Part shown: positions 1 to 64,000 of the stretch, in pieces
Layout: the number at the start of each line of letters is the position of its first letter
Numbering within the stretch: the stretch's first letter is position 1
Source of the DNA: Craspedostauros australis
Lineage: Eukaryota > Bacillariophyta > Bacillariophyceae > Mastogloiales > Achnanthaceae
DNA: 64,000 nucleotides
Assembly (NCBI GenBank): GCA_026770025.1
Contig: JAMXDE010000034.1
Coordinates: forward strand, 434,001 to 498,000
Reading direction: 5' to 3'
Program-made: the position numbers and the translations under genes
The notes under the pieces: model-generated
The model's input: the letters and a program-made list of their open reading frames with translations, nothing else
What the model was told of the DNA's origin: nothing
Databases searched by the model: none

Positions 1-618
1 TGACAGAAAGGCGGCCTTGCTGTAGGCCTCTTTCTGCCGGACGTTCTTGATCTCGCGATCCATGGCGCGAAGGCTCTGGTCGATGAGCTGCGGCGTTTCC
101 TGGATGTCCTGCTTTACGCCGTGGACGTCTTCGAATACGGTCTCTCTGTCATCGAGAGACAGCGACTTGAGGTCTTCGGCCAGCATCATTTCGCCTTCCC
201 TGATGGTGTCGCCGATGCCGGATGCGTCCGTTCTGGCGGGCGCAGTGGAGGAGGACGATGGCGGGCGACGTGAGTAGAACCGCAGCGGATCATCTGACCT
301 GTCTGTTGATGCCGAAAATGAATGAGACATTCCGAAGAAGTTGGTGGATCGAGCATGTTGGGTGTTGAAAACACTGCTGTGTTCACCGACATTCATTCTC
401 GTCGCGCTGCTGGAAAGACAGAAGCAGTTGGCCCCGTTGCTGTCCTCTCCGGACGATGCGGCTGATTCACCGGACAAACCGACGCGCATGGTCTTGTGAC
501 TGCTTTCCTGCGTCGCGAGGACTCCATGGGATTGGTTGCGATATTCCGGAACCACCTCCTCCTTCGTCTGCGGTTGCGGCTGCAGTCCAGTTGCCGGGTG
601 TTCGTGTCGACGCTTCAT
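1..618 (-). CDS. CRAL-TRIO/DUF6824 protein, N-terminal part (cut by window edge)
   Basis: The minus strand is open from an ATG at 616-618 to base 1, giving 206 codons with no stop, so the gene continues left of the window. The N-terminal ~125 residues are Ser/Gln/Pro-rich and low in complexity. From about residue 140 the frame matches the two complete paralogues at 11383-12921 and 14389-15879: an E-M-x-L-A-E-D-L-K-S-L-S-L-D-D-R segment, then E-D-V-H-G-V-K, then K-E-A-Y-S-K-A-A-F-L-S. The last block immediately precedes the CRAL-TRIO N-terminal helices in the paralogues. The lipid-binding and DUF6824 parts must lie outside the window. Other in-frame ATGs occur downstream, so the start is a choice. 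The frame stays open upstream of 618, so a 5' extension or exon cannot be excluded. Confidence 0.75.
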   Translation of the reverse strand, partial: MKRRHEHPATGLQPQPQTKEEVVPEYRNQSHGVLATQESSHKTMRVGLSGESAASSGEDSNGANCFCLSSSATRMNVGEHSSVFNTQHARSTNFFGMSHSFSASTDRSDDPLRFYSRRPPSSSSTAPARTDASGIGDTIREGEMMLAEDLKSLSLDDRETVFEDVHGVKQDIQETPQLIDQSLRAMDREIKNVRQKEAYSKAAFLS

Positions 619-668
619 TGTCAAGAGGGCTCGACAAGCAAGGCGGTCGTAGGCGATGTGTCGTATGA

Positions 669-746
669 GTGCGTGTGTGTGTACGTGTGTGTACGTGTGT
701 GTGTACGTGTGTGTGTACGTGTGTGTGTACGTGTGTGTGTAAGTGT
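669..746. repeat. GT-rich microsatellite (GTGTGTAC units)
   Basis: About 78 bp of alternating G/T with periodic TACGTG interruptions, in repeats of about 8-10 bases, just upstream of the start of the minus-strand gene at 1-618. Purine-pyrimidine alternation of this sort can adopt Z-DNA. No coding role is evident. Confidence 0.9.
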
Positions 747-2545
747 GCGAGTTGAAAGTTGATGCCGTGGCTTCAACGATTGGTGATGCGTCTGATGACG
801 GTGCTCCTTTCTTGGCAGCCCTCGGATGTCGTAATTGTACGAGTATCGGTTTGTTGAAAGCTGTGCGGTGCCAGCGCAGATGCTCCTGTGTGGCGGAGAC
901 GCGGCAGGATACTGTAGAGGGAAAAGTGCGTGGATGTGTCAGAATAGTTTGTCGATGATAGAAAATAATGAGCGATGGAGAGTGGCGCCTTGTGATCTGC
1001 AGCCGCGATGACGATCGCGCAATCGCAGTCGCAATCACAGTTGCAAACACAGTCGCAACCGCGGCCACACCGGCCACGGTGCCAACGACGATTGCAGCAA
1101 CCCAACACCCACGCACTGGGTTGTTTGGTGGTGCTCTTCCGTGGCCGGTACCATAAGTCGTGAAGCATTTCCATCCACGGTCCCACCGGTAGCGCGAAGC
1201 TGTTCTCTTGCGCGAACATAGTGTTCCGGGGGATCTGGCCTGGGCTATTCGTGCGATGTCTCTCTGGTTCGTGTTTTGGCAGGATTCGGTCGAGGATTGC
1301 GGAGTATTAGCAGATCGTGCATGATCCGAATGACCTCTTCCGTATCTCCGTTCTGGAATGGCGCAAGTACTTCGAGGAACACTTCCGACACAGCGGTCGC
1401 GCGTTCTATGATGTTCCGCAATTTTGTCTCCTTCGCCACTTCGTCCGCTGTGTCGCGCAGAAGCAAATCGCTCCACCCACAACTGTTCGAGGGAGAGGCA
1501 GTGGTAACCCTTCAAGGTGCTAGTAGCTCAGAGCTCGTACATTGTAGGTGCACAGAACGTGATCTACGACCTATGGCGTGAGGTGCCCCACCCCTCGTTG
1601 TCCTTTCGCTCCGGCCATCACCCAGAAATGCTGGATACCGGGTTGTTCCTGGTGTGAGAAGAGACATCACAAAAGTCCTTCCAGAATATAGTAATACAGT
1701 TAACCAGCTCGGTGTATCTGTGTTGCGCCGCCCATGGCCGCAAACCAGGATACAAGTGTAACTGTTAAATTGGCGTTGCGATGTGAACACGGGTGTCAAC
1801 CAATCAGGTAGCAGCAGTAGTGTGGCCCAGCATACAGGTTGCTCTCATTAAGACTCATAATCTGCGTTCTTTCGATCCCACAACTCGTATTGGGTCTCAT
1901 GCGTGCAATAACTTGGCCGCTTTGGCTCAGGGGGGAAGAAAACCTTCATTGGGACTCGCCACCCGCGTCCATTCCTTTCTCCTTCAGGCAGTACCTCAAG
2001 GAAACTACAGAGAGCCCAGGCACGATCTTGGTGTGTTCGAGTGGACGCGCGCTATCTTTTTCTGGACGTTTCGTGACGCTGAGGCAATTCACGCGCAATG
2101 ATAGGTACACGGATCATTGTGACGCCTTGCACAGCGCCCATGGTTGGAGGGAATGAGACTTTCTTGGGGATTCCTTCACAGGCGTTAAAATTCCTGCCAA
2201 TCGCGAACGGGTTCGACATTTACGGACATAGTTTGGTCTTGAATTTAGTACGCGGTGAAATAAATAAAAGCTACATTTTTACTGAGTCCAACATGAGTTT
2301 GATCCAGTGAGTCGTTGCAAGAGTTGGCGCGGGATTGGGATGTGGAGTTTGCGACCTCTCTGGATCGTGGATGCAAATCCTCACGCGGCAACAACAGTGC
2401 GGTGGGCGGTTCTGACGTCGCAACGTATCCGACAACTCTCCTCAAAGATCTGCCAACATGGATCACAATACTATTTGGACTTCACATTCGTTCTGCTCTT
2501 CTCCACACTCTGCTCCGCTTCGTCAGTCCACTTTGTCCCTCATCG
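747..2545. other. Intergenic, no convincing gene
   Basis: About 1.8 kb between the divergent genes at 1-618 and 2546-3760. A stretch near 1005-1090 is a loose GTCGCAAYC-type repeat. One short minus-strand frame (1245-1466, 73 codons) has a protein-like composition with an amphipathic helix-like pattern, but no homologue was recognised. It could be a small gene or exon. The rest shows nothing coding. Confidence 0.5.
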
Positions 2546-3760
2546 ATGACGCCAAGCCACACAATACTGGCCCCAGTTGCACTCCTTTTCACGTTGTCGC
2601 AGTGCCACGTCTTTGCGATCCCATCTCCTGATCCCAATCCATTCCACCTTTCACAGTATCACCCACATCAGCAGCAGCAGCAGCAGCAGCAGCAAGAAAG
2701 ACGCACAATGACCGATCCCTCCGTCCATCCCTCCATCGCGGCTGTCATCAAGTCCATCCAGCATGACATCATCGGCACGGACGCGGGCGATCGCGGCATG
2801 AAGCCCCTCATCGTGGAGGACGATCTGCTGCTCGCATCCCACGCCGTCGTGCATCAGTTGCCGCCCAACAGCACGGTGCTCGTCCTGTCCGGCTTTCCCT
2901 GCTGCGTGCAGCACACGCCGCCAACGGAGACGGACGGCCCACCGGGAACGGTCGCCATTGCGCGTGCTGTGGCGGCCTGCGGACATCAGGCCGTCATCGT
3001 CACGGAGGATTGCAACGAGGCCGTCTTTGCGGCCGCCATGGCCGATGTCACGGGTTCCGTGCGGTTGGAATGCTTTCCTGGAACGGCCACCATCGTCAGC
3101 GAGGCGGATCAGCGAGTGTACGACGATGACAAGGATACGCAGCAGCGTTTCTACGACTTGGTGCGGCAGTGCGGCATGATCATCGCGTGCGAACGGGCGG
3201 GACCGGCCAAGGATGGCAAGTGCTACACCATGAGAGGCATCGACATGACAGAACGCAAGCTCATCGCGCCTCTCGATCAGCTCGTCGCCGCCATGAGGAG
3301 TCAGGACGCCGCGTCGGCCACGAAGCCCAAGAGGCTGTTCGTGGCCATCGGCGATGGCGGCAACGAGCTGGGAATGGGCAAGGTGATCGATGCCGTCGTG
3401 GCGTCGCCCAAGATCGCTCACGGAGACAAGATCGGCTGCGTCGTTGCCGCGGATCATCTGATCGCGGCCAGCGTCTCCAACTGGGGTGGTTACGCCCTTG
3501 CCGCGTGCATCGCATTGCAGCAGGTCAACTCGTCTTCCACAGAACAGCAGCAATTTGGTGCGATACAAGGGTGGATTGAGCGCTGTTTGCCGACCGATGC
3601 AAACGAAATCGCATTGCTGGATCGATGCGTCGCGAAGGGGTGCCGCGATGGAGCCAGCGGGCAGCTCGAAGCGACGGTGGATGGCATGCCATTGGAACGC
3701 AGTTTGCAATGCTTGAGGGACATTCGAAAGATCTCATTGTCAGTCAGCGAGACCAAATGA
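2546..3760 (+). CDS. D-glutamate cyclase-like (DUF4392) protein
   Basis: Single exon of 404 codons. The body matches the DUF4392 / D-glutamate cyclase C-terminal family (DGLUCY in animals), which interconverts D-glutamate and 5-oxo-D-proline. Visible family marks are the LVLSGFPCC block near residue 115, the G-T-V-A-I-A-R-A segment, C-E-R-A-G near residue 215, and the glycine-rich AIGDGGNELGMG motif near 266-278. The chosen ATG at 2546 gives a hydrophobic N-terminus (ILAPVALLFTL) that could be a signal or organelle-targeting peptide, followed by nine glutamines. An alternative ATG at 2708 would give a cytosolic protein starting right before the conserved domain. The frame is open further upstream, but without supporting homology. 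The animal enzyme carries an extra N-terminal domain that is absent here. Confidence 0.8.
   Translation: MTPSHTILAPVALLFTLSQCHVFAIPSPDPNPFHLSQYHPHQQQQQQQQQERRTMTDPSVHPSIAAVIKSIQHDIIGTDAGDRGMKPLIVEDDLLLASHAVVHQLPPNSTVLVLSGFPCCVQHTPPTETDGPPGTVAIARAVAACGHQAVIVTEDCNEAVFAAAMADVTGSVRLECFPGTATIVSEADQRVYDDDKDTQQRFYDLVRQCGMIIACERAGPAKDGKCYTMRGIDMTERKLIAPLDQLVAAMRSQDAASATKPKRLFVAIGDGGNELGMGKVIDAVVASPKIAHGDKIGCVVAADHLIAASVSNWGGYALAACIALQQVNSSSTEQQQFGAIQGWIERCLPTDANEIALLDRCVAKGCRDGASGQLEATVDGMPLERSLQCLRDIRKISLSVSETK
2669..2695 (+). repeat. CAG trinucleotide run coding for poly-glutamine
   Basis: Eight CAG codons and one CAA encode nine glutamines between the presumptive targeting peptide and the catalytic domain of the DUF4392 gene. 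Slippage-prone tracts of this kind vary in length between alleles. Confidence 0.95.
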
Positions 3761-4016
3761 TAACGCATAATGAAATGTGATGCGCAATACAAATTATAGA
3801 TGCCATAGAAGCTATTCTGCTGCTGCTGCTGTTCTTGGTGCGCGACAACTGTGCTTTGACTGTATCAAGGATGACGGTATTCCACCGCGAGAAGTGTCGA
3901 TGTTAACCGTTCTCTTTCGTTTTAATTAGTATATCATGTAAAATCGTGCGTGTGTATCGATCTGCGCGAGGCAACGCCGGATGGTCGTCCACGAAGACGA
4001 CGTACTTGGGCGCACC

Positions 4017-6065
4017 TTAAGCATCCAAGAATGCGGTGGCGGCAGAGGCTGTGGCGCTCGCGGCCGATTCGGTCAGCCTCTCCATCCATGTCTTGCGGTC
4101 CTCCTGCTCGGGCGTCGCGGGGGCGTCGTTCCACGACGCTTCGCAATCGTCGCTGGTGCTGCTCTCGTGCGCCATGTCGTGCAGGTTGCGGTGCATGTCA
4201 CGATCCACGCGGCTGCGTTGCTTGGCCTTGTGGTGTCCTCTGGTGCGGTGGAATGACTCGTTCAGGCTACGATCAAAGACGTCCACCATGCCATTGTCCT
4301 TCTCCTTCTTCTCGGCGACCTTAGCGTCGTTGGTATCCGCAGTGTTGCGGAAGGATCTGAAGAAGAAGCCATGGCTGTGAGAGCTGCTGCCATTGTTGGC
4401 CTTGGTGGCGTCACCCGCATCTGGAGTTGCGTCGCTGCAGCTGATGCCGCTTGCTTTCCTGTCGTTCTTGGCCGCGGCGAAGAAGGACCACTTGGACATG
4501 CTACTGTGCAGGTCCTTGTGGTCGTGATCGTGATCGTCGCCGCCCAGATTCTGACGTGGCGAGGACAGCGGCGCCCTTGGAATCGGAGAGCCTGCCGAGT
4601 CCGTCGTGGCAGACGTCGAGCTCGTCATGTCTGCACCTTCGTCAAGATCGTTCCAATCCACGATGAAGTTCCCGCAGACGTTGTCGCTGTCGCGGCTGCT
4701 GGCGCTTGCGTCGGGCTGGAACGACGACGACGATTTGTCGAACACGATGGTTTCTTCCTTTGCCGTTGGCTCGGGCAGCATATCGTACTCGCTGTACGCA
4801 TTGGCATCGTGGTGGCTGGAGTTGAAGAGCAGGATCGATAGGCGGCCTGCGGAAAGGTTCGAGGTGGAGTCCGGTGACGACCAATGGATGTGATTGTCGT
4901 CGTCGTCCTCCTCTTCCTGCGGAGCATCGTTGGCTTCCAGCTGTTTGGTGGCCTTGGCTCGCGCCCTTGGCGACATGGTCTGCGGGAAGGACAGCGACGA
5001 GATGATGGAGAATGGAATATCCATAATGGGCTTGGCGAATTTGGACGGAGATCCGGTTGATGGCGGGGTGAACATGGAACCAGAAGCAGAACTGGCGATC
5101 GTCGCCTCATCTCTCTTGCCATTGGTGTTGTCATGCTCCTTCTCATCGGGCAGGTGCGACCTGTACGCGCGCAGCAGCTTGTTTTGCAACGCCACGACGT
5201 CCTGATACGCTTGGAAGCGCTCGACCTGCTCTTCTGCCAGCTCGCTGACCTTGGCGGCAATCTTCGCATTGTCCTCCTTGGATTGCAGCTGGATGGCATC
5301 GCATTCCTGCTTGTTCCACTTTGTCAGATCCTCCTGGAAGCGTTCCAGCAGTTGGATCTGGTTGGGGTAGACCTGGACGAAGCGGTGCATGGCCTGCAGG
5401 ACGCAGGCTTGCTTCTGAACGATGTTGAGGTTCGGCATGAGATCGTGAACGCTGAGATTGAACGATTCCTTCGAGGCCGGCGTGTCATCTTTCGCCACTG
5501 CAGAGCTGCTATCTGCGCTGCCGGTGTCTGTGGTGGTTGTGGCCTCCACCTCGTTGGCATCGTCCCTGCCGTCATCTTGGATGTCACCATCTTCGTTGTT
5601 GGGTTCGGATTGTGATGGGTTCCGATGGTACGATGATTTCATGATGGCAACGTAGACGGGCAATGGTTTGTTGTTGACCGACAGAGACTCCGCCAGCTTC
5701 TTCGTGCTGTGAAGGGAAGAGCGTCGCATTGGTGCCTTGGAAGTTGACAACGACGGCGACGACATGGTGGACAAGGATGGGAACGATGCTCGCTTGGAAG
5801 GTGAAGGCGCGTAGAATTCAGGCGACAGAGAGGGGGGCGGTGGAGGCACGGCAAAGGACGAGGAAGACGTGGAGTGGGTGCTCTCGCCCATGCCGTCCGA
5901 ACCGCTCTCGACATGATCGCTGAGGGCCTGCCATGCCTGCTGCAGGAGGAAGTGATGATTGCGTTCCTCCTGTTGATGGAGGATGTGCTGGTTCTGGCTG
6001 TCGCACTTGAGCTGTCGCAGCTCTTGGCGCAGCTCGTTCACGCGGTCGTCGATGCTCGGTGTCAT
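4017..6065 (-). CDS. Coiled-coil, low-complexity hypothetical protein
   Basis: Single exon of 682 residues with an ATG start and no recognised domain. Residues 1-50 form a Gln/Glu/His-rich helix (R-V-N-E-L-R-Q-E-L-R). Residues ~60-125 are Ser/Pro-rich with a run of prolines, and ~160-200 are acidic and Thr/Ser-rich. The only structured-looking segment is ~210-305, which is helical with heptad spacing (LLERFQEDLTKWNKQE, then a stretch ending LLRAYRSHL). The remainder is Asp/Ser/His-rich and disordered. It resembles a cytoskeletal or membrane-adaptor scaffold, but that is only an impression. Its 3' end faces the 3' end of the DUF4392 gene across 256 bp. Confidence 0.7.
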   Translation of the reverse strand: MTPSIDDRVNELRQELRQLKCDSQNQHILHQQEERNHHFLLQQAWQALSDHVESGSDGMGESTHSTSSSSFAVPPPPPSLSPEFYAPSPSKRASFPSLSTMSSPSLSTSKAPMRRSSLHSTKKLAESLSVNNKPLPVYVAIMKSSYHRNPSQSEPNNEDGDIQDDGRDDANEVEATTTTDTGSADSSSAVAKDDTPASKESFNLSVHDLMPNLNIVQKQACVLQAMHRFVQVYPNQIQLLERFQEDLTKWNKQECDAIQLQSKEDNAKIAAKVSELAEEQVERFQAYQDVVALQNKLLRAYRSHLPDEKEHDNTNGKRDEATIASSASGSMFTPPSTGSPSKFAKPIMDIPFSIISSLSFPQTMSPRARAKATKQLEANDAPQEEEDDDDNHIHWSSPDSTSNLSAGRLSILLFNSSHHDANAYSEYDMLPEPTAKEETIVFDKSSSSFQPDASASSRDSDNVCGNFIVDWNDLDEGADMTSSTSATTDSAGSPIPRAPLSSPRQNLGGDDHDHDHKDLHSSMSKWSFFAAAKNDRKASGISCSDATPDAGDATKANNGSSSHSHGFFFRSFRNTADTNDAKVAEKKEKDNGMVDVFDRSLNESFHRTRGHHKAKQRSRVDRDMHRNLHDMAHESSTSDDCEASWNDAPATPEQEDRKTWMERLTESAASATASAATAFLDA

Positions 6066-8555
6066 GGTGCGCTATGCTATTCTGTGGCGTCGCGTTGTCA
6101 AGGTCGCTTGTTCTGCTGTCTGCGTATGTGTGGACGTGGATAGGGTTGTGCGTTGAATCGAGAATGCAGAGATACGATACGTGTACTATACGAAGTGAGA
6201 TGATGATGAGATTGATCTGCCAGAGCTTCGATTGCTGTGCGAGTCGAAAATTGTGAGAAGTGTTGGTTTGGGACGAGGCCCACCCACACACCCAAACAAC
6301 ATCTGCACACACACGCGAATGCCGCATCAAAGAGAGACAGACAGGCAGAGAGCGACAGAAGGTGGAAGTGGAGAGGCGTTTCGTCGACTGCACACCGTCT
6401 TTGTTGGCCTTGGCTGGACGGGCGATATCGCTTTCGCTTGCACCATGCACGGTGTCTCTGCTTTGTCCAATTCACACAAGGTATTTGCGAATAGGAAGAT
6501 TGCACGGCCATCTTGCATTCGCAGGGGACGTAGAATCTGCATCGACATGGCACTGTGCAGGATTCGCGGTTTCCCATCGTCCTTGTTTGCCGCCCAGCTC
6601 TGTCTCTCTCTTTTGCTCGCATGTTTGTGCAAACTGGTCTGTGCATACGAGTATGGTGCGAACAACACTGCCTCACGGCTCTTCCCTCTGCTCCTCGATT
6701 GCTACACGGTTGCGTTGCTCACTCACACTTTGTGATTTTTATGACAAGAACATGGAAGATCCTGTTCGCACAGGTCGCAGCGTTTGTGTGGACGCCTACT
6801 CAAGCAACCGGTTGCTTGCGTAGTGCTCACGCTTCGGGATCTTTAGGCTTGCGTGGAGTGTGGTTTGAATTGAATTGAATTGAATTGCCCTCGTCTTGAA
6901 TTCGCCCGTGGCCATTCCCTTCTTTCTTTTGTGTTTGTGATGTTGTTGCGAAGGTGCCTCTGAGTGAGTGTGATCGTGTGGGAATTGCGAGAGCGTGTTT
7001 CTGGCGCCAGCATCTGATGTTTTGGCTTTCGTGGCAGATCCTCGTGTCGCCGATTGCCTTCCTCTCTTTCCCTCCTTGTCTCGTGGACTTTCTCACTCCA
7101 GCACCAATCGCCGCCATGACAACGACGCAACGACGCAACGACGCAACATCACAGCGGCACAACTACGACGGCAGCGACAAGAAACAAGTCAGCCATGGTC
7201 GACGCCCACCATGATCTTTTGGGCGTTCTGTTTGCAGCGAGAAGCGCGCTGCACAAGAAGGGCTGAGTCCGTTTGTGGCGGCCGAATTACTCCTCCCAAA
7301 CAACCAATGACACACGGCCGTTTGCGTTGTTCGCATCGCGTCTTGTACCAGTGATGATTGTGCGGGCGAAGCGACATGGTCGGATTTAACGCACAACAGA
7401 ATTGCGTTCTTGCGGTGGCGCGTTTTGGCGAATGCCAACAACGAATCAACATTCATCCGCTTCTCGGAGAGGTTAGATGTGTGGAGTGACCCATTCGACT
7501 ACACTTTTTCTACTTGAAGTGGACTTGATCGGTTGACAAAACGTTGCGTCGTGTCAATGATCAGTTCGCACGACATCATCCAATCAGATTGTTCGATGTG
7601 AACGGATGGAAGTTCTGAGTCGGACGGTTCGCATACCAAGCGTGACAATGGCATCAAGTTCGTCTCGTCGTGAGATTTGTTGCCGTTCAGCAGTTCCGCA
7701 GTTCTGGTTGCAGAAAAAGTAACGACAAGGTGGTCCTCGTGACAAGAAGCGAAGTCTTCACAAAACGACAACGCAGAACTGTGCGGACATCAATACAGAC
7801 GGAGCTGACAGACATACGTACAGACGTTTGAATAAGTGCACAGAGACCGAAACTCAGTTGTCAGACAACGCAGCAAGGTCATCACAACAACAAGGGGAGA
7901 CGAAGTCAATCATCAAAACAAGTATCATACAATCACACGATCTCATCCATCCATCCATCCTTCCATCCATCTCTAGTCACATCCGCATCATCGCACAGCT
8001 GTCAGTCTGCATCCTTCGAAGTTCAGCACAAGTAAAGTCAGGAGTGAAGAGAGAGAGAGAGAGAAAGACAGCGACAGAAGAGATTGATTCCCAAATCTTG
8101 TCTCACTTGTACCCTCCAAGCGATTGAGAATTGGCTGACAGGACCAGAAGAAATTGCGGCTGTCAGTGGCAACGGCAACAACGAGAAAGTCGGGAGTACT
8201 TGTACCATACCAAACCTCAGATACACGTTCATCAAAGTAACGCTGCCGGCTCTGCCGAGACAGGCGCGCGATCAACCGTCATCAAACACGTAACGACATC
8301 AAACCAAAGCGCGAGATCGAGTAACGACAGATTCTTGCCCTACCACCCTGCGAACAAGCAAGCACACGGAAAGACCTCCAGCCAAACACGCTCATCCAGC
8401 CACGAGTCATACCAATACAAGAGGTACATGAGCAGAGGCACACGCACGCACACGCAAACACTCACTCACAAATCAAGAAGCAACACACACATCTCACAGC
8501 TCAAGCCAACCCACGCATAAGTGTTACTCTATTGCATAACACGCAACTCGAAAAC
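6066..8555. other. Intergenic between divergent genes
   Basis: About 2.5 kb holding the shared 5' regions of the coiled-coil gene (minus) and the F-box gene (plus). Small repeats are seen: four GAATT units near 6868-6888, three GACGCAAC units near 7120-7145, and a CCATC run near 7947-7970. Many overlapping short frames occur on both strands, none with convincing protein character. The last kilobase is A/C-rich and reads as promoter plus 5' UTR. Confidence 0.5.
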
Positions 8556-10970
8556 ATGAGATTGAGGGCACGCACAGCCGCCAGCACACAGCGTTACAAC
8601 GCCATGCTCGCTGATATTAATCGCGGTGAGGACGAGTTCGATGATGCGGCGGAGGTGCAGAATGCGGCAGCGCAAACTGGTCAAGATGCGAACGACAACA
8701 ACAACAACAACAACAACAACACCGATACCACGGCCAATGTGGCCAGGGCGAATCCAGGCAACGATGAGGATCAACAACCACGGCCAAGGGACAGGACCAA
8801 GCGAAGGAGACTGAACTCACGGCCATCCATCCAACCAGCTCACGGTGAAGTCGGCACTGAACCTGTTGCCTCAGAACTTGCCACCACTACCACAACAACA
8901 GACATGGACACAGGCGCTCCAGTCGATGCCACTGCCGACACCGCTGTGGATGAAGGCAACAAGAAGCGCAAGGCCACCAGACCACGCAAAAGAAAACGCA
9001 CCGCAGCAGCAGCCAAAGCTGCGGTGGCAGCCCCGTCTCCCGCAGAACCTCCCACGCTGCCAAAGCTCTCCGATGATTGCCTTCTCCACATCATGGAGTT
9101 TGCCGATGCTGACAGCTGCCACGCAATGGCGACATCGTACAAAGGCGTCCATGACCGTCTCACCTACGAAATCGTCATCCGCGCTGCCGTCCTCGGCCTC
9201 AGCCGCGAGAAGGAGGTCACGGCACAGAACGACTACAGACGCACACAGCGAGGCTCCAAATTCCAAGATCCCAAGTGGACGCACTACCAAAACCATCTGC
9301 AGCGCGACAGAATGTTCTACATCATGGAAGGCGTGGAAGACGGTCGCACGATCATTCCGTCCCCGCTGCGCATCCTTTCCCTCATCCGCGGCAAGCGCTG
9401 CGAGATGATCGGCTGTCCCAAAGCCAGCGAGGAGTCGCTGGATGTCCGCCACTCCCTTTCTCTCGGTGTCTACTTCTGCGCCGCCTGCGCCCAGTGCTGG
9501 GTCGTTCCAGCCGACCAGATCAACAGCACTTACAAGAAGCATCTGGGCGAGCCATTCAAATTCTGCGGTAGCACGGCCTACTGGCGGGCGCCTTACCACA
9601 CCATGACGAACATGCGGGTGGGACCGGCCATTACGATGACAGATGCGGACAACATCCTTCGCGGTCGAACCACCCAGAAGGAAGTCTTGGAGGCCGTGAG
9701 CAAAGAGACCAGGAAGGCCATGATGGAGATCTTCAAGGAGGCATCTGGCAGGATCGAGGAGTACGACGACGCCAGGCAGGGGTACTTCGATCGCATGATC
9801 CGTCAGAAACGCAACAAGAAGCGAGACCAGATCATCGAAGTCATTCATGCCAAGTTCCCCAAGGCGCCGTGGATTCCCGTCGCTTTGAAGCAAGACAACA
9901 ACGACCGCTTCAAACATCCTCTGGCGGTGGAGATTATCGAGACGTTCATCGACAAGACTTTCTACAAGGGAGACATGTCCACCAAGAGCACCATCACGAA
10001 GAAGGCCAAGGCCATCGCATCAGCATTCGAATGGTTGTTCGAAAATGGGATTCACGATGCCTCCTTCCTCAACAAATACAACCTCAACATCCTCAAGTCC
10101 GAAATCAAATCCAAAAAAGAGGAGGAGAAAGAGGACGCAGACAGTGATGGTGAAGCAGAGTGGATGTCCGAAGCATGGATGGACGAGAAGACAAAGGAGA
10201 AATGGATGGTCTCACACGAAAAGAGCCCCATCGCGCAGTATTGGCACTCCGAGTGGACCGGGCGGATGAAATCCAACAGCTCCTACCTCATCCGCAATGT
10301 TCGTACCCAAGCCTTCCTCAAGACGATTCGAGAAGGAGATACTTTCAAGGTAATGGTTGATCAGGTGGAGCGTTACGACTGGCGCCGTTACAAGATAGTG
10401 GTCGGCGATGCGCTTAAGGCAAAGCTGAACATCACCGACACTGATGATCGCAATGACAATCGCGATCATGCGGCAGATAGTGACAACGACGAGCAGCGCC
10501 CCTTGCATTGGCGCGATGTCAAACGCACGATGGATAGCGCCTGGTCGGAGATCTCCACAATGGTTGACCGCGCATATCTAAAACGCATGGCCAGCGCACT
10601 CGGAGGACTCATGGTCAGCGCCATGGAGAAGAAAGCGAACGGCAGCGACACTATTGACAACAACAGCACTAACACCACCAATGGCACCACCAACAAGGCA
10701 ACTGGCGCAAAGAAGGCAAAGGCAGACGAGAATGAGGCCGTGTCAAATCCTGGTAACAACTTCAACATATATGCCGTTTCACCATATTTGATGAAGTGCG
10801 ACATGGTGTACCTCAGGATGATGGAGATATACGCCACCCACATCATCGATCCCAAACCTCAGCAGGAAGTAGGCACTGTCATCGACGTCGACGACAACGA
10901 CGATGCAGCAGAAGACGACGATGCAGCAGAAGACGACGATGAGAGATCCGTGCCAATGCTTGTGGCATAA
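8556..10970 (+). CDS. F-box-like protein with Cys cluster
   Basis: Single exon of 804 residues. The longest frame begins at a TTG (8532), so the first ATG (8556, context AAAACATGA) is used. Residues 1-160 are disordered, with an Asn run and basic KKRKATRPRKRKR that would serve as a nuclear localisation signal. Residues ~168-203 (LPKLSDDCLLHIMEFAD) fit an F-box-like motif, which recruits substrates to SCF ubiquitin ligases. At ~281-315 a C-x4-C ... C-x2-C-x2-C arrangement may bind zinc. Middle and C-terminal parts are highly charged and helical, and the tail is acidic with a repeated DDDAAEDDD. The family-specific partner or substrate is unknown. Large F-box-like expansions are common in diatoms, so this could be a lineage-specific member. 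Confidence 0.7.
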   Translation: MRLRARTAASTQRYNAMLADINRGEDEFDDAAEVQNAAAQTGQDANDNNNNNNNNTDTTANVARANPGNDEDQQPRPRDRTKRRRLNSRPSIQPAHGEVGTEPVASELATTTTTTDMDTGAPVDATADTAVDEGNKKRKATRPRKRKRTAAAAKAAVAAPSPAEPPTLPKLSDDCLLHIMEFADADSCHAMATSYKGVHDRLTYEIVIRAAVLGLSREKEVTAQNDYRRTQRGSKFQDPKWTHYQNHLQRDRMFYIMEGVEDGRTIIPSPLRILSLIRGKRCEMIGCPKASEESLDVRHSLSLGVYFCAACAQCWVVPADQINSTYKKHLGEPFKFCGSTAYWRAPYHTMTNMRVGPAITMTDADNILRGRTTQKEVLEAVSKETRKAMMEIFKEASGRIEEYDDARQGYFDRMIRQKRNKKRDQIIEVIHAKFPKAPWIPVALKQDNNDRFKHPLAVEIIETFIDKTFYKGDMSTKSTITKKAKAIASAFEWLFENGIHDASFLNKYNLNILKSEIKSKKEEEKEDADSDGEAEWMSEAWMDEKTKEKWMVSHEKSPIAQYWHSEWTGRMKSNSSYLIRNVRTQAFLKTIREGDTFKVMVDQVERYDWRRYKIVVGDALKAKLNITDTDDRNDNRDHAADSDNDEQRPLHWRDVKRTMDSAWSEISTMVDRAYLKRMASALGGLMVSAMEKKANGSDTIDNNSTNTTNGTTNKATGAKKAKADENEAVSNPGNNFNIYAVSPYLMKCDMVYLRMMEIYATHIIDPKPQQEVGTVIDVDDNDDAAEDDDAAEDDDERSVPMLVA

Positions 10971-11382
10971 TTGCGAACAGCACCACGGTGGTTTCGATGC
11001 TCCGTTTTGCTTTGGTCTGTTTTGGGCACCAAACTTGCGGGTGCGAATAGCATCCTCGCCACACGATGGCACACACGCAGCAATCCTTTCAAGGATGAAG
11101 ACATACAGCTTGTCTACTGTAATACGATGTAATAGCACAGTGATGTTCTATACCATGCGATAACACGATGTAATGCGACGCATTATATTATGCAGAATAA
11201 CTAAACCCTGTCATCGATGGATCGCAGTACTCTGCGTTCGTCTGCGCTTCAGTCTGGCCTTCCTGTCCAGTTCTGCTTTGGTCCGATTCGTGCCGTGTTG
11301 CTGTCGTAATAACACATAGATAAAAACGCACGCACAGACGCACGCACATGCGTGCAAACACACAAGTTGCACTCCATGAAGT
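10971..11382. other. Convergent 3' spacer
   Basis: 412 bp between the stop of the F-box gene and the stop of the minus-strand CRAL-TRIO gene. It would hold both 3' UTRs. No gene is seen. Confidence 0.6.
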
Positions 11383-12921
11383 CTACCGCTGCTCTGGCGG
11401 CTTCCGGCTGAGGTTGCGGATGCTCATGGCGACCTTCTGCCGAGCTGCCGTGTCCGACACCTCTTCCCAGAACAAGCCAGAATCATCACGCTTGAGGAAG
11501 CGGACGCCCAATTGCCGGATACGCACCACGAACGTCGCCGTGACCAAAGTCTTTTGCATTCGGCTCGGCGCCTCGTCGTACAGGTGCTTCTCCTTCGTCA
11601 GGAATTCCATGAGCTTGACGTTGCCCGAAAACGACTGGTACGGCCATCCGCGTCCCAGAACGACGTCGATCTCGCGGGGCGAATGGATCAGACCCTCGGG
11701 CTTGTCCGCCATGTACGCCTGCCATTTCTCCTGCGCGACCGCCTGTATGTTCTGCGTGTGCCTTTCCAGCACATCGAAGATCGGCTGGCCTTCCCCGTCG
11801 AAGGGCAGCAACTGCAGAGGTATCCCGAACGAGCCCAGCTCGTACATGCACTCCATGTGAGACCCGAAGTGGAACTTGGTCCTCAGCCTGATCTCCTTGG
11901 ACACGGTCATGAGGAGCATGCTGATGTAGGGTCTCACCCACGTCTCGCCGAGGCAGAAATGATTGCTCGTGAATCGCATGGGCAATGTGTCCTTGATGCC
12001 CCACTTGGAGATCGTCTGACTCGCCTTGATGGCCATGAAGAGCTGGGACGCCTCCGATCCCACCGTGTTGACAACGGCAACCAATCCCTTGACGGCATCG
12101 TCGGCGCCGCCACGCGAGGCATCCCCAGTGAAGAACAACGATTGCAGCATCGATTCCGGCGTTTCGTAGTGGAAGCTGGCGTAGTTGAGAAAGAGCATGC
12201 CCCTGCGATTGTGCTCCTCCGATGATTCGTACCGCACGACGGAACCCGCCCGCAGCGACCTCTGGGCGTCGGGTTTCAGGTCTTCCCAGCGAACGGGGCG
12301 CACGAAGGCCTCCTCACCGAAGAGCTTGAGCTTGTAGTTGAAGTGCGTCGCCAACAGCTTCGCCGCCTTCTCGACGTCCCATTCGGCCGTTCGCAGCAGC
12401 TGCAATCGCAGCAGCCTCTCCTGCACGATCTTGGGCGACAGGAACGCGGCCTTGCTGTACGCATCCTTCTTGCGCAATGCCTTGATGGCGACCTCCAGCT
12501 CTTCTAGCTTGTCGCGAATGAAGTCGGGCGTTTCCGCGACGGCGTCCTTCACGCCGTGGATGTCCTCCTGCACCGTCTGCCGGTCCATCAACGACAAGGA
12601 GTTCATCTCGCTCGCGATGAGGCGCTCGCCATCCGTCATGTTGTACGGCACGTTGAAGGCGCCGCCTGCCGACGCGGCGCTCGTAGCGGGATGCACCGCA
12701 GTGGCCCCCGCCACGGGGCGGGAGCTGCCATCGTCATTCGAAAGGTGCATCCGCTTGTTGACGCCCATGAAGTTGCAGCATGCGCCATTGTCGCCATCGG
12801 TGTTGGTGGTGTTGCCGCTGGCGGTGTTCGTGGAGACCCTGCTGTTGGTGTAGGTGTAGGTGCTTGCGGCTGTGGAACTTTCGCCAGTGGTGCTGGTGGC
12901 GTCATGAATGGTGCGCTTCAT
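11383..12921 (-). CDS. CRAL-TRIO (Sec14-like) protein with C-terminal DUF6824-like domain
   Basis: Single exon of 512 residues, ATG to TAG. After a Thr/Ser/Asn-rich head (~1-65) comes the paralogue-wide block around 75-160 (D-I-H-G-V-K, then K-K-D-A-Y-S-K-A-A-F-L-S). Residues ~167-204 (LLRTAEWDVEKAAKLLATHF) match the CRAL-TRIO N-terminal helices. Residues ~267-370 have the CRAL-TRIO core pattern, in which the lipid pocket of Sec14 proteins forms. Residues ~415-510 carry the DUF6824-like block starting DVVLGRGWPYQSFSGN and ending SIRNLSRK; this domain is mostly known from diatoms and its role is not established. A lipid-transfer or lipid-sensing role is inferred from the fold only. It is the second of three same-strand paralogues; the nearest is 1.5 kb away. 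Confidence 0.8.
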   Translation of the reverse strand: MKRTIHDATSTTGESSTAASTYTYTNSRVSTNTASGNTTNTDGDNGACCNFMGVNKRMHLSNDDGSSRPVAGATAVHPATSAASAGGAFNVPYNMTDGERLIASEMNSLSLMDRQTVQEDIHGVKDAVAETPDFIRDKLEELEVAIKALRKKDAYSKAAFLSPKIVQERLLRLQLLRTAEWDVEKAAKLLATHFNYKLKLFGEEAFVRPVRWEDLKPDAQRSLRAGSVVRYESSEEHNRRGMLFLNYASFHYETPESMLQSLFFTGDASRGGADDAVKGLVAVVNTVGSEASQLFMAIKASQTISKWGIKDTLPMRFTSNHFCLGETWVRPYISMLLMTVSKEIRLRTKFHFGSHMECMYELGSFGIPLQLLPFDGEGQPIFDVLERHTQNIQAVAQEKWQAYMADKPEGLIHSPREIDVVLGRGWPYQSFSGNVKLMEFLTKEKHLYDEAPSRMQKTLVTATFVVRIRQLGVRFLKRDDSGLFWEEVSDTAARQKVAMSIRNLSRKPPEQR

Positions 12922-14388
12922 GATTGCGAAGATTCGGTGGTCAGCAAAAGCAGATGATTGGTATTATACGACTATATTGGCGTGGTATGATATGATACTT
13001 GCGCTCTGTCCCTTGCCTCCTCCTTGGAGTTGGCAGCTCGTACAGTGCAAGCACGTGTATTGCTGTGTGTAAGTATGGTACCAATCCACACTGCTCTTCG
13101 GATGCAATCAATGTGCCGACCCACGCGAAGGTTAGAAGCCACCGAGGTTCTCGCTGCGCGCTTTGTTCCAAGAGAGAGAGAGAGAGAGAGAGATGTACGA
13201 GAATACTGTCCTTGGTTGTTGTTCGTCTTAGACTGAAGTATAGTACGATCAATTCCGAACGCCAACAGGCATGAAGGATACGCGTGCTCTCCCTACTTTT
13301 TCGGCTCTTTGAGGTCACCGACCTCCTCTTGGGAACTCCTTGCCTCCGCTGTCTCTCTTTGTTGCTCTTGTTTGACGTCTAGTAGTACACACCCTTTGGA
13401 TCCTCGAATCTGTCGAACTCCACCCAAGGCTGACGACTCTGGCTCGTGCATGCGAGTGTCGTGAAGGTAATGATCCAGGCAGCGCTGCGCTTCCGCCCCT
13501 CGCTTGCCTCCTCGATGTTTGCCGCCAGTGTTTTGGTCTTGGACCGTGTTCTTGGCGTTTGGCCTCTTGGTCTCGGAACCAGCCCGAACAAGTTAATCTC
13601 TTTCTTCTCCGTGGACACAAGAATCCCCCAACGAACATGTTCGCAGCGAGCGGTTCATCCTTTGCCGTGTCCAAACAGACAACGCGTGTTCACGCTTGTG
13701 CCGCTCTCTGTTCGTGAAGTCACAACAGTATGTATCAATGGAGTCGGTTGAATCATGAAGTCGCAGAGACATGATTCTCTTTTCTCGCTCGGCACTCGTG
13801 TTCGATACGGCAACAGCACAACAGTTCGTTGATGACCTGGACAATTTGTCAATTGGTGGTGTTGGAGTTGGTTGGCGTGTCGAAGGTTCCGCCATGCGAA
13901 ACGATGTGAGGCGAGACAGGGGCATTGCTTCTGTTCGCATCTGTACCTCGTATTCGTGTTAAATCTGTAGTCCTCTTCGATGAAAGCACATCTTCCGTGG
14001 TGGTATCCATCCAATTAGCGCAAACTTGGTCGCCAGAACAACAACATCAGATGTTGCGCAGCTCACAATCCTCCAGGGTTACTTCTGATTCAGCGCAACA
14101 CCTCCTTTTGCAATCCATTCATTGGAGGTCGGGGAGCGCCGCTGACGCTGCCACTAATAGAAAATGTTTGGCATGCATGATCACTTTTGCTCGTATTCTA
14201 TAATAGAATAGTTCATAGTAGTACAAATGGATTAAACTTTTCGTTTCGGAGATTATCTGGATGTGGCTGTGCCTGGTCGAGTCCAATGACATCCGACCGT
14301 ACTATTCTACATGGCCTGCGTTGTGCGTAGCTGCACTCCATGCGACTCTCCATCTCCTCCTCGCAAGCGTATGCGCAATCCATCCGCT
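12922..14388. other. Intergenic; GA microsatellite
   Basis: About 1.5 kb between two minus-strand paralogues, holding the promoter side of 11383-12921 and the 3' side of 14389-15879. A (GA)11 tract lies at 13171-13193. Short frames on both strands look random. Confidence 0.5.
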
Positions 14389-15879
14389 CTATTTCCTCGA
14401 CAAGTTGCGCAAACTGATGGAGATCTTGCGTCGCGCGGCAGGACCATCCGCCACCTCCCAATAGTCCCCCGTCTCGTCGCGCCGCAGAAAGCGCACGCCC
14501 GTCCGCAATACCTGCGCCAGCAACGTGTCGACGAGGAAGGACTTCTCCTGCCGCGTCGCTGCTCGTTCGTACATTGGCAGATGATGCTCCAAAAATCGCG
14601 ATAGCTGCACGTTGCCCGTGAAGCTCTGGTACGGCCATCCGCGGCCCAGCACGACGTCGTTCTTGGACGGGTAGCGCAGGCAGTTGAGCGGGGCGGTCCT
14701 CGTGTACCGCTCCATCTCCTCCGCTTCCCGCAGCCGGCGCATTTCCAAAGCCTTCTGTACAACCTCCATTCTCGGATGGCCTTGATCGTCCAGGTTGAGG
14801 GCCTCGGCTGGGATGCCGTACGTCGCCAACGCGTAGGCGCACTCCATGACGGAACCGAAATGCATCTTGATGCGCAGACGTATGTTGCTCGGCATGGACA
14901 AGAAGAGAGATGACAGAATTGGTCTGTACGCTGGATCGCGGAAGAGGATGTGCACGCTTGCGAGTCGCGGCGACAACGATTCCATGATGCCCCAACGCGC
15001 CCCGATCTGAGATCCGAGCACGAGCTTGTAAGCGTCCTTCGTCGAAGCGCCGATCATGTTGATGACCAGAACCCACCCTCTCTGCTGCGATTCCGCCGTC
15101 AACGCAATGCCTGTGTTCATGTACATCATCGCTTGCAGGCATTGCGCAGGCGATTCGAAGTTGCATCGCGGGTGAGACAGCACGCCCACAGGCCGTCCCA
15201 CGACATCCTTGTTATCCTGATGGCAAATGTAGGCCCCCGACAGCATGCACTGCTGACTTGTGGGCGTGAAATCCTTCCACTGCATCGGCTTCAAGAAATT
15301 CTCCTCCCCGAGCAACTTCATGCGCCTCTCGAAGGACTTGACGAGGATCTGCGCCGCGCGGTAGGGCTGCCATTCCGCCGACCGCAGTGCCTGCAGTCGA
15401 AATTCCCGATTGCGAACGGAAGGCGGCGACAGGAAGGCCGCTTTCTGATACGCCTCCTTCTTGCGGATCTTGGACAATTCCTCATCGAGCGCCTCGAGGC
15501 AGCTGTTGATCATTTCGGACGTCTCCGCGATGGGACTCTTGACGGCGTGCAGATCATCGAACAATTTCTCGCGCTCCATCTTGCCCAACGTCCGCAGTTC
15601 CTTGGCCCAAAACTTCTCGCCGTGCGTCAGCGGTTCGTGCAAGCGATCATTGGGCTGATACAGCGAATCGTCGCTGCCCACGACGCTGCAGTCAAACGAC
15701 GGTGCTCGCAAGCATCCCGTGCCGCAGTTGATCGATTGGATGGTCGAACCGGATGAGACGGAGGAGTGCGATGCCAGCATGGTGTCGGACCCATTGCCGT
15801 GCGGTGGTGCCGTTTCGCTCGCGTCCATGTCGTCCACCTCCATGCTGGTTTCCGTGTGGTCGTTTGCTGTTGTTTGCAT
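14389..15879 (-). CDS. CRAL-TRIO (Sec14-like) protein with C-terminal DUF6824-like domain, third paralogue
   Basis: 496 residues. The longest frame starts with GTG at 15960; the first ATG is at 15877-15879 and gives MQTTANDHTETSMEVDD. Architecture is as in 11383-12921: a Ser-rich head, the D-L-H-A-V-K and K-K-E-A-Y-Q-K-A-A-F-L-S-P blocks, CRAL-TRIO N-terminal helices at ~161-195 (ALRSAEWQPYRAAQILV), a CRAL-TRIO core, then DVVLGRGWPYQSFTGN at ~405-420 and the shared C-terminus SLRNLSRK. It stops right after that motif, whereas the neighbour has five more residues. The two complete copies are clearly homologous along their whole length but diverged, so the duplication is not recent. Confidence 0.8.
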   Translation of the reverse strand: MQTTANDHTETSMEVDDMDASETAPPHGNGSDTMLASHSSVSSGSTIQSINCGTGCLRAPSFDCSVVGSDDSLYQPNDRLHEPLTHGEKFWAKELRTLGKMEREKLFDDLHAVKSPIAETSEMINSCLEALDEELSKIRKKEAYQKAAFLSPPSVRNREFRLQALRSAEWQPYRAAQILVKSFERRMKLLGEENFLKPMQWKDFTPTSQQCMLSGAYICHQDNKDVVGRPVGVLSHPRCNFESPAQCLQAMMYMNTGIALTAESQQRGWVLVINMIGASTKDAYKLVLGSQIGARWGIMESLSPRLASVHILFRDPAYRPILSSLFLSMPSNIRLRIKMHFGSVMECAYALATYGIPAEALNLDDQGHPRMEVVQKALEMRRLREAEEMERYTRTAPLNCLRYPSKNDVVLGRGWPYQSFTGNVQLSRFLEHHLPMYERAATRQEKSFLVDTLLAQVLRTGVRFLRRDETGDYWEVADGPAARRKISISLRNLSRK

Positions 15880-16768
15880 TGTGTTTGTACGTGTTTGTAC
15901 TAGTATTGCGCTGTTGTCTGTAGGTACGAGAATGTGTTTGTATTTGTTTTTGGAGAGCACCGTGTTATGAGCCCACCTCCCAGAGTTGAGTGAAGCGGAG
16001 TGGGCGGTATAGAGTAAAGTAAAGCAAAATAGTAAAGCAGAGAGGAGAGAGAGCCAGGACGATGTCTTTGTTGTGCAATCGTTTCTGTTTGGTTCTGGTT
16101 TGTTGTGTCAGGGTACTGGGGCGGCTGCGTTGGTCAGCGATCCAACAAAGAGGAGTTCGTGGAGAACGCAGTGTCCGACTGACTACGTATTCTATCGTTT
16201 CTCGCTGTTCTTGGTGGCGAATGAATCCGAACGCTGTTCAGTCCCGACTTGTTCACCACAAGTTGAATCTCGTTTGATGTTCTGTCTACCTCAACGTCAC
16301 AATTGCTCTGTGGATAATTTCACCTGTTAAGAGGATGTATCATCCATGCATCGAATACTTGTTGGGATCGACGAGGCTGTTCGATCGAAGGAACACGAGA
16401 GAGGAGAAAAGATAGCCAATTCGCTCTTCCCTCGTAGAGGAAACGGGCTCATCATGCCAATAATCATTCTCGCGGAGCGCGGATGTATCATGCTGTTCCG
16501 ATACCGGCAGTAGATCGTAGTCCAGGGGTGCAAGTCCGCACCAGAAAACCAACAACACAACATGTCGAGGCGACATGATGTCGTCCCGGCCGTCCACGAG
16601 AGGCATTGTTCATTGATCCAGTTCATCCCTTCAACTACGCTATGCACTCTGATACTCCGTTCAAGAGTACTCTGCGCTACTCAACTATCATAGTTCCAAT
16701 TATTCCGAACCCTGCCAACCCTGCGCGAGTAGAGTGCACCACATGCGGCACTTCTCTCTACGATATCC
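15880..16768. other. Intergenic
   Basis: About 0.9 kb between two minus-strand genes, spanning the promoter region of the third CRAL-TRIO gene and the 3' region of the next gene. No gene is recognised. Confidence 0.5.
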
Positions 16769-17707
16769 TCATTCTCGAGGCCGCTTTCTGCTTGCATCAG
16801 CGTCTGACACAGCGACGGTCCCACCAGCAGATTGCGATACTGGCTGCAGTTGCTGCGGCGACGCTTCCCTTTCTTCAATCTCGCTGAACGCTTGCAGCAC
16901 CTGCGTGCGTTCTTGCGCCAACCGCATCTCGACGCGCGCTTCGTACATGCTGCTGGTGGCCTCCACGGTATGGTTCTGGTAGGCATGGATCAGCTCCTTG
17001 GAACCGGCTGCTGACAGAATGCCGTGGATCTCCTGCAGCGTGCGTCGATACTTGTCGGCGATGGTGGAGATGTCTGTTTGAGCCGACAGATCTTGCAGCG
17101 CCGTAGTCGTCTCGTGCGCGAGGGAAAGCAAATCGCAGGTCAGTTGCTCGGCGCGGTCCAGGTCGGCCAGTACGGCGCGTCGTTGTTGAGCCTTCGTGCG
17201 CAGTCGTTTCAGCATGGATTCTTCATCTTCCGCGGCGTCTTTGGCCGTTTGCTGTTCTGCATCGCCTTTCTCTTTGTGCGGCACGTCGTCCTCCTCCTTG
17301 TCCTCGTCCTTCCCGTCATCTTCTTTCTTGTGGTCGTCCCCCTCCAATTCCTGGTCCTGCTTCTCCTCAGCATCCGCTTCATCCATATCCATCGATGTGG
17401 GCGACACAGACTGTCCTTGCGTCTCCGAATCCTTCTTCACGTCCGCTGCTGCATCCGATGTCGCAGCCGCCAAAGCCGAGAACTTGTCCCTTCTGGCGGC
17501 AACATGGCCCTTGCCTTCTTGCGGTTGCGCATCTGCAGCACCTTCCGCTTCGGATGATGCCGGTTTGTCAGCGCTTGCTTGCCGCGCAGCCAGAGCAGCG
17601 AGCTTGTCGCGTCGTGGCGTCGCTTCCGCAGTTCGGGATGCGAGAGCCGCGAACTTATCTCGTCGCGGCGTGGCGCCAGATTGCGGATCGTCTCCGGTGC
17701 CGCTCAT
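16769..17707 (-). CDS. Small coiled-coil protein with RRDKxxALA repeats, possibly Mediator subunit 11-like
   Basis: Single exon of 312 residues. The first ~95 contain three copies of an R-R-D-K-[FL]-[AS]-A-L-A motif (ATPRRDKFAALASR and two variants). Residues ~100-165 are Glu/Asp/Lys-rich. Residues ~175-285 are helical: LADLDRAEQLTCDLLSLA, then DKYRRTLQEIHGILSAAG and a long helix ending in E-R-T-Q-V-L-Q-A-F. The spacing of these helices resembles the Med11/Med22-type four-helix bundle of Mediator, but this is an impression without diagnostic residues. The tail DASRKRPRE could be a short nuclear signal. The alternative is a generic coiled-coil adaptor. Confidence 0.6.
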   Translation of the reverse strand: MSGTGDDPQSGATPRRDKFAALASRTAEATPRRDKLAALAARQASADKPASSEAEGAADAQPQEGKGHVAARRDKFSALAAATSDAAADVKKDSETQGQSVSPTSMDMDEADAEEKQDQELEGDDHKKEDDGKDEDKEEDDVPHKEKGDAEQQTAKDAAEDEESMLKRLRTKAQQRRAVLADLDRAEQLTCDLLSLAHETTTALQDLSAQTDISTIADKYRRTLQEIHGILSAAGSKELIHAYQNHTVEATSSMYEARVEMRLAQERTQVLQAFSEIEEREASPQQLQPVSQSAGGTVAVSDADASRKRPRE

Positions 17708-18748
17708 TGTTGTCGTCTCTTGAGTCGCAGCTGGAAGAGTATGAAGGGGAGCCTTGTTTGTCCTCTCTTCGTTTGTGGGGGGAGGTGGGGGAAGATCGCG
17801 GATTGTTGTTTGTGTGTCCGCAGTGGCGCAAGTCGCCGTCTCCGTGTCGTGTTGGGTTTTGATTCACGGACGGATGCGAAAGACTCGCTCTTTAAAACCT
17901 ATCCAGGTACCTCATCTTGGAGTTCTTAGTCGTAGTCTCTCCAATTCCATCAACCAAAAGCGATATCGATTTTGTGCGAACAAACAACTTGATGTCTGCT
18001 TGTACATATGTTTGCTTGCTGCCTTGTTTCTTTCCTCCCTCGTACGACTATTGGTATCGAGTTGATAGGTTGGGACTTGTCAGCTCACACTGTGCTGATG
18101 ATGAACATTCGCACCCAAGAGATGTGGAACAACCGTTGTGACAGCATTCCGCAACCTCAAGTCGGATCTCATCTACATCAGCAACGTTGGAAATAAACGT
18201 CTACTATACACAGATTGCTCATGTCATTGCGCAGCGGTTGATAGAAGATGCCAGTGAATGCTGAACAATATTGCATTTTACTAGTTTTCTTTTTGGATTA
18301 CGTGCAATAATAGCTGATTCAATGAATGAAGATTGGACATGAAGGAAATAGAGCGGGCTGACTCATCTTACCACGCAGCGGATGCTGGTTTCGTTGCCTC
18401 ACGAAGCGGCAAAGGAATGGTGGATGGCAGGGTATGGCGTGTATCGGTGGACATGTAGGTATTGGATAGATGCATCGGCATGGATCTGTTTGGTTGCACG
18501 TCGCCTCGTGCTGGATCACGTCAAGGCGAGGGTGCCCATGATGCAATGGCTCCATCGGTGGATGAGACGATACGGTCCGTCGCAATGTCGGCGTGATGAC
18601 CGTGTCAGCGTCGGCTTCATCTCATGGCGATGCCAACGTTGCGAACCCGAATTTAATAATGTCGGGCCACGCCGCGACGTTCAGCGTGCGTTCTGATCAC
18701 ACGTGCCGTCAATGGCAAATGGTACGAAGGCACTGCTGATTGCGTGAT
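17708..18748. other. Intergenic
   Basis: About 1 kb between the promoter of 16769-17707 and the stop of the secreted repeat protein. No gene is seen. A G-rich tract GGGGGGAGGTGGGGG lies near 17778. Confidence 0.5.
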
Positions 18749-19120
18749 TTAGGCGTCGGACGGAGCCTTGGTCATCTTGGGCGACTTGGATTCCGACGGC
18801 AGTCTGGTGTTGACGGGTGACTTCGTTGCCTTTGGTGTCTTGCTGGCTCCCGGCGCCTTGGTTGCTGACGGTGCCTTGGTGTCAGATGGTGCCTTGGTAG
18901 CAGACGGGGACTTTGTGGCAGATGGCGACTTGGTGTCAGATGGTGCCTTGGTAGCAGACGGAGACTTGGTGGCAGACGGGGACTTGGTGGCAGACGGGGA
19001 CTTTGTGGCAGATGGCGACTTGGTGTCCGAGGGTGACTTGGACCCCTTGAGGGCACGGGTGTCGGCCATGGCAGCGACGATGATGGCAAAGAAAGCGAGG
19101 AAGAACAGTGTGAATTTCAT
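18749..19120 (-). CDS. Secreted Ser/Lys-rich repeat protein, silaffin-like candidate
   Basis: 123 residues. The chosen ATG (19118-19120) gives a textbook signal peptide (K-F-T-L-F-F-L-A-F-F-A-I-I-V-A-A-M-A). The mature part begins DTRALKG and is then almost entirely hexapeptide repeats K-[SA]-P-S-[AD]-T, about 15 copies, becoming irregular at the C-terminus. By count the mature chain is roughly 17% Lys and 23% Ser, with no Cys and no aromatics. Diatom silaffin and cingulin precursors are known for high Ser/Lys and an RxL processing site soon after the signal peptide, and R-A-L sits in that place here. A role as a phosphoserine/polyamine-bearing biosilica or cell-wall protein is inferred. A mucin-like or adhesive wall protein is the alternative. 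The frame extends upstream to 19417, but that part does not look coding. Confidence 0.75.
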   Translation of the reverse strand: MKFTLFFLAFFAIIVAAMADTRALKGSKSPSDTKSPSATKSPSATKSPSATKSPSATKAPSDTKSPSATKSPSATKAPSDTKAPSATKAPGASKTPKATKSPVNTRLPSESKSPKMTKAPSDA

Positions 19121-21194
19121 GGTGACGAGTGTGGATGTATGATGTCTGTCTGATACGGGTTGGTGGAGACTTGGGGGTTTGTTGACGATGCGTGCTGATG
19201 TTTGTTGCTTGAGATTGATTTTGTGAGATGATTGGAACTCGAATTGGGTGGATGCTGTTGGCACAGGACGGATGCGGCGATTGGTGATGTGTTGACCGTG
19301 AAATGGTGTCGTCGCTTCATTCGCAATCTCGGGTTTCCGGCTTTGTGTCCCAGCGCAGTCCCTTGAACGAATTGGTGTCGACAATTTGTGCGAGAATGAT
19401 TGGCGCTTCTTCGACAATTAACTCCCACACAAGAACCAGTCATGTGAAAAGAACGCACACTGATATTTTAATTAAGGCCAGACAGCCATTGTTCATCCAG
19501 GGGACAAGCCAAAAATCCCGCCAACCCGAAAAATTGAAAACCCCAACACCACAGAGCCCAAAATGGAACTTTCGTCGACGCTTGGTTGAGTGGGTGAGGC
19601 TGGGCTTGGCGGGTTGGATGAGGTTGACGAATTCAGCGTCGGCAGAGGAGAGTTATTATATTTGGATACATCCTTGCGCTCTGCATATTGTATTCATAGT
19701 ATATACTATTCTATGATACATGGCTGTTTCTCTCATTGATTTGGATAAATCTCTTCATGTTCGTGGTGGGGACGTCATCATCAACATCGCCACAAGAGAA
19801 CCTCCACAACAAGACTGATAATGCATTCCATTTCGCAGAGTCAATCACATTGCACAGCACAAGAGGCAACAACGTGCATCGTCAGTGGACAGCAGCGTAC
19901 TGATCCATCATTCCATGGACACCATCCATCCATACCTTCGCCTTCTATGTACTTTCAGTTGAGGTGGTCCTGCGGCTTCATGGGTGTTGAACCTTGGAAG
20001 AGCCGCGGCTGACTCTCGTTATGACGATGGCTGCAGTCGAAGAGACGAGAACGCCGATAAGGCCGACGCCGCCGCGCTAAACGAAGCTGATTCAGAGAGC
20101 AATCGAGCGAGCGAACACGCCAGAGGGCGAAGCAGATACTGGCATTGGCAGAGCTCCATTCCACAATGCGGCAGCCGCGGCATGGGATGACCCATCGCAA
20201 CGGCCAAGCCAGGTGAGATCAACAAGAAGCTGAAAGACAACGGCGATTCTTCTTACCGATACTGTATGCGCCGCACGGCTGCGGGCTCTCGGCAACTCTC
20301 CGATGTACACACGCGACGGAGACACGAGCACAGAATGGCACAGTGAGAGATGAAGATGACTCATGGAATCACAACGTGATGACTCGGCATTGGCGTTGCA
20401 CGATCTTCTGGCACCTGAACGTGTTGACGAGCAGATCAAATAGAAAATCACCGTGGATATTGGGGTAGCCCAATTGAAACCTGATGCGACTGCAGTGGTG
20501 AAGCACCCGAGCACTACTCGAAGGATGCCAGATGGCGCAACGTATGATTCTGCCAACTGGCGTATTTTGGCATTGGTCTACATTTGCATTGGCGCATCAA
20601 CTTGCGTTCGACATTTCACTATATTCGCGGTCAAGTGCCATGGGTTTGACATTCAGAGGCAGAGACTTTGGAAAGCAGATATGCTGGCTCCCCCGAATCC
20701 ACCACCAGTTCTGCCATGACGGCGACGATTCGATGTCGAGCGACGATGATTGAGACTTGTACGCCATCCATCATGTATATGTCATGAAGTATCCCACGTG
20801 TTCAAGGCACTGCAATTTGTGAAGTCCGCAGCAGCCCGTTGCGAAGGGTCATTCACATCATAACCGTGGAGCCTCCAACTGAAGCGCAGCACAAGGTTCA
20901 ACACGTTGCTAGAAACACGGAGGGCTGGAACGGCTGTTGCTGCTCCGCTTTCGGAAGCTATGTGCCGTGCTGCACGTCGTCCTCATGTATCCCTTGCTCT
21001 TCCGGACTGCGGCAGCGACAACCACCTTGCGCCAACTCCGCGACAGTCGCATCAACAAAGAACAGCGGACTTGATTCCCAATACGATCATGAATAGTAAC
21101 ACAGAAGGATGCTTTACGTAGATTAGAGTGTTTGAGTGATCCAATACCGGCGTGATTGGGCTCGCCTTGCTCTGCAGTTATTGATACCGCCACC
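19121..21194. other. Intergenic with possible gene remnants
   Basis: About 2.1 kb. Between 20000 and 20760 the plus strand has short fragments with protein-like character in more than one frame: an Ala/Glu/Arg-rich piece near 20040-20200 and one ending DGDDSMSSDDD at 20753. They cannot be joined into one open frame. They may be exons of an unrecognised gene or a decayed gene. Nothing else is seen. Confidence 0.3.
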
Positions 21195-23522
21195 TCACTT
21201 CAACTGGAAGCGCCTCTTCGCATGTGCTCCATCCAATAACTCCACGATGTCGCTCAGCCCTCTCTTTTCCGCAATGTCTAGTGCGGTTTCGCCAGCATTG
21301 TTCTTGATATCCAAATCGATCGACACACCCGTGCTGTTGAGCAATACGTCCACTACTCCCCTCTCAGCATTCCTACTTGCCACATGCAATGGTGTATCAC
21401 CGTCACGATCTTGAATTCTCGCATCGGCTCCTCCATCTGATTCAATCAAAGACTCCGCCATGCTGAGAAACCCGTTTCTGGCTGCCTGGTGCATTGCTGT
21501 GTCACCGTTCTTGTTCTGCATGTCCGCCAGGGGTTGTGCCAATGTGATCAATCGATCCATCGCGTATCCGCTTTCGATGGTGCAAACTTGATCCAAGTTG
21601 CGGTTCGAAATGACTTCCTTTCGGATGAGATCGTAGAGTTTCGTGAGCTTCATTTCTTGATCGACGGCAAACACTCTGTGATCTCTCTTGGAGTAGTGGG
21701 CTGGGGTGTCACCATTGTTGTTTTGAATGGTAGGGTCAAACTGATCTTCGTGAAATCCACTCAAGTGCTCAACCTGGAAGAGATATGATGACTCATTTTG
21801 GTATGCAAGATGCAGGGCAGTGTTGCCATCGTTGTTCTGCGCATTGATATCCACCTCCACTTTGCTCAACTCAAGCAGGCTGTCGAGCATGTATGTGTTT
21901 TCGTTCGTGTACGCGAGGTGCAGCGGTGTATTTCCGTCGTTGTTTCGGATGGTGCCGTTGATGATGCCAGAAGCGGTTTCGACCAACCAATCCGCATTCT
22001 TGTAGTTCTCGGATCCGACCATTATGTGGAGCGCCGTGTCCCCCTCAGTATTCCGCAGTGTCCAGTCGAAACTGACATTTTGATTCTCGCTGATATACCA
22101 AAGGAAAGTGGCGCTCTTGTTCATCATTGCAAGATGAAGAGGTGTATTGCCATCGTCATTTTGCAAGGTCATACCAATGTTGCCTTCGTCCAACCCAAGC
22201 AGGTACCTCATCAAGTATTCACCACTTGTGTTACACGCAACATGGATTGGTGTATTGCCGGTTCTGTCTCTTGTGTAGACACCAACATCCATCTCATTCG
22301 ATTCAATGAAGTACTGTATGACACGTATACTTCCAGATTCGCAGGCGGAATGGAATGGCGTGTGGCCTTTTGCATCATGGAGGTCATAGTCAATGTTGAT
22401 TTGGTTTGATTCCATGAGAAAATGGATGAGATCTTCTGCTTCGTCTCCATGTCTGCATGCACAGTGAAACGGTGTCTCACCTGCGTCGTTCTGGATGCTG
22501 AATGCGTTGTTGAGTTGATCCAATGCGAGTGCCGCCAAACCTTTTATCAATTTGACATATCTCCTTTCGCACGCGTAGTGAATCGGCGTGTTCCCTTCTT
22601 TGTCTTGTGCGCTGAAATCGATGGAAGCGAGGTGCACTTGGACGATATGTTGTGCCACGCATTGATCATCATTCATGCATGCACAATGGAATGGCGTTTG
22701 GCCAGACTTGTTCGTTGTTTTTAGGTCGATCTTCACTTTGTCCGATTTCATCACGAGCTCGATCACCTCTCTCGACCTATGCTTGCAAGTGAGGTGAAAT
22801 GGCGTGTTGCCATCCTCATCTTCAATGGTTAGATCGAGGTAGGCTTGTCCCGTTCGAAGTAGAAGCTTCATCAACTGATCACCCAAACATCGGTGGCCTG
22901 TACCATTACACGCACGATGAGCCGGTGTTTTGCCTTGTTCGTCTTGGATGTTGACATCAAGGCTGGATTGACAAGTATTGATGAGGTACTCTGCCATGGA
23001 TTCGTTGAGATATTCGCATGAGTAGTGAAGTGCCGTCCAGCCCTTGTGATTCCTTGCGTTGCAAACCGCGTTGGTTCGATCGGCCTCAACCAGATGCTTC
23101 AAAACCAATATATCCTTGTTTGCGCACGCGATGTGAATGGACATGTCACCGTCATGATTACGAAGGAACTGATTGACCTGGAGTTCCTTCATTTCACAGA
23201 GATACTCTATTGTGTCGAGAGATTGGTAGATGCATGCAAGATGCAATGGTGTGTACATGTTTCTGGTTTGCGCATTTGCGTCAATATCGATTTGCGTCGA
23301 TTCGACCAAGTACTCTGCAATGACTGCACTTCTGCTGCAGCAAGCATGATGGAACAGCGTGAATCCATTGAGGTCGGTTAATGCGCTGTTGACACGTAAG
23401 GGACTTGCTTCAATTATATCTTTGACCTTGCGAATGTCTCCGTCACGACAAGCCTGCATTAACGGCGTTCTCCCTTGACCGTCCTGTGGGAGATCATTGG
23501 CGGGGTGATTCGATTGGTCCAT
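21195..23522 (-). CDS. Ankyrin-repeat protein, about 20 repeats
   Basis: Single exon of 775 residues, ATG to TGA. After a short head it is ankyrin repeats almost throughout, recognised by the recurring G-N-T-P-L-H-L-A core; I count about 20. The units have a characteristic V-N/I-D-x-N linker, so the protein should form a long solenoid for protein binding. Around residues 590-640 a non-ankyrin linker (LYDLIRKEVI ... NLDQV ... AMDRLI) interrupts the array. The same linker occurs at the same place in 24968-26998 and, diverged, in 34682-36610. The basic C-terminus (H-A-K-R-R-F-Q-L-K) may be a nuclear signal. It is divergently arranged with 24968-26998. Function is unknown. Confidence 0.85.
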   Translation of the reverse strand: MDQSNHPANDLPQDGQGRTPLMQACRDGDIRKVKDIIEASPLRVNSALTDLNGFTLFHHACCSRSAVIAEYLVESTQIDIDANAQTRNMYTPLHLACIYQSLDTIEYLCEMKELQVNQFLRNHDGDMSIHIACANKDILVLKHLVEADRTNAVCNARNHKGWTALHYSCEYLNESMAEYLINTCQSSLDVNIQDEQGKTPAHRACNGTGHRCLGDQLMKLLLRTGQAYLDLTIEDEDGNTPFHLTCKHRSREVIELVMKSDKVKIDLKTTNKSGQTPFHCACMNDDQCVAQHIVQVHLASIDFSAQDKEGNTPIHYACERRYVKLIKGLAALALDQLNNAFSIQNDAGETPFHCACRHGDEAEDLIHFLMESNQINIDYDLHDAKGHTPFHSACESGSIRVIQYFIESNEMDVGVYTRDRTGNTPIHVACNTSGEYLMRYLLGLDEGNIGMTLQNDDGNTPLHLAMMNKSATFLWYISENQNVSFDWTLRNTEGDTALHIMVGSENYKNADWLVETASGIINGTIRNNDGNTPLHLAYTNENTYMLDSLLELSKVEVDINAQNNDGNTALHLAYQNESSYLFQVEHLSGFHEDQFDPTIQNNNGDTPAHYSKRDHRVFAVDQEMKLTKLYDLIRKEVISNRNLDQVCTIESGYAMDRLITLAQPLADMQNKNGDTAMHQAARNGFLSMAESLIESDGGADARIQDRDGDTPLHVASRNAERGVVDVLLNSTGVSIDLDIKNNAGETALDIAEKRGLSDIVELLDGAHAKRRFQLK

Positions 23523-24967
23523 CTCATGATCTACCTTTTGACATGTGCCGTGCGAAGCTTGGACCAGATCCGAAATTCCCTCGCAACATCATTCACCACA
23601 GCGTGTTCGTATTCATGAATTGAGATGGACGAAATGAAAAGCATACGTAAAGGCAGTTGTGTGAGCCTTGGCGATGATGAACCATTCATCGCTCTGTTCA
23701 TCAGAATCATGAGAACACTCCCTCAGCCAAACGACCAACCAAATGGGCAAGATTGGACGAGAACTGTCACTCACTTGCGTAGTCCGTATCGTGCAGAGGA
23801 TATTGATGGCGCGCCCACGGTGGTCAGAAACGTCCACGATACTCGTGCGCGGAGATGACGGGAGAGACCGGAGGGGAGGATATGATTCGCTTGCTTGATC
23901 GTGCTGGGCGGGATGAGGGGAGGCCGCTGAAGAGGAGAGTGCCGTGCCTGATCTTCCTCGACGCCAGTTGCTGCTGCTGTTACTTCTATTGATGGTGTGG
24001 ATAATGTTAGTGCGAATCACCATGTGGGCACTCGTGCGAGTACCTGCCTCTCTTGTTCTCCTGGTGGAGGGTTGTTGTCGCAGTGGCAAGAAGAGTCGGA
24101 AGAGCGCGGCACGTCATGTTGTCGCGTTGTTGTTCCGCGTATTTATTTCCGAGATCTTTGACACCTTGATCGGACGAGTCCAAGGAGCACTCGCCTTCCA
24201 TTTGTCATCATCATTTGGATGCGAATTTGTTTGTAGTTACCGCAGCCTTCCAACAGTTCTGGTTTTCAGTCAGAAATTCATTAAATTCATGAAACCCACA
24301 ATGGAGATGCGGCAAAGCCAAAATAATAAATATTATTATACGGCTTTTCGAACACACGCATTGCTCCATCTTGCGTGGGTTGCTCGTTGGCGGCACCCGT
24401 GTTCGCGCCGGAACTGGGTGTCCCCACCCCAGATAGCGCTCCCGTCCGTCCGCATCATTGTGGTAGCCCCCTGCGCCACAACACATCACGAAATGCAGCA
24501 CCGCACAACAAAGGACTGACGTTCAGCACCCCTGGACACAGAAAGACACAACACACTTGGCTCCGACAGTTTCTCTTCATTTCGCAGGTAGACTCGTCGC
24601 CTCCTCACTCGAACTTCTCCATTCGTCTCTGCTCGGCTCCCTTCGCATCCGCATCTACCCACCACTTCATTGCAGTCGTCGCACGAATACCCACCTCCGT
24701 CACATCTCGCCGTGGGCACATTAGCCTGATTCTCCCAACGATAATCAAGTGAGTTACAGTCTCCACATCCGCCTGCCCACGCAGATGCTTTGCGGTTCGG
24801 CATGAGCTGTCTGTTGACAGTCTCTCCAGGTGAGACTTGCGAATAGATGGATCACCAGATGACTCATCGACACCCGCGCTCACACCACTGCCTCATTGTC
24901 CTTGTCTCGTCCCACCTCTCTGTCTCAATCCAAATATAATACGTTGCGTTGGATGCTAAAATAAGGA
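23523..24967. other. Shared upstream region of two divergent ankyrin genes
   Basis: 1.45 kb between two ATGs pointing away from each other. No coding sequence is recognised. The 24500-24967 half is C/T-rich and suits a 5' UTR. Because the flanking genes are paralogues, the arrangement looks like an inverted duplication sharing a promoter region. Confidence 0.5.
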
Positions 24968-26998
24968 ATGGCTGATCCGATCGGAGCCTTGCGCATAGCG
25001 TGCCGAACAGATGACGTTGAAACAGCGCGATCCACCCTTGAGTCAGGCCAAGCGGATCATCTTCTTAATGCTCGAGACGAACAAGGCGACACAGCTCTTC
25101 ATCTTGCTTGTCGGTGGAATTGCATCGACGTGGTCCAGTATCTGCTTGCATCGCACCACGAGGCCATTGATGCGAATGCGAAAAACAAAGAAGGAATGAC
25201 GCCGCTGGGACTCGCTACTTATTGGGGGTGTGCGCCGGTGGCGAAGTACTTGATCGAGTCGACCCATGTGAATGTCGATATCAATGTGCGAGGCCGAGAT
25301 GGCCGAACACCCTTCCATCATGCGTGTCAAAACGGGAACGATGCCCTGATCACATATCTTCTTCAGACCGATCACGAGGACATCGATTTCAATGCACCCG
25401 ACAACAATGGTAATACGCCATTTGTCCTCGCGTGTCGAGATGCGCCAAGAGAGTCAGTCGAGTTCATGGTGAAGTCAGGCAAGGTGAACATTAACTTGAA
25501 GAGAAAGAACAATGCCGATCAAACACCATTCCACTATGCTTGCACGAATCGCAATCCAGGTATGATACTGTATCTTGCTCAGCTGGATCCAGCCGCGATC
25601 GACTTCAACGCACAAGACGACAAAGGAGACACGCTAATTCACTGGGCATGCAGTTGGGGTTATGTCAATGTCGTGAGACAGCTGGTGACGTTGAAACCAA
25701 ACAGTGATGCATTCAGCATTCAAAACAAGGCTGGTGGTACACCATTGCACTGCGCTTGTTCGAGGGCGTCAGTTCGCATGGTTCGCTACCTCATTGTGTC
25801 GAAGGAGATCGAGGTTGACATGAGCATCCATGATGCCAACGGCCATACTCCGTTGCATTCTGCCTGCAAGAGGCTGAATCGCGACGTCGTGAAGTATCTC
25901 ATCGAATCGGACGAGGTGGATGTGGGGATTTACACAAGAGATAAGAACGGCGATACACCAATTCACATTGCATGTGCATATGATGCAGAGAAGATGTTGG
26001 AAGAACTGCTGGCGATGGATATAGACAAGGTTGGCATGAACTTGCAAAATAACGATGGCAACACACCGCTTCATATTGCAGCGCGACGGGGCCATGAAAA
26101 GACATTGAGATGGTTGGCCAAATCTCGTTGTGGTGATGTTGATGGAAACGTCCAAAACAACGACGGTGACACCGCGCTTCATCTTGCCGCGCGATGGGGC
26201 TATTCCGAGTCTGTGAGATGGGTCAAATCCTGCTGTGGTGATGTCGACGGAAACATCAGAAACAACAACGGCAACACACCGCTGCATTTAGCATCCATGC
26301 GCCAAGTTGTTCATGCCATACTTGGATCATACAGATCGGGGGTGGATTTCAATTTACAGAACAACGATGGCAATACACCGCTCCACCTGGCGTACGAAAA
26401 CAGAATGAGGGGTTCTCTGTACTACTTGAAGCATTTCTACGGCGATTGGTTTGATGTCAGCATCCAAAACAAGGATGGCAACACGCCAGCGCACTGCTCT
26501 GGGATGGACAGCGATGTCGTCCCCATCAACCACGAACCCAAGCTCACGAGGCTGTATGACCTACTCCGAAAGGAGGTCGTTTCCAAGCGCAACTTGGATC
26601 AAAGCTGCTCCATCAAGAGCGGAGATCCAATGGATCGTTTGATCATTGCAGCACAGCCAATGTCGGAGATCCAGAACAAGAGCGGCGACACTCCATTGCA
26701 CCATGCGGCCAAAAACGGATTTCTCACCATGCTGATGTCGTTGGTTGCATCGGAGGGAGGAGCGGATGCAACAATTCAAAATGACGACGGCAACACGCCA
26801 TTGCACTTGGCATGCGAACACAATCGATTAACAATCGTGAAGGAGTTGGTTCAATCGCGGCGTGTGATCATTGATCTGGAGATCAGAAACAACAGTAGAG
26901 GCGAAACCGCACTCGACATCGCGAAGGAGAGAGGTCACGACGACATCGTCATGTGGTTGACTGAGGGACCTCCAAAGAAGCGTCTGAAAGTGATTTGA
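24968..26998 (+). CDS. Ankyrin-repeat protein, about 18 repeats
   Basis: Single exon of 676 residues starting MADPIGALRIACR. About 18 ankyrin repeats can be counted by their G-N/D-T-P-L-H cores. The non-ankyrin linker L-Y-D-L-L-R-K-E-V-V ... NLDQS ... P-M-D-R-L-I sits between repeats near residues 515-565, exactly as in 21195-23522. The C-terminal block (A-L-D-I-A-K-E-R-G-H-D-D-I-V, then GPPKKRLKVI) contains a strongly basic P-K-K-R-L-K-V stretch that reads as a monopartite nuclear localisation signal. It is divergent from its closest paralogue. A scaffold role is inferred from the fold only. Confidence 0.85.
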   Translation: MADPIGALRIACRTDDVETARSTLESGQADHLLNARDEQGDTALHLACRWNCIDVVQYLLASHHEAIDANAKNKEGMTPLGLATYWGCAPVAKYLIESTHVNVDINVRGRDGRTPFHHACQNGNDALITYLLQTDHEDIDFNAPDNNGNTPFVLACRDAPRESVEFMVKSGKVNINLKRKNNADQTPFHYACTNRNPGMILYLAQLDPAAIDFNAQDDKGDTLIHWACSWGYVNVVRQLVTLKPNSDAFSIQNKAGGTPLHCACSRASVRMVRYLIVSKEIEVDMSIHDANGHTPLHSACKRLNRDVVKYLIESDEVDVGIYTRDKNGDTPIHIACAYDAEKMLEELLAMDIDKVGMNLQNNDGNTPLHIAARRGHEKTLRWLAKSRCGDVDGNVQNNDGDTALHLAARWGYSESVRWVKSCCGDVDGNIRNNNGNTPLHLASMRQVVHAILGSYRSGVDFNLQNNDGNTPLHLAYENRMRGSLYYLKHFYGDWFDVSIQNKDGNTPAHCSGMDSDVVPINHEPKLTRLYDLLRKEVVSKRNLDQSCSIKSGDPMDRLIIAAQPMSEIQNKSGDTPLHHAAKNGFLTMLMSLVASEGGADATIQNDDGNTPLHLACEHNRLTIVKELVQSRRVIIDLEIRNNSRGETALDIAKERGHDDIVMWLTEGPPKKRLKVI

Positions 26999-28774
26999 TG
27001 AAGGACACAAGTCGGTCATTTGCTAACAACGAAAAGTTATGTGTTATGGATCTGTTGTCGTGAACCATCCGGAGCAGCACCATTCATCATGCTCTGGATG
27101 AACAAGTTGGTATGAGTGAATGATGCGACAGCCCAGGGGAGTGATTGACACCGTCGTAGCGACGGATGATAGCACTGATGATGGTCACTGTGATGGACAG
27201 TCCTCATAGATATCAAGGGCGAGATCAAGAGTTGGAATGGGATGGCGGGTGTGTTCTTGATCGTCCCATCCTGGTTGTTGCCATGTTCCCACCACTCGCC
27301 ATCTTTGCAAGTATGCTGCTGTTGTCGCTGCTGCAGTCTTCATGATCAAGCAGAAGGCTTGCGGAAGATGGGAGCGCACATGGAACAGGGGGAGATGAGG
27401 GGACACCGTGCGATGGAGCTTGACTGGAAGTCGCTGGGTGTGTGCACGACTGACTTGATGCCGACATTTACCTCCGTTAACCGCCAATTCATCCAACCCG
27501 CATGCCCTTACTTGTTTGTTGCCAATTGGCGGGCGTCAACCATCTCAGTCCTGTTGCATGTTTCCACACGATTTCGTGTGCCTTTGTGTGGCTTTGTGCG
27601 CCTTTGCGTGCCATTGTGCCGTTGTTGCGCTTCACCTTCTCTGCGTAGTTGGATGTTGGCGGCTGCCTCCCCGTTCCTGCGCGCTTCCCCGCACCACTCC
27701 GGCACTCTTCAGATGCAACGCTTTGCTATCCGCACCATGTCAATCTGTCACCTCAAACATCATCCAGAGCAGACATGATCGGTTGCGTTGCCACCGTCGC
27801 CACCACTACGACCGTTGCCATGATTACTGCTGTTCCTTCGTGATGACAGAAACGAAGAATGTCTCACGATAACCCTCAAGAGCAGATGTGAGGAGGAACA
27901 TCGCATCGTATCGCATCAAATCGTGGGCAGCGAGAATTGAGAGCAGGAACTACATCACCCGACCACCGGCTGACTGCTTTCTTCGTTGGAGCGGGCAGCG
28001 GCGTGGCTTGACTCTCAGTTGATTGGTGGCTGTTGGTGGCTGGTGATTGGTCATCTCCCAGTATCCTTTACCCTTCTTCATGTGTACGCTGCCGCAGCTT
28101 GGCACGCCACTCGCCTCCTTCTCCCAACACAATTCGAATCCGTGTATCCTATCGGAACGTCTAGCCTTTGGTCGCCACCAGTGCCGGCATCCCAGCCTTT
28201 GTTTCAAGATGAACCGCAACAAGGTCGATGAGCTGTGTCTTGCACTGTGCGAGTGGCGTTGGACGAATTCACCCCCTTCCGGTAGTGGCGACGACGACGA
28301 ATAGTAACAGCTGCATTTGAGATGAGTGAGGCGGTACTGGCTGTCTCGCCAACCGCAAAATCCTGCACTGTGATACGTAAGCTTGATCCGAGTCGGCATG
28401 CGGCAACCGGCATCATCTTTCCGTCCTGCGAACGCGTGCGACCACGAGTTTCGATGCAATGTCAGCACAACGATGGTACTAACAGTACGGCATCATCGGC
28501 GGCGGAGAGAAAGAGGAACCGCCACAGGGCGTTCATCATTGATGTGCCACAGAGAACGGATTCGCAGAACCATATCTGTTGGAAGTAGCTACGGCAATAG
28601 TGGATGAGAGTAGAATGCTCTGTGTAGAGAGTCAGTGATTTTGCAGTGGATTTCTCACTCTCCATCGCTGCACCCACTGATCAGACTGCAATCCTCGCAG
28701 CTCAATCTCCTGACCGGGCAGCTCTCTACTTCTTAACGCCACGGTGAATGATGTCGTGATTGCGTCGTGCGGCC
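26999..28774. other. Convergent spacer
   Basis: About 1.8 kb between the stops of the second ankyrin gene and the acyl-AMP ligase gene. Several overlapping short frames occur on both strands, none showing conserved protein character. No gene is recognised. Confidence 0.5.
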
Positions 28775-31700
28775 TCAAGCTGTATCTGAATGGACCATCT
28801 CCTGGGAGGTTTGCGTTTGACCTCCACCCAGCGATTGGTCCGACTTCATGAGGAGATGCTGAGGTCCGTGTTCAGCCAACCTTGCATTGTCCGCGGTTGC
28901 TGCTGTCTTGGTTGCCATCATGACAGCACAACGTTGGTGCAACACTCCGCTGACGTACGACTGTCCCAAACTCAGTCGGGAGAATACGCCGCAGTGACCA
29001 ACGATCCAACATTCATCAACGACGCATCCATCGGCGAAGGTGACGTACGTCGGCTCGTAGAGGCGAAAGCCGAAGTAGAGCAAGCGACCTTCCACGGTGA
29101 CCCCGTGAAAGCGAAGAACGCTGTTGATCATCGGTGTTCCCAAGAGGATGGGATACAGCGACCATACATGGACTGAGCAAGCGAACGATTGGTGCACCAT
29201 GTACAGCGGCAAGCACCATGGTGTCGTTCGCTCATGGCTTCCCGCGAACGTCATCAATATGTGGACACGCAAGAGCATGGTCCACACGATGGTCTGGATG
29301 ATGACCGATAGCACTACCAATGGGGCCGCCTCGAATGATGTCTTTGGCTTGACCACATTCATCCATAGCTCAAAGGCTGGGATGAAACTGATTGCCGCAA
29401 CGAGCAGCGTGACAGCGTACAGCAATGTGCTCGCCACCATGATCCCGGTCAATTTCAAATCTGATATTCTTTCGTTTCGCGGATCGGGCTTTGGATGGAT
29501 GATGCTCTCTGTGATGTGTGTCTGCGGCGAGACCAAAGCGTTGCGGACTGTCACCCCTAGCGCGCAGGTAGTCAGCAACCCGATGCTGCTGTCCTCGATC
29601 GCGACTCTCCTGTATTCGCCGTTTTCCTGGATGTGGAAGGTGACGACGGATACGAACGATCGTCGAATGGTGATGAGGTCGACTCCGGATGGATGGAAGC
29701 TGTCACCGAAGATCTTTGATCGCAGATCGATGTCCAATCCATGAGCCATGTGGACCAGGTTCCAAATGATCGAATTGGTGGTCAGTCCGTCGAGCAGGAA
29801 GCATGCTCGGTCGAAGTGATAGTCGCATGCCCAGTCTGCGAATTTACTCCAGATACCGGTCCTCGCTTGGCCCGGTCTCTTCTTGCCGATCATCACCCAC
29901 TTGAGTATGATGCTGGATATCACCAGCAGCACTGATGTCATGCCGATGGATACAACCCAATATTGCAGTTTGGAGTATCTCCAGTCTCGGAGGTCATCGC
30001 GGACCAAGATATCAGAGATCAGGAAGCAGCAGAAGGTCATGTACAGCTCGACGAGCAGCCATGCCATCTTCATGCCACCCAGGATGATCCATCTGCCATC
30101 GTTGTCGTTCGGCGTTACGCTTCCGGCAATGTCTGCAGCTGTGCTTGTATCTGCTTGTTGCGGATCGTCGTTGTTGTTGTTGTCGCTGTCGTTGTCATTG
30201 TCACCATCGTCGCTGTCGTCAATGATACTGCTGTTGCGGCTACGTGACACTGCCGCGCTTTCGACATATCCAGGATTGCCTCGGACGACGGTGTTGGGCG
30301 GTGCTTGGGCACCCTCCACCAGCACAGAAACGTGTTGCACGTAGCAGTTGGAACCGACCTTGACACCTGGACTGAGAATGCCCTTGATCGTCGCATTCGA
30401 TCCCACCTGGATCTTGCGGAACCGCAAGCTGGGACCTTCTTCATCTTTCCATGGTCCGAACATTCGGCAACGGATCGGCTTGCTGACCAAGGCATTGGCA
30501 TCAACCTTCGCCAGATCGAACTCCCGAATGAATGAATCGATGTTGCATGAACGATGGACATGCGCTCCCATGAGGTAGCAGAATGCTGTCATCAATGGTG
30601 TGCCCACGATGAAGCGTCCGACGAAGTTCTCCCACATATCCACGAGTCGGTCCACGAACCACCATCGAAGATAGTAGGAGTACGCGAGGTTGGTGTATCC
30701 CTCTTGGTACCTGCCAATGATGATCCACTTCGACAGGATGACCTCCAGCGTGAGCATGATCATCCAGAATGGGACCACCAGCGGGTAGCACATCCAGATG
30801 AAAGCCGACGAATCGATGAAGAAGACAATGCGGGCGCGATTGTCGTTGGCCAGGACTTTGCCGATTTCATAGGCTGGGATAATGGGCAAAGCGAACATGA
30901 AGAGGATGATGAGCACACCGATGGCCTGGATGATGGTGGATGTTGTTTGGGGGGACCGTTTCTCGTTGCGCATGGTGGTAAGCTTCTTGAGCGCCGTGAG
31001 ACGCGTTGGGAGTGGTTCTCCATGCGATGTCTCGAGGAATGTTTCGAGATCCATGAGCGTTGAGAACATCTCAAAACAATTCGAAGGGAGGGTGGTGCTG
31101 TACCGTTTTGACAGTGATTGCCGGAGCTCCAGCTCCCCCATAGATGACAACCCAACGTCCTCCCACGTTTCATCTCCCTTGACTTGCGATCCCGTTGCGT
31201 TCGTGATGATCTCATTGAACGTCTTACTTTGGAGGTCCTCGTCTTGGTCTGCGTTCCTCGTCAATATCGTTGCTGGCATTGACGACTTGGCACCGTCACC
31301 CTGCGCAATTTGGGAGGTTGGATTTGGGTTTGCGATGAAGTTCAAGATCGTTTTCTGGTCTTCATCGTGCAGACGTTGGCGATTTTGGCGTCTCTGGATC
31401 TTGCCACTTGTTGTTTTGGAGATGGTGCGTTCCTTGATGGCTGCGATTGTAACAGGTGTCAATCCTATTTGCTCGATCACAGCCTTTCTGATCTCCTGAC
31501 AGACTGTTGCGGCATCATCTGCATGATTGCCCCGGATCTCAAAGACGATCTCGAGCTGTCCGTCGTTGCCGGTTTCATCAGATGAGAATGCCGCGACACA
31601 TCCTGGACGGACGGCAGATGATGCCTCTTCAACGGCATGCTCGACATCTTGCGGGTAGTAGTTCACACCATTGACGATGATGATGTCCTTCTTGCGTCCA

Positions 31701-33466
31701 CAAATGAAGAGGTGATCATCTTGGAAGAATCCGTAGTCACCAGTCCGCAAGTACATCTTACGATCGGCATTGGTGTCGGATGATGAATCCTCTCGCAGAG
31801 TTGCGTGGAAAGTTTCAACGGTGAGCTGGATTTGGTTGTAGTACCCAGCGGTCACAGAGGCCCCAGTGATCCAGATCTCTCCCGTGACGTTGTCGGGATG
31901 TTGTACTCGGGTGTCTGGGTCCACGATGATGATGTCGATGGAGCTGTGTAGATTGATGCGTTGTGCGATGGCGATAAATGGTTGAAGATCTTCACCTTCG
32001 CGGATGGCGGAAAGATGAGAGCCGTGATTGTAGCTGACACCAACAACGTTCTCTGCTAGTCCATACCCTGCGAGGAACCAGTCCTTGCGCAGGCCATACG
32101 AACAGAATGAGTCAGAGAAGTGTTTTTCCGTGTCAAGCCGCGTTGGTTCCGCCGCGTTCTGCAGATGATACACGCTGGAGAGGTCAAGGTTGGGGATGGG
32201 ATGAGCTTGCCCGTTTTGTTTGCTCATCGCCTCGCTAAACTTGCGGGCGACAAGCCGATAACCGAAGTCAGGAGCGGCGCTGATGTGGCACTTGTGTTGC
32301 GACATGAGGTCAATCCAGAGCAACGGGTTGCGGATGAACGAGACCGGTGATATCATGTGGAGACGAAAGGCACCCGCCAATGGCGCAATGCCTATTTGGA
32401 TCAGACCCATGTCATGATACTGCGGTAGCCACGAACATGCCGTGATTCGCTTCGGTGTTTTGTTTCGGTGGCCCAAGTAATCTTCAAACCACTTCAACCA
32501 ACCACCATGGAGAAGCTCGATGTTGGCTCTCAGTGCATCATGAGTCACCATGACGCCCTTTGGGTTGCCGGTACTTCCAGATGTGTACTGGAGGAAAGCC
32601 AGGTCCGACCCCTCAATGCCAGGCTCGTCAAAGGAAGGTGGTGGCGACGAGGAGCGGCCAGAGACGAAGCTGGAAAGGATACTTTTCTTTGCCTGCTTGG
32701 AGTTGTTGTTGGAGTTGTTGTTGCTCTTCTTTTTGTTGATGATAAACGGATCGTGACGAATGATGCGATCGGTGACTTGGTATTTCACCCCGCTTGGCCA
32801 CAGGGCGCGACTTTTGGATGTTGGGTTGGCGCGATCGGCGGCTCGAAGGAGATTGATGGATGTTTGGGTGAGGATGAGTGCTGGAGCGCAATCCTCGATC
32901 ACCTTGTTCATCTTGGTGAGCGACTTGACGAGCGGCGGTCCCGGAGGGTAGACTAACACGGCTGTTACTCCTGCACGGAGGCATCCGAGGAACATGGCGA
33001 AGAAGTGGAGTCCGAAGTCGTAACAGAGGACGACGCGGTCACCTTTGTCGGTGCTCCATTTGTTGCGGAGGAGATGGGCGCAGTGGCCGGCTTCATCCCA
33101 AAGCTGTTGGAAGGTGTAGTTGTTGATTGCCTTTCCCTTCTCGTTGTACCAAGTGGAGAAGACGGTGTCGGGCTTGAGCTCGACGACGAACTTGAGATGG
33201 TCGAGGAAGGATTTGTTTTGGATGGATTTGTGGATGACATCATGCTCGCTGATGACAGCAGGGCTACTGATGCCGTCGGACGAAGTCAACATCGTTGATG
33301 CCTGCGACGGAGGCAATGATGGTGGCTTGATGATGTCGGCTTCAACTTCATCTGTGATGTCTGGCGCAGGGGAGTCCTCGTCATTGCCGCTGGGTGTATC
33401 GGATGCGATTGTTGCGACATCGCCAGAACTGTCTTCGGTCGCTTGGTGATGGTCGTCGTCGCGCAT
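28775..33466 (-). CDS. Fatty-acyl-AMP ligase / carrier protein / membrane-hexapeptide fusion (Pls-like)
   Basis: Single exon of 1563 residues. Residues ~85-690 are an acyl-adenylate-forming enzyme: the P-loop TSGSTGNPKG is near 297, the Y-G-L-A-E-N block near 475, R-T-G-D near 575, G-R-K-K-D-I-I-I-V-N-G-V-N near 590 and the catalytic-lysine region T-S-G-K near 689. The N-terminal shape and H-D-M-G-L-I block favour the fatty-acyl-AMP ligase subgroup. Residues ~735-800 form a carrier domain whose GLSSMGELELR motif offers the phosphopantetheine serine near 774. From ~855 onward hydrophobic helices alternate with hexapeptide (left-handed beta-helix) segments, around 1020-1068 and 1480-1515, as in the C-terminal module of Pls/PosA-type one-module NRPS proteins. 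Expected chemistry is ATP-dependent loading of an acyl or amino acid onto the carrier, then transfer or polymerisation at a membrane. The product is unknown. Confidence 0.85.
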   Translation of the reverse strand: MRDDDHHQATEDSSGDVATIASDTPSGNDEDSPAPDITDEVEADIIKPPSLPPSQASTMLTSSDGISSPAVISEHDVIHKSIQNKSFLDHLKFVVELKPDTVFSTWYNEKGKAINNYTFQQLWDEAGHCAHLLRNKWSTDKGDRVVLCYDFGLHFFAMFLGCLRAGVTAVLVYPPGPPLVKSLTKMNKVIEDCAPALILTQTSINLLRAADRANPTSKSRALWPSGVKYQVTDRIIRHDPFIINKKKSNNNSNNNSKQAKKSILSSFVSGRSSSPPPSFDEPGIEGSDLAFLQYTSGSTGNPKGVMVTHDALRANIELLHGGWLKWFEDYLGHRNKTPKRITACSWLPQYHDMGLIQIGIAPLAGAFRLHMISPVSFIRNPLLWIDLMSQHKCHISAAPDFGYRLVARKFSEAMSKQNGQAHPIPNLDLSSVYHLQNAAEPTRLDTEKHFSDSFCSYGLRKDWFLAGYGLAENVVGVSYNHGSHLSAIREGEDLQPFIAIAQRINLHSSIDIIIVDPDTRVQHPDNVTGEIWITGASVTAGYYNQIQLTVETFHATLREDSSSDTNADRKMYLRTGDYGFFQDDHLFICGRKKDIIIVNGVNYYPQDVEHAVEEASSAVRPGCVAAFSSDETGNDGQLEIVFEIRGNHADDAATVCQEIRKAVIEQIGLTPVTIAAIKERTISKTTSGKIQRRQNRQRLHDEDQKTILNFIANPNPTSQIAQGDGAKSSMPATILTRNADQDEDLQSKTFNEIITNATGSQVKGDETWEDVGLSSMGELELRQSLSKRYSTTLPSNCFEMFSTLMDLETFLETSHGEPLPTRLTALKKLTTMRNEKRSPQTTSTIIQAIGVLIILFMFALPIIPAYEIGKVLANDNRARIVFFIDSSAFIWMCYPLVVPFWMIMLTLEVILSKWIIIGRYQEGYTNLAYSYYLRWWFVDRLVDMWENFVGRFIVGTPLMTAFCYLMGAHVHRSCNIDSFIREFDLAKVDANALVSKPIRCRMFGPWKDEEGPSLRFRKIQVGSNATIKGILSPGVKVGSNCYVQHVSVLVEGAQAPPNTVVRGNPGYVESAAVSRSRNSSIIDDSDDGDNDNDSDNNNNDDPQQADTSTAADIAGSVTPNDNDGRWIILGGMKMAWLLVELYMTFCCFLISDILVRDDLRDWRYSKLQYWVVSIGMTSVLLVISSIILKWVMIGKKRPGQARTGIWSKFADWACDYHFDRACFLLDGLTTNSIIWNLVHMAHGLDIDLRSKIFGDSFHPSGVDLITIRRSFVSVVTFHIQENGEYRRVAIEDSSIGLLTTCALGVTVRNALVSPQTHITESIIHPKPDPRNERISDLKLTGIMVASTLLYAVTLLVAAISFIPAFELWMNVVKPKTSFEAAPLVVLSVIIQTIVWTMLLRVHILMTFAGSHERTTPWCLPLYMVHQSFACSVHVWSLYPILLGTPMINSVLRFHGVTVEGRLLYFGFRLYEPTYVTFADGCVVDECWIVGHCGVFSRLSLGQSYVSGVLHQRCAVMMATKTAATADNARLAEHGPQHLLMKSDQSLGGGQTQTSQEMVHSDTA

Positions 33467-34681
33467 GATGGAGGGAGAGAAGATGGGTATGTGAACAGAT
33501 ACTCGTATAATATTAGATTATGCGGGATGAATTGGCGCTGTTTCTTCATTTTGTGACCATCCACTGCGATTCCGTTGTTGTTTGTCCCTGTTGGTTGGTC
33601 ATCACCCACAGTTGATACAGTTTCGGATCAAGACGGAAACGAGTTGGTCATGGTTGGCTCCGGGGCATTTGTCCCTCGTGTCCCTGTGAAGCACATCCCG
33701 AAAAGATCGTCAACGAAATAGAGGTCGGATTAGTCGGACATCGACCAATTTTCTGGATTTGCCGGGTGTCCCCGCATCCAGTTTCCTCAGTCACAATTCT
33801 CTCAAGGGACACGACTGAGACAGGAACATGCCAGAAGCACGACAGAAACACGAACAACACCAACAACACCAACATCACGAACAACACCAACAACACCAAC
33901 AACACCAACATCACGAACAACACCAACATCACCAACATCAACATCACGCATCAACATCAAAGAACAGCACACGGTGGGAGAATCCAACTTGATTCCAAAC
34001 AAGCCACATCCTGCTCATTCATTCATCCATTTCATAAAATTCTGTAATACATGCATGGTACGAGTAGAGAGCACTCTACTCTGGTCGACGCCTACAATTC
34101 ATCCAACTGCAGCGCTTCAAGGCCCAACAACGCAGAGCAGATCGTTCCAAGGACAGAGCATCACCGCCGCAACCAACGCACCTCCATCCACCGGCCTGTC
34201 CACCCAAGCATCCATTCGTATTCGTGAAGGAGTAACCGCAAAGACATGAGCTGGCGTGGGTGAGTTCATAGCTGTGCTTCCATTTGTGCTCGTGCTTGTA
34301 TTCGCACTTGTCCTTGTGCCGGTGTCTTCCGAAGCGAGCGCGTCCATGTGCCAATACATGAAACGATGTGGTTGCGCAGATGATGGCGTTCTTCCTTGCA
34401 TGAGCAAGGAGACGTTCATCTTCCTGTTTGTGCACCAGTATGCTCCCTTGCCTCTTGATCGCATCTGCGTATTATTATGTGTTCGTACATGTGAGCACAT
34501 ATCTGAGTGCGCATGACACTCCGATCTACTGCTGCTTACCATGCACTTGCGTTGATGCAATCCATTCTCTTCCTCTCTTCTATCCAACTCTGAATGCATC
34601 CTTCGGGGCATATTCCATTCTGCGACGGAATCGAAATGAAGTTGGATTGAGAACTGTGATGATGCCAACGACACATGGCTT
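33467..34681. other. Intergenic between acyl-AMP ligase and third ankyrin gene
   Basis: About 1.2 kb. Apart from the AAC/ACC minisatellite it shows nothing clearly coding. The pyrimidine-rich stretch near 34560-34625, shortly before the ankyrin frame opens, could be the 3' end of an intron. Confidence 0.4.
33853..33960. repeat. AACAACACC / AACATCACG minisatellite
   Basis: About 108 bp of tandem 9-base units (AACAACACC) with regular AACATCACG variants, upstream of the acyl-AMP ligase start. A similar short AACACC run lies inside the outer transposase gene near 47575. Confidence 0.9.
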
Positions 34682-36610
34682 GTGCGATTGTACAAAGCAT
34701 GCGACAGGAACGAATTGCCAACGGTGCAAGCCTTGGTCGAATCATGTGACGAGGGCACGTTCTGTGGTATCGCGGATGGATTCGATGATTCGCCACTCAA
34801 TTGTGCCTCCTATCACGGAAACATAGCCATTATGAAGTGCTTGCTGGAGTCCGATCGAATCAAGGTGAATATCAATCTCCAAGATCGCAGAGGTTGGACA
34901 GCACTCCACGAAGCTTGCAAAAGCGGGCGCAGGAGCACCGTGGAGTACCTGATGGAATTGGACTATGCCCACGTCGATGTCAACATTCGAGACAATGACG
35001 GCAACACGCCAATGCACACTGCATGCAAGGCTGGACACCAAGACATCGTTGAGTACTTCATGCGGTCTGATCAAAGCGATGTGGATATCAACGCCCGAAA
35101 CAACAAAGGGCAGACATTACTCCATCTGGCTTGCAAGAGCGGAAACAGAGATCTTGTCGAGCATTTGATTGATTCTGATCGAATCCACTTCATCATGGAA
35201 GACAACGATGGCAACAATTTACTCCACCACGCTTGTAAACGAGGACGGACCGACGTGCTGGAGTACTTGGTGCAATGCCATCAAGTTGATGTGAATACCA
35301 ACATCAACAAGCAGAACAACAATGGCGACACTCCTTTGCATGTAGCATTTGAGTTCATGGGCATGGATATGAACAGCCTGCGGTACCTGCTGGAATTGGA
35401 TGATGCCGGCGCTGCCATCGATCTCAATATTCGCAACGGCGACGGCGATACACTTCTTCACCTGGCGTGTAACACGCACTGGTATGATGGTGGGGATTTG
35501 ATTTCGTATGTGGTCGAGTGCGGCAAATTCCATACGGGCAGCCATATCCGCACCCAAAACAACGATGGCGACACGCCAATACATCTTCTTTGCACTCACA
35601 GGCACTTCGATATTCTACCAAACTTGGAGATGTTGATGGAAGTTTGCCGCAACAACAACAACAACGACAACAAGAGGGGTATCGATGAAATCCTCAAGAT
35701 TCAAAACAGCCGCGGAAACACCCCTCTCCATGTTGCATGCGAACATCAGGAGCATGATATCATCGAGTACCTGCTCCAGTCGCACAAGGCCAATGACAGT
35801 CTTGGCGAGTACATCCAAAATCATGACGGTAGCACACCCTTGCACATTGCCTTTGGCAGAGGCTTGTTTGATACGTTCAATGACACCGCCATAATCACCC
35901 GCCTCTTCGATTTCATCCAACATCAAGTCATCCCCACCACCAACCTCAGCGATCTCTCTCATCCAAACAATCATATGGGAGACACGGCCATCCTCCAACG
36001 ATTGATAGAAGAGGCCAAACCAGTCGCAAACATTCAGAATCGCCATGGCACCACGCTCCTCCACCTTGCATGCATACGTAGGGAGAGTGGATTGTCGACC
36101 CTTCAGCAGTTAGTGGGGCGTGACTCAGTGGATGCAACACTTCAGGACAGCGATGGTGACACCGCGCTACACTACATTTGCAAAGCCAACAACGACAGCA
36201 ACTACCTCCACGAGTTTCACGACGACGATAATGACGGCGACGATAATGACGACGACGATGGCGACCATGACGATGATCAGGTGGAGAGGATGAAGCTGTT
36301 GATTGATTCGAGCAACGTGAAGGTGGATGTGAATCTTCCGAACAAGGACGGGGACACGGTGCTTCACTGTGCGGTGAAAGGCAACTGCTTCGAGTTGGTC
36401 GAGTACCTGATGACATTGGAGGAGATCGATCCGCACGTGCAAAATAGGGCTGGTGATACCGCGTTGGAATATGCGCAGAGGGATTTCCGGAGTGATGCGA
36501 AGATCTTGGCTTTGCTTGAGTCGTCGAGGCTGGCTGATGACCCCGATCACCCCGCCGCGAAGAGGAACCAAGTCACGGTTCCGGCAGGTCAACGGAGGCC
36601 GAAGTATTAG
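34682..36610 (+). CDS. Ankyrin-repeat protein, about 14 repeats; 5' end unresolved
   Basis: A frame of about 642 codons with about 14 ankyrin repeats. Homology (NDTWLVRLYKACDRNELPTV) starts just before 34682, but the frame there opens with GTG and is closed by a TGA about 50 bases upstream, with no ATG in between. The first in-frame ATG (34832) would delete the first repeat. Either an upstream exon is spliced in, with a candidate acceptor after the pyrimidine-rich stretch at 34560-34625, or a single-base change broke the start: ATGATG at about 34660 is in the +1 frame. It carries a diverged form of the non-ankyrin linker of the other two ankyrin genes near residues 400-440, and an Asp-rich loop near 515-535. 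The C-terminus is basic (A-K-R-N-Q, then GQRRPKY). Confidence 0.7.
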   Translation: MRLYKACDRNELPTVQALVESCDEGTFCGIADGFDDSPLNCASYHGNIAIMKCLLESDRIKVNINLQDRRGWTALHEACKSGRRSTVEYLMELDYAHVDVNIRDNDGNTPMHTACKAGHQDIVEYFMRSDQSDVDINARNNKGQTLLHLACKSGNRDLVEHLIDSDRIHFIMEDNDGNNLLHHACKRGRTDVLEYLVQCHQVDVNTNINKQNNNGDTPLHVAFEFMGMDMNSLRYLLELDDAGAAIDLNIRNGDGDTLLHLACNTHWYDGGDLISYVVECGKFHTGSHIRTQNNDGDTPIHLLCTHRHFDILPNLEMLMEVCRNNNNNDNKRGIDEILKIQNSRGNTPLHVACEHQEHDIIEYLLQSHKANDSLGEYIQNHDGSTPLHIAFGRGLFDTFNDTAIITRLFDFIQHQVIPTTNLSDLSHPNNHMGDTAILQRLIEEAKPVANIQNRHGTTLLHLACIRRESGLSTLQQLVGRDSVDATLQDSDGDTALHYICKANNDSNYLHEFHDDDNDGDDNDDDDGDHDDDQVERMKLLIDSSNVKVDVNLPNKDGDTVLHCAVKGNCFELVEYLMTLEEIDPHVQNRAGDTALEYAQRDFRSDAKILALLESSRLADDPDHPAAKRNQVTVPAGQRRPKY

Positions 36611-38978
36611 TAAGGGAGAAAAGGTAGCGATCTTGGGACAGGAATACATATAGTAGAGGTGGCTGGGGGACACATTGCACTTGTTGTGCGCTCGCTCTTC
36701 CGCCATTGCCGTCTCTCATCTGAGAAGTCTTCGCGCAGCAAAGTGATTGATCCATCACGCGTCCGCGGCGTCCTTCCTCCATGCCAAACTATCACTTATC
36801 TTGAGTTGCTCTTGTTGGCCGTACTCGTAATAGTGCAAGTGTCGACCCACGCTATCAACAGCTTGCTGGAGCACAAGTTGTTGTACTAATAGTATTGTAC
36901 AGGAGTCTTCGGTAGAATGGTGGTCTGCTCTGTCGTATCACGGCTACCAATCACGTTCCTCCACGAATCAAACGCCCACCAACTCCTCGGTGTTATTTCG
37001 GACATGTTTATGTGCCTCCCACCAATGACGAAACACATCATCACTTCGCGCCAGAGAGAGGTGGCAGTCGTGTGTGGTTTTGTCCCAACCTGTTTGCAAG
37101 TGCGCGCATCCCAGCGCGGCAGAATGGCTATTTCTTGGCTCCATCGTGTGCATCACATGTTCAGCACAAGAGTGATGTGCGCGCAGTGAGGAGCGAGCGC
37201 CGATGCGCTTTGTGATGACATGTGTGGCGCAACAAGAAGGACACGGTCGCGATGATAGCAGCAGTGCTAATAACAACAATGGAGTACCCACGACCTTCCA
37301 ATACCCTGGGTGGTCGCATCCATGATCACATCACACGAAACAGAAATGACCGGTGACGATCGTGATTGATGTGTTCAGAGAGGACCAGGAGATAGCGAAC
37401 GTCACGACATGCTTCCCCTCTTGCGACCAATGATCACCCCTGCCACCCCTGGCGAAGATACCGAGTTCGGCACAGGAAGGAAGAGGAGGAATCGAAGAAA
37501 ACTGGTGAGATCTTTCTCTCTGTGGAGGTCGAGAGAATCAAAGACCCCTCGGGCGTTGTTGCCATCGCCAAGTGGTGAAAAGTCAGCGATGATCACACAC
37601 GATGGTTGCATCATCCCGCGTGATGATGTGCGTTCTTGCCGTTGCCGTGAACGCCGAAAATGGCGACATGGGTACCGCAACAACGGATCAAACGAGAACC
37701 GAGGTGTTCCCCGAGAGAGCAGATGTCCTCGCCGGCCACGAGAGGTTGGAGGCTTCGTTCTTGTGAGAAAGCTGGCAAGAGGAGCGGCAACACAGTTGAT
37801 CCCTTTTCATGCTCGCACTTCCCAAGCACGATTGCTTGTCTGCGTTGCTCGCGCAAGTGTCAATCTACGAGTACACGATCAAAAGAGGTGACGAAGCGTT
37901 CTCTGCAGTATTTATGGTGGGCCATGGCGGGAAAGCTGCGATCTTGATTCCCTTGTTTGTTTGCCAGTTGCAGTTGTGGTTGCTGTGACGGATGTGGTGT
38001 CGATGTCGATGTCTTTGACTGGTGACACCAGAGCACACTCTCACCAGTGCTCATCTTGTGCTTGTGCGACTCGTACAGTAGTAGTATGGTAGAAGGCACA
38101 ACAGTCGCATGGAGCATGACACTCCCGCAATGCTCTGTGGGAAGCCCAACCAACACACCCCTTCGCCTGGCTTGGAGTGTCCTCTTGGGTGGTTGGAGTC
38201 GAAGATCCAGCGAATTTGCGTCATAATGTCATCGAGTCACAGCTTGTCTGTTGTGCAGAGAACACGTGATTTGTTTTATGGCGGGGTCGTGTGAGAGCTG
38301 CGTGCTTAAAAAAATATAGCCGAGGATTCAAGTCGTTGAAGACGTCCGCCGGCCCTTGTCAGCTTAAGTGGGATGCGCACAGAAAGGATGTGATGGTGAT
38401 ATTTGCCAGTGTTTTGGCGCACTGCTGTGGTAATCCAAACGGAAGAAGATATGTCTCTGTACGTGAACGAGAGGGATGAACGAACTCCGCACCTCGTCAC
38501 AGGACTTGGATGCGCACGCTGGGCGCAGCTCGTTCCACGGTGTTGCATCGCGCTTTTGTTCACGCTTTTGCCCCGCATCGTGAAGTTTCTGCATTTTCTC
38601 AATCCTTCCGCGCTCGTTGGCATCGTTCATAATACTCACAGCGATACAGACCATCCAAATCTCATTGTAAAACGACCGACAAACCAACAACCGACCGAGT
38701 GAAGTCACCAAGCGTCCAAAGAAGCAACAACCCATCAGAAGGAACCTCACCGCTCGCAGACAGCGCAAGAACAGAATATTCAAAGAGCATAGCCAGGTTG
38801 AGCAGAAGTACAATAGTGCGCAGCTCAGCAACTTACAAGAGACGCAATCATCTCCGAAGAACACCATCACCAGATCAGCAGCCCTTCCCCTTTGCTCATC
38901 CATTGGCATTGCTTTCGGCCAGAGACGCACGCACATCCCTGCGATATATACTATAGCAGCCAATAGATCACCGTGACC
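36611..38978. other. Intergenic, no gene recognised
   Basis: About 2.4 kb. Numerous overlapping open frames of 60-240 codons exist on both strands, but they overlap each other and have unstructured, Arg/Cys/His-biased translations. The final 300 bases are A/C-rich with a TATATA at about 38945, 34 bases before the protease ATG, and suit a promoter and short leader. Confidence 0.45.
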
Positions 38979-41900
38979 ATGGGATTCGGCTCCAACGCTG
39001 TCCGCGGCATGCTGCTTGCCTCCATGGCAGCTGCCTACATGAATAACGCGTTCGTTGATGCCAGCGTAAGTTCTTTCCGTATCTTTGTGCATTCATCTGG
39101 AGGCCGCGGGTTGGGAGTTGCTGCGCGTCTTCTCAATGCGCCCATTTCATTTCGGTGTCTGTGCCTTCTTTGCCTCTCCGAGCAAGTACAAGTACATCGA
39201 TGTGGAATGTTAACCCAACCAGATGATGATCTCTCTCACGCATTCCCTCTCTTTCCTCTGTTCTCTCCCCACTTGCTCCTGCTTTGACACATCTCTCCAC
39301 TCGTGCCATTGCAGACAACCGACAATGGCCGTGGCAACATCCGCAGATCGGCCGCAGAGACGGTCGTCACGCTGCAGGAGCCATGCGTAGTCACTGCAAC
39401 GTATGCATCCTTCGAGTACAAGCTCGACTCCATTGATGCCAACTGCAGACTTCAGGGTGCCGATGGGCAGCGATTCGGTGAGATCGAGTTGGATATCGAT
39501 GGCATGGATGAGGAATGGCTGCAGCGAACCGAAACGTTTCCCACCAGAACGCATCGATTCACGCTCTTCGCCGAGGGAGCCGTCATTGACATGGAGGAGC
39601 TTAAAATCCAGTTGCCGGATGGCACCACCATCGACGACATGCTGATTGGCGAGCTGGAAGCCGACACGCGCAGAATGGAGCAATCGGGGAGGCTGCGTGC
39701 CAACGGCAGCCAACCACACCGCAAGCTTCTCTTCAACGAGGTCTCGACCTCCGGACCCAAGAGATACCTCATTGTGCGCGTCCTGCTCGACAACGGCGCC
39801 ACCGGCATCCCGCGGGCCGACATCGTGGAGCATCTCGTCAATTCGGAGCCCACCTTTCCGCAGCAGTTCACCGATATCTCGTTTGGACAGATCACCTTCA
39901 CATCGCCTGCGCCGCGTGCCCCCATCTCCGCCCCGGACGGCATCCTTGATGTCACCGCCGACTTTCCGGCTTCCGCAGATACAACGGCCTCGAGCATTCA
40001 TTCATTCGTCAATGCACACCTCATGAACGATCTGCAAATTTGGGATGACTATGAGCATTTCCTCTACATCATGCCGTATGGAACTTCCTACAGCTCGCGC
40101 GATCCATCAACGACCTGGTTCGCTTACGCAAATCTCGTTTCCAAGTATTCCGTCTTTAACAACATCCAAAGCGGGCAGTGGCATGCCTCCTACCATCTCT
40201 CCACGGTCATGCACGAGATTGGACACAATCTGTGCCTGCGTCATGCCAGCGAAGGCACGGCACCCAGTGGAGAATACGGAGACATCAGGTGAGTGCATCT
40301 TGGGGCACTCGAGTGCTCTGTAGAGTATGGCGTTCTCTGTACCGTACGAGGATTGGAGGAAGGGTCGCAACAGCATCCGCCAACTCTGTCACTCTCCTCC
40401 CACAACAAACTCACTCTTCATCCATCTTTGCATCGCATTTCTCTGCTCTACTACTTCACTTCTTCGGCACAACCACCACAGTGGAATCATGGGCCTGGCA
40501 CAAGGCGCCGGAATCAACGTGGGAGATAGGGCCATCTCGGGTTTGGAGATCAAGGGATTCAACGGTACGTCCAACAAAGAGTTGTTGGTTGTTTCGAGAC
40601 GAGTGTTTCACGCATGCCAACTCGTGCCGGTACGAGCATGATGCCTGCTACACACTCACAAAACTCACATATCCACTATTTTACATTCAATTACTGCACC
40701 ACAACAGGCGCGAAGAGCTGGGAGATGGGCTGGTACCAACAGCAAAGCCAAGTCCTCACGTTGGGTGAGGTGGACTTTAATGGCAGGCTGTGCGGCGTCA
40801 CGGATTACAACCCATCAGACACGAGTTACAAGGTGCTGATCAAGCTTGATGACGCCGTCAGCCAGGAAGATTACTTCGTCGCATTCAACCGAGCAACATC
40901 CTTCAACACGCAGTCCGGGGAGGCCCCGAACCAGGTCATGGTGACGAAAACTCCCGTGAGTTCGTCTTCGCAGAAATCCTACCTCGAGGCAAAGCTGGCT
41001 GCTGGCGATTCCTACCGTATTCCGGACGGTGTGTTCGGTGGCGTGACAATTCAAGTTCTTGACATTGACCCGTACGACGCACCATTGCGTTGCGCGACCA
41101 TCTCCATCATGGATGGCACGTACCCTCCCACAAGCTCCATGGCGCCGAGCTCCCTGGCTGGGGTTCCCGATCAGCGTGCGTGGGTCAACACCCAGCTGCC
41201 GCAGGGTTTCTTCGTCAACTCCTTCCCCACATTCACCTTCGATGTGAAGATCAAGGACGCGGTGGTCTTCACCGGCATGAGGATCGCGCCAGGTTACGTC
41301 GACGAAGACCGGCCGTACACCATCTACTACAGCCGCACGTCGTGGCAGGCCAGCTCCAACAGCGACATCGCCTGGCAGATGATTGCATCCGGAGTCACGG
41401 ACGCCACGGGCCACAACGAGTTCTCGGAGCTGTTTTCCTTCACATCGGCCGTGGAGTTCACACCCGAAGACGGCGTCATCTCTTTCCGCGTCGACATGGA
41501 TCAAGCCCTGGTGACAGAGGCGACGTCTAGTGCAATCGAAACACCCCAGCGTTACTTCCTCTGCCCAGCGTGCCCCTTCGAGGTCATGTACGGTAGATCG
41601 TACACCTCATACGCCAACGATGGATTCTACAGTGGCTTCAGCGTCTTCCCAGGCGTGCTGGAGTTTGTCAACACCATCGAACCGGTGCCCGCGCCGCTCG
41701 TCACGGATCCCCCCACGCAGTCACCAACGCAGTCACCGACACAGTCACCAACGCGGACCCGCGTGCCAACGTCCAGCCCGACCATGACACAGAGCCCGAC
41801 CGAAGTGAGAGCGGTGAAGGCCGCGAAGGGAGCCAAGACGGTCGACGACACAGGTGACGGCACCGGGGGCCGCCGCAAGCTGGCCCTCAAGGCTGCCAAG

Positions 41901-41981
41901 TCGTCATTGGTGAACGACGATGCCGATGTCGAGCCCACCGACAGCGACTTCGATTTGGAAGGCATGGGCGTCTTTGCTTAG
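38979..41981 (+). CDS. Gametolysin-like (M11) zinc metalloprotease, four exons
   Basis: Exons are 38979-39065, 39315-40288, 40482-40564 and 40708-41981. All introns are GT-AG (249, 193 and 143 bp; donors GTAAGT, GTGAGT and GTACGT). Joined, they give 805 codons without a stop and keep homology across each junction. The N-terminus (M-L-L-A-S-M-A-A-A-Y) is a probable signal peptide. The zinc site HEIGHNLCLRH is at residues 329-339, matching the M11 pattern HExxHNLxxxH, and a Met-turn-like S-G-I-M-G follows near 354-358, formed across the second intron. The C-terminal third ends in an S-P-T-Q repeat near 717-735 and an acidic tail. M11 enzymes cut wall or matrix glycoproteins, so an extracellular role is inferred. 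Confidence 0.88.
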
Positions 41982-43650
41982 AGTACGCGTAGGCGTGAAT
42001 GCCTATCGCCATACATGCTCCATTCGCAGCAAAACGGATGGAGCAGAACACTGTCCTATCTTGAGGACGTAATTTTCAAAGCAACGGGGGAGAGATTACT
42101 TCAGGAATCGTGTGGCACTGGCACTGGTATCACACGAGCAGAAGCAAACAGAGGGCAGGCACACGACATATTGATGTTAAGGAGTCGTGCTGCAACTGCG
42201 CACAAGCAATGAGACACATGAGCAAACGCATTCCTATCTCAGGTATTATATTATACGAGCGGCCGACTTGCTGATGACCAAAGTCACAACAAGGACGGAT
42301 CGAGGTTCGGTGCTTTTTCGCATCCGTACCACAGAAATACCGTGTACGAGCATGCTGCAGTTATGAGGAGGAGAGCGATGCAACAGGTATTATAGTTATA
42401 CATTCGATGGCAGAACGCCAATTCAAAGAAGACGCATAGAGTTTAACGTAAACAGATTTACTGGTAGCTCGCCGTCGTCTCGTATGTACAGCAGTGGCGG
42501 CAGCAGCATCAGCGCAACCATGGGACCCACAATTCGCAGACGCCAACAACGCGACGCCCCGTTTTTTCGTTTCGCCTCTCTAGCTACAATTACATAGTAT
42601 GGGAGGCGATGGCTGTCCCTCATCTGTCAGGATCGTTTTGCTTGCATTGACTTGCAAACAGACAGTCATGTCAACAAACTGACTGACAGAAGTGGCCCGC
42701 TTTGAGGAATGCTCAGTTTGTCTTTGTACGCGACGATGACAAACCGAGTTTCTTTCCCTTCTTGCACGCTCCATCTAGTTCGTCACTTGTCGCCGTCACG
42801 AACCGAATAGTCACACAAGATTTATCGTGCCTCCGAGCAATTGACCATGCAACGACACAAAGTGATATTCGCATGGCCGGGATGCGTATGCGGTTTGGGC
42901 TATTCACGACTCGCTGTTTTCATGAACACGCTCCCTGAAAATAGTCCGAGGATGTTCGGCGGCGATGTTGTTGAATCTGGCTCCTTTTCGCTCGGGGCCA
43001 AAGAGTTTTCCACTGTCCAGACACGCCGCTTTGGGTGGAGACTGGTATTGTTGGATGAGTCGATGGAGTCCAATCGATGTTGAGGGTGTCATGAATTTTT
43101 GTCAATCTCATTTTGTGAAACGTCAACGCAGACAGAGATGGAGTGATGACGCATGCTTGTCTCGCTGGATTGGGATTGACATTATCGGGCCTTTTCGCTG
43201 CATGTGATCGGCGTGGTCGGACGGACAGCCGTACGGAAAGACTCCCACGCGAAGGTTAATCACGGGGGCTCGCAGGCATGTTCGCCAATGGTGGTTGTCT
43301 TTGTGTGTGATCCACGGACCAGCGAAGAGCCGCGTTGCCCAATCAGAGAGTTGATACCGTCCGGCTTGGTGTCTTGCCAACATGCGAAACGGTTACAACT
43401 GATGAATAGTGACACACGACAATGGAGTCCACAAATACAATGATTTAACCTATTTTTCTTTTGTGCCTGTTGTGGATGGTATGAGAACAGGTTGATACTT
43501 CTTTTCCGACCACCTTCTTCTTGTGGTTCGGGTTTTCTTCTCTGGAGAGGTTTTGGCAGTGGTACCGACCCAGTGTTGGTACGATGCCCTGCGATAAGCG
43601 CTTTGGCATGCCTTGACGTCACTGTGACGTTGTGAATATGTTTCGGTTAT
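41982..43650. other. Intergenic up to the transposon insertion site
   Basis: About 1.7 kb between the protease stop and the left end of the outer transposon. Short unrelated frames only. The final four bases, TTAT (43647-43650), are the left copy of the outer element's target-site duplication. Confidence 0.5.
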
Positions 43651-43685
43651 GAGCCCCCCGAGTGAGTCGATCAAGACCTTGAAAT
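43651..43685 (+). repeat. Left terminal inverted repeat of outer transposon
   Basis: Begins GAGCCCCCCGAGTGAGTCGA and matches the right end in 34 of 35 positions. Subterminal similarity resumes around 43712-43745 (CAAACTAAGCACATATTC against CAAAACTAAGTACATATTC on the other arm). Confidence 0.92.
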
Positions 43686-44145
43686 GAAAAGTCTAATCGG
43701 ATTTCTGGGATTTTCAAACTAAGCACATATTCGCAGTCCTTGTAGTCTCTTTATGTATAATGGAACCTTTCAGATTGTAGTTAGTTTCATTTTAAGTTTT
43801 ATGGATCAATCAATGTGTTTAGTCTAGTCGCGTGAATCCAACAGCACAAAATTTGTTAGTTTCTGCCGAAGGTTCGATGATGCTCTCAAGTATTTATCGT
43901 CTGGTGATCAGTCACGAACTTGCTTCCGAAGGTCTCAGTCGTTTGGTACACGTTAATTACACGTTAGCATGTGGTGCATGATTCCACATTCTGCTCGTCA
44001 CAAAACACGTGACACAAAACACATCACACAAAACACATCATCCCCATCATTTTGCAAAATCGCGCCACACTTTCGCTCCGTTTCACAACTTTCCTCGCCA
44101 ATGGCATGCACACTCGCTCTTTCGCTCAATGCCCGTTCTTGTCAG

Positions 44146-44212
44146 AGTAGTAGTAGTAGTAGCAGCAGCAGTAGTAGTAGTAGTAGTAGTAGTAGTAGTT
44201 GTTGTTGTTGCT
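44146..44212. repeat. AGT/GTT trinucleotide microsatellite
   Basis: Tandem AGT with a short AGC island and a GTT end, about 67 bp, directly upstream of the transposase reading frame in the left arm of the outer element. Confidence 0.95.
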
Positions 44213-44316
44213 GAATGATCGGCCTTCATCCCGTGCTCTCCTTACCTCACTTCCTCTCAGACCAGTTCATCACATCCAACAAGCAAACAGCACTACTCTC
44301 CAGCAACAACTCCACC

Positions 44317-47300
44317 ATGCCTACCTCTGCTGCTGACAAAGCCCTCCCCAAGGATGGCAACCCCTCTCCTCGTAAGAAGCTGTGTTCTGCTCACCCCATG
44401 CCTGCTCACCCATTCGACTCCAAGGGGGCCCTGCTGCCAGCCTCTGAGCAACTGTTGCCTGACAAGCCATTCGCTGTATTGGGGAGGCAGAGCACCATCA
44501 CGCGAGTGATCGATGTGAAACCGATGCATGCAGCGGATGGCAACCTCGTCCCGAACAGCACGCATGCGCACGCTCGCGAGCTGCATGTGTTCGTCCACAT
44601 CCTCAACAACAACGGAGGCGTCTTCGACGACTCCCATGTTGAGGTGCGTTCGGAGGGACGAGGTGTCGGCGATGGGACTTTGGTGAGCGTTATCGTGAAC
44701 GCGCCACCCTTGCCTACTGCAGCCGACGTTGCACCACCTGTCGAGCCTACCCTGCCAGGGAGGGTTCCCCGGCGTTGCAACACTGTTGTTGCCGGGGGGT
44801 ACGCAGATCCGTCTATTGACAGCGACAGTACGTACGTTGACGAGGACGAAAAACAGGCGCGCGCTGGCTGGGACAAGAGAGGAGGCGAGTTCGGGCATGA
44901 TCTGGGAGAGGAGGGGGGAAACTGGAGGCGCCATGCCATTGTTCGTGTGATGGCAGCGCTTAGATCTAACCTAGATCCAAAACTGTTGCAGCTCATGCCA
45001 AAAAAAGGATTCGTCCTCGCGGGCCGACACGATCGGACCATCTGGAGCTACATCAAACTGATGTGGAGTGTCACATCATCTGCACTTTGGACTGTCCTGC
45101 TTCCAGAAGAGAACGTGCCAACTCGTCAGATGGAACAGGTGATTGCATACGTGCGCGGGAACGTGGAGCTTCCTCCCACGATGTTGGCATCTAACCTCTA
45201 CACCCTCTGCTTGTTCGGAGAATCTTCTTCTTCCCGCACGGCAAGAGTTGCTTTGGCCATGTCTGCACCGTCTGCACTGTGTACTGCTATTCTGGGTAGG
45301 CACACACATGCACTGTCGGAGGAACAGAAGGCTCGCATGCTTGCCAAACGCGACATCATCACACCCAGCCAGACATACACCTTGCGTCGTTACTACGACA
45401 TGTTAAGCCATGGCGACAGCATTCCACAGCGAGTTCTCCAGTACCGTGTGTGTGCTTGCGACCTGTCTGGTGTGGTGTCCTTCCTCATGACAACTACTAC
45501 ATATAAGGCAGGGTTGAGTCACACGGTACAGTATGGTGGAGTTGTATTTGAAAATGTTCCGGTGTTCGATCGAGGAAGCACGACTATCGAACAACTATTC
45601 GACATGTACTCGTCTACGACCAACCGCCCAGTGGGAATGCCTGCTTTCACCACCATGACCAACCTACTAACACGCAAAAGCAAGATCAAGACGGGCCTCT
45701 CTTCCTTCGAGAGTTACTTCTGGATGGCGACGGAGAAACTCAAACAGGCAATTTCGCGCCTAGTAGACCTACTGAAGGCTAAGTATGAAACTGATGGGGA
45801 GGAACAAAACGATGCCAATGACAGGAGCCACAACGATACCGATGAGCCAGATGACGTCATCGCACATCATGTACGCAAAGCCGATTCCCTCTTGCATGCA
45901 CTCGAACTGCTTGTTGTGTTCCTCAAATGGGAATTCACCGCCTCCCACATGCAGCTTCAGTGCGACGACCCCATGCATTCGGCCGCGTTCGCTCTCACCA
46001 CCAAAAAGGAGAAGAAGAAGGCACCAACCACATCCTCCAATCAACGCAAACCACGCACCAACAAGCACAAGAGCAAGAAGAACACCGCGCGTAAAGTATG
46101 CAACCGTTGTGGATCAGCAATGCGATTTGTGAACGATCGTTTTGTCCCTTTTGTCAAAATGCTTAAGGACAACGAACTCGCAGAACACAAGGACGAATTG
46201 CAATCAATGCTTGCGGCGGCGCCGGGATTCGCCAACGAAATTGTTAACTACATGGCTCACAAAGTGCGTGCAAAAGTTCAATTCCGACAAATCGCCTTTT
46301 ATCAATCCGAACTCAATGATAAGCCTGAAAGAGCCTATGTGGTACTTGACCATAAGCAAAAAATTCTACCGACAGGCCAAAGCGAAGCCCAACAAGAATA
46401 TTGGGGGAAGAAGGGAATGTCACTGCTTGGGGCGATGGTCATCACGTGTCGCAATGACATTTTTACTTATCGGTTCATCAACATTGTGGTCGGTGGACGA
46501 CCGACACAAGACACACTTCAAGTTGGTGCACTGCTTGACATCGTGCAAAAAAAGGTCAAAGACATTCACCCATCCGTGACTGAGATCATCCTACAGAGCG
46601 ATAACGCGTGTTGCTTTGCCAGTCACGAGCACATCCCACTGATCACATCGGTACTCAACAAGAACCTTGTGACACGAAAAGCAGCCAAAATCATCGCCTG
46701 GATCTACACGGAGGCCCAAACTGGTAAGAGCATGCTGGACACCCACTTCGCGTACATCACCCGTGTACTGCGAAAATACGTGCAAAGTGGCAAGGACATC
46801 AAGACCCCGTTCCAACTCTTCCTTGCACTGAAAGCCGGTAACATCGCGGGTACCACCACGGTACTGGTCAACGCAAAGACCCTCCAAGGCAACATCACGT
46901 CGCTTCCTGGAGCACCAAAACGACGATTCCGCGCGAACGGGCAACAGGTACGTCAGACTCACGAGGTGAAGTATGATGATGACCAGGCGCGGTTGGTGGC
47001 TGCATCTGGCATCACGGAAGACGTCCTTGTGAAGAGCGCTGAATGGGACGGCTGGATCATCAACCAGCTGGGCGTTGCCGATGTTCACACACACAAGTCC
47101 GACAAGCTGCCGATCACGTCCGAATCGTTCAGGAAGACGGACAAGACGCGAAAACTCGGGCGCACAGCGGCAGAGAGCAAGGGGCTGGCGTTCGGCAAAG
47201 CCATCGCAGACGGACAACAACATCTACCATCCGATCACACCACAGCGCTACAAGACCAGACCGCCGAAACCGAACACCCTCCACTCGCAGTGCCAGGCTG

Positions 47301-47793
47301 GGCGAGCAAAACAACGCGCAAACCAGCGGAACTACCAGACTACATCGCGGACAAGTTGAAGGACATCAGTGAAGCGTCCGCGAAGGACCCAAAAAACAGA
47401 CCATCCGAACACGAAGCACACGAACAATTGATGGCCAACAAAAGAACCAAAACTGACTGGTACGTACAACTGCACGCAAATCCCATGCGCGTGAAAGCGT
47501 CGCTGTCTGCAGCGTACAATGCCAAACAACGCAAGGGCAAGAAGGAGGCTGCTCTCATCAAGGCGGAAGCCAACACCAACACCAACACCAACACCAACCC
47601 AACAAGCAAAGCAACAGCATCTGCAATCGTGGCGACCCACTATGCGCCAGCTGAAACACAGGAGGAACGAACAGAGAAAGAGTTGCAGAGAGAGGAGGAG
47701 GAGCTGGATCATCAGATGTGGTGTGATGCTGACACACTGAAGGCCAACACAGAAAGTGAGGCTGTGTTGGATGATGGGACGGAAATTTTGTGA
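44317..47793 (+). CDS. DDE-type transposase of the outer transposon
   Basis: Single exon of 1158 residues. The ATG at 44317 (CCACCATG) is preferred to the in-frame ATG at 44215, which sits at the end of a microsatellite. It is homologous to 54116-57760 over most of its length. A conserved N-terminal half includes Y-K-A-G-L-S-H-T-V, P-V-G-M-P-A-F and K-T-G-L-S-S-F. The catalytic half has YVVLDHKQKILPT, then GKKGMSLLGAM, then IILQSDNACCF, then IYTEAQTGKSMLDTHF. The spacing is D-83-D-36-E, as expected of an RNase H-fold DDE enzyme that cuts and joins DNA ends. A single C-x2-C (CNRCG) precedes the catalytic core. The C-terminus is basic, with an N-T repeat. No internal stop is present, so it may be functional. 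It resembles uncharacterised eukaryotic proteins with an SDNA-C-F/Y motif that I cannot name with certainty. Confidence 0.85.
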   Translation: MPTSAADKALPKDGNPSPRKKLCSAHPMPAHPFDSKGALLPASEQLLPDKPFAVLGRQSTITRVIDVKPMHAADGNLVPNSTHAHARELHVFVHILNNNGGVFDDSHVEVRSEGRGVGDGTLVSVIVNAPPLPTAADVAPPVEPTLPGRVPRRCNTVVAGGYADPSIDSDSTYVDEDEKQARAGWDKRGGEFGHDLGEEGGNWRRHAIVRVMAALRSNLDPKLLQLMPKKGFVLAGRHDRTIWSYIKLMWSVTSSALWTVLLPEENVPTRQMEQVIAYVRGNVELPPTMLASNLYTLCLFGESSSSRTARVALAMSAPSALCTAILGRHTHALSEEQKARMLAKRDIITPSQTYTLRRYYDMLSHGDSIPQRVLQYRVCACDLSGVVSFLMTTTTYKAGLSHTVQYGGVVFENVPVFDRGSTTIEQLFDMYSSTTNRPVGMPAFTTMTNLLTRKSKIKTGLSSFESYFWMATEKLKQAISRLVDLLKAKYETDGEEQNDANDRSHNDTDEPDDVIAHHVRKADSLLHALELLVVFLKWEFTASHMQLQCDDPMHSAAFALTTKKEKKKAPTTSSNQRKPRTNKHKSKKNTARKVCNRCGSAMRFVNDRFVPFVKMLKDNELAEHKDELQSMLAAAPGFANEIVNYMAHKVRAKVQFRQIAFYQSELNDKPERAYVVLDHKQKILPTGQSEAQQEYWGKKGMSLLGAMVITCRNDIFTYRFINIVVGGRPTQDTLQVGALLDIVQKKVKDIHPSVTEIILQSDNACCFASHEHIPLITSVLNKNLVTRKAAKIIAWIYTEAQTGKSMLDTHFAYITRVLRKYVQSGKDIKTPFQLFLALKAGNIAGTTTVLVNAKTLQGNITSLPGAPKRRFRANGQQVRQTHEVKYDDDQARLVAASGITEDVLVKSAEWDGWIINQLGVADVHTHKSDKLPITSESFRKTDKTRKLGRTAAESKGLAFGKAIADGQQHLPSDHTTALQDQTAETEHPPLAVPGWASKTTRKPAELPDYIADKLKDISEASAKDPKNRPSEHEAHEQLMANKRTKTDWYVQLHANPMRVKASLSAAYNAKQRKGKKEAALIKAEANTNTNTNTNPTSKATASAIVATHYAPAETQEERTEKELQREEEELDHQMWCDADTLKANTESEAVLDDGTEIL

Positions 47794-48448
47794 TGGATGT
47801 GCATCGCCACGATAACACGAGTTGTGGAGTTTTGTGGGTGGCAGACCATGCTACTACAACGAGTCTAGAGGCCATCCAAAAACACATCCAAATATCTGCT
47901 TGTCATGCTATATCTCAACAACACATCGTTTGAAATTAAATATAAACATTTCATTCAGACACCTGACTATAGGTTATACAGAATATCGAAGTTAAATTGA
48001 CATAGAAATTGTTTTTATTGTCATGTTTGACCACCACACAGTTGTGTGGTGAATTCGAAAAATTCTGGACGGCACAATGTTGCCCTCCCCTCAGCACCCA
48101 TGATCATCATCATCATCATTGTATTTCTTCAAACTGCGCACCACAATGGCTCTGTATGCTCCCCAGCTATCCACTCCATGAAGGACAGAACATTTCTGCC
48201 ACATTGCACACCCCAAAGTGTCGATACACTGAAAAAGAACGATTTCAAAAAACAAAGTGCAAGCCGGATGCGGTATGGATACGGATCCATATCTCATCCA
48301 CAGGACCCTTTCAGCCCCTCCACGTGACCCTCGTGCATTCCCACACTACCTGGCGACATGCTGATGCATCCAGACTGGGCTGGGTGTGGATGGTCCCGAT
48401 GGCACACCTCCATTTGGTGATGGCCCTGTTGGTTTTGGGTGCCCCACC
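47794..48448. other. Outer transposon body, 3' of transposase
   Basis: About 650 bp after the transposase stop. The first half would contain its 3' UTR. No gene is recognised. Confidence 0.5.
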
Positions 48449-48453
48449 AAAAA

Positions 48454-48659
48454 TATTAGAGCACTATCGAAAAATCACAAGGGGAGAGCAAAAGCAAAGT
48501 ACCATGCCGGGATTCGAACCCGGAACCTCAGTTAGAATTACTGGTGCTCTACCGTTGAGCTACAGGCGATGCGATTGCTGATCCGAACACAAGTGAAATT
48601 TATAGATAGTGGGGGCTACGGGAGTAACGTACTTAGCACTATTCAGTTTTGTGCTGATA
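48454..48659 (-). repeat. LTR-like repeat, copy A
   Basis: 206 bp, base-for-base identical to 48911-49116 by eye. Contains a tRNA-like sequence. Confidence 0.92.
48500..48569 (-). pseudogene. tRNA-like sequence in LTR copy A
   Basis: It folds by eye as a 70-nt tRNA. The D arm has a perfect GCTC/GAGC stem, the anticodon stem is 4 of 5 pairs, and the T arm is a perfect CCGGG-TTCGAAT-CCCGG. The A box (TAGCTCAACGGT) and B box (GGTTCGAATCC) of the Pol III promoter are both intact. The acceptor stem pairs at only 4 of 7 positions, and the base before the anticodon is A rather than U, so a working tRNA is unlikely. The anticodon position would read UUC. Confidence 0.7.
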
Positions 48660-48910
48660 CTCCCCTACGCTACGACCGTGGACCACCTGCTCAAGAGCAC
48701 TATGACGGAAAGTTGTCATCTCCCGCGTCTCCCCATCTCGGGGCACCCTCATTGCTGGGTGGCTAATACTGCCAGACGAAAGTGGGAGTGCTGCCGTAGC
48801 AGACAAGTGTGAGACTGGGCCGAAATCCGGTGATCGCAACGCGCCCACGAAGGCGTGTTGTGCAAGGTTGTCCTAACTCAGCGATGTAGAACTAGCTGCG
48901 ACTGTTAATC

Positions 48911-49116
48911 TATTAGAGCACTATCGAAAAATCACAAGGGGAGAGCAAAAGCAAAGTACCATGCCGGGATTCGAACCCGGAACCTCAGTTAGAATTACTG
49001 GTGCTCTACCGTTGAGCTACAGGCGATGCGATTGCTGATCCGAACACAAGTGAAATTTATAGATAGTGGGGGCTACGGGAGTAACGTACTTAGCACTATT
49101 CAGTTTTGTGCTGATA
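48911..49116 (-). repeat. LTR-like repeat, copy B
   Basis: 206 bp, identical to copy A at an offset of 457 bp. Confidence 0.92.
48957..49026 (-). pseudogene. tRNA-like sequence in LTR copy B
   Basis: Identical to the tRNA-like sequence at 48500-48569, with the same intact A and B boxes and the same broken acceptor stem. Confidence 0.7.
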
Positions 49117-49121
49117 AAAAA

Positions 49122-49935
49122 TGACAGGTATGCACTCATTCCATGCCGCAGCCTCTTCCAGACCGTTGCAGCAGCTCGAACTTCGCGACGTGCATCTTCA
49201 GGCGATGATGCACGGGTCTTGTATGGGTGACTTGGAGATTGGGCAGCTTGATGATGCTGCCCCCTCACTGCCAAAGTCACATGGCAGGTTCGCCACGATC
49301 CGCCCAACAAAACTCTTGCCCTCCACTGATTCCTCCGCGCGGACACCTTCCCGGTCCTTCCCGAGCCTCAAACTTCGTGGGGACCTTGATGGTTACCTCC
49401 TGGATGCGTCTTGCCCATTTGCAGGTGTTGGTGTGGCCTGTGCATGGAATACACAGGCTACATCCAACGAGCCAATCTGCCGCAATTTTGAGACGTTTGC
49501 GCGGAGGCCTGCGACGCCCCCAAACCAACCGCTCTCGCAGCCTCCGCTCGTCCACCCACCAAAGGTTGCATGGCGGTGACGTAGATGTGCTTGTATTTGT
49601 CATTGGGCCGCTGGTTGGTGCGGCGCTGACGATGCCGTTGGGTGTCCATTGTGATGTTTTTTTGGTGTTCCGCCATTGTCATCTTCTTGTGTCGAGTTTG
49701 GCGCTCTCGGCCAGTCGGGCATCCTGGGGGCTGAGGTAAATGTCAAACATTGCAACGAACGTACGAAAAATGCATGACACAAAACACTTCGGGAGTACCA
49801 ACGCAACTCGACCATTCCGTCACGACGAAACGCAGTTGATGATGATTCACATCGTGCTGTGATTGGTGGTTCATGACGCAGCAGCCAGTTTGGTGACGTA
49901 GATCACGGATCATGCAAACACTGGATAGAGTGGAT
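49122..49935. other. Outer transposon body before the inner insertion
   Basis: About 0.8 kb with overlapping frames on both strands, none recognised. The last bases before the inner element, GTAA (49936-49939), are the left copy of the inner element's target-site duplication. Confidence 0.45.
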
Positions 49936-49939
49936 GTAA

Positions 49940-49977
49940 GACCCGCCTGAGCGAAAATAGTACACCTTTCTCGGGAA
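49940..49977 (+). repeat. Left terminal inverted repeat of inner transposon
   Basis: 38 bp, perfect match to the reverse complement of 62778-62815. Its first 15 bases agree with the outer element's terminus at 11 positions. Confidence 0.95.
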
Positions 49978-50540
49978 CGTCGTTTCTGTGTTGAAAAAAA
50001 CTGCGTATATCTCTTCTCCTACATCAAATACATCATATGGCAAGAACTAGAATTGTTCCGTCCAATCATTTTAAAGTTATGGAGGGTTGAAAATCATGTC
50101 GAATCTACCTATTAGGTGAATAACGCACAGACGCTACAATGCTCATTGACGCTTCGATAGAGTCGCAGTGGTCATTCATCCCAAAACGTTCTTTTTTCTT
50201 CCATCGTTTGGGCTTTGTTCGCGATTCTTGAATTTCCGGAGAGTGACTCTACCTTGTGCTCGCACAGAATCGTTGGTGTGAACACAAAACTTTTGTTGCA
50301 TGGAGAGTGATGTGATGTATTGTGATGCAGTGCGATGTGCCATGGGCCGTCAACCAGGATGGTAGGCATGGTCCTTGTTCCTCTTCCTCCTGTCTGTTAT
50401 GTCAGCGTGGTAGCAAGGGGGATGGACAGGCTGCAATGCACGAGACGCATACGATGCAAGTTGTGCAGCGCTGAAATAGATGGTGCGAATTGCTGGTCCC
50501 AAGATGGAAATGGATTGCACCCTCGCCACAGTCCTGTACG

Positions 50541-50880
50541 CAGTGGCAACCCCAACCCACACATCTCTGACCCTAACCCTAACCCAGGTCTTGGCCCTCT
50601 GGACCCCTAGCCCTAACCCCAGCCCTAACCCTAACATTGAGTAACTTCATGGCTCTGTCTGAGTAATGTCAGCCACACGCAGTTGCCTCCCTCGTCTCTT
50701 CCAAGTTGCCGAAACTCCAACCGGAACCCCAACCCTAACTCTAGCCCTGAACAACTGCTTCCCTCCTCCCTAACCCAAACCCAAGCCAGAACCCCAGCCC
50801 TAACTCTAACCCTGAGCAACCTCATGACTCTGTCTGAACAACGTCATCTGCACACAGTTACCTCCTCCGTCGCTCTGGTG
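50541..50880. repeat. Degenerate telomere-type CCCTAA repeats in a duplicated unit
   Basis: The plus strand has many CCCTAA, CCCTAACCC and variants (CCCCAACCC, CCCTAACTC). Two related units of about 175 bp follow each other: GAGTAACTTCATGGCTCTGT at 50639 and GAGCAACCTCATGACTCTGT at 50814, each after a CCCTAA-rich stretch. TTAGGG/CCCTAA is the telomere repeat of many stramenopiles, so this is an interstitial, decaying array inside the inner transposon. Confidence 0.85.
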
Positions 50881-51577
50881 TTGCCCTTGTCGCGAACTCT
50901 TGCTTTTCTCCCACTTTTTTGCTTCCCGCACTGTTTCGATCCATTTCAACGGCCGCCGTTCCAGCGTTTTTGATTCGATTTCAATCATTTTCGCTGTTTC
51001 TTTCACCGAAGGTATCCCCAAAACGTTCTTTGAACTCTTTGGCGCCAATGAAAAGTAATCAATATTGTCGATTGTGACTGCGGTATCCGGACAGACGCCA
51101 TATCTGCTGAGTAAAACCAGGCGCCTTGGCATGAAGGCTTCGTTCAGAATCTCAACGCACGAGCCATCCAAAGAGACAGACTCAGAGAAACAAAGACAAG
51201 AAACAAGTCAACACAAGAGATGAAAGGGGCCACGTGTTGACTGGTGGGAAACATCGCGTCGCGTGGCTTCGCATCATCCGTTGCCATTTCCATTTCCATC
51301 GGCATCCCTTGGCAACTGCACGTACCATACTCGCTCGCCATCATCTTTTTTCAATCAAGAGCATCATGCACAAACACGTTCATCTTCTGAAGTGCTTCAT
51401 CCCGCGCCCAACTGCCATCTCTCATTGCTTCGATCAATTGACCGATCGCCGCTCGTGTTCAGTTGGTGGGTTGTACCGTTACGGTCACTCATTCCTGCTT
51501 GTGCGACCGTGACAATTCCAACGCATCACAACGCATCACACCACAACACACCACCACCCACCACAACGCAAAGAGAA

Positions 51578-53837
51578 ATGAACATGGCAGACGATCCCTC
51601 CATCTCATTGGAGGATGAGGATAACAAATCCTCCATGAGCTTCGACTCCAAGGCCAACGAGATGTGCCTCAACACGCTCGGCGGTCCCACCAAGCCCAAG
51701 ACCAGATCCTGCAAGCTTCTCAATGTCCCCAAGACAAGACCAGATCCTGCTGCAAAATGAGGGACATCCTCCTGGCCGCAGCGGATTCTGATCCTTCGTC
51801 TCTCACAAAGGCGGGATGTTCCAGGACGATCCGCGAGTGGGTGAGAGGCACGGATATGGCACCAGCGCCTGTGGTCTTCAAAGGTGAAAAATCCGACATC
51901 GCGGTCTCCGCCTACGTTGACGATCAGAGGGTGCGCGGCAGGGGCATTTACGAAATCCGCACGAGAGCCATCACCCACCAGACCACCGAATTCTGGATAT
52001 GGAAGGTCAAGTACGAGCACATGCTGCCGCCCAGACATCAAACCCGAATCGAGACCGGAGATCCGCCGGATTTCAAACCCTGGCTTGCGCCAAAAGATTC
52101 GGATACCGATTTCGTTGGCACGTTCTCAGGGTCGCATTGCGACCCGACTGGTCATCTGAGGGGGCCAAGACATTCATGGCCAGATCCATATCTACGTCAA
52201 CGCCACAAATTCGTCAATTGGATCAGCATCGGATATACCACACCCTCTTCGAACCTTCCAACAACCTCCCCCGCAAAAACCACACAATCACGAAGAACGA
52301 TCTCATCCTCCTTCACATTGATCATGCCAGATCGAAACTGGATTCTACCAATCAGAAGGGACCAACAGCTGTGTTTGCTGGAGTCGAGAGGGGCCCCAAT
52401 CGCCTGCGCCAGCGTCCGATCCGCGGATCCCAACAAGGCCATCGATTCTGGGCCACACTGCCAGCTACACAGGCCCACCATGCTGTGGCTCGGCGATGCG
52501 TCCGTGTTTGATGGCGAAGACATGGAGATCATGAAGCATGTTGATCCAGAGGTCCACCTTGGCAGCAAGCTGCAATTGCTACCAAGTCATTTCGATTCGA
52601 AAGGTTTGGACGTCATGCAACGCATCGCAGAAAGCAAGGACGGCACTGATGCTCTGCACATCATCATGTCGAAGAGGCGTCCCCACGAACAAGCGGACCC
52701 ACCTTGCTCTACGCCTATGATGCCTTTGAGGTCGTGTCGGTCCGCATTACAACCTGCAACAGGTCTGGCATGGTTGGAATGTGGCGGCGTCTGCGCGGAA
52801 ACCAACGTGCTTGGTGATGAAGAATTTGGTCCCAGCTGGCATCAGGTGAGTGCCAATTATTGTCGATGTTGTTGCTGCTGTGTATGCTTGTGTTGTTCAC
52901 TCGCGCATTTGCACCTGGCATGTGCGCGGCGCAGAGCAGACCAAAAAATCAGGAATGGAAAGCGTGCACAAAACAGGCGCATTGAAGGAGTATGACTTTC
53001 CAAGCTTGTGGGAGCACTTGTCATTGACTCTTTCATTCCATTCCATTTGTGTCCCCACTTCACTTCATGTCATACTCACAATTGAATCAATGTCCGATTG
53101 GTTGGCATGGCATGATATGATACGAACTGCGCCCATTCTGTGGTACTGCTCGCACACACTCTCATCCCGAATGATGGACTCCACTCCAACCATGTGTCTG
53201 AATTGCGGCAATATCGTCTTGCTGGAGGGCGCGGTGCACGAAAAGCGCACCAAACCACACGAAGACTTCATCGCAGTTGCTGAGGATTTGATTTGGTCGA
53301 AAAAATGAAAAGCCAAAACATTGGCCATCCGCGGCGGATCCGGCGGAGGATTGTTGGTGCGAATGATTTTGTGATGCTCCTGGACTGTTCAGCGCGGTGC
53401 GTTGGGCAGTCTCGATCCGTGTCGTCAAGCAGTCAAAGATCTGCATTCGGACGATGCAGCTATATGCGCGACGAATTTGGATCCGGACGCGTCCGATTGG
53501 AGGTGTTCATGGGGCAGACCTCGCTGTACCACAACATCAAATAGGATCCAAATTTTCTACCAATCCTATTCACTGCCGCACGAACGATGATCGGATACAC
53601 CCAGCGCCTGTGTGAAAGATGATGAAGAAGCTGTGGAGATTGGTTCAGGGAAAGCGATGGCTGACATGCTACGATGAGAATGCGGAGGGCAGGAACGGTC
53701 TGCCTGCAACGCCGAAGCAGGACGCCTTCATGACTGCGCTGGCGTACGATTTCATGTTCAAGAAGTTGTCGAAGGATGCCAAAAAGTCAGCTGACGAGTA
53801 TTGGACTGGATTTGGATTGATGCACGCAGTGTTCTAA
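51578..53837 (+). pseudogene. Decayed or intron-containing second gene of the inner transposon
   Basis: Protein-like segments succeed one another on the plus strand but in changing frames. 51578-51760 starts MNMADDPSISLEDEDNKSSM and ends in TGA. ~51757-52170 has IREWVRGTDMAPAPVVFKG and FWIWKVKYEHMLPP. ~52250-52420 (other frame) has NDLILLHIDHARSKLDS. ~52440-52680 has MLWLGDASVFDGEDMEIM. A GTGAGT at 52850 could be a splice donor. 53162-53308 has CLNCGNIVLLEGAVHEK. 53619-53837 (KRWLTCYDENAEGRNGLPAT) ends in a stop. At least three frame changes are needed and no single intron set was found that mends them all, so decay is favoured. No family was recognised. No counterpart was found in the outer element. 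Confidence 0.4.
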
Positions 53838-54115
53838 TCGTGTATCATACCATACATAGCAAGCACATGTGCGAATTGAGTAGATGCACGGCGATGGTGG
53901 TTCCATTGTGCATGTCAAGATCATAGCAACCGATAACATCAGAGCCACTCTATACATACCAACAACAGCTTCCTCTCGTAATCCCTGTGGACACGCAGTT
54001 ACTGCAGTTGATATCGCTATGCTGCAACTTGATAGTATCAATGTGACACAGAGTATAGTATCGTAGAATAGAATGCAATATACTAATGTTGGCATACTTG
54101 CGGCGGTCGTCAGGA

Positions 54116-57100
54116 TCAATCATCGGAAGGTAGCAGGTTGCCATCAATCACATCAGCGTCCTGCCCGTCGTATGGGCGATCATCCAGAACCTGCTCTTCG
54201 TGCGCTTCTTCGCTTTGAGTGTTCTCCTTGGATGCCATGATCCGCAGTTCATGCATCTCGTTCAGGCACTCTTCGCACTCCTCGTCATCCAAGTAGCCAT
54301 TGTTCTCGAGGTATCTCTCCGCTCGACCGTCAGGAGCTGCCAGGAAGCATTTCAGGTACGTGATGTCCACCTTGATCCTCTGCTCCCAATCAAGCAAGAA
54401 AGGCCCGGCCATCAGCTCTTCGTGAAGCACATGAGCGCTCCTCCTCGTGTCCGGGTTCCTGCAAGCAATCGCAGCATCGCACACAATCTGCGCCACTTGT
54501 TTCGACATGGACGGTACCTTGGTTGCCGGAGGTGCTGATGGATCCTTCTTTCGTGAGGTGGCTTTGTCTGGATGGCAGATCGCCCATCCCTGCCTGATGG
54601 ATTGAGGGAAGTCCACTGTGGCATTTCGTTCACAATTTGCCGTTTCTGCTGCTGCTGTTGCTGGTTCCAGAACACGCGAAGTGAGAACGCGTTTGAGCAC
54701 TTCCGTCTTGGTGGTGCTCTTGTTTGTTGTTGTTGCGTGTCGTCGCTCAGTCGGTTGTGAGCCGCGGATATTCTGTGGATCCATCACGAATGCTGGTGAG
54801 ACCTCGGTGATGTCCTCATCATTGCAAGTGACATCGAGATGGAGAATGTCGAACTTGTCGATCTTGCCCTGCGTGATAGTCTCTGGATGCGTCAAGCCCG
54901 ATGATGCTGTGACCTGGATTTTGTCATCAATCAGATCAATTTGATGGGTGGCGCGAACGGAAACTCGGTTGGTCGCGAATGCTTTTTCCTTTCCGTCCAC
55001 ACCACAGATGATGGCATGTCCCAATCTGCTCAGATCCAACAGAAGCGTCGTTGTCCCCTTGATGTTGGCAGCTTTCAGCACTGTGAAAATATCGCCTTGG
55101 GTGGCAATCTTTGCGTCCCTGGCACTGTCCACATACAACCTGAGTTGACGCGAGACAAAACCGAAGTGTCCGTCCAAAGCACTCTTACCAGCTTGTGCCT
55201 CAGTGTACAGCCATTGGATGATTTGGAGTCGTGGTTTGGGAGGGCGGGTTCCGGTGTCTTGCTGTGCTTTTGCCTTCGTGGATGATGCAGCCTTCGCGTC
55301 ATGATAAGATGACTGTTCTGTGTTGATTTTGGGGGGAGGTGGATACTTAGCCTTGTCCTTGTGCTTGCCTTTGTTCTTGCCCGTCACCTTCCGCTTCTTC
55401 TTCTTCTCTGGCATCGTGTATTCAACTTCAACCTCTCCCTGGTTTAGTCCATGCATGTACCTCATCAGTGCCGGACTCGCGAAACAACTGGCATTATCAC
55501 TTTGGAATACGACCTCTTTGACCCCCTTGTGAAGCTTCGGAAGCACGGTAGCATGAAGAATCTTGATCGCACCAGCAACTTGGACATGATCCTGCTTGTT
55601 CCGCCCCTTCATCACCATGTCAATGAATCGGTACTCGAACTTACCGTTCTTGTATTGGATTGTCATGACACCTAGGAGAGACATTCCATTTTTTCCGAAG
55701 AACGCTTTCTGAGCTTCCTGATTCTCCGTTGGGAGGATGCGTTGCTTGTGATCAAGCACGGCAATGATGCGATCTGGATGATCCTTGAGGCGCTCCTTTT
55801 CCTCCGTGATCTTCTGCGCTTGTACCTTTCGTCTCACTTGGTGGGCCATGTACTGGCGCAGCGCGTCATCACACAGGTTAATTGCTGCAGCCATGCGATC
55901 CAATTCAAATGTGTTGCCGGTGATGCTGTTGGTGGCAGTTTTCATGAAGTTGCGAACGCGAATCGGGAAGAACGTCATGACATCTGCACATTGCTTGCAT
56001 GCTTGGTTCACAAACGGGAGGGAGCCATTTGTCAGAGCGAACTCTGCGGAATGTAGATTATCCGCGGGTGACTTCACCTGGATGTGTTTGTTTGCGTATT
56101 CCCATTTTGCAAATGAAAGAACAGAATCACTGTCTGTGATGATGGCCTGTGCCTCATTGAGAAGTTCAGACACGAGCTCTTTGTCTTGATGTTCCTTGTT
56201 CTGAGTCCGAAGCAGTTCCATGACTCTCTTGATCATGCTTTGGAAGTGCATGAATACAGTCAGAGTGTCTGTGTAGAAGGAGGACAGGCCAGTTTGACAC
56301 TTGCCACGTCGCGTGAGCAATGTCAGGATACTCCTGAAGGCAGGCATACCAACTGGGTCATCTGTTGTGTTCTTGTACTTGGCAAAGAGCTGCTCTTCTG
56401 ATATTGATCCGCAAATGAAGATGGGCAGGTCTGGGAACAGAACACCAGCCAACTTGACGCTCCTTGTGATGCCTGGCCGGTACTGGAACATGGAAGTGAG
56501 AAACGAGACTACACCCTGGAGACTAGATTCCTTGACACGGTACTTGTAGTCTGCGTGTGGAAACTTGCCGCCAGAGAGGATCATGCCACCAACATGTGAC
56601 AGTCGCCTGTGTCCTGTACGAGACATGGATCGGCGTCCAAGCTTGATCTTTGCCTTGTCTCCTTTCGACAAGCTACTGTAGTGCGCGGCCAGGATTCGGG
56701 TGCAGCGCCTGGAGTCACAGGTCATTGCCAAAACCGCACGAGCAGTCAGCGATAGGTCTTGATTCCCCCAGAAGGCTAAATGACAGAGAGTCTGCTCCAG
56801 CAACACAGGAGGGAGCTGTTTGCGATGTCGCACGAAGGTCATGGCTTCTGAAAGCTGTTCGGGGGGTTCTCTGCCAGGAAACATGTGCTGGGTTGACCCA
56901 CCACAAACTCCATCCCAGACTCGGTTGATGAGACTCCAACGACCAGTCGCTGTCTTTCGTGGGAGACGTTCAAATCCATCCACATGGAACCGTGAGAGGG
57001 GTTTGATGCTAATGCCAGCTGCTTCAAAAATGGCTTGCAGCATTTCTCTTCGATTCACCTTGCCCTCGTTGGCTGGAACGAACGCAGCATCCGTGTCATC

Positions 57101-57760
57101 CTCACTGGTTGTACTCGCACAATCCGACTCGCACTCTTCCATAGACACAGCGACATCTCGTCGCGCGAGCACATCATCTCCTTCCTGTCGATGTGGCGCC
57201 CTGCATCTGGTTGCTGATGATTTGCGCTTGGGACGTGTGGGCGCAGCAGCATCACCACAAGTCCCAATGGAGAACGAATTGGCCTGTGGTACAAAGGCAT
57301 TCACACCTGTGTGACGTGCACCTCCGCTGATGGATGATGCACAGTTTGGGCAAAATGGTGGCCTACTGCAGTGACTGCAGAACAGGGTCAGACATTGCTT
57401 GCAAGGCATGATACCAAAGCAGTTGGGCCCCATGTAGTCAGATGTTGGAGTTGCCATGCTGTTGTTGGGGTGGAATGTAGAGTATGGTAGACCACCCACG
57501 CCTGTACCGATGTAGCTGGGGATGCAAAAGGAAGGAGGTTGTATGTTGGGAGGGACATGATGATTCGCAACCATGGGGAGAGGAGGACTGTGAACGCTGC
57601 CATTGTGGTTTGGTCCAACAGGTGCAGAGTATTGGTACGTTGCGTAGTGCCCATGAGGTGGTTGGGGATAGATGGATGTGCCAGCAGTTGCTGTTTGACG
57701 TTGCACCTTTGATTGGGATGGATTGGGGTCGCTGCTCGAATCCTCGCGTGGACGGGTCAT
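54116..57760 (-). CDS. DDE-type transposase of the inner transposon
   Basis: Single exon of 1214 residues. The ATG at 57758-57760 (MTRPREDSSSDPNPSQ) is preferred; the frame is open to 58039, but that part looks like leader. An N-terminal Cys cluster (CKQCLTLFCSHCSRPPFCPNC, near residues 120-145) may bind zinc and is not seen in the outer enzyme. Homology to 44317-47793 covers the N-terminal domain (P-V-G-M-P-A-F, Q-T-G-L-S-S-F), a C-x2-C, and the catalytic core: IIAVLDHKQRILPT, GKNGMSLLGVM, VVFQSDNASCF, WLYTEAQAGKSALDGHF. The first two acidic residues are 84 apart. Between the second D and the E an extra Lys-rich insert of about 62 residues makes the gap 98. The C-terminus is acidic. The frame is intact. 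The two enzymes are clearly related but far diverged. Confidence 0.85.
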   Translation of the reverse strand: MTRPREDSSSDPNPSQSKVQRQTATAGTSIYPQPPHGHYATYQYSAPVGPNHNGSVHSPPLPMVANHHVPPNIQPPSFCIPSYIGTGVGGLPYSTFHPNNSMATPTSDYMGPNCFGIMPCKQCLTLFCSHCSRPPFCPNCASSISGGARHTGVNAFVPQANSFSIGTCGDAAAPTRPKRKSSATRCRAPHRQEGDDVLARRDVAVSMEECESDCASTTSEDDTDAAFVPANEGKVNRREMLQAIFEAAGISIKPLSRFHVDGFERLPRKTATGRWSLINRVWDGVCGGSTQHMFPGREPPEQLSEAMTFVRHRKQLPPVLLEQTLCHLAFWGNQDLSLTARAVLAMTCDSRRCTRILAAHYSSLSKGDKAKIKLGRRSMSRTGHRRLSHVGGMILSGGKFPHADYKYRVKESSLQGVVSFLTSMFQYRPGITRSVKLAGVLFPDLPIFICGSISEEQLFAKYKNTTDDPVGMPAFRSILTLLTRRGKCQTGLSSFYTDTLTVFMHFQSMIKRVMELLRTQNKEHQDKELVSELLNEAQAIITDSDSVLSFAKWEYANKHIQVKSPADNLHSAEFALTNGSLPFVNQACKQCADVMTFFPIRVRNFMKTATNSITGNTFELDRMAAAINLCDDALRQYMAHQVRRKVQAQKITEEKERLKDHPDRIIAVLDHKQRILPTENQEAQKAFFGKNGMSLLGVMTIQYKNGKFEYRFIDMVMKGRNKQDHVQVAGAIKILHATVLPKLHKGVKEVVFQSDNASCFASPALMRYMHGLNQGEVEVEYTMPEKKKKRKVTGKNKGKHKDKAKYPPPPKINTEQSSYHDAKAASSTKAKAQQDTGTRPPKPRLQIIQWLYTEAQAGKSALDGHFGFVSRQLRLYVDSARDAKIATQGDIFTVLKAANIKGTTTLLLDLSRLGHAIICGVDGKEKAFATNRVSVRATHQIDLIDDKIQVTASSGLTHPETITQGKIDKFDILHLDVTCNDEDITEVSPAFVMDPQNIRGSQPTERRHATTTNKSTTKTEVLKRVLTSRVLEPATAAAETANCERNATVDFPQSIRQGWAICHPDKATSRKKDPSAPPATKVPSMSKQVAQIVCDAAIACRNPDTRRSAHVLHEELMAGPFLLDWEQRIKVDITYLKCFLAAPDGRAERYLENNGYLDDEECEECLNEMHELRIMASKENTQSEEAHEEQVLDDRPYDGQDADVIDGNLLPSDD

Positions 57761-59370
57761 GATGCGATAGCGATGGTGGCTGACGGACGATGTGGGTGGG
57801 GGGAAGGCACAGATGATTCTGAATGATCTCGATGTTGGGGAGCACTGAGTGTTGTGCTGACATTGCAGATACGAGAGCACAGCAGACAGCGACAACAATA
57901 CACAACAAACCAAAATGACACATGCATATTCGTTCACAACAGCATGAGGGATGTGTTTGTGTCGAGATCGGCAGCAACAGTTCAACGGTCGCTCATTGGT
58001 GCATACGTGGTTGCGATTGGAGAATGTATGTGGAACCATCTGCGATTTTTATTCTGGCGAAAGAGTGAGTGTGACGCGGCGCCAACACAACGAGAGACCA
58101 AGCGCAAGAGAGAGAGAGAGAGAGAGAGAGCGACGAGTGCTACATCAATCCGTCTATCCATTCATTCTCTATTGAATTTCATAATACTTTTTATTCTCAT
58201 CGATTGTCACCTCGATTTCTGATCATTTGCATTGGCATCGTGAGAGACGATCGAGTGTGTATCATGATTACGTCCCTGGTGGCCGAACGCAACACGGTGG
58301 AATACAATCGATCTGTTCTTCGTTGGTTGCCATTTGGAGTTGTGTTGGCTGTCGGCGCCGATCGTCTCAGATGCGACGATTGAAGTATCCGCAGTGAATG
58401 GGCAAGAGTACAGTTGTTGGGTGTGCGATGTGCGATGTGTGATGTGTGATGTGTGATGTGAGTTCGCTGGGGGCGGACATTCTGTTCTGCTTGTTGCTTT
58501 TGATTGGTGCGTCGGAGATTGGGTGGCTGGTCCATGAATCTGTCATTTGTGATCCCATCGTGTTGTTTTCTTGATTTTCGGACATACTTTGGTTCTTCGT
58601 TGTTCATTTGCTAAATGTCATTCATCCTCGTGAGCAACAAACGACATTTACACTGAACCATTGATGATTCCCATCCAATCAGATTTGACCGAGGTGCGCC
58701 AAATTCACAACAACAACTCCCACACCACACCCACATTTTCGACCAAGACAACAAAACTGGATCGGGCATCGACCAAGGCATGCAGTGTATTGTCGAGTAT
58801 GAGACAAGTGGAAGACGCCAAGTCGATCTTCGAACCATGATGGAACCGCAAAAGCGCAGCGCTCACAATGGTGCAGGAACGCGTCCGTGGTTCCACATAT
58901 TTCAGGAGCCGCTGCAATTTGTCCACTGCCGTCGCTGATCGTCAATTCTGTTGCTTGAGTCGTTGGCCTCGTGATGCCAAGCGGTAGGAAATCATGCCCC
59001 GCACCATCTCCAGCATCCGGGCCATCCGCAAACCTGCGTAACCATCTGTATCAATTCCATATGCATCTCCTTCCATTGGTGGAATTCGAAAAGGCCAACA
59101 CCACACGGATCCGCGAGCAATTGAAAGTCAACACACAGTCTGCTGGAGCCCGGAGCCCTCGCAAGAGGATTGCGAGCAACATCAATTCGGAGCGTGTAGA
59201 TCGCTCAGGCACAACTTCCCCTTTCCCATCAGCCGGACACCATGCATTATTGCGCAATACGAATGGTTGATGCAACTGTAATGGCATAGACTCACCTCAA
59301 TCGCGCCAATCGTGCATGACACTGACGATGCCCTCCAGAAGGTGCATGTCGACGGAGAGGAATTTGCATG
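57761..59370. other. Inner transposon, upstream of transposase
   Basis: About 1.6 kb containing the transposase leader, a GA microsatellite (58108-58130) and four ATGTGTG-type units near 58428-58460. A 100-codon plus-strand frame at 58971-59270 has some protein character (NLRNHLYQFHMHLLPLVEFE) and could belong to the decayed region that follows. Confidence 0.4.
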
Positions 59371-59710
59371 GGTATGGATTTGGTTGGGTAGAAATAGCAC
59401 CAGACGGAATTGCGAAACAAAAATTGGACGACTACAAAGTAAACAATGAGGTGGAGGAGATGAGAGTGGTTCGTCCCTCCAGACGTCGAAACCGATAGAA
59501 TGCGTGATGGAAACGTTCAGGCGAGGGTGCAAAAATGTTAGTGCGAAGAATATCACGGGGTCCCTACATAGGTATGCTTTTGTTGGCATAGGAATAGCAC
59601 CAGGCGGAATTGCGAAATAAAATTGAACGACTACAAAGTAGACGACAAGATGAAGAAGACGACGCCAGTCCGAGCATGTGGCTGTCGAAACCGATGGAGT
59701 CCGTGAACGC
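59371..59710 (+). repeat. Diverged direct repeat, two units 200 bp apart
   Basis: Unit 1 (59371 to ~59510) and unit 2 (59571 to ~59710) share blocks such as AATAGCACCAGRCGGAATTG, GACTACAAAGTA and GTCGAAACCGATRGA. Translated, unit 1 reads WVEIAPDGIAKQKLDDYKV and unit 2 IGIAPGGIAK followed by stops, suggesting duplicated coding sequence now decaying. Confidence 0.75.
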
Positions 59711-60160
59711 AGCGGAAAGGGGAAGATATTGCAACTTTATCGTGAGAAATAACACGAGAGAAAACGAGAATCCGGCAACACAACGCGCCGAACTAAAAAT
59801 GGCACAGGGTGAATCGCATGCATCGTATTGGTGGGTGGTTATGTCGGAAGCGTTGAAATCAAGGTATGGAGTTCATCCAACGGAGAGGATCGTGCAAAGG
59901 ATGAATGCAGTAATGTTTGCAATTGTGCTACGCACACAACAACATCGTATACCACTATTGAAAAATTCAGTAGATTGATTTGGGAGAAATTCGGGGAACC
60001 AGAAATTGGACACAAAGGACCCAAGACAAACAAAGAGTTGGCACGGCACAACTCCAGGTTGTGGCTCTCACACTCCTGCGCAAGCCAGAGTGGGTATGAT
60101 GGTGCTGTCGTACGCTGTCTAGTGTATGAACATACCTATCGTTCAATGATAAGAATCTAA
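59610..60160 (+). pseudogene. Protein-like fragments in two frames, inner transposon
   Basis: A frame at 59610-59978 (KMAQGESHASYWWVVMSEAL, RIVQRMNAVMFAIVLRTQQH) is followed in the +2 frame by TTIEKFSRLIWEKFGEPEIG to 60160. The junction near 59945 looks like a frameshift in one original sequence. No family was recognised. It may be a further piece of a transposon-encoded or captured gene. Confidence 0.35.
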
Positions 60161-62777
60161 TCAGTGGATTGCTAGAGTAGGCACAAGGTGGGCACCTGCA
60201 GCATAACCACAGAATGCTACGAGGAAACCATCGCCGCCGACACCAAGCAGCATGCCGAATGGAATAAGATTCTTGAATGATTGCTCCCAAATGCTCTGCT
60301 CCAAGTACAATGCAATCTCCATGATGCTGGTAACATTGTCTGGTACAACTGGACTGACTCCAAGAGCAAATGTGCTGACTTCTGCCCATGAGCTAATCGG
60401 TGACTTGCGCCATTCCCTTTCACAGTTGCGTGTAGCAATTTGTGGCTGCACGTACCGGCGTTTGCTCCGCGTATCTGCACCATGTCCTGCGATGGTACCA
60501 ATACGGCGACTATGGTTCGTCGCCAAGTGTGTCGATACGGTATCCTTGGGATGATCACAGCTCGCTCCATCCATCCATTCGTCGATCTACCCAATACGTA
60601 TGGTACTGGTATCAGTAGCATGGCATGTCGTGTCGTGTCGTGTCGTGTCGTATCGGAAAGTCACGAATGTATTCTGGAGTGTGCGCGATTTGTCGCTCGG
60701 CTTGTGAATCAGGATGCGCAGTTCTCTTGCAAATGGACACCAGTTCTCAGCGCAGAGCAGTGGCTCACATTTTGCTCTCACACGAACACAAGTCAATCGT
60801 GACGAGAGGACGAGCACGCGCCATCAATTCGAAAATGTTTGTGCTTGCGAGGAAATCGGAACAAGCTCTCAGCCTCATCCACACTACCTCATCCATTAGT
60901 ATGGTACTATTGTTTCATTGCTCAGAACATCCCATCCATCTGCTCCAACGCTTTCCGTACAGATGATCACCACCAGATTCTTGTCTATTACTCATCCAAC
61001 AACCGCTGGGGGAGACAACAAATCGCAACCGCCTGTGCAACAGCGTTCACCAATCATCAACCGCCAGTGCCATTCATGGTTGGCGCCGGCTGTTGCTTGC
61101 TCTGTGACTATCCAGACTGCCACGAACGGCCCCAGCAGACAACGGAGAATGACGACGATCAGCGAGAGCAAGTGATGTTACCAAATCCATGGGCGCAAAA
61201 AAAAAGGCACACGATGGTAGCGCTGTCGTCGCGTGGAGCAAAATTGTCATCGTATTGCCGCAGCACCAAGAAGAATCGCTGTCGTATGCGACGCTGCTAT
61301 CAAACCAATACAATAACCCTAAACCCAATCCACAAAATGGTGTCCAAACGGTCAGCACGTTGTTGTTCCTTGTCTTTGATCCACAACAACTCTGGAGACG
61401 ATAACGCACCATGGAACTGATCGTCATACCTATCTTATGAGGGTAACAATGCTGACAATCCTCGCACTCCAAGTCTGCCTGCGCCGCTGACCACCAAGCG
61501 CACCTTGTGGATGCAACACCATCGTTGACGGTTGGAATTGACGGTGGAATGTTGATTCTGCGGAAGTCAACCGATCCATCACAAGATCGAACCTCATCAG
61601 CCTCCGATGGGCGAATAATACAAATGTGGGCAGGTAGGATAAAAACAGATGCATTATATGATATGATATACTGCTGTACTCCCCTTCTTGTGTTCAGTGC
61701 GGTACATCATTCTGTTCTCGCAGAGCCACTCCGCAGTTTTGCGGCGCACCAGAACCGATTCTTCTGGGGAATGTGTGTCAACAGGCACAAAGCAGTCCAG
61801 AATTCGCGAGCGCAGTGTCTGAATTGGTTCTGTTCCACACAGGTTTCTAACAAAAAAACATATACTACGTCTGTATGTCCACCGAAATCAGAGGTAGAAC
61901 AGAGCGATTCTTTGGGTGCGACATGGAACAAAACCAGGAAAAGGAATGAAACATGATCCAGGAAAGAGCAAAATGAGCTCACAAACTTCCACAACAACAA
62001 CGAACATCAAATCCTCCAGGAGAGGCGCAACGAACGGAAACTCACCAACTCGAGAAGAGCACAGCAGCGTACATCAGGAATGTGCCGTAGTCGCCAGCTG
62101 ACTTTATTTCGCAGAACAAGAACCTTATCCACCTGCACCTATCTTGTCACAGAGTCTCGTGACCCTTGTATGAAATGAGAGACCACACGTGGAACGCGCG
62201 AGATCATGGTGCGACGAACCCGGCAGTGATCTCAGTTCCCGCGCTCACGAAGTACTAGCAGCATTGGCAAAAGCAAAAGTAACATCCCACTATACCTGGT
62301 GGAATATGCTGATAGCTCTGCACCTCCATCCCACCCTAATGTCGTATGGTACAGCGCAGTGCGCGTACGTACCATCGCATTCTGATGCAGTTTTGCTCTT
62401 CCACACCATTTGTTCCAAGTCCACCGCGAGAAACTGCGTCCAATCAATTGGGGCCAAAAACAGCCGAAATGTATGCCAGTTCGCACGACTGTAGACACGT
62501 CTGAGTTCAGCTTCGAGCGCCTTGCTGTGAGTCCGTCTGAGAGAGGAAAAAAGAACATTTTCGCCGCTCGCCGACGTCCAACTTGGAGACAATGACGAGT
62601 CGCATCCATGTCCGATCGAAAGCTAAAAACCTAAAGCACGGGCTACTGTGGGGAATTTCTCAACTCAAGCCCTCATAACTTATAAAATATAAAGTGTAGC
62701 AATTCTAGGAAAGTCAATCCGTCACTTTCTCATAGAGAGGAACATCATATTAAATTTATAGGGAAATCTGAGAGGAC
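60161..62777. other. Inner transposon right arm, no gene recognised
   Basis: About 2.6 kb. A GTCGTGTCGT tandem (five units of 5 bp) lies near 60627-60652. Short frames occur on both strands, none convincing. The last 170 bases are the diverged subterminal part of the inverted repeat. Confidence 0.45.
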
Positions 62778-62815
62778 TTCCCGAGAAAGGTGTACTATTT
62801 TCGCTCAGGCGGGTC
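62778..62815 (-). repeat. Right terminal inverted repeat of inner transposon
   Basis: Perfect 38-bp inverted copy of 49940-49977, followed by GTAA (62816-62819). Confidence 0.95.
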
Positions 62816-62819
62816 GTAA

Positions 62820-63157
62820 ACGCGCACTCACCGCTTCTCCCCAAACTCTACAACTAGCGCTATCGTGGAGGAGGTGTGGAATGGTCTCATCGGAACGCCT
62901 GAAAAAGAGACTAAACAATTCAAAATGGGAACAACCTTGCTGAAACAAAGAACAGCAACGCGTTAACTTGGATCGATGTAGTCGTAGCCAAAAGGCTGAA
63001 ACCCGAAAGAGATCGAAAAATGCGCACATCCATCGGTCCATAAAACTTAAAATACGGCCAACCTCAGATCTGGAATGGATTGGTATATGTTTTAGATCTA
63101 CGAGGATTGGGAATATGTACTTAGTTTTGAAATCGCAGGAAAAAAGTTGCGAGGTCT
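62820..63157. other. Right arm of the outer transposon
   Basis: 340 bp between the inner element and the right terminal repeat of the outer one. No gene. Contains the subterminal part of the outer inverted repeat (TACTTAGTTTTGAAAT near 63118-63133). Confidence 0.7.
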
Positions 63158-63192
63158 ATTTCAAAGTCTTGATCGACTCACTCGGGGGGCTC
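63158..63192 (-). repeat. Right terminal inverted repeat of outer transposon
   Basis: Inverted copy of 43651-43685 with one mismatch in 35, followed by TTAT (63193-63196). Confidence 0.92.
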
Positions 63193-63196
63193 TTAT

Positions 63197-63701
63197 ATCC
63201 TGTTTGTGACCAACTTTGTACGTGGATGGATTTGCCGAGTGTTGTGCCTTGTGTGTCTTGCCAGTTGGTCTGCGTCGTTGCGCGGAGAGCTGTTCGCTCG
63301 TGTTTTGCGCCTTGTGTCGACAACGCCAAAAGAGATAGAAAAAGCAGAAGAGAAGAGAGACGAAGAGACGAAGAAAAAGAGGACATCACGTTGCAGAGAG
63401 AAACGCAGGAGAGACAACAGATCGTTGCTTCCCCATCACGTACGTAGGGAATCACCCCGCAGCAACGCCTTCCTCTGCTTCGACAGTTCACAATTGAAAG
63501 AGTCCAAGCAAGCAACTCTTATTTTACATCATAGAATAGCTCTATTGCAGCAAGCCTCGTTATAAGGAACGCAATCAACAAGCAAGCAACAGGACACAAG
63601 GTGCCGTCGGTCATTGCCGCTTTCGCCACTGCAGCTACTTTAGCCACAGATAGTCCCTCCGAGCAGGACCATACTCGCACAACGACATAGAGTAGACCAA
63701 G
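63197..63701. other. Upstream region of the last gene
   Basis: About 500 bp between the outer transposon's right end and the next ATG. Expected to contain promoter and leader; no gene is seen. The transposon therefore sits directly in the upstream region of this gene. Confidence 0.5.
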
Positions 63702-64000
63702 ATGAAGCGCCAACTGTTGGACCGCATGCGGCGGCGTCTGCCTGGCAGCGGCGAAGAGAAGTACGAGAAGCACCCGATCTCCGGGGATTACCATGGCATC
63801 GACCATGATGCCTTGAAGTTCGGCAGCAACATGACCAGCAGCGACAACAGCCACAGCAACCGGAGCAGCTGCACGATCAGCACCATGGTCTCCACCGAGC
63901 CACCATCGCTGCAGTCCTCTCCGCCACCGCCCAACTGCGTGTCTCCAAGCCACCTCAACGATGACTACGATCTGGACTGCGGCTCCACCCCAATCGGGCG
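63702..64000 (+). CDS. Ser-rich hypothetical protein, 5' part (cut by window edge)
   Basis: ATG at 63702 (ACCAAGATGA) followed by 99 codons plus two bases without a stop to the window end. The N-terminus is basic (MKRQLLDRMRRRLPGSG). It continues into a Ser/Asn/His-rich stretch (SSDNSHSNRSSCTIS) and then prolines and acidic residues (HLNDDYDLDCGS). Codon third positions are strongly G/C, as in the other real genes of the window. No domain is visible yet. The style resembles the disordered heads of the CRAL-TRIO/DUF6824 proteins, but no shared motif is present. Confidence 0.65.
   Translation, partial: MKRQLLDRMRRRLPGSGEEKYEKHPISGDYHGIDHDALKFGSNMTSSDNSHSNRSSCTISTMVSTEPPSLQSSPPPPNCVSPSHLNDDYDLDCGSTPIG

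Follow-up and report, generated by a model that had tools for sequence, protein, structure and literature searches.

We found that the window, a 64,000-nucleotide stretch of the diatom Craspedostauros australis (C32:434001-498000 in a searched genome of 74.8 Mb in 90 contigs), holds two DNA transposons, one inserted into the other. The searched genome is that of a diatom: silicon transporter PF03842 has 88 matches in it, 32 of which score above 760 bits, and chlorophyll-binding PF00504 has 61; one gene of the latter kind, examined individually, has five PDB matches at E<=1e-30, the fifth being a fucoxanthin chlorophyll a/c protein. Both elements are very probably complete, autonomous, single-gene terminal inverted repeat (TIR) transposons of a diverse and expanded group, with an RNase H-like DDE/D transposase and insertion by strand transfer at NTAN. 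Their ends, their target site duplications (TSDs), an empty site, related transposases, and one gene in each element with signs of selection were all observed.

Extent, copies, and nesting of the two elements

The two transposons, and a third insertion within the outer one, are delimited as follows:

43651..63192, + strand: outer transposon, from its TIRs and TSD and from alignment with six other copies along the element
43651..43685, + strand: outer left TIR, 35 bp
63158..63192, - strand: outer right TIR, one mismatch in 35
43647..43650, no strand: outer left TSD, TTAT
63193..63196, no strand: outer right TSD, TTAT
49940..62815, - strand: inner transposon, 12,876 bp, with its transposase gene on the - strand
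49940..49977, + strand: inner left TIR, 38 bp
62778..62815, - strand: inner right TIR, matching at 38 of 38 positions
49936..49939, no strand: inner left TSD, GTAA
62816..62819, no strand: inner right TSD, GTAA
48454..49116, no strand: third insertion in the outer element, a 663-bp TRIM, both terminal repeats of which contain tRNA-like sequence
48449-48453 and 49117-49121: 5-bp TSD of the TRIM, AAAAA

The initial annotation had described an outer pair of inverted repeats that match at 34 of 35 bases and are flanked by TTAT, and an inner pair that match at 38 of 38 and are flanked by GTAA; both pairs were confirmed at these positions, and because they are so long and exact, they are not due to chance. 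Its reading of the pairs as a complete DNA transposon nested within another complete and related one also holds, given the TIRs, the TSDs, and the relatedness of the two transposases (35% identity over 529 aa). Chance or an assembly artefact can be ruled out for the elements as such, since many copies at different places have the same ends. Specifically, the further copies that the initial annotation had asked for as a check were found in the genome, with at least 40 matches for the left end of the outer element (from 40 scored out of 163 candidates), at least 40 for its right end (40 scored out of 154), and at least 41 for the left end of the inner element (40 scored out of 53). Of these 41 matches, 28 are long, and the other 13 are short and consist of the terminal repeat alone. 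For 32 of the 40 scored outer left ends, a properly oriented right end lay within 50 kb, at a spacing of 5.98-6.86 kb in 22 of these 32 and of 9.3-44.3 kb in the other ten. The longer spacings suggest nested insertions like those of the window, although at the longest of them the two ends may have been paired by chance.

Once the two later insertions are subtracted, the outer element measures about 6.0 kb and carries its transposase gene on the + strand. Other copies are of similar length (6003 bp at loci L037, L038, and L041, and 6053 bp at L042 and L043), and those at L037 and L041 differ at only 2 of 6003 positions, which shows that the outer group has been copied recently. The inner element ranged from 12,887 to 14,312 bp at the five other loci compared, and its copy on contig C37 is 99.7-99.8% identical to that of the window.

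The order of insertion can be read from uninterrupted copies. At L037, L038, and L041, the outer element is unbroken at the inner insertion point and contains a single GTAA where the window has two. We conclude that the inner element entered a pre-existing outer element and duplicated GTAA in doing so, in agreement with the later arrival that had been proposed for it. The exact-match test for empty sites was positive in these three copies; the other seven outer copies, which are incomplete or more diverged, were not matched, and three of them (L042, L043, and L056) align straight across the inner insertion point. The outer transposase gene ends upstream of this point, and its frame is intact.

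A feature beyond the initial annotation is the 663-bp insertion, which has the ends TATTAG..TGATA and for which L037 provides the uninterrupted site. By its terminal repeats and TSD, it is a Helenus-type, tRNA-bearing TRIM. Helenus TRIMs have tRNA-like sequence in their terminal repeats and a 5-bp TSD, and both features recur here; the hosts given in the abstract of PMC10886601 are fungi, animals, and plants, whereas the present insertion is found in a diatom.

Target site duplications and the central TA

The 4-bp duplication that the initial annotation had proposed on the basis of the window is general among the copies. Identical 4-bp flanks were present in 23 out of 26 copies in which both ends could be read, the copies of the window included. 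Among 17 outer-type copies, 13 had matching flanks, two had mismatching flanks, and two had a degraded end (13 out of 15 scorable copies), and among the inner-type copies 10 out of 11 matched, with one mismatch. The matching duplications of the outer group were TTAT (4), ATAG (3), ATAT (2), CTAG (1), GTAT (1), ATAC (1), and GTAA (1), and those of the inner group were TTAA (4), TTAT (3), ATAA (2), and GTAA (1); some were read on the contig strand, which leaves the central TA unaffected. In addition to what had been noted from the window, we observed that this central TA is constant (23 out of 23 matching duplications). As the TA dinucleotide has a frequency of only 0.023 (2.3%) in positions 1-43600 of the window, we take the target rule to be NTAN, with a bias to WTAW.

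The two mismatching outer copies are inverted neighbours (C6:1182-1188 kb and C6:1190-1196 kb). Their left flanks, ATAG and CTAT, are reverse complements of each other and their right flanks are both ATAT, so that these mismatches look like the product of an inversion between two inverted copies. The inner-type mismatch at C2:2630 kb (ATAA versus TTAT) is left without explanation.

Transposase genes and their putative catalytic core

Each element contains one long, intact transposase frame, in which the following positions are of interest:

44215..47793, + strand: outer transposase P0001, 1192 aa, intact; open reading frame with a third-codon-position excess against ten other copies
54116..58039, - strand: inner transposase P0002, 1307 aa, intact; open reading frame with a third-codon-position excess in three of five copies
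46348..46350, + strand: codon of putative catalytic D712 of P0001 (LDHKQKILP), invariant in 8 of 8 transposases
46600..46602, + strand: codon of putative catalytic D796 of P0001 (QSDNA), invariant in 8 of 8
46738..46740, + strand: codon of putative third catalytic residue D842 of P0001 (GKSMLDTHF), D in 7 of 8
46711-46713, + strand: codon of the invariant E833 of P0001, an alternative third residue
55751..55753, - strand: codon of putative catalytic D763 of P0002
55496..55498, - strand: codon of putative catalytic D848 of P0002
55172..55174, - strand: codon of putative catalytic D956 of P0002

When comparing the inner transposase gene between copies, we observed a clear excess of substitutions at the third codon position in three of five copies (positions 1/2/3: C26, 26/16/62; C18, 27/19/67; C59, 9/5/22), a slight excess in C4 (9/5/11), and too few changes to judge in C37 (1/1/0); in C4 and C37 the P0002 homologue is 1270 aa long. 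For the outer gene, the third position was the highest in L045 (135/92/218) and also in the other nine copies tested. The transposase gene of each element thus appears to be under purifying selection. Several further open reading frames were considered as genes and rejected. The 412-443 aa frame of the inner element (51664-52995, + strand) showed no clear third-position excess (19/31/35 in C26 and 49/39/59 in C18), nor did an inner 140-aa frame and two of 170 aa, and a 280-aa frame of the outer copies showed no such excess among 12-14 changes in three copies. We read these extra long frames of both elements as non-coding. Each element therefore appears to have one gene, with multi-exon genes a possibility.

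The transposases belong to a large group within this genome. When the outer transposase was used as the query, we obtained at least 46 matches (39 of 572 first-look candidates scored), 32 of which are nearly full-length in one piece, and 15 of these 32 lack an internal stop. With the core of P0002 we found at least 187 matches (127 of 459 candidates scored), with identities down to 38% among those listed. Six further transposases were read, with open frames that span 1124-1482 codons from stop to stop. Those at L086 and L088 are 90% identical and form one family, and the other pairs among the eight transposases share 25-51% identity, so that the eight represent seven families and the six further ones five further families. 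Copies of the L085 family lie on C14, C28, and C43; on either side, two of them stay alike for 1.8 kb (identities of 99.4 and 99.9%), so that the boundary of the element was not reached.

All eight transposases have in common the motifs D-x83/84-D and [Y/F]TEAQxGK. In P0001 numbering, D712, K714, L718, P719, S795-D796-N797-A798, and C800-F801 are invariant in all eight, as are T832-E833-A834-Q835, G837-K838, and H844-F845. The spacing between the first and second D is 83-84 in all eight, and the gap from the second to the third ranges from 44 to 196, varying through inserts. The D842 position holds G in L090, D in its sibling L091, and N in L095, a decayed copy with stops. Among five short loci, the third motif was seen in L091, L092, and L095 and was not found in L093 and L094 within the stretch read. 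Some cnidarian and fish proteins have similar SDNAGCY...GK..CD motifs. Upstream, H578, H588, C629, and C632 are also invariant in all eight, with a His-His spacing that varies by a residue. By its sequence, this set resembles an HHCC zinc site and may bind zinc; an HHCC-type set is also a feature of retroviral-type integrases.

Low-confidence AlphaFold models of both transposases show a beta-beta-beta-alpha-beta order, in which D712 falls close to where beta1 ends, D796 directly follows beta4, and D842 is found near the start of a helix. Fold searches with the models gave no match that reached significance; many, though not all, of the structure matches were RNase H-like, including RNase H1, Hermes, Argonaute PIWI, and HIV integrase. 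The offsets of the HIV integrase match (67..165 to 58..124) align D712 and D796 with integrase D64 and D116. The initial annotation had each element encode its own large DDE-type protein. Each element does encode its own transposase, and the conserved motifs together with the low-confidence models make the DDE type likely. Judging from conservation, a DDD triad is probable, with the invariant E833 as an alternative to D842.

We propose that the core of the transposase is most likely an RNase H-like DDE/D domain (in P0001 with D712, D796, and most likely D842) and that the protein would bind the GA[G/C]CC... terminal repeats. The element would be excised as DNA, in a cut-and-paste rather than a copy-out manner, and strand transfer would occur at positions separated by 4 bp, one on either side of the central TA (NTAN, mostly WTAW), after which gap repair would yield the 4-bp duplication. 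Each transposase presumably acts on the ends of its own element.

Placement among DNA transposon superfamilies

The initial annotation had placed both elements in an unnamed superfamily. What stands of this is that none of the libraries searched gave a significant match; that the superfamily is unnamed is not established, as these libraries do not include Repbase or Dfam and the anatomy fits that of Sola. Specifically, none of the eight transposases had a significant match in Pfam (best E 0.024, below the cut-off), two of them had none in NCBIfam and PHROGs (best E 0.11 and 0.13), and a profile search of PDB sequences gave none either (best E 0.47, a HORMA protein). Four scans of viral contigs returned 19 to 207 pattern matches each with 0 confirmed relatives, two scans of prokaryote genomes returned 87 and 51 pattern matches with 0 confirmed relatives, and a tblastn search of plasmids and phages with a 321-aa core found no relatives. 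This absence from viral, plasmid, and prokaryote collections says little, as none of them is a eukaryote collection. A description of this transposon group was not noticed in searches of open-licence PMC papers, among which the DNA transposons of diatoms were little described.

We consider the chances evenly balanced that these transposons belong to the named Sola superfamily as a diatom branch or form its sister group, in which case only the lineage would be new. Sola elements are described as having a DDD transposase, 4-bp TSDs, TIRs of 11-1124 bp, and sizes of mostly 2-9 kb, with some above 15 kb (PMC10741241); the present elements agree in their 4-bp TSD, their TIRs of 35 and 38 bp, and their sizes of 6.0 and 12.9 kb. 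A DDD triad like that of Sola is probable (D712 and D796 in 8 of 8, D842 in 7 of 8), but E833 is invariant too and the structure models are of low confidence. Moreover, Sola-1 is known from a brown alga, with giant elements reported in Ectocarpus (PMC12477816). For Sola2, AT-rich 4-bp TSDs are reported, with AWWT in elements of Dictyostelium fasciculatum (PMC3627910), whereas the rule here is NTAN and AWWT fits only 2 of the 23 duplications (ATAT). The likeness to Sola is one of layout. The three Sola groups reportedly differ, after Bao et al. in 2009, in termini and target preference.

That the group represents an unnamed superfamily of DDE/D transposons is possible but rather doubtful. The lack of significant matches in Pfam, NCBIfam, PHROGs, and PDB sequences and of confirmed relatives in the viral, prokaryote, phage, and plasmid scans points in this direction, as do printed features of several named superfamilies that differ from those found here. 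However, the libraries searched are not transposon protein libraries, the host is the sole eukaryote searched, and the anatomy fits that of Sola. If the group were a superfamily of its own, it could tentatively be described as one of DDE/D cut-and-paste transposons with the target NTAN, an HHCC-like site, the motif TEAQxGKxxxDxHF, at least seven families within one diatom genome, and a place among the recently active DNA transposons of that genome.

It is unlikely that these elements form a diverged branch of some other named superfamily, e.g. Kolobok, Academ, KDZ, or Ginger. The upstream HHCC-like set, present in 8 of 8, is the kind of feature found in retroviral-type integrases and would fit such a placement. 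A Ginger-type protein would be expected to match in Pfam, and no significant Pfam match appeared. Ginger proteins closely resemble Gypsy integrase (PMC10741241). Kolobok has 5'-RR..YY-3' ends and 4-bp TSDs and is known from a diatom (PMC9587614); the present group shares the 4-bp TSD and the diatom host, and the GA..TC ends of both elements fit RR..YY. In contrast, it is not TTAA-specific as Kolobok is (TTAA in 4 of 23 duplications, the rest being other NTAN). Kolobok, hAT, MuDR, P, and Dada also have a C/DxxH motif before the last acidic residue; here, with D842 taken as that residue, C/DxxH is absent between the second and third D in 6 of 8 transposases, and the other two, which are one family, have DKKH inside a long insert.

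This one genome contains hundreds of candidate copies of the group, among them some that are almost identical and carry intact genes. If the group belongs to Sola, it is a young and richly sampled phytoplankton lineage that would be useful for fixing the catalytic residues and the target rule; if not, it is a new superfamily. In either case, the exact empty site together with the nested order provides a clean demonstration of 4-bp insertion.

Other known systems differ from this group in further features. The CMCT superfamilies (EnSpm, Transib, Plavaka, and Lanisha) have C(2)C between the second D and the last E and mostly CA..TG termini, whereas here CxxC between the second and third D is absent from 8 of 8 transposases and the termini are GA..TC. 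The same termini and the NTAN target set the group apart from piggyBac (TTAA TSD, CC..GG termini), and the 4-bp TSD distinguishes it from IS3EU (TSD usually of 6 bp, with TA..TA termini) and from Zator (3-bp TSD). We leave the superfamily open; by layout, the nearest known kind would be Sola, with which the group has in common a 4-bp TSD, TIRs, large elements, and probably a DDD triad.

Possible sequence exchange and inversion among transposon copies

When copies of the inner-type transposon were compared, their divergence was uneven along the element, with near-identical 400-bp blocks lying beside blocks that differ by several per cent, and this patchiness suggests that exchange or gene conversion may have taken place among them. 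Two outer-type copies on one contig (G000:C6:1182200-1196504) are mutually inverted and their flanks are swapped (ATAG/ATAT and CTAT/ATAT), as would be expected if recombination between both copies had inverted the segment. A further transposase family is present in three copies with equal scores (L117-L085-L119 on contig C14, and one each on C28 and C43). For two of these copies, identity across the flanking sequence read is 99.4 and 99.9%, which points to a large, recently copied element or a duplicated segment.

Host genes

Left of the elements (window 21195-36610), ankyrin repeats form three long ORFs (775, 676 and 642 aa), which flank a 1563-aa AMP-binding, DIP2-like ORF on both sides. 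Genome-wide, the silicon transporter family PF03842 seems greatly expanded, judging from 88 match pieces, 32 of them above 760 bits (28/32 without an internal stop). On contig C2, two partial copies (2623888, 2645177) are found no more than about 6 kb from an inner-type transposon.

A TRIM-like insertion in the outer element

The third insertion inside the outer element consists in part of two direct repeats of ~206 bp each:

48454-49116, TRIM-like element, 663 bp (TSD at 48449-48453 and 49117-49121)
48505-48564, minus strand, tRNA match in one repeat (Rfam)
48962-49021, minus strand, tRNA match in the other repeat (Rfam)

ARAGORN called no tRNA in this element. Among 40 scored matches, from 115 candidates, were 18 full-length copies (window copy included) and 17 single repeats, and 5-bp duplications were found at every one of 10 further copies examined, four of them full-length and six solo. 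The element matches the description of the Helenus type by Kojima (2024; PMC10886601), where that type comes from fungi, animals and plants.
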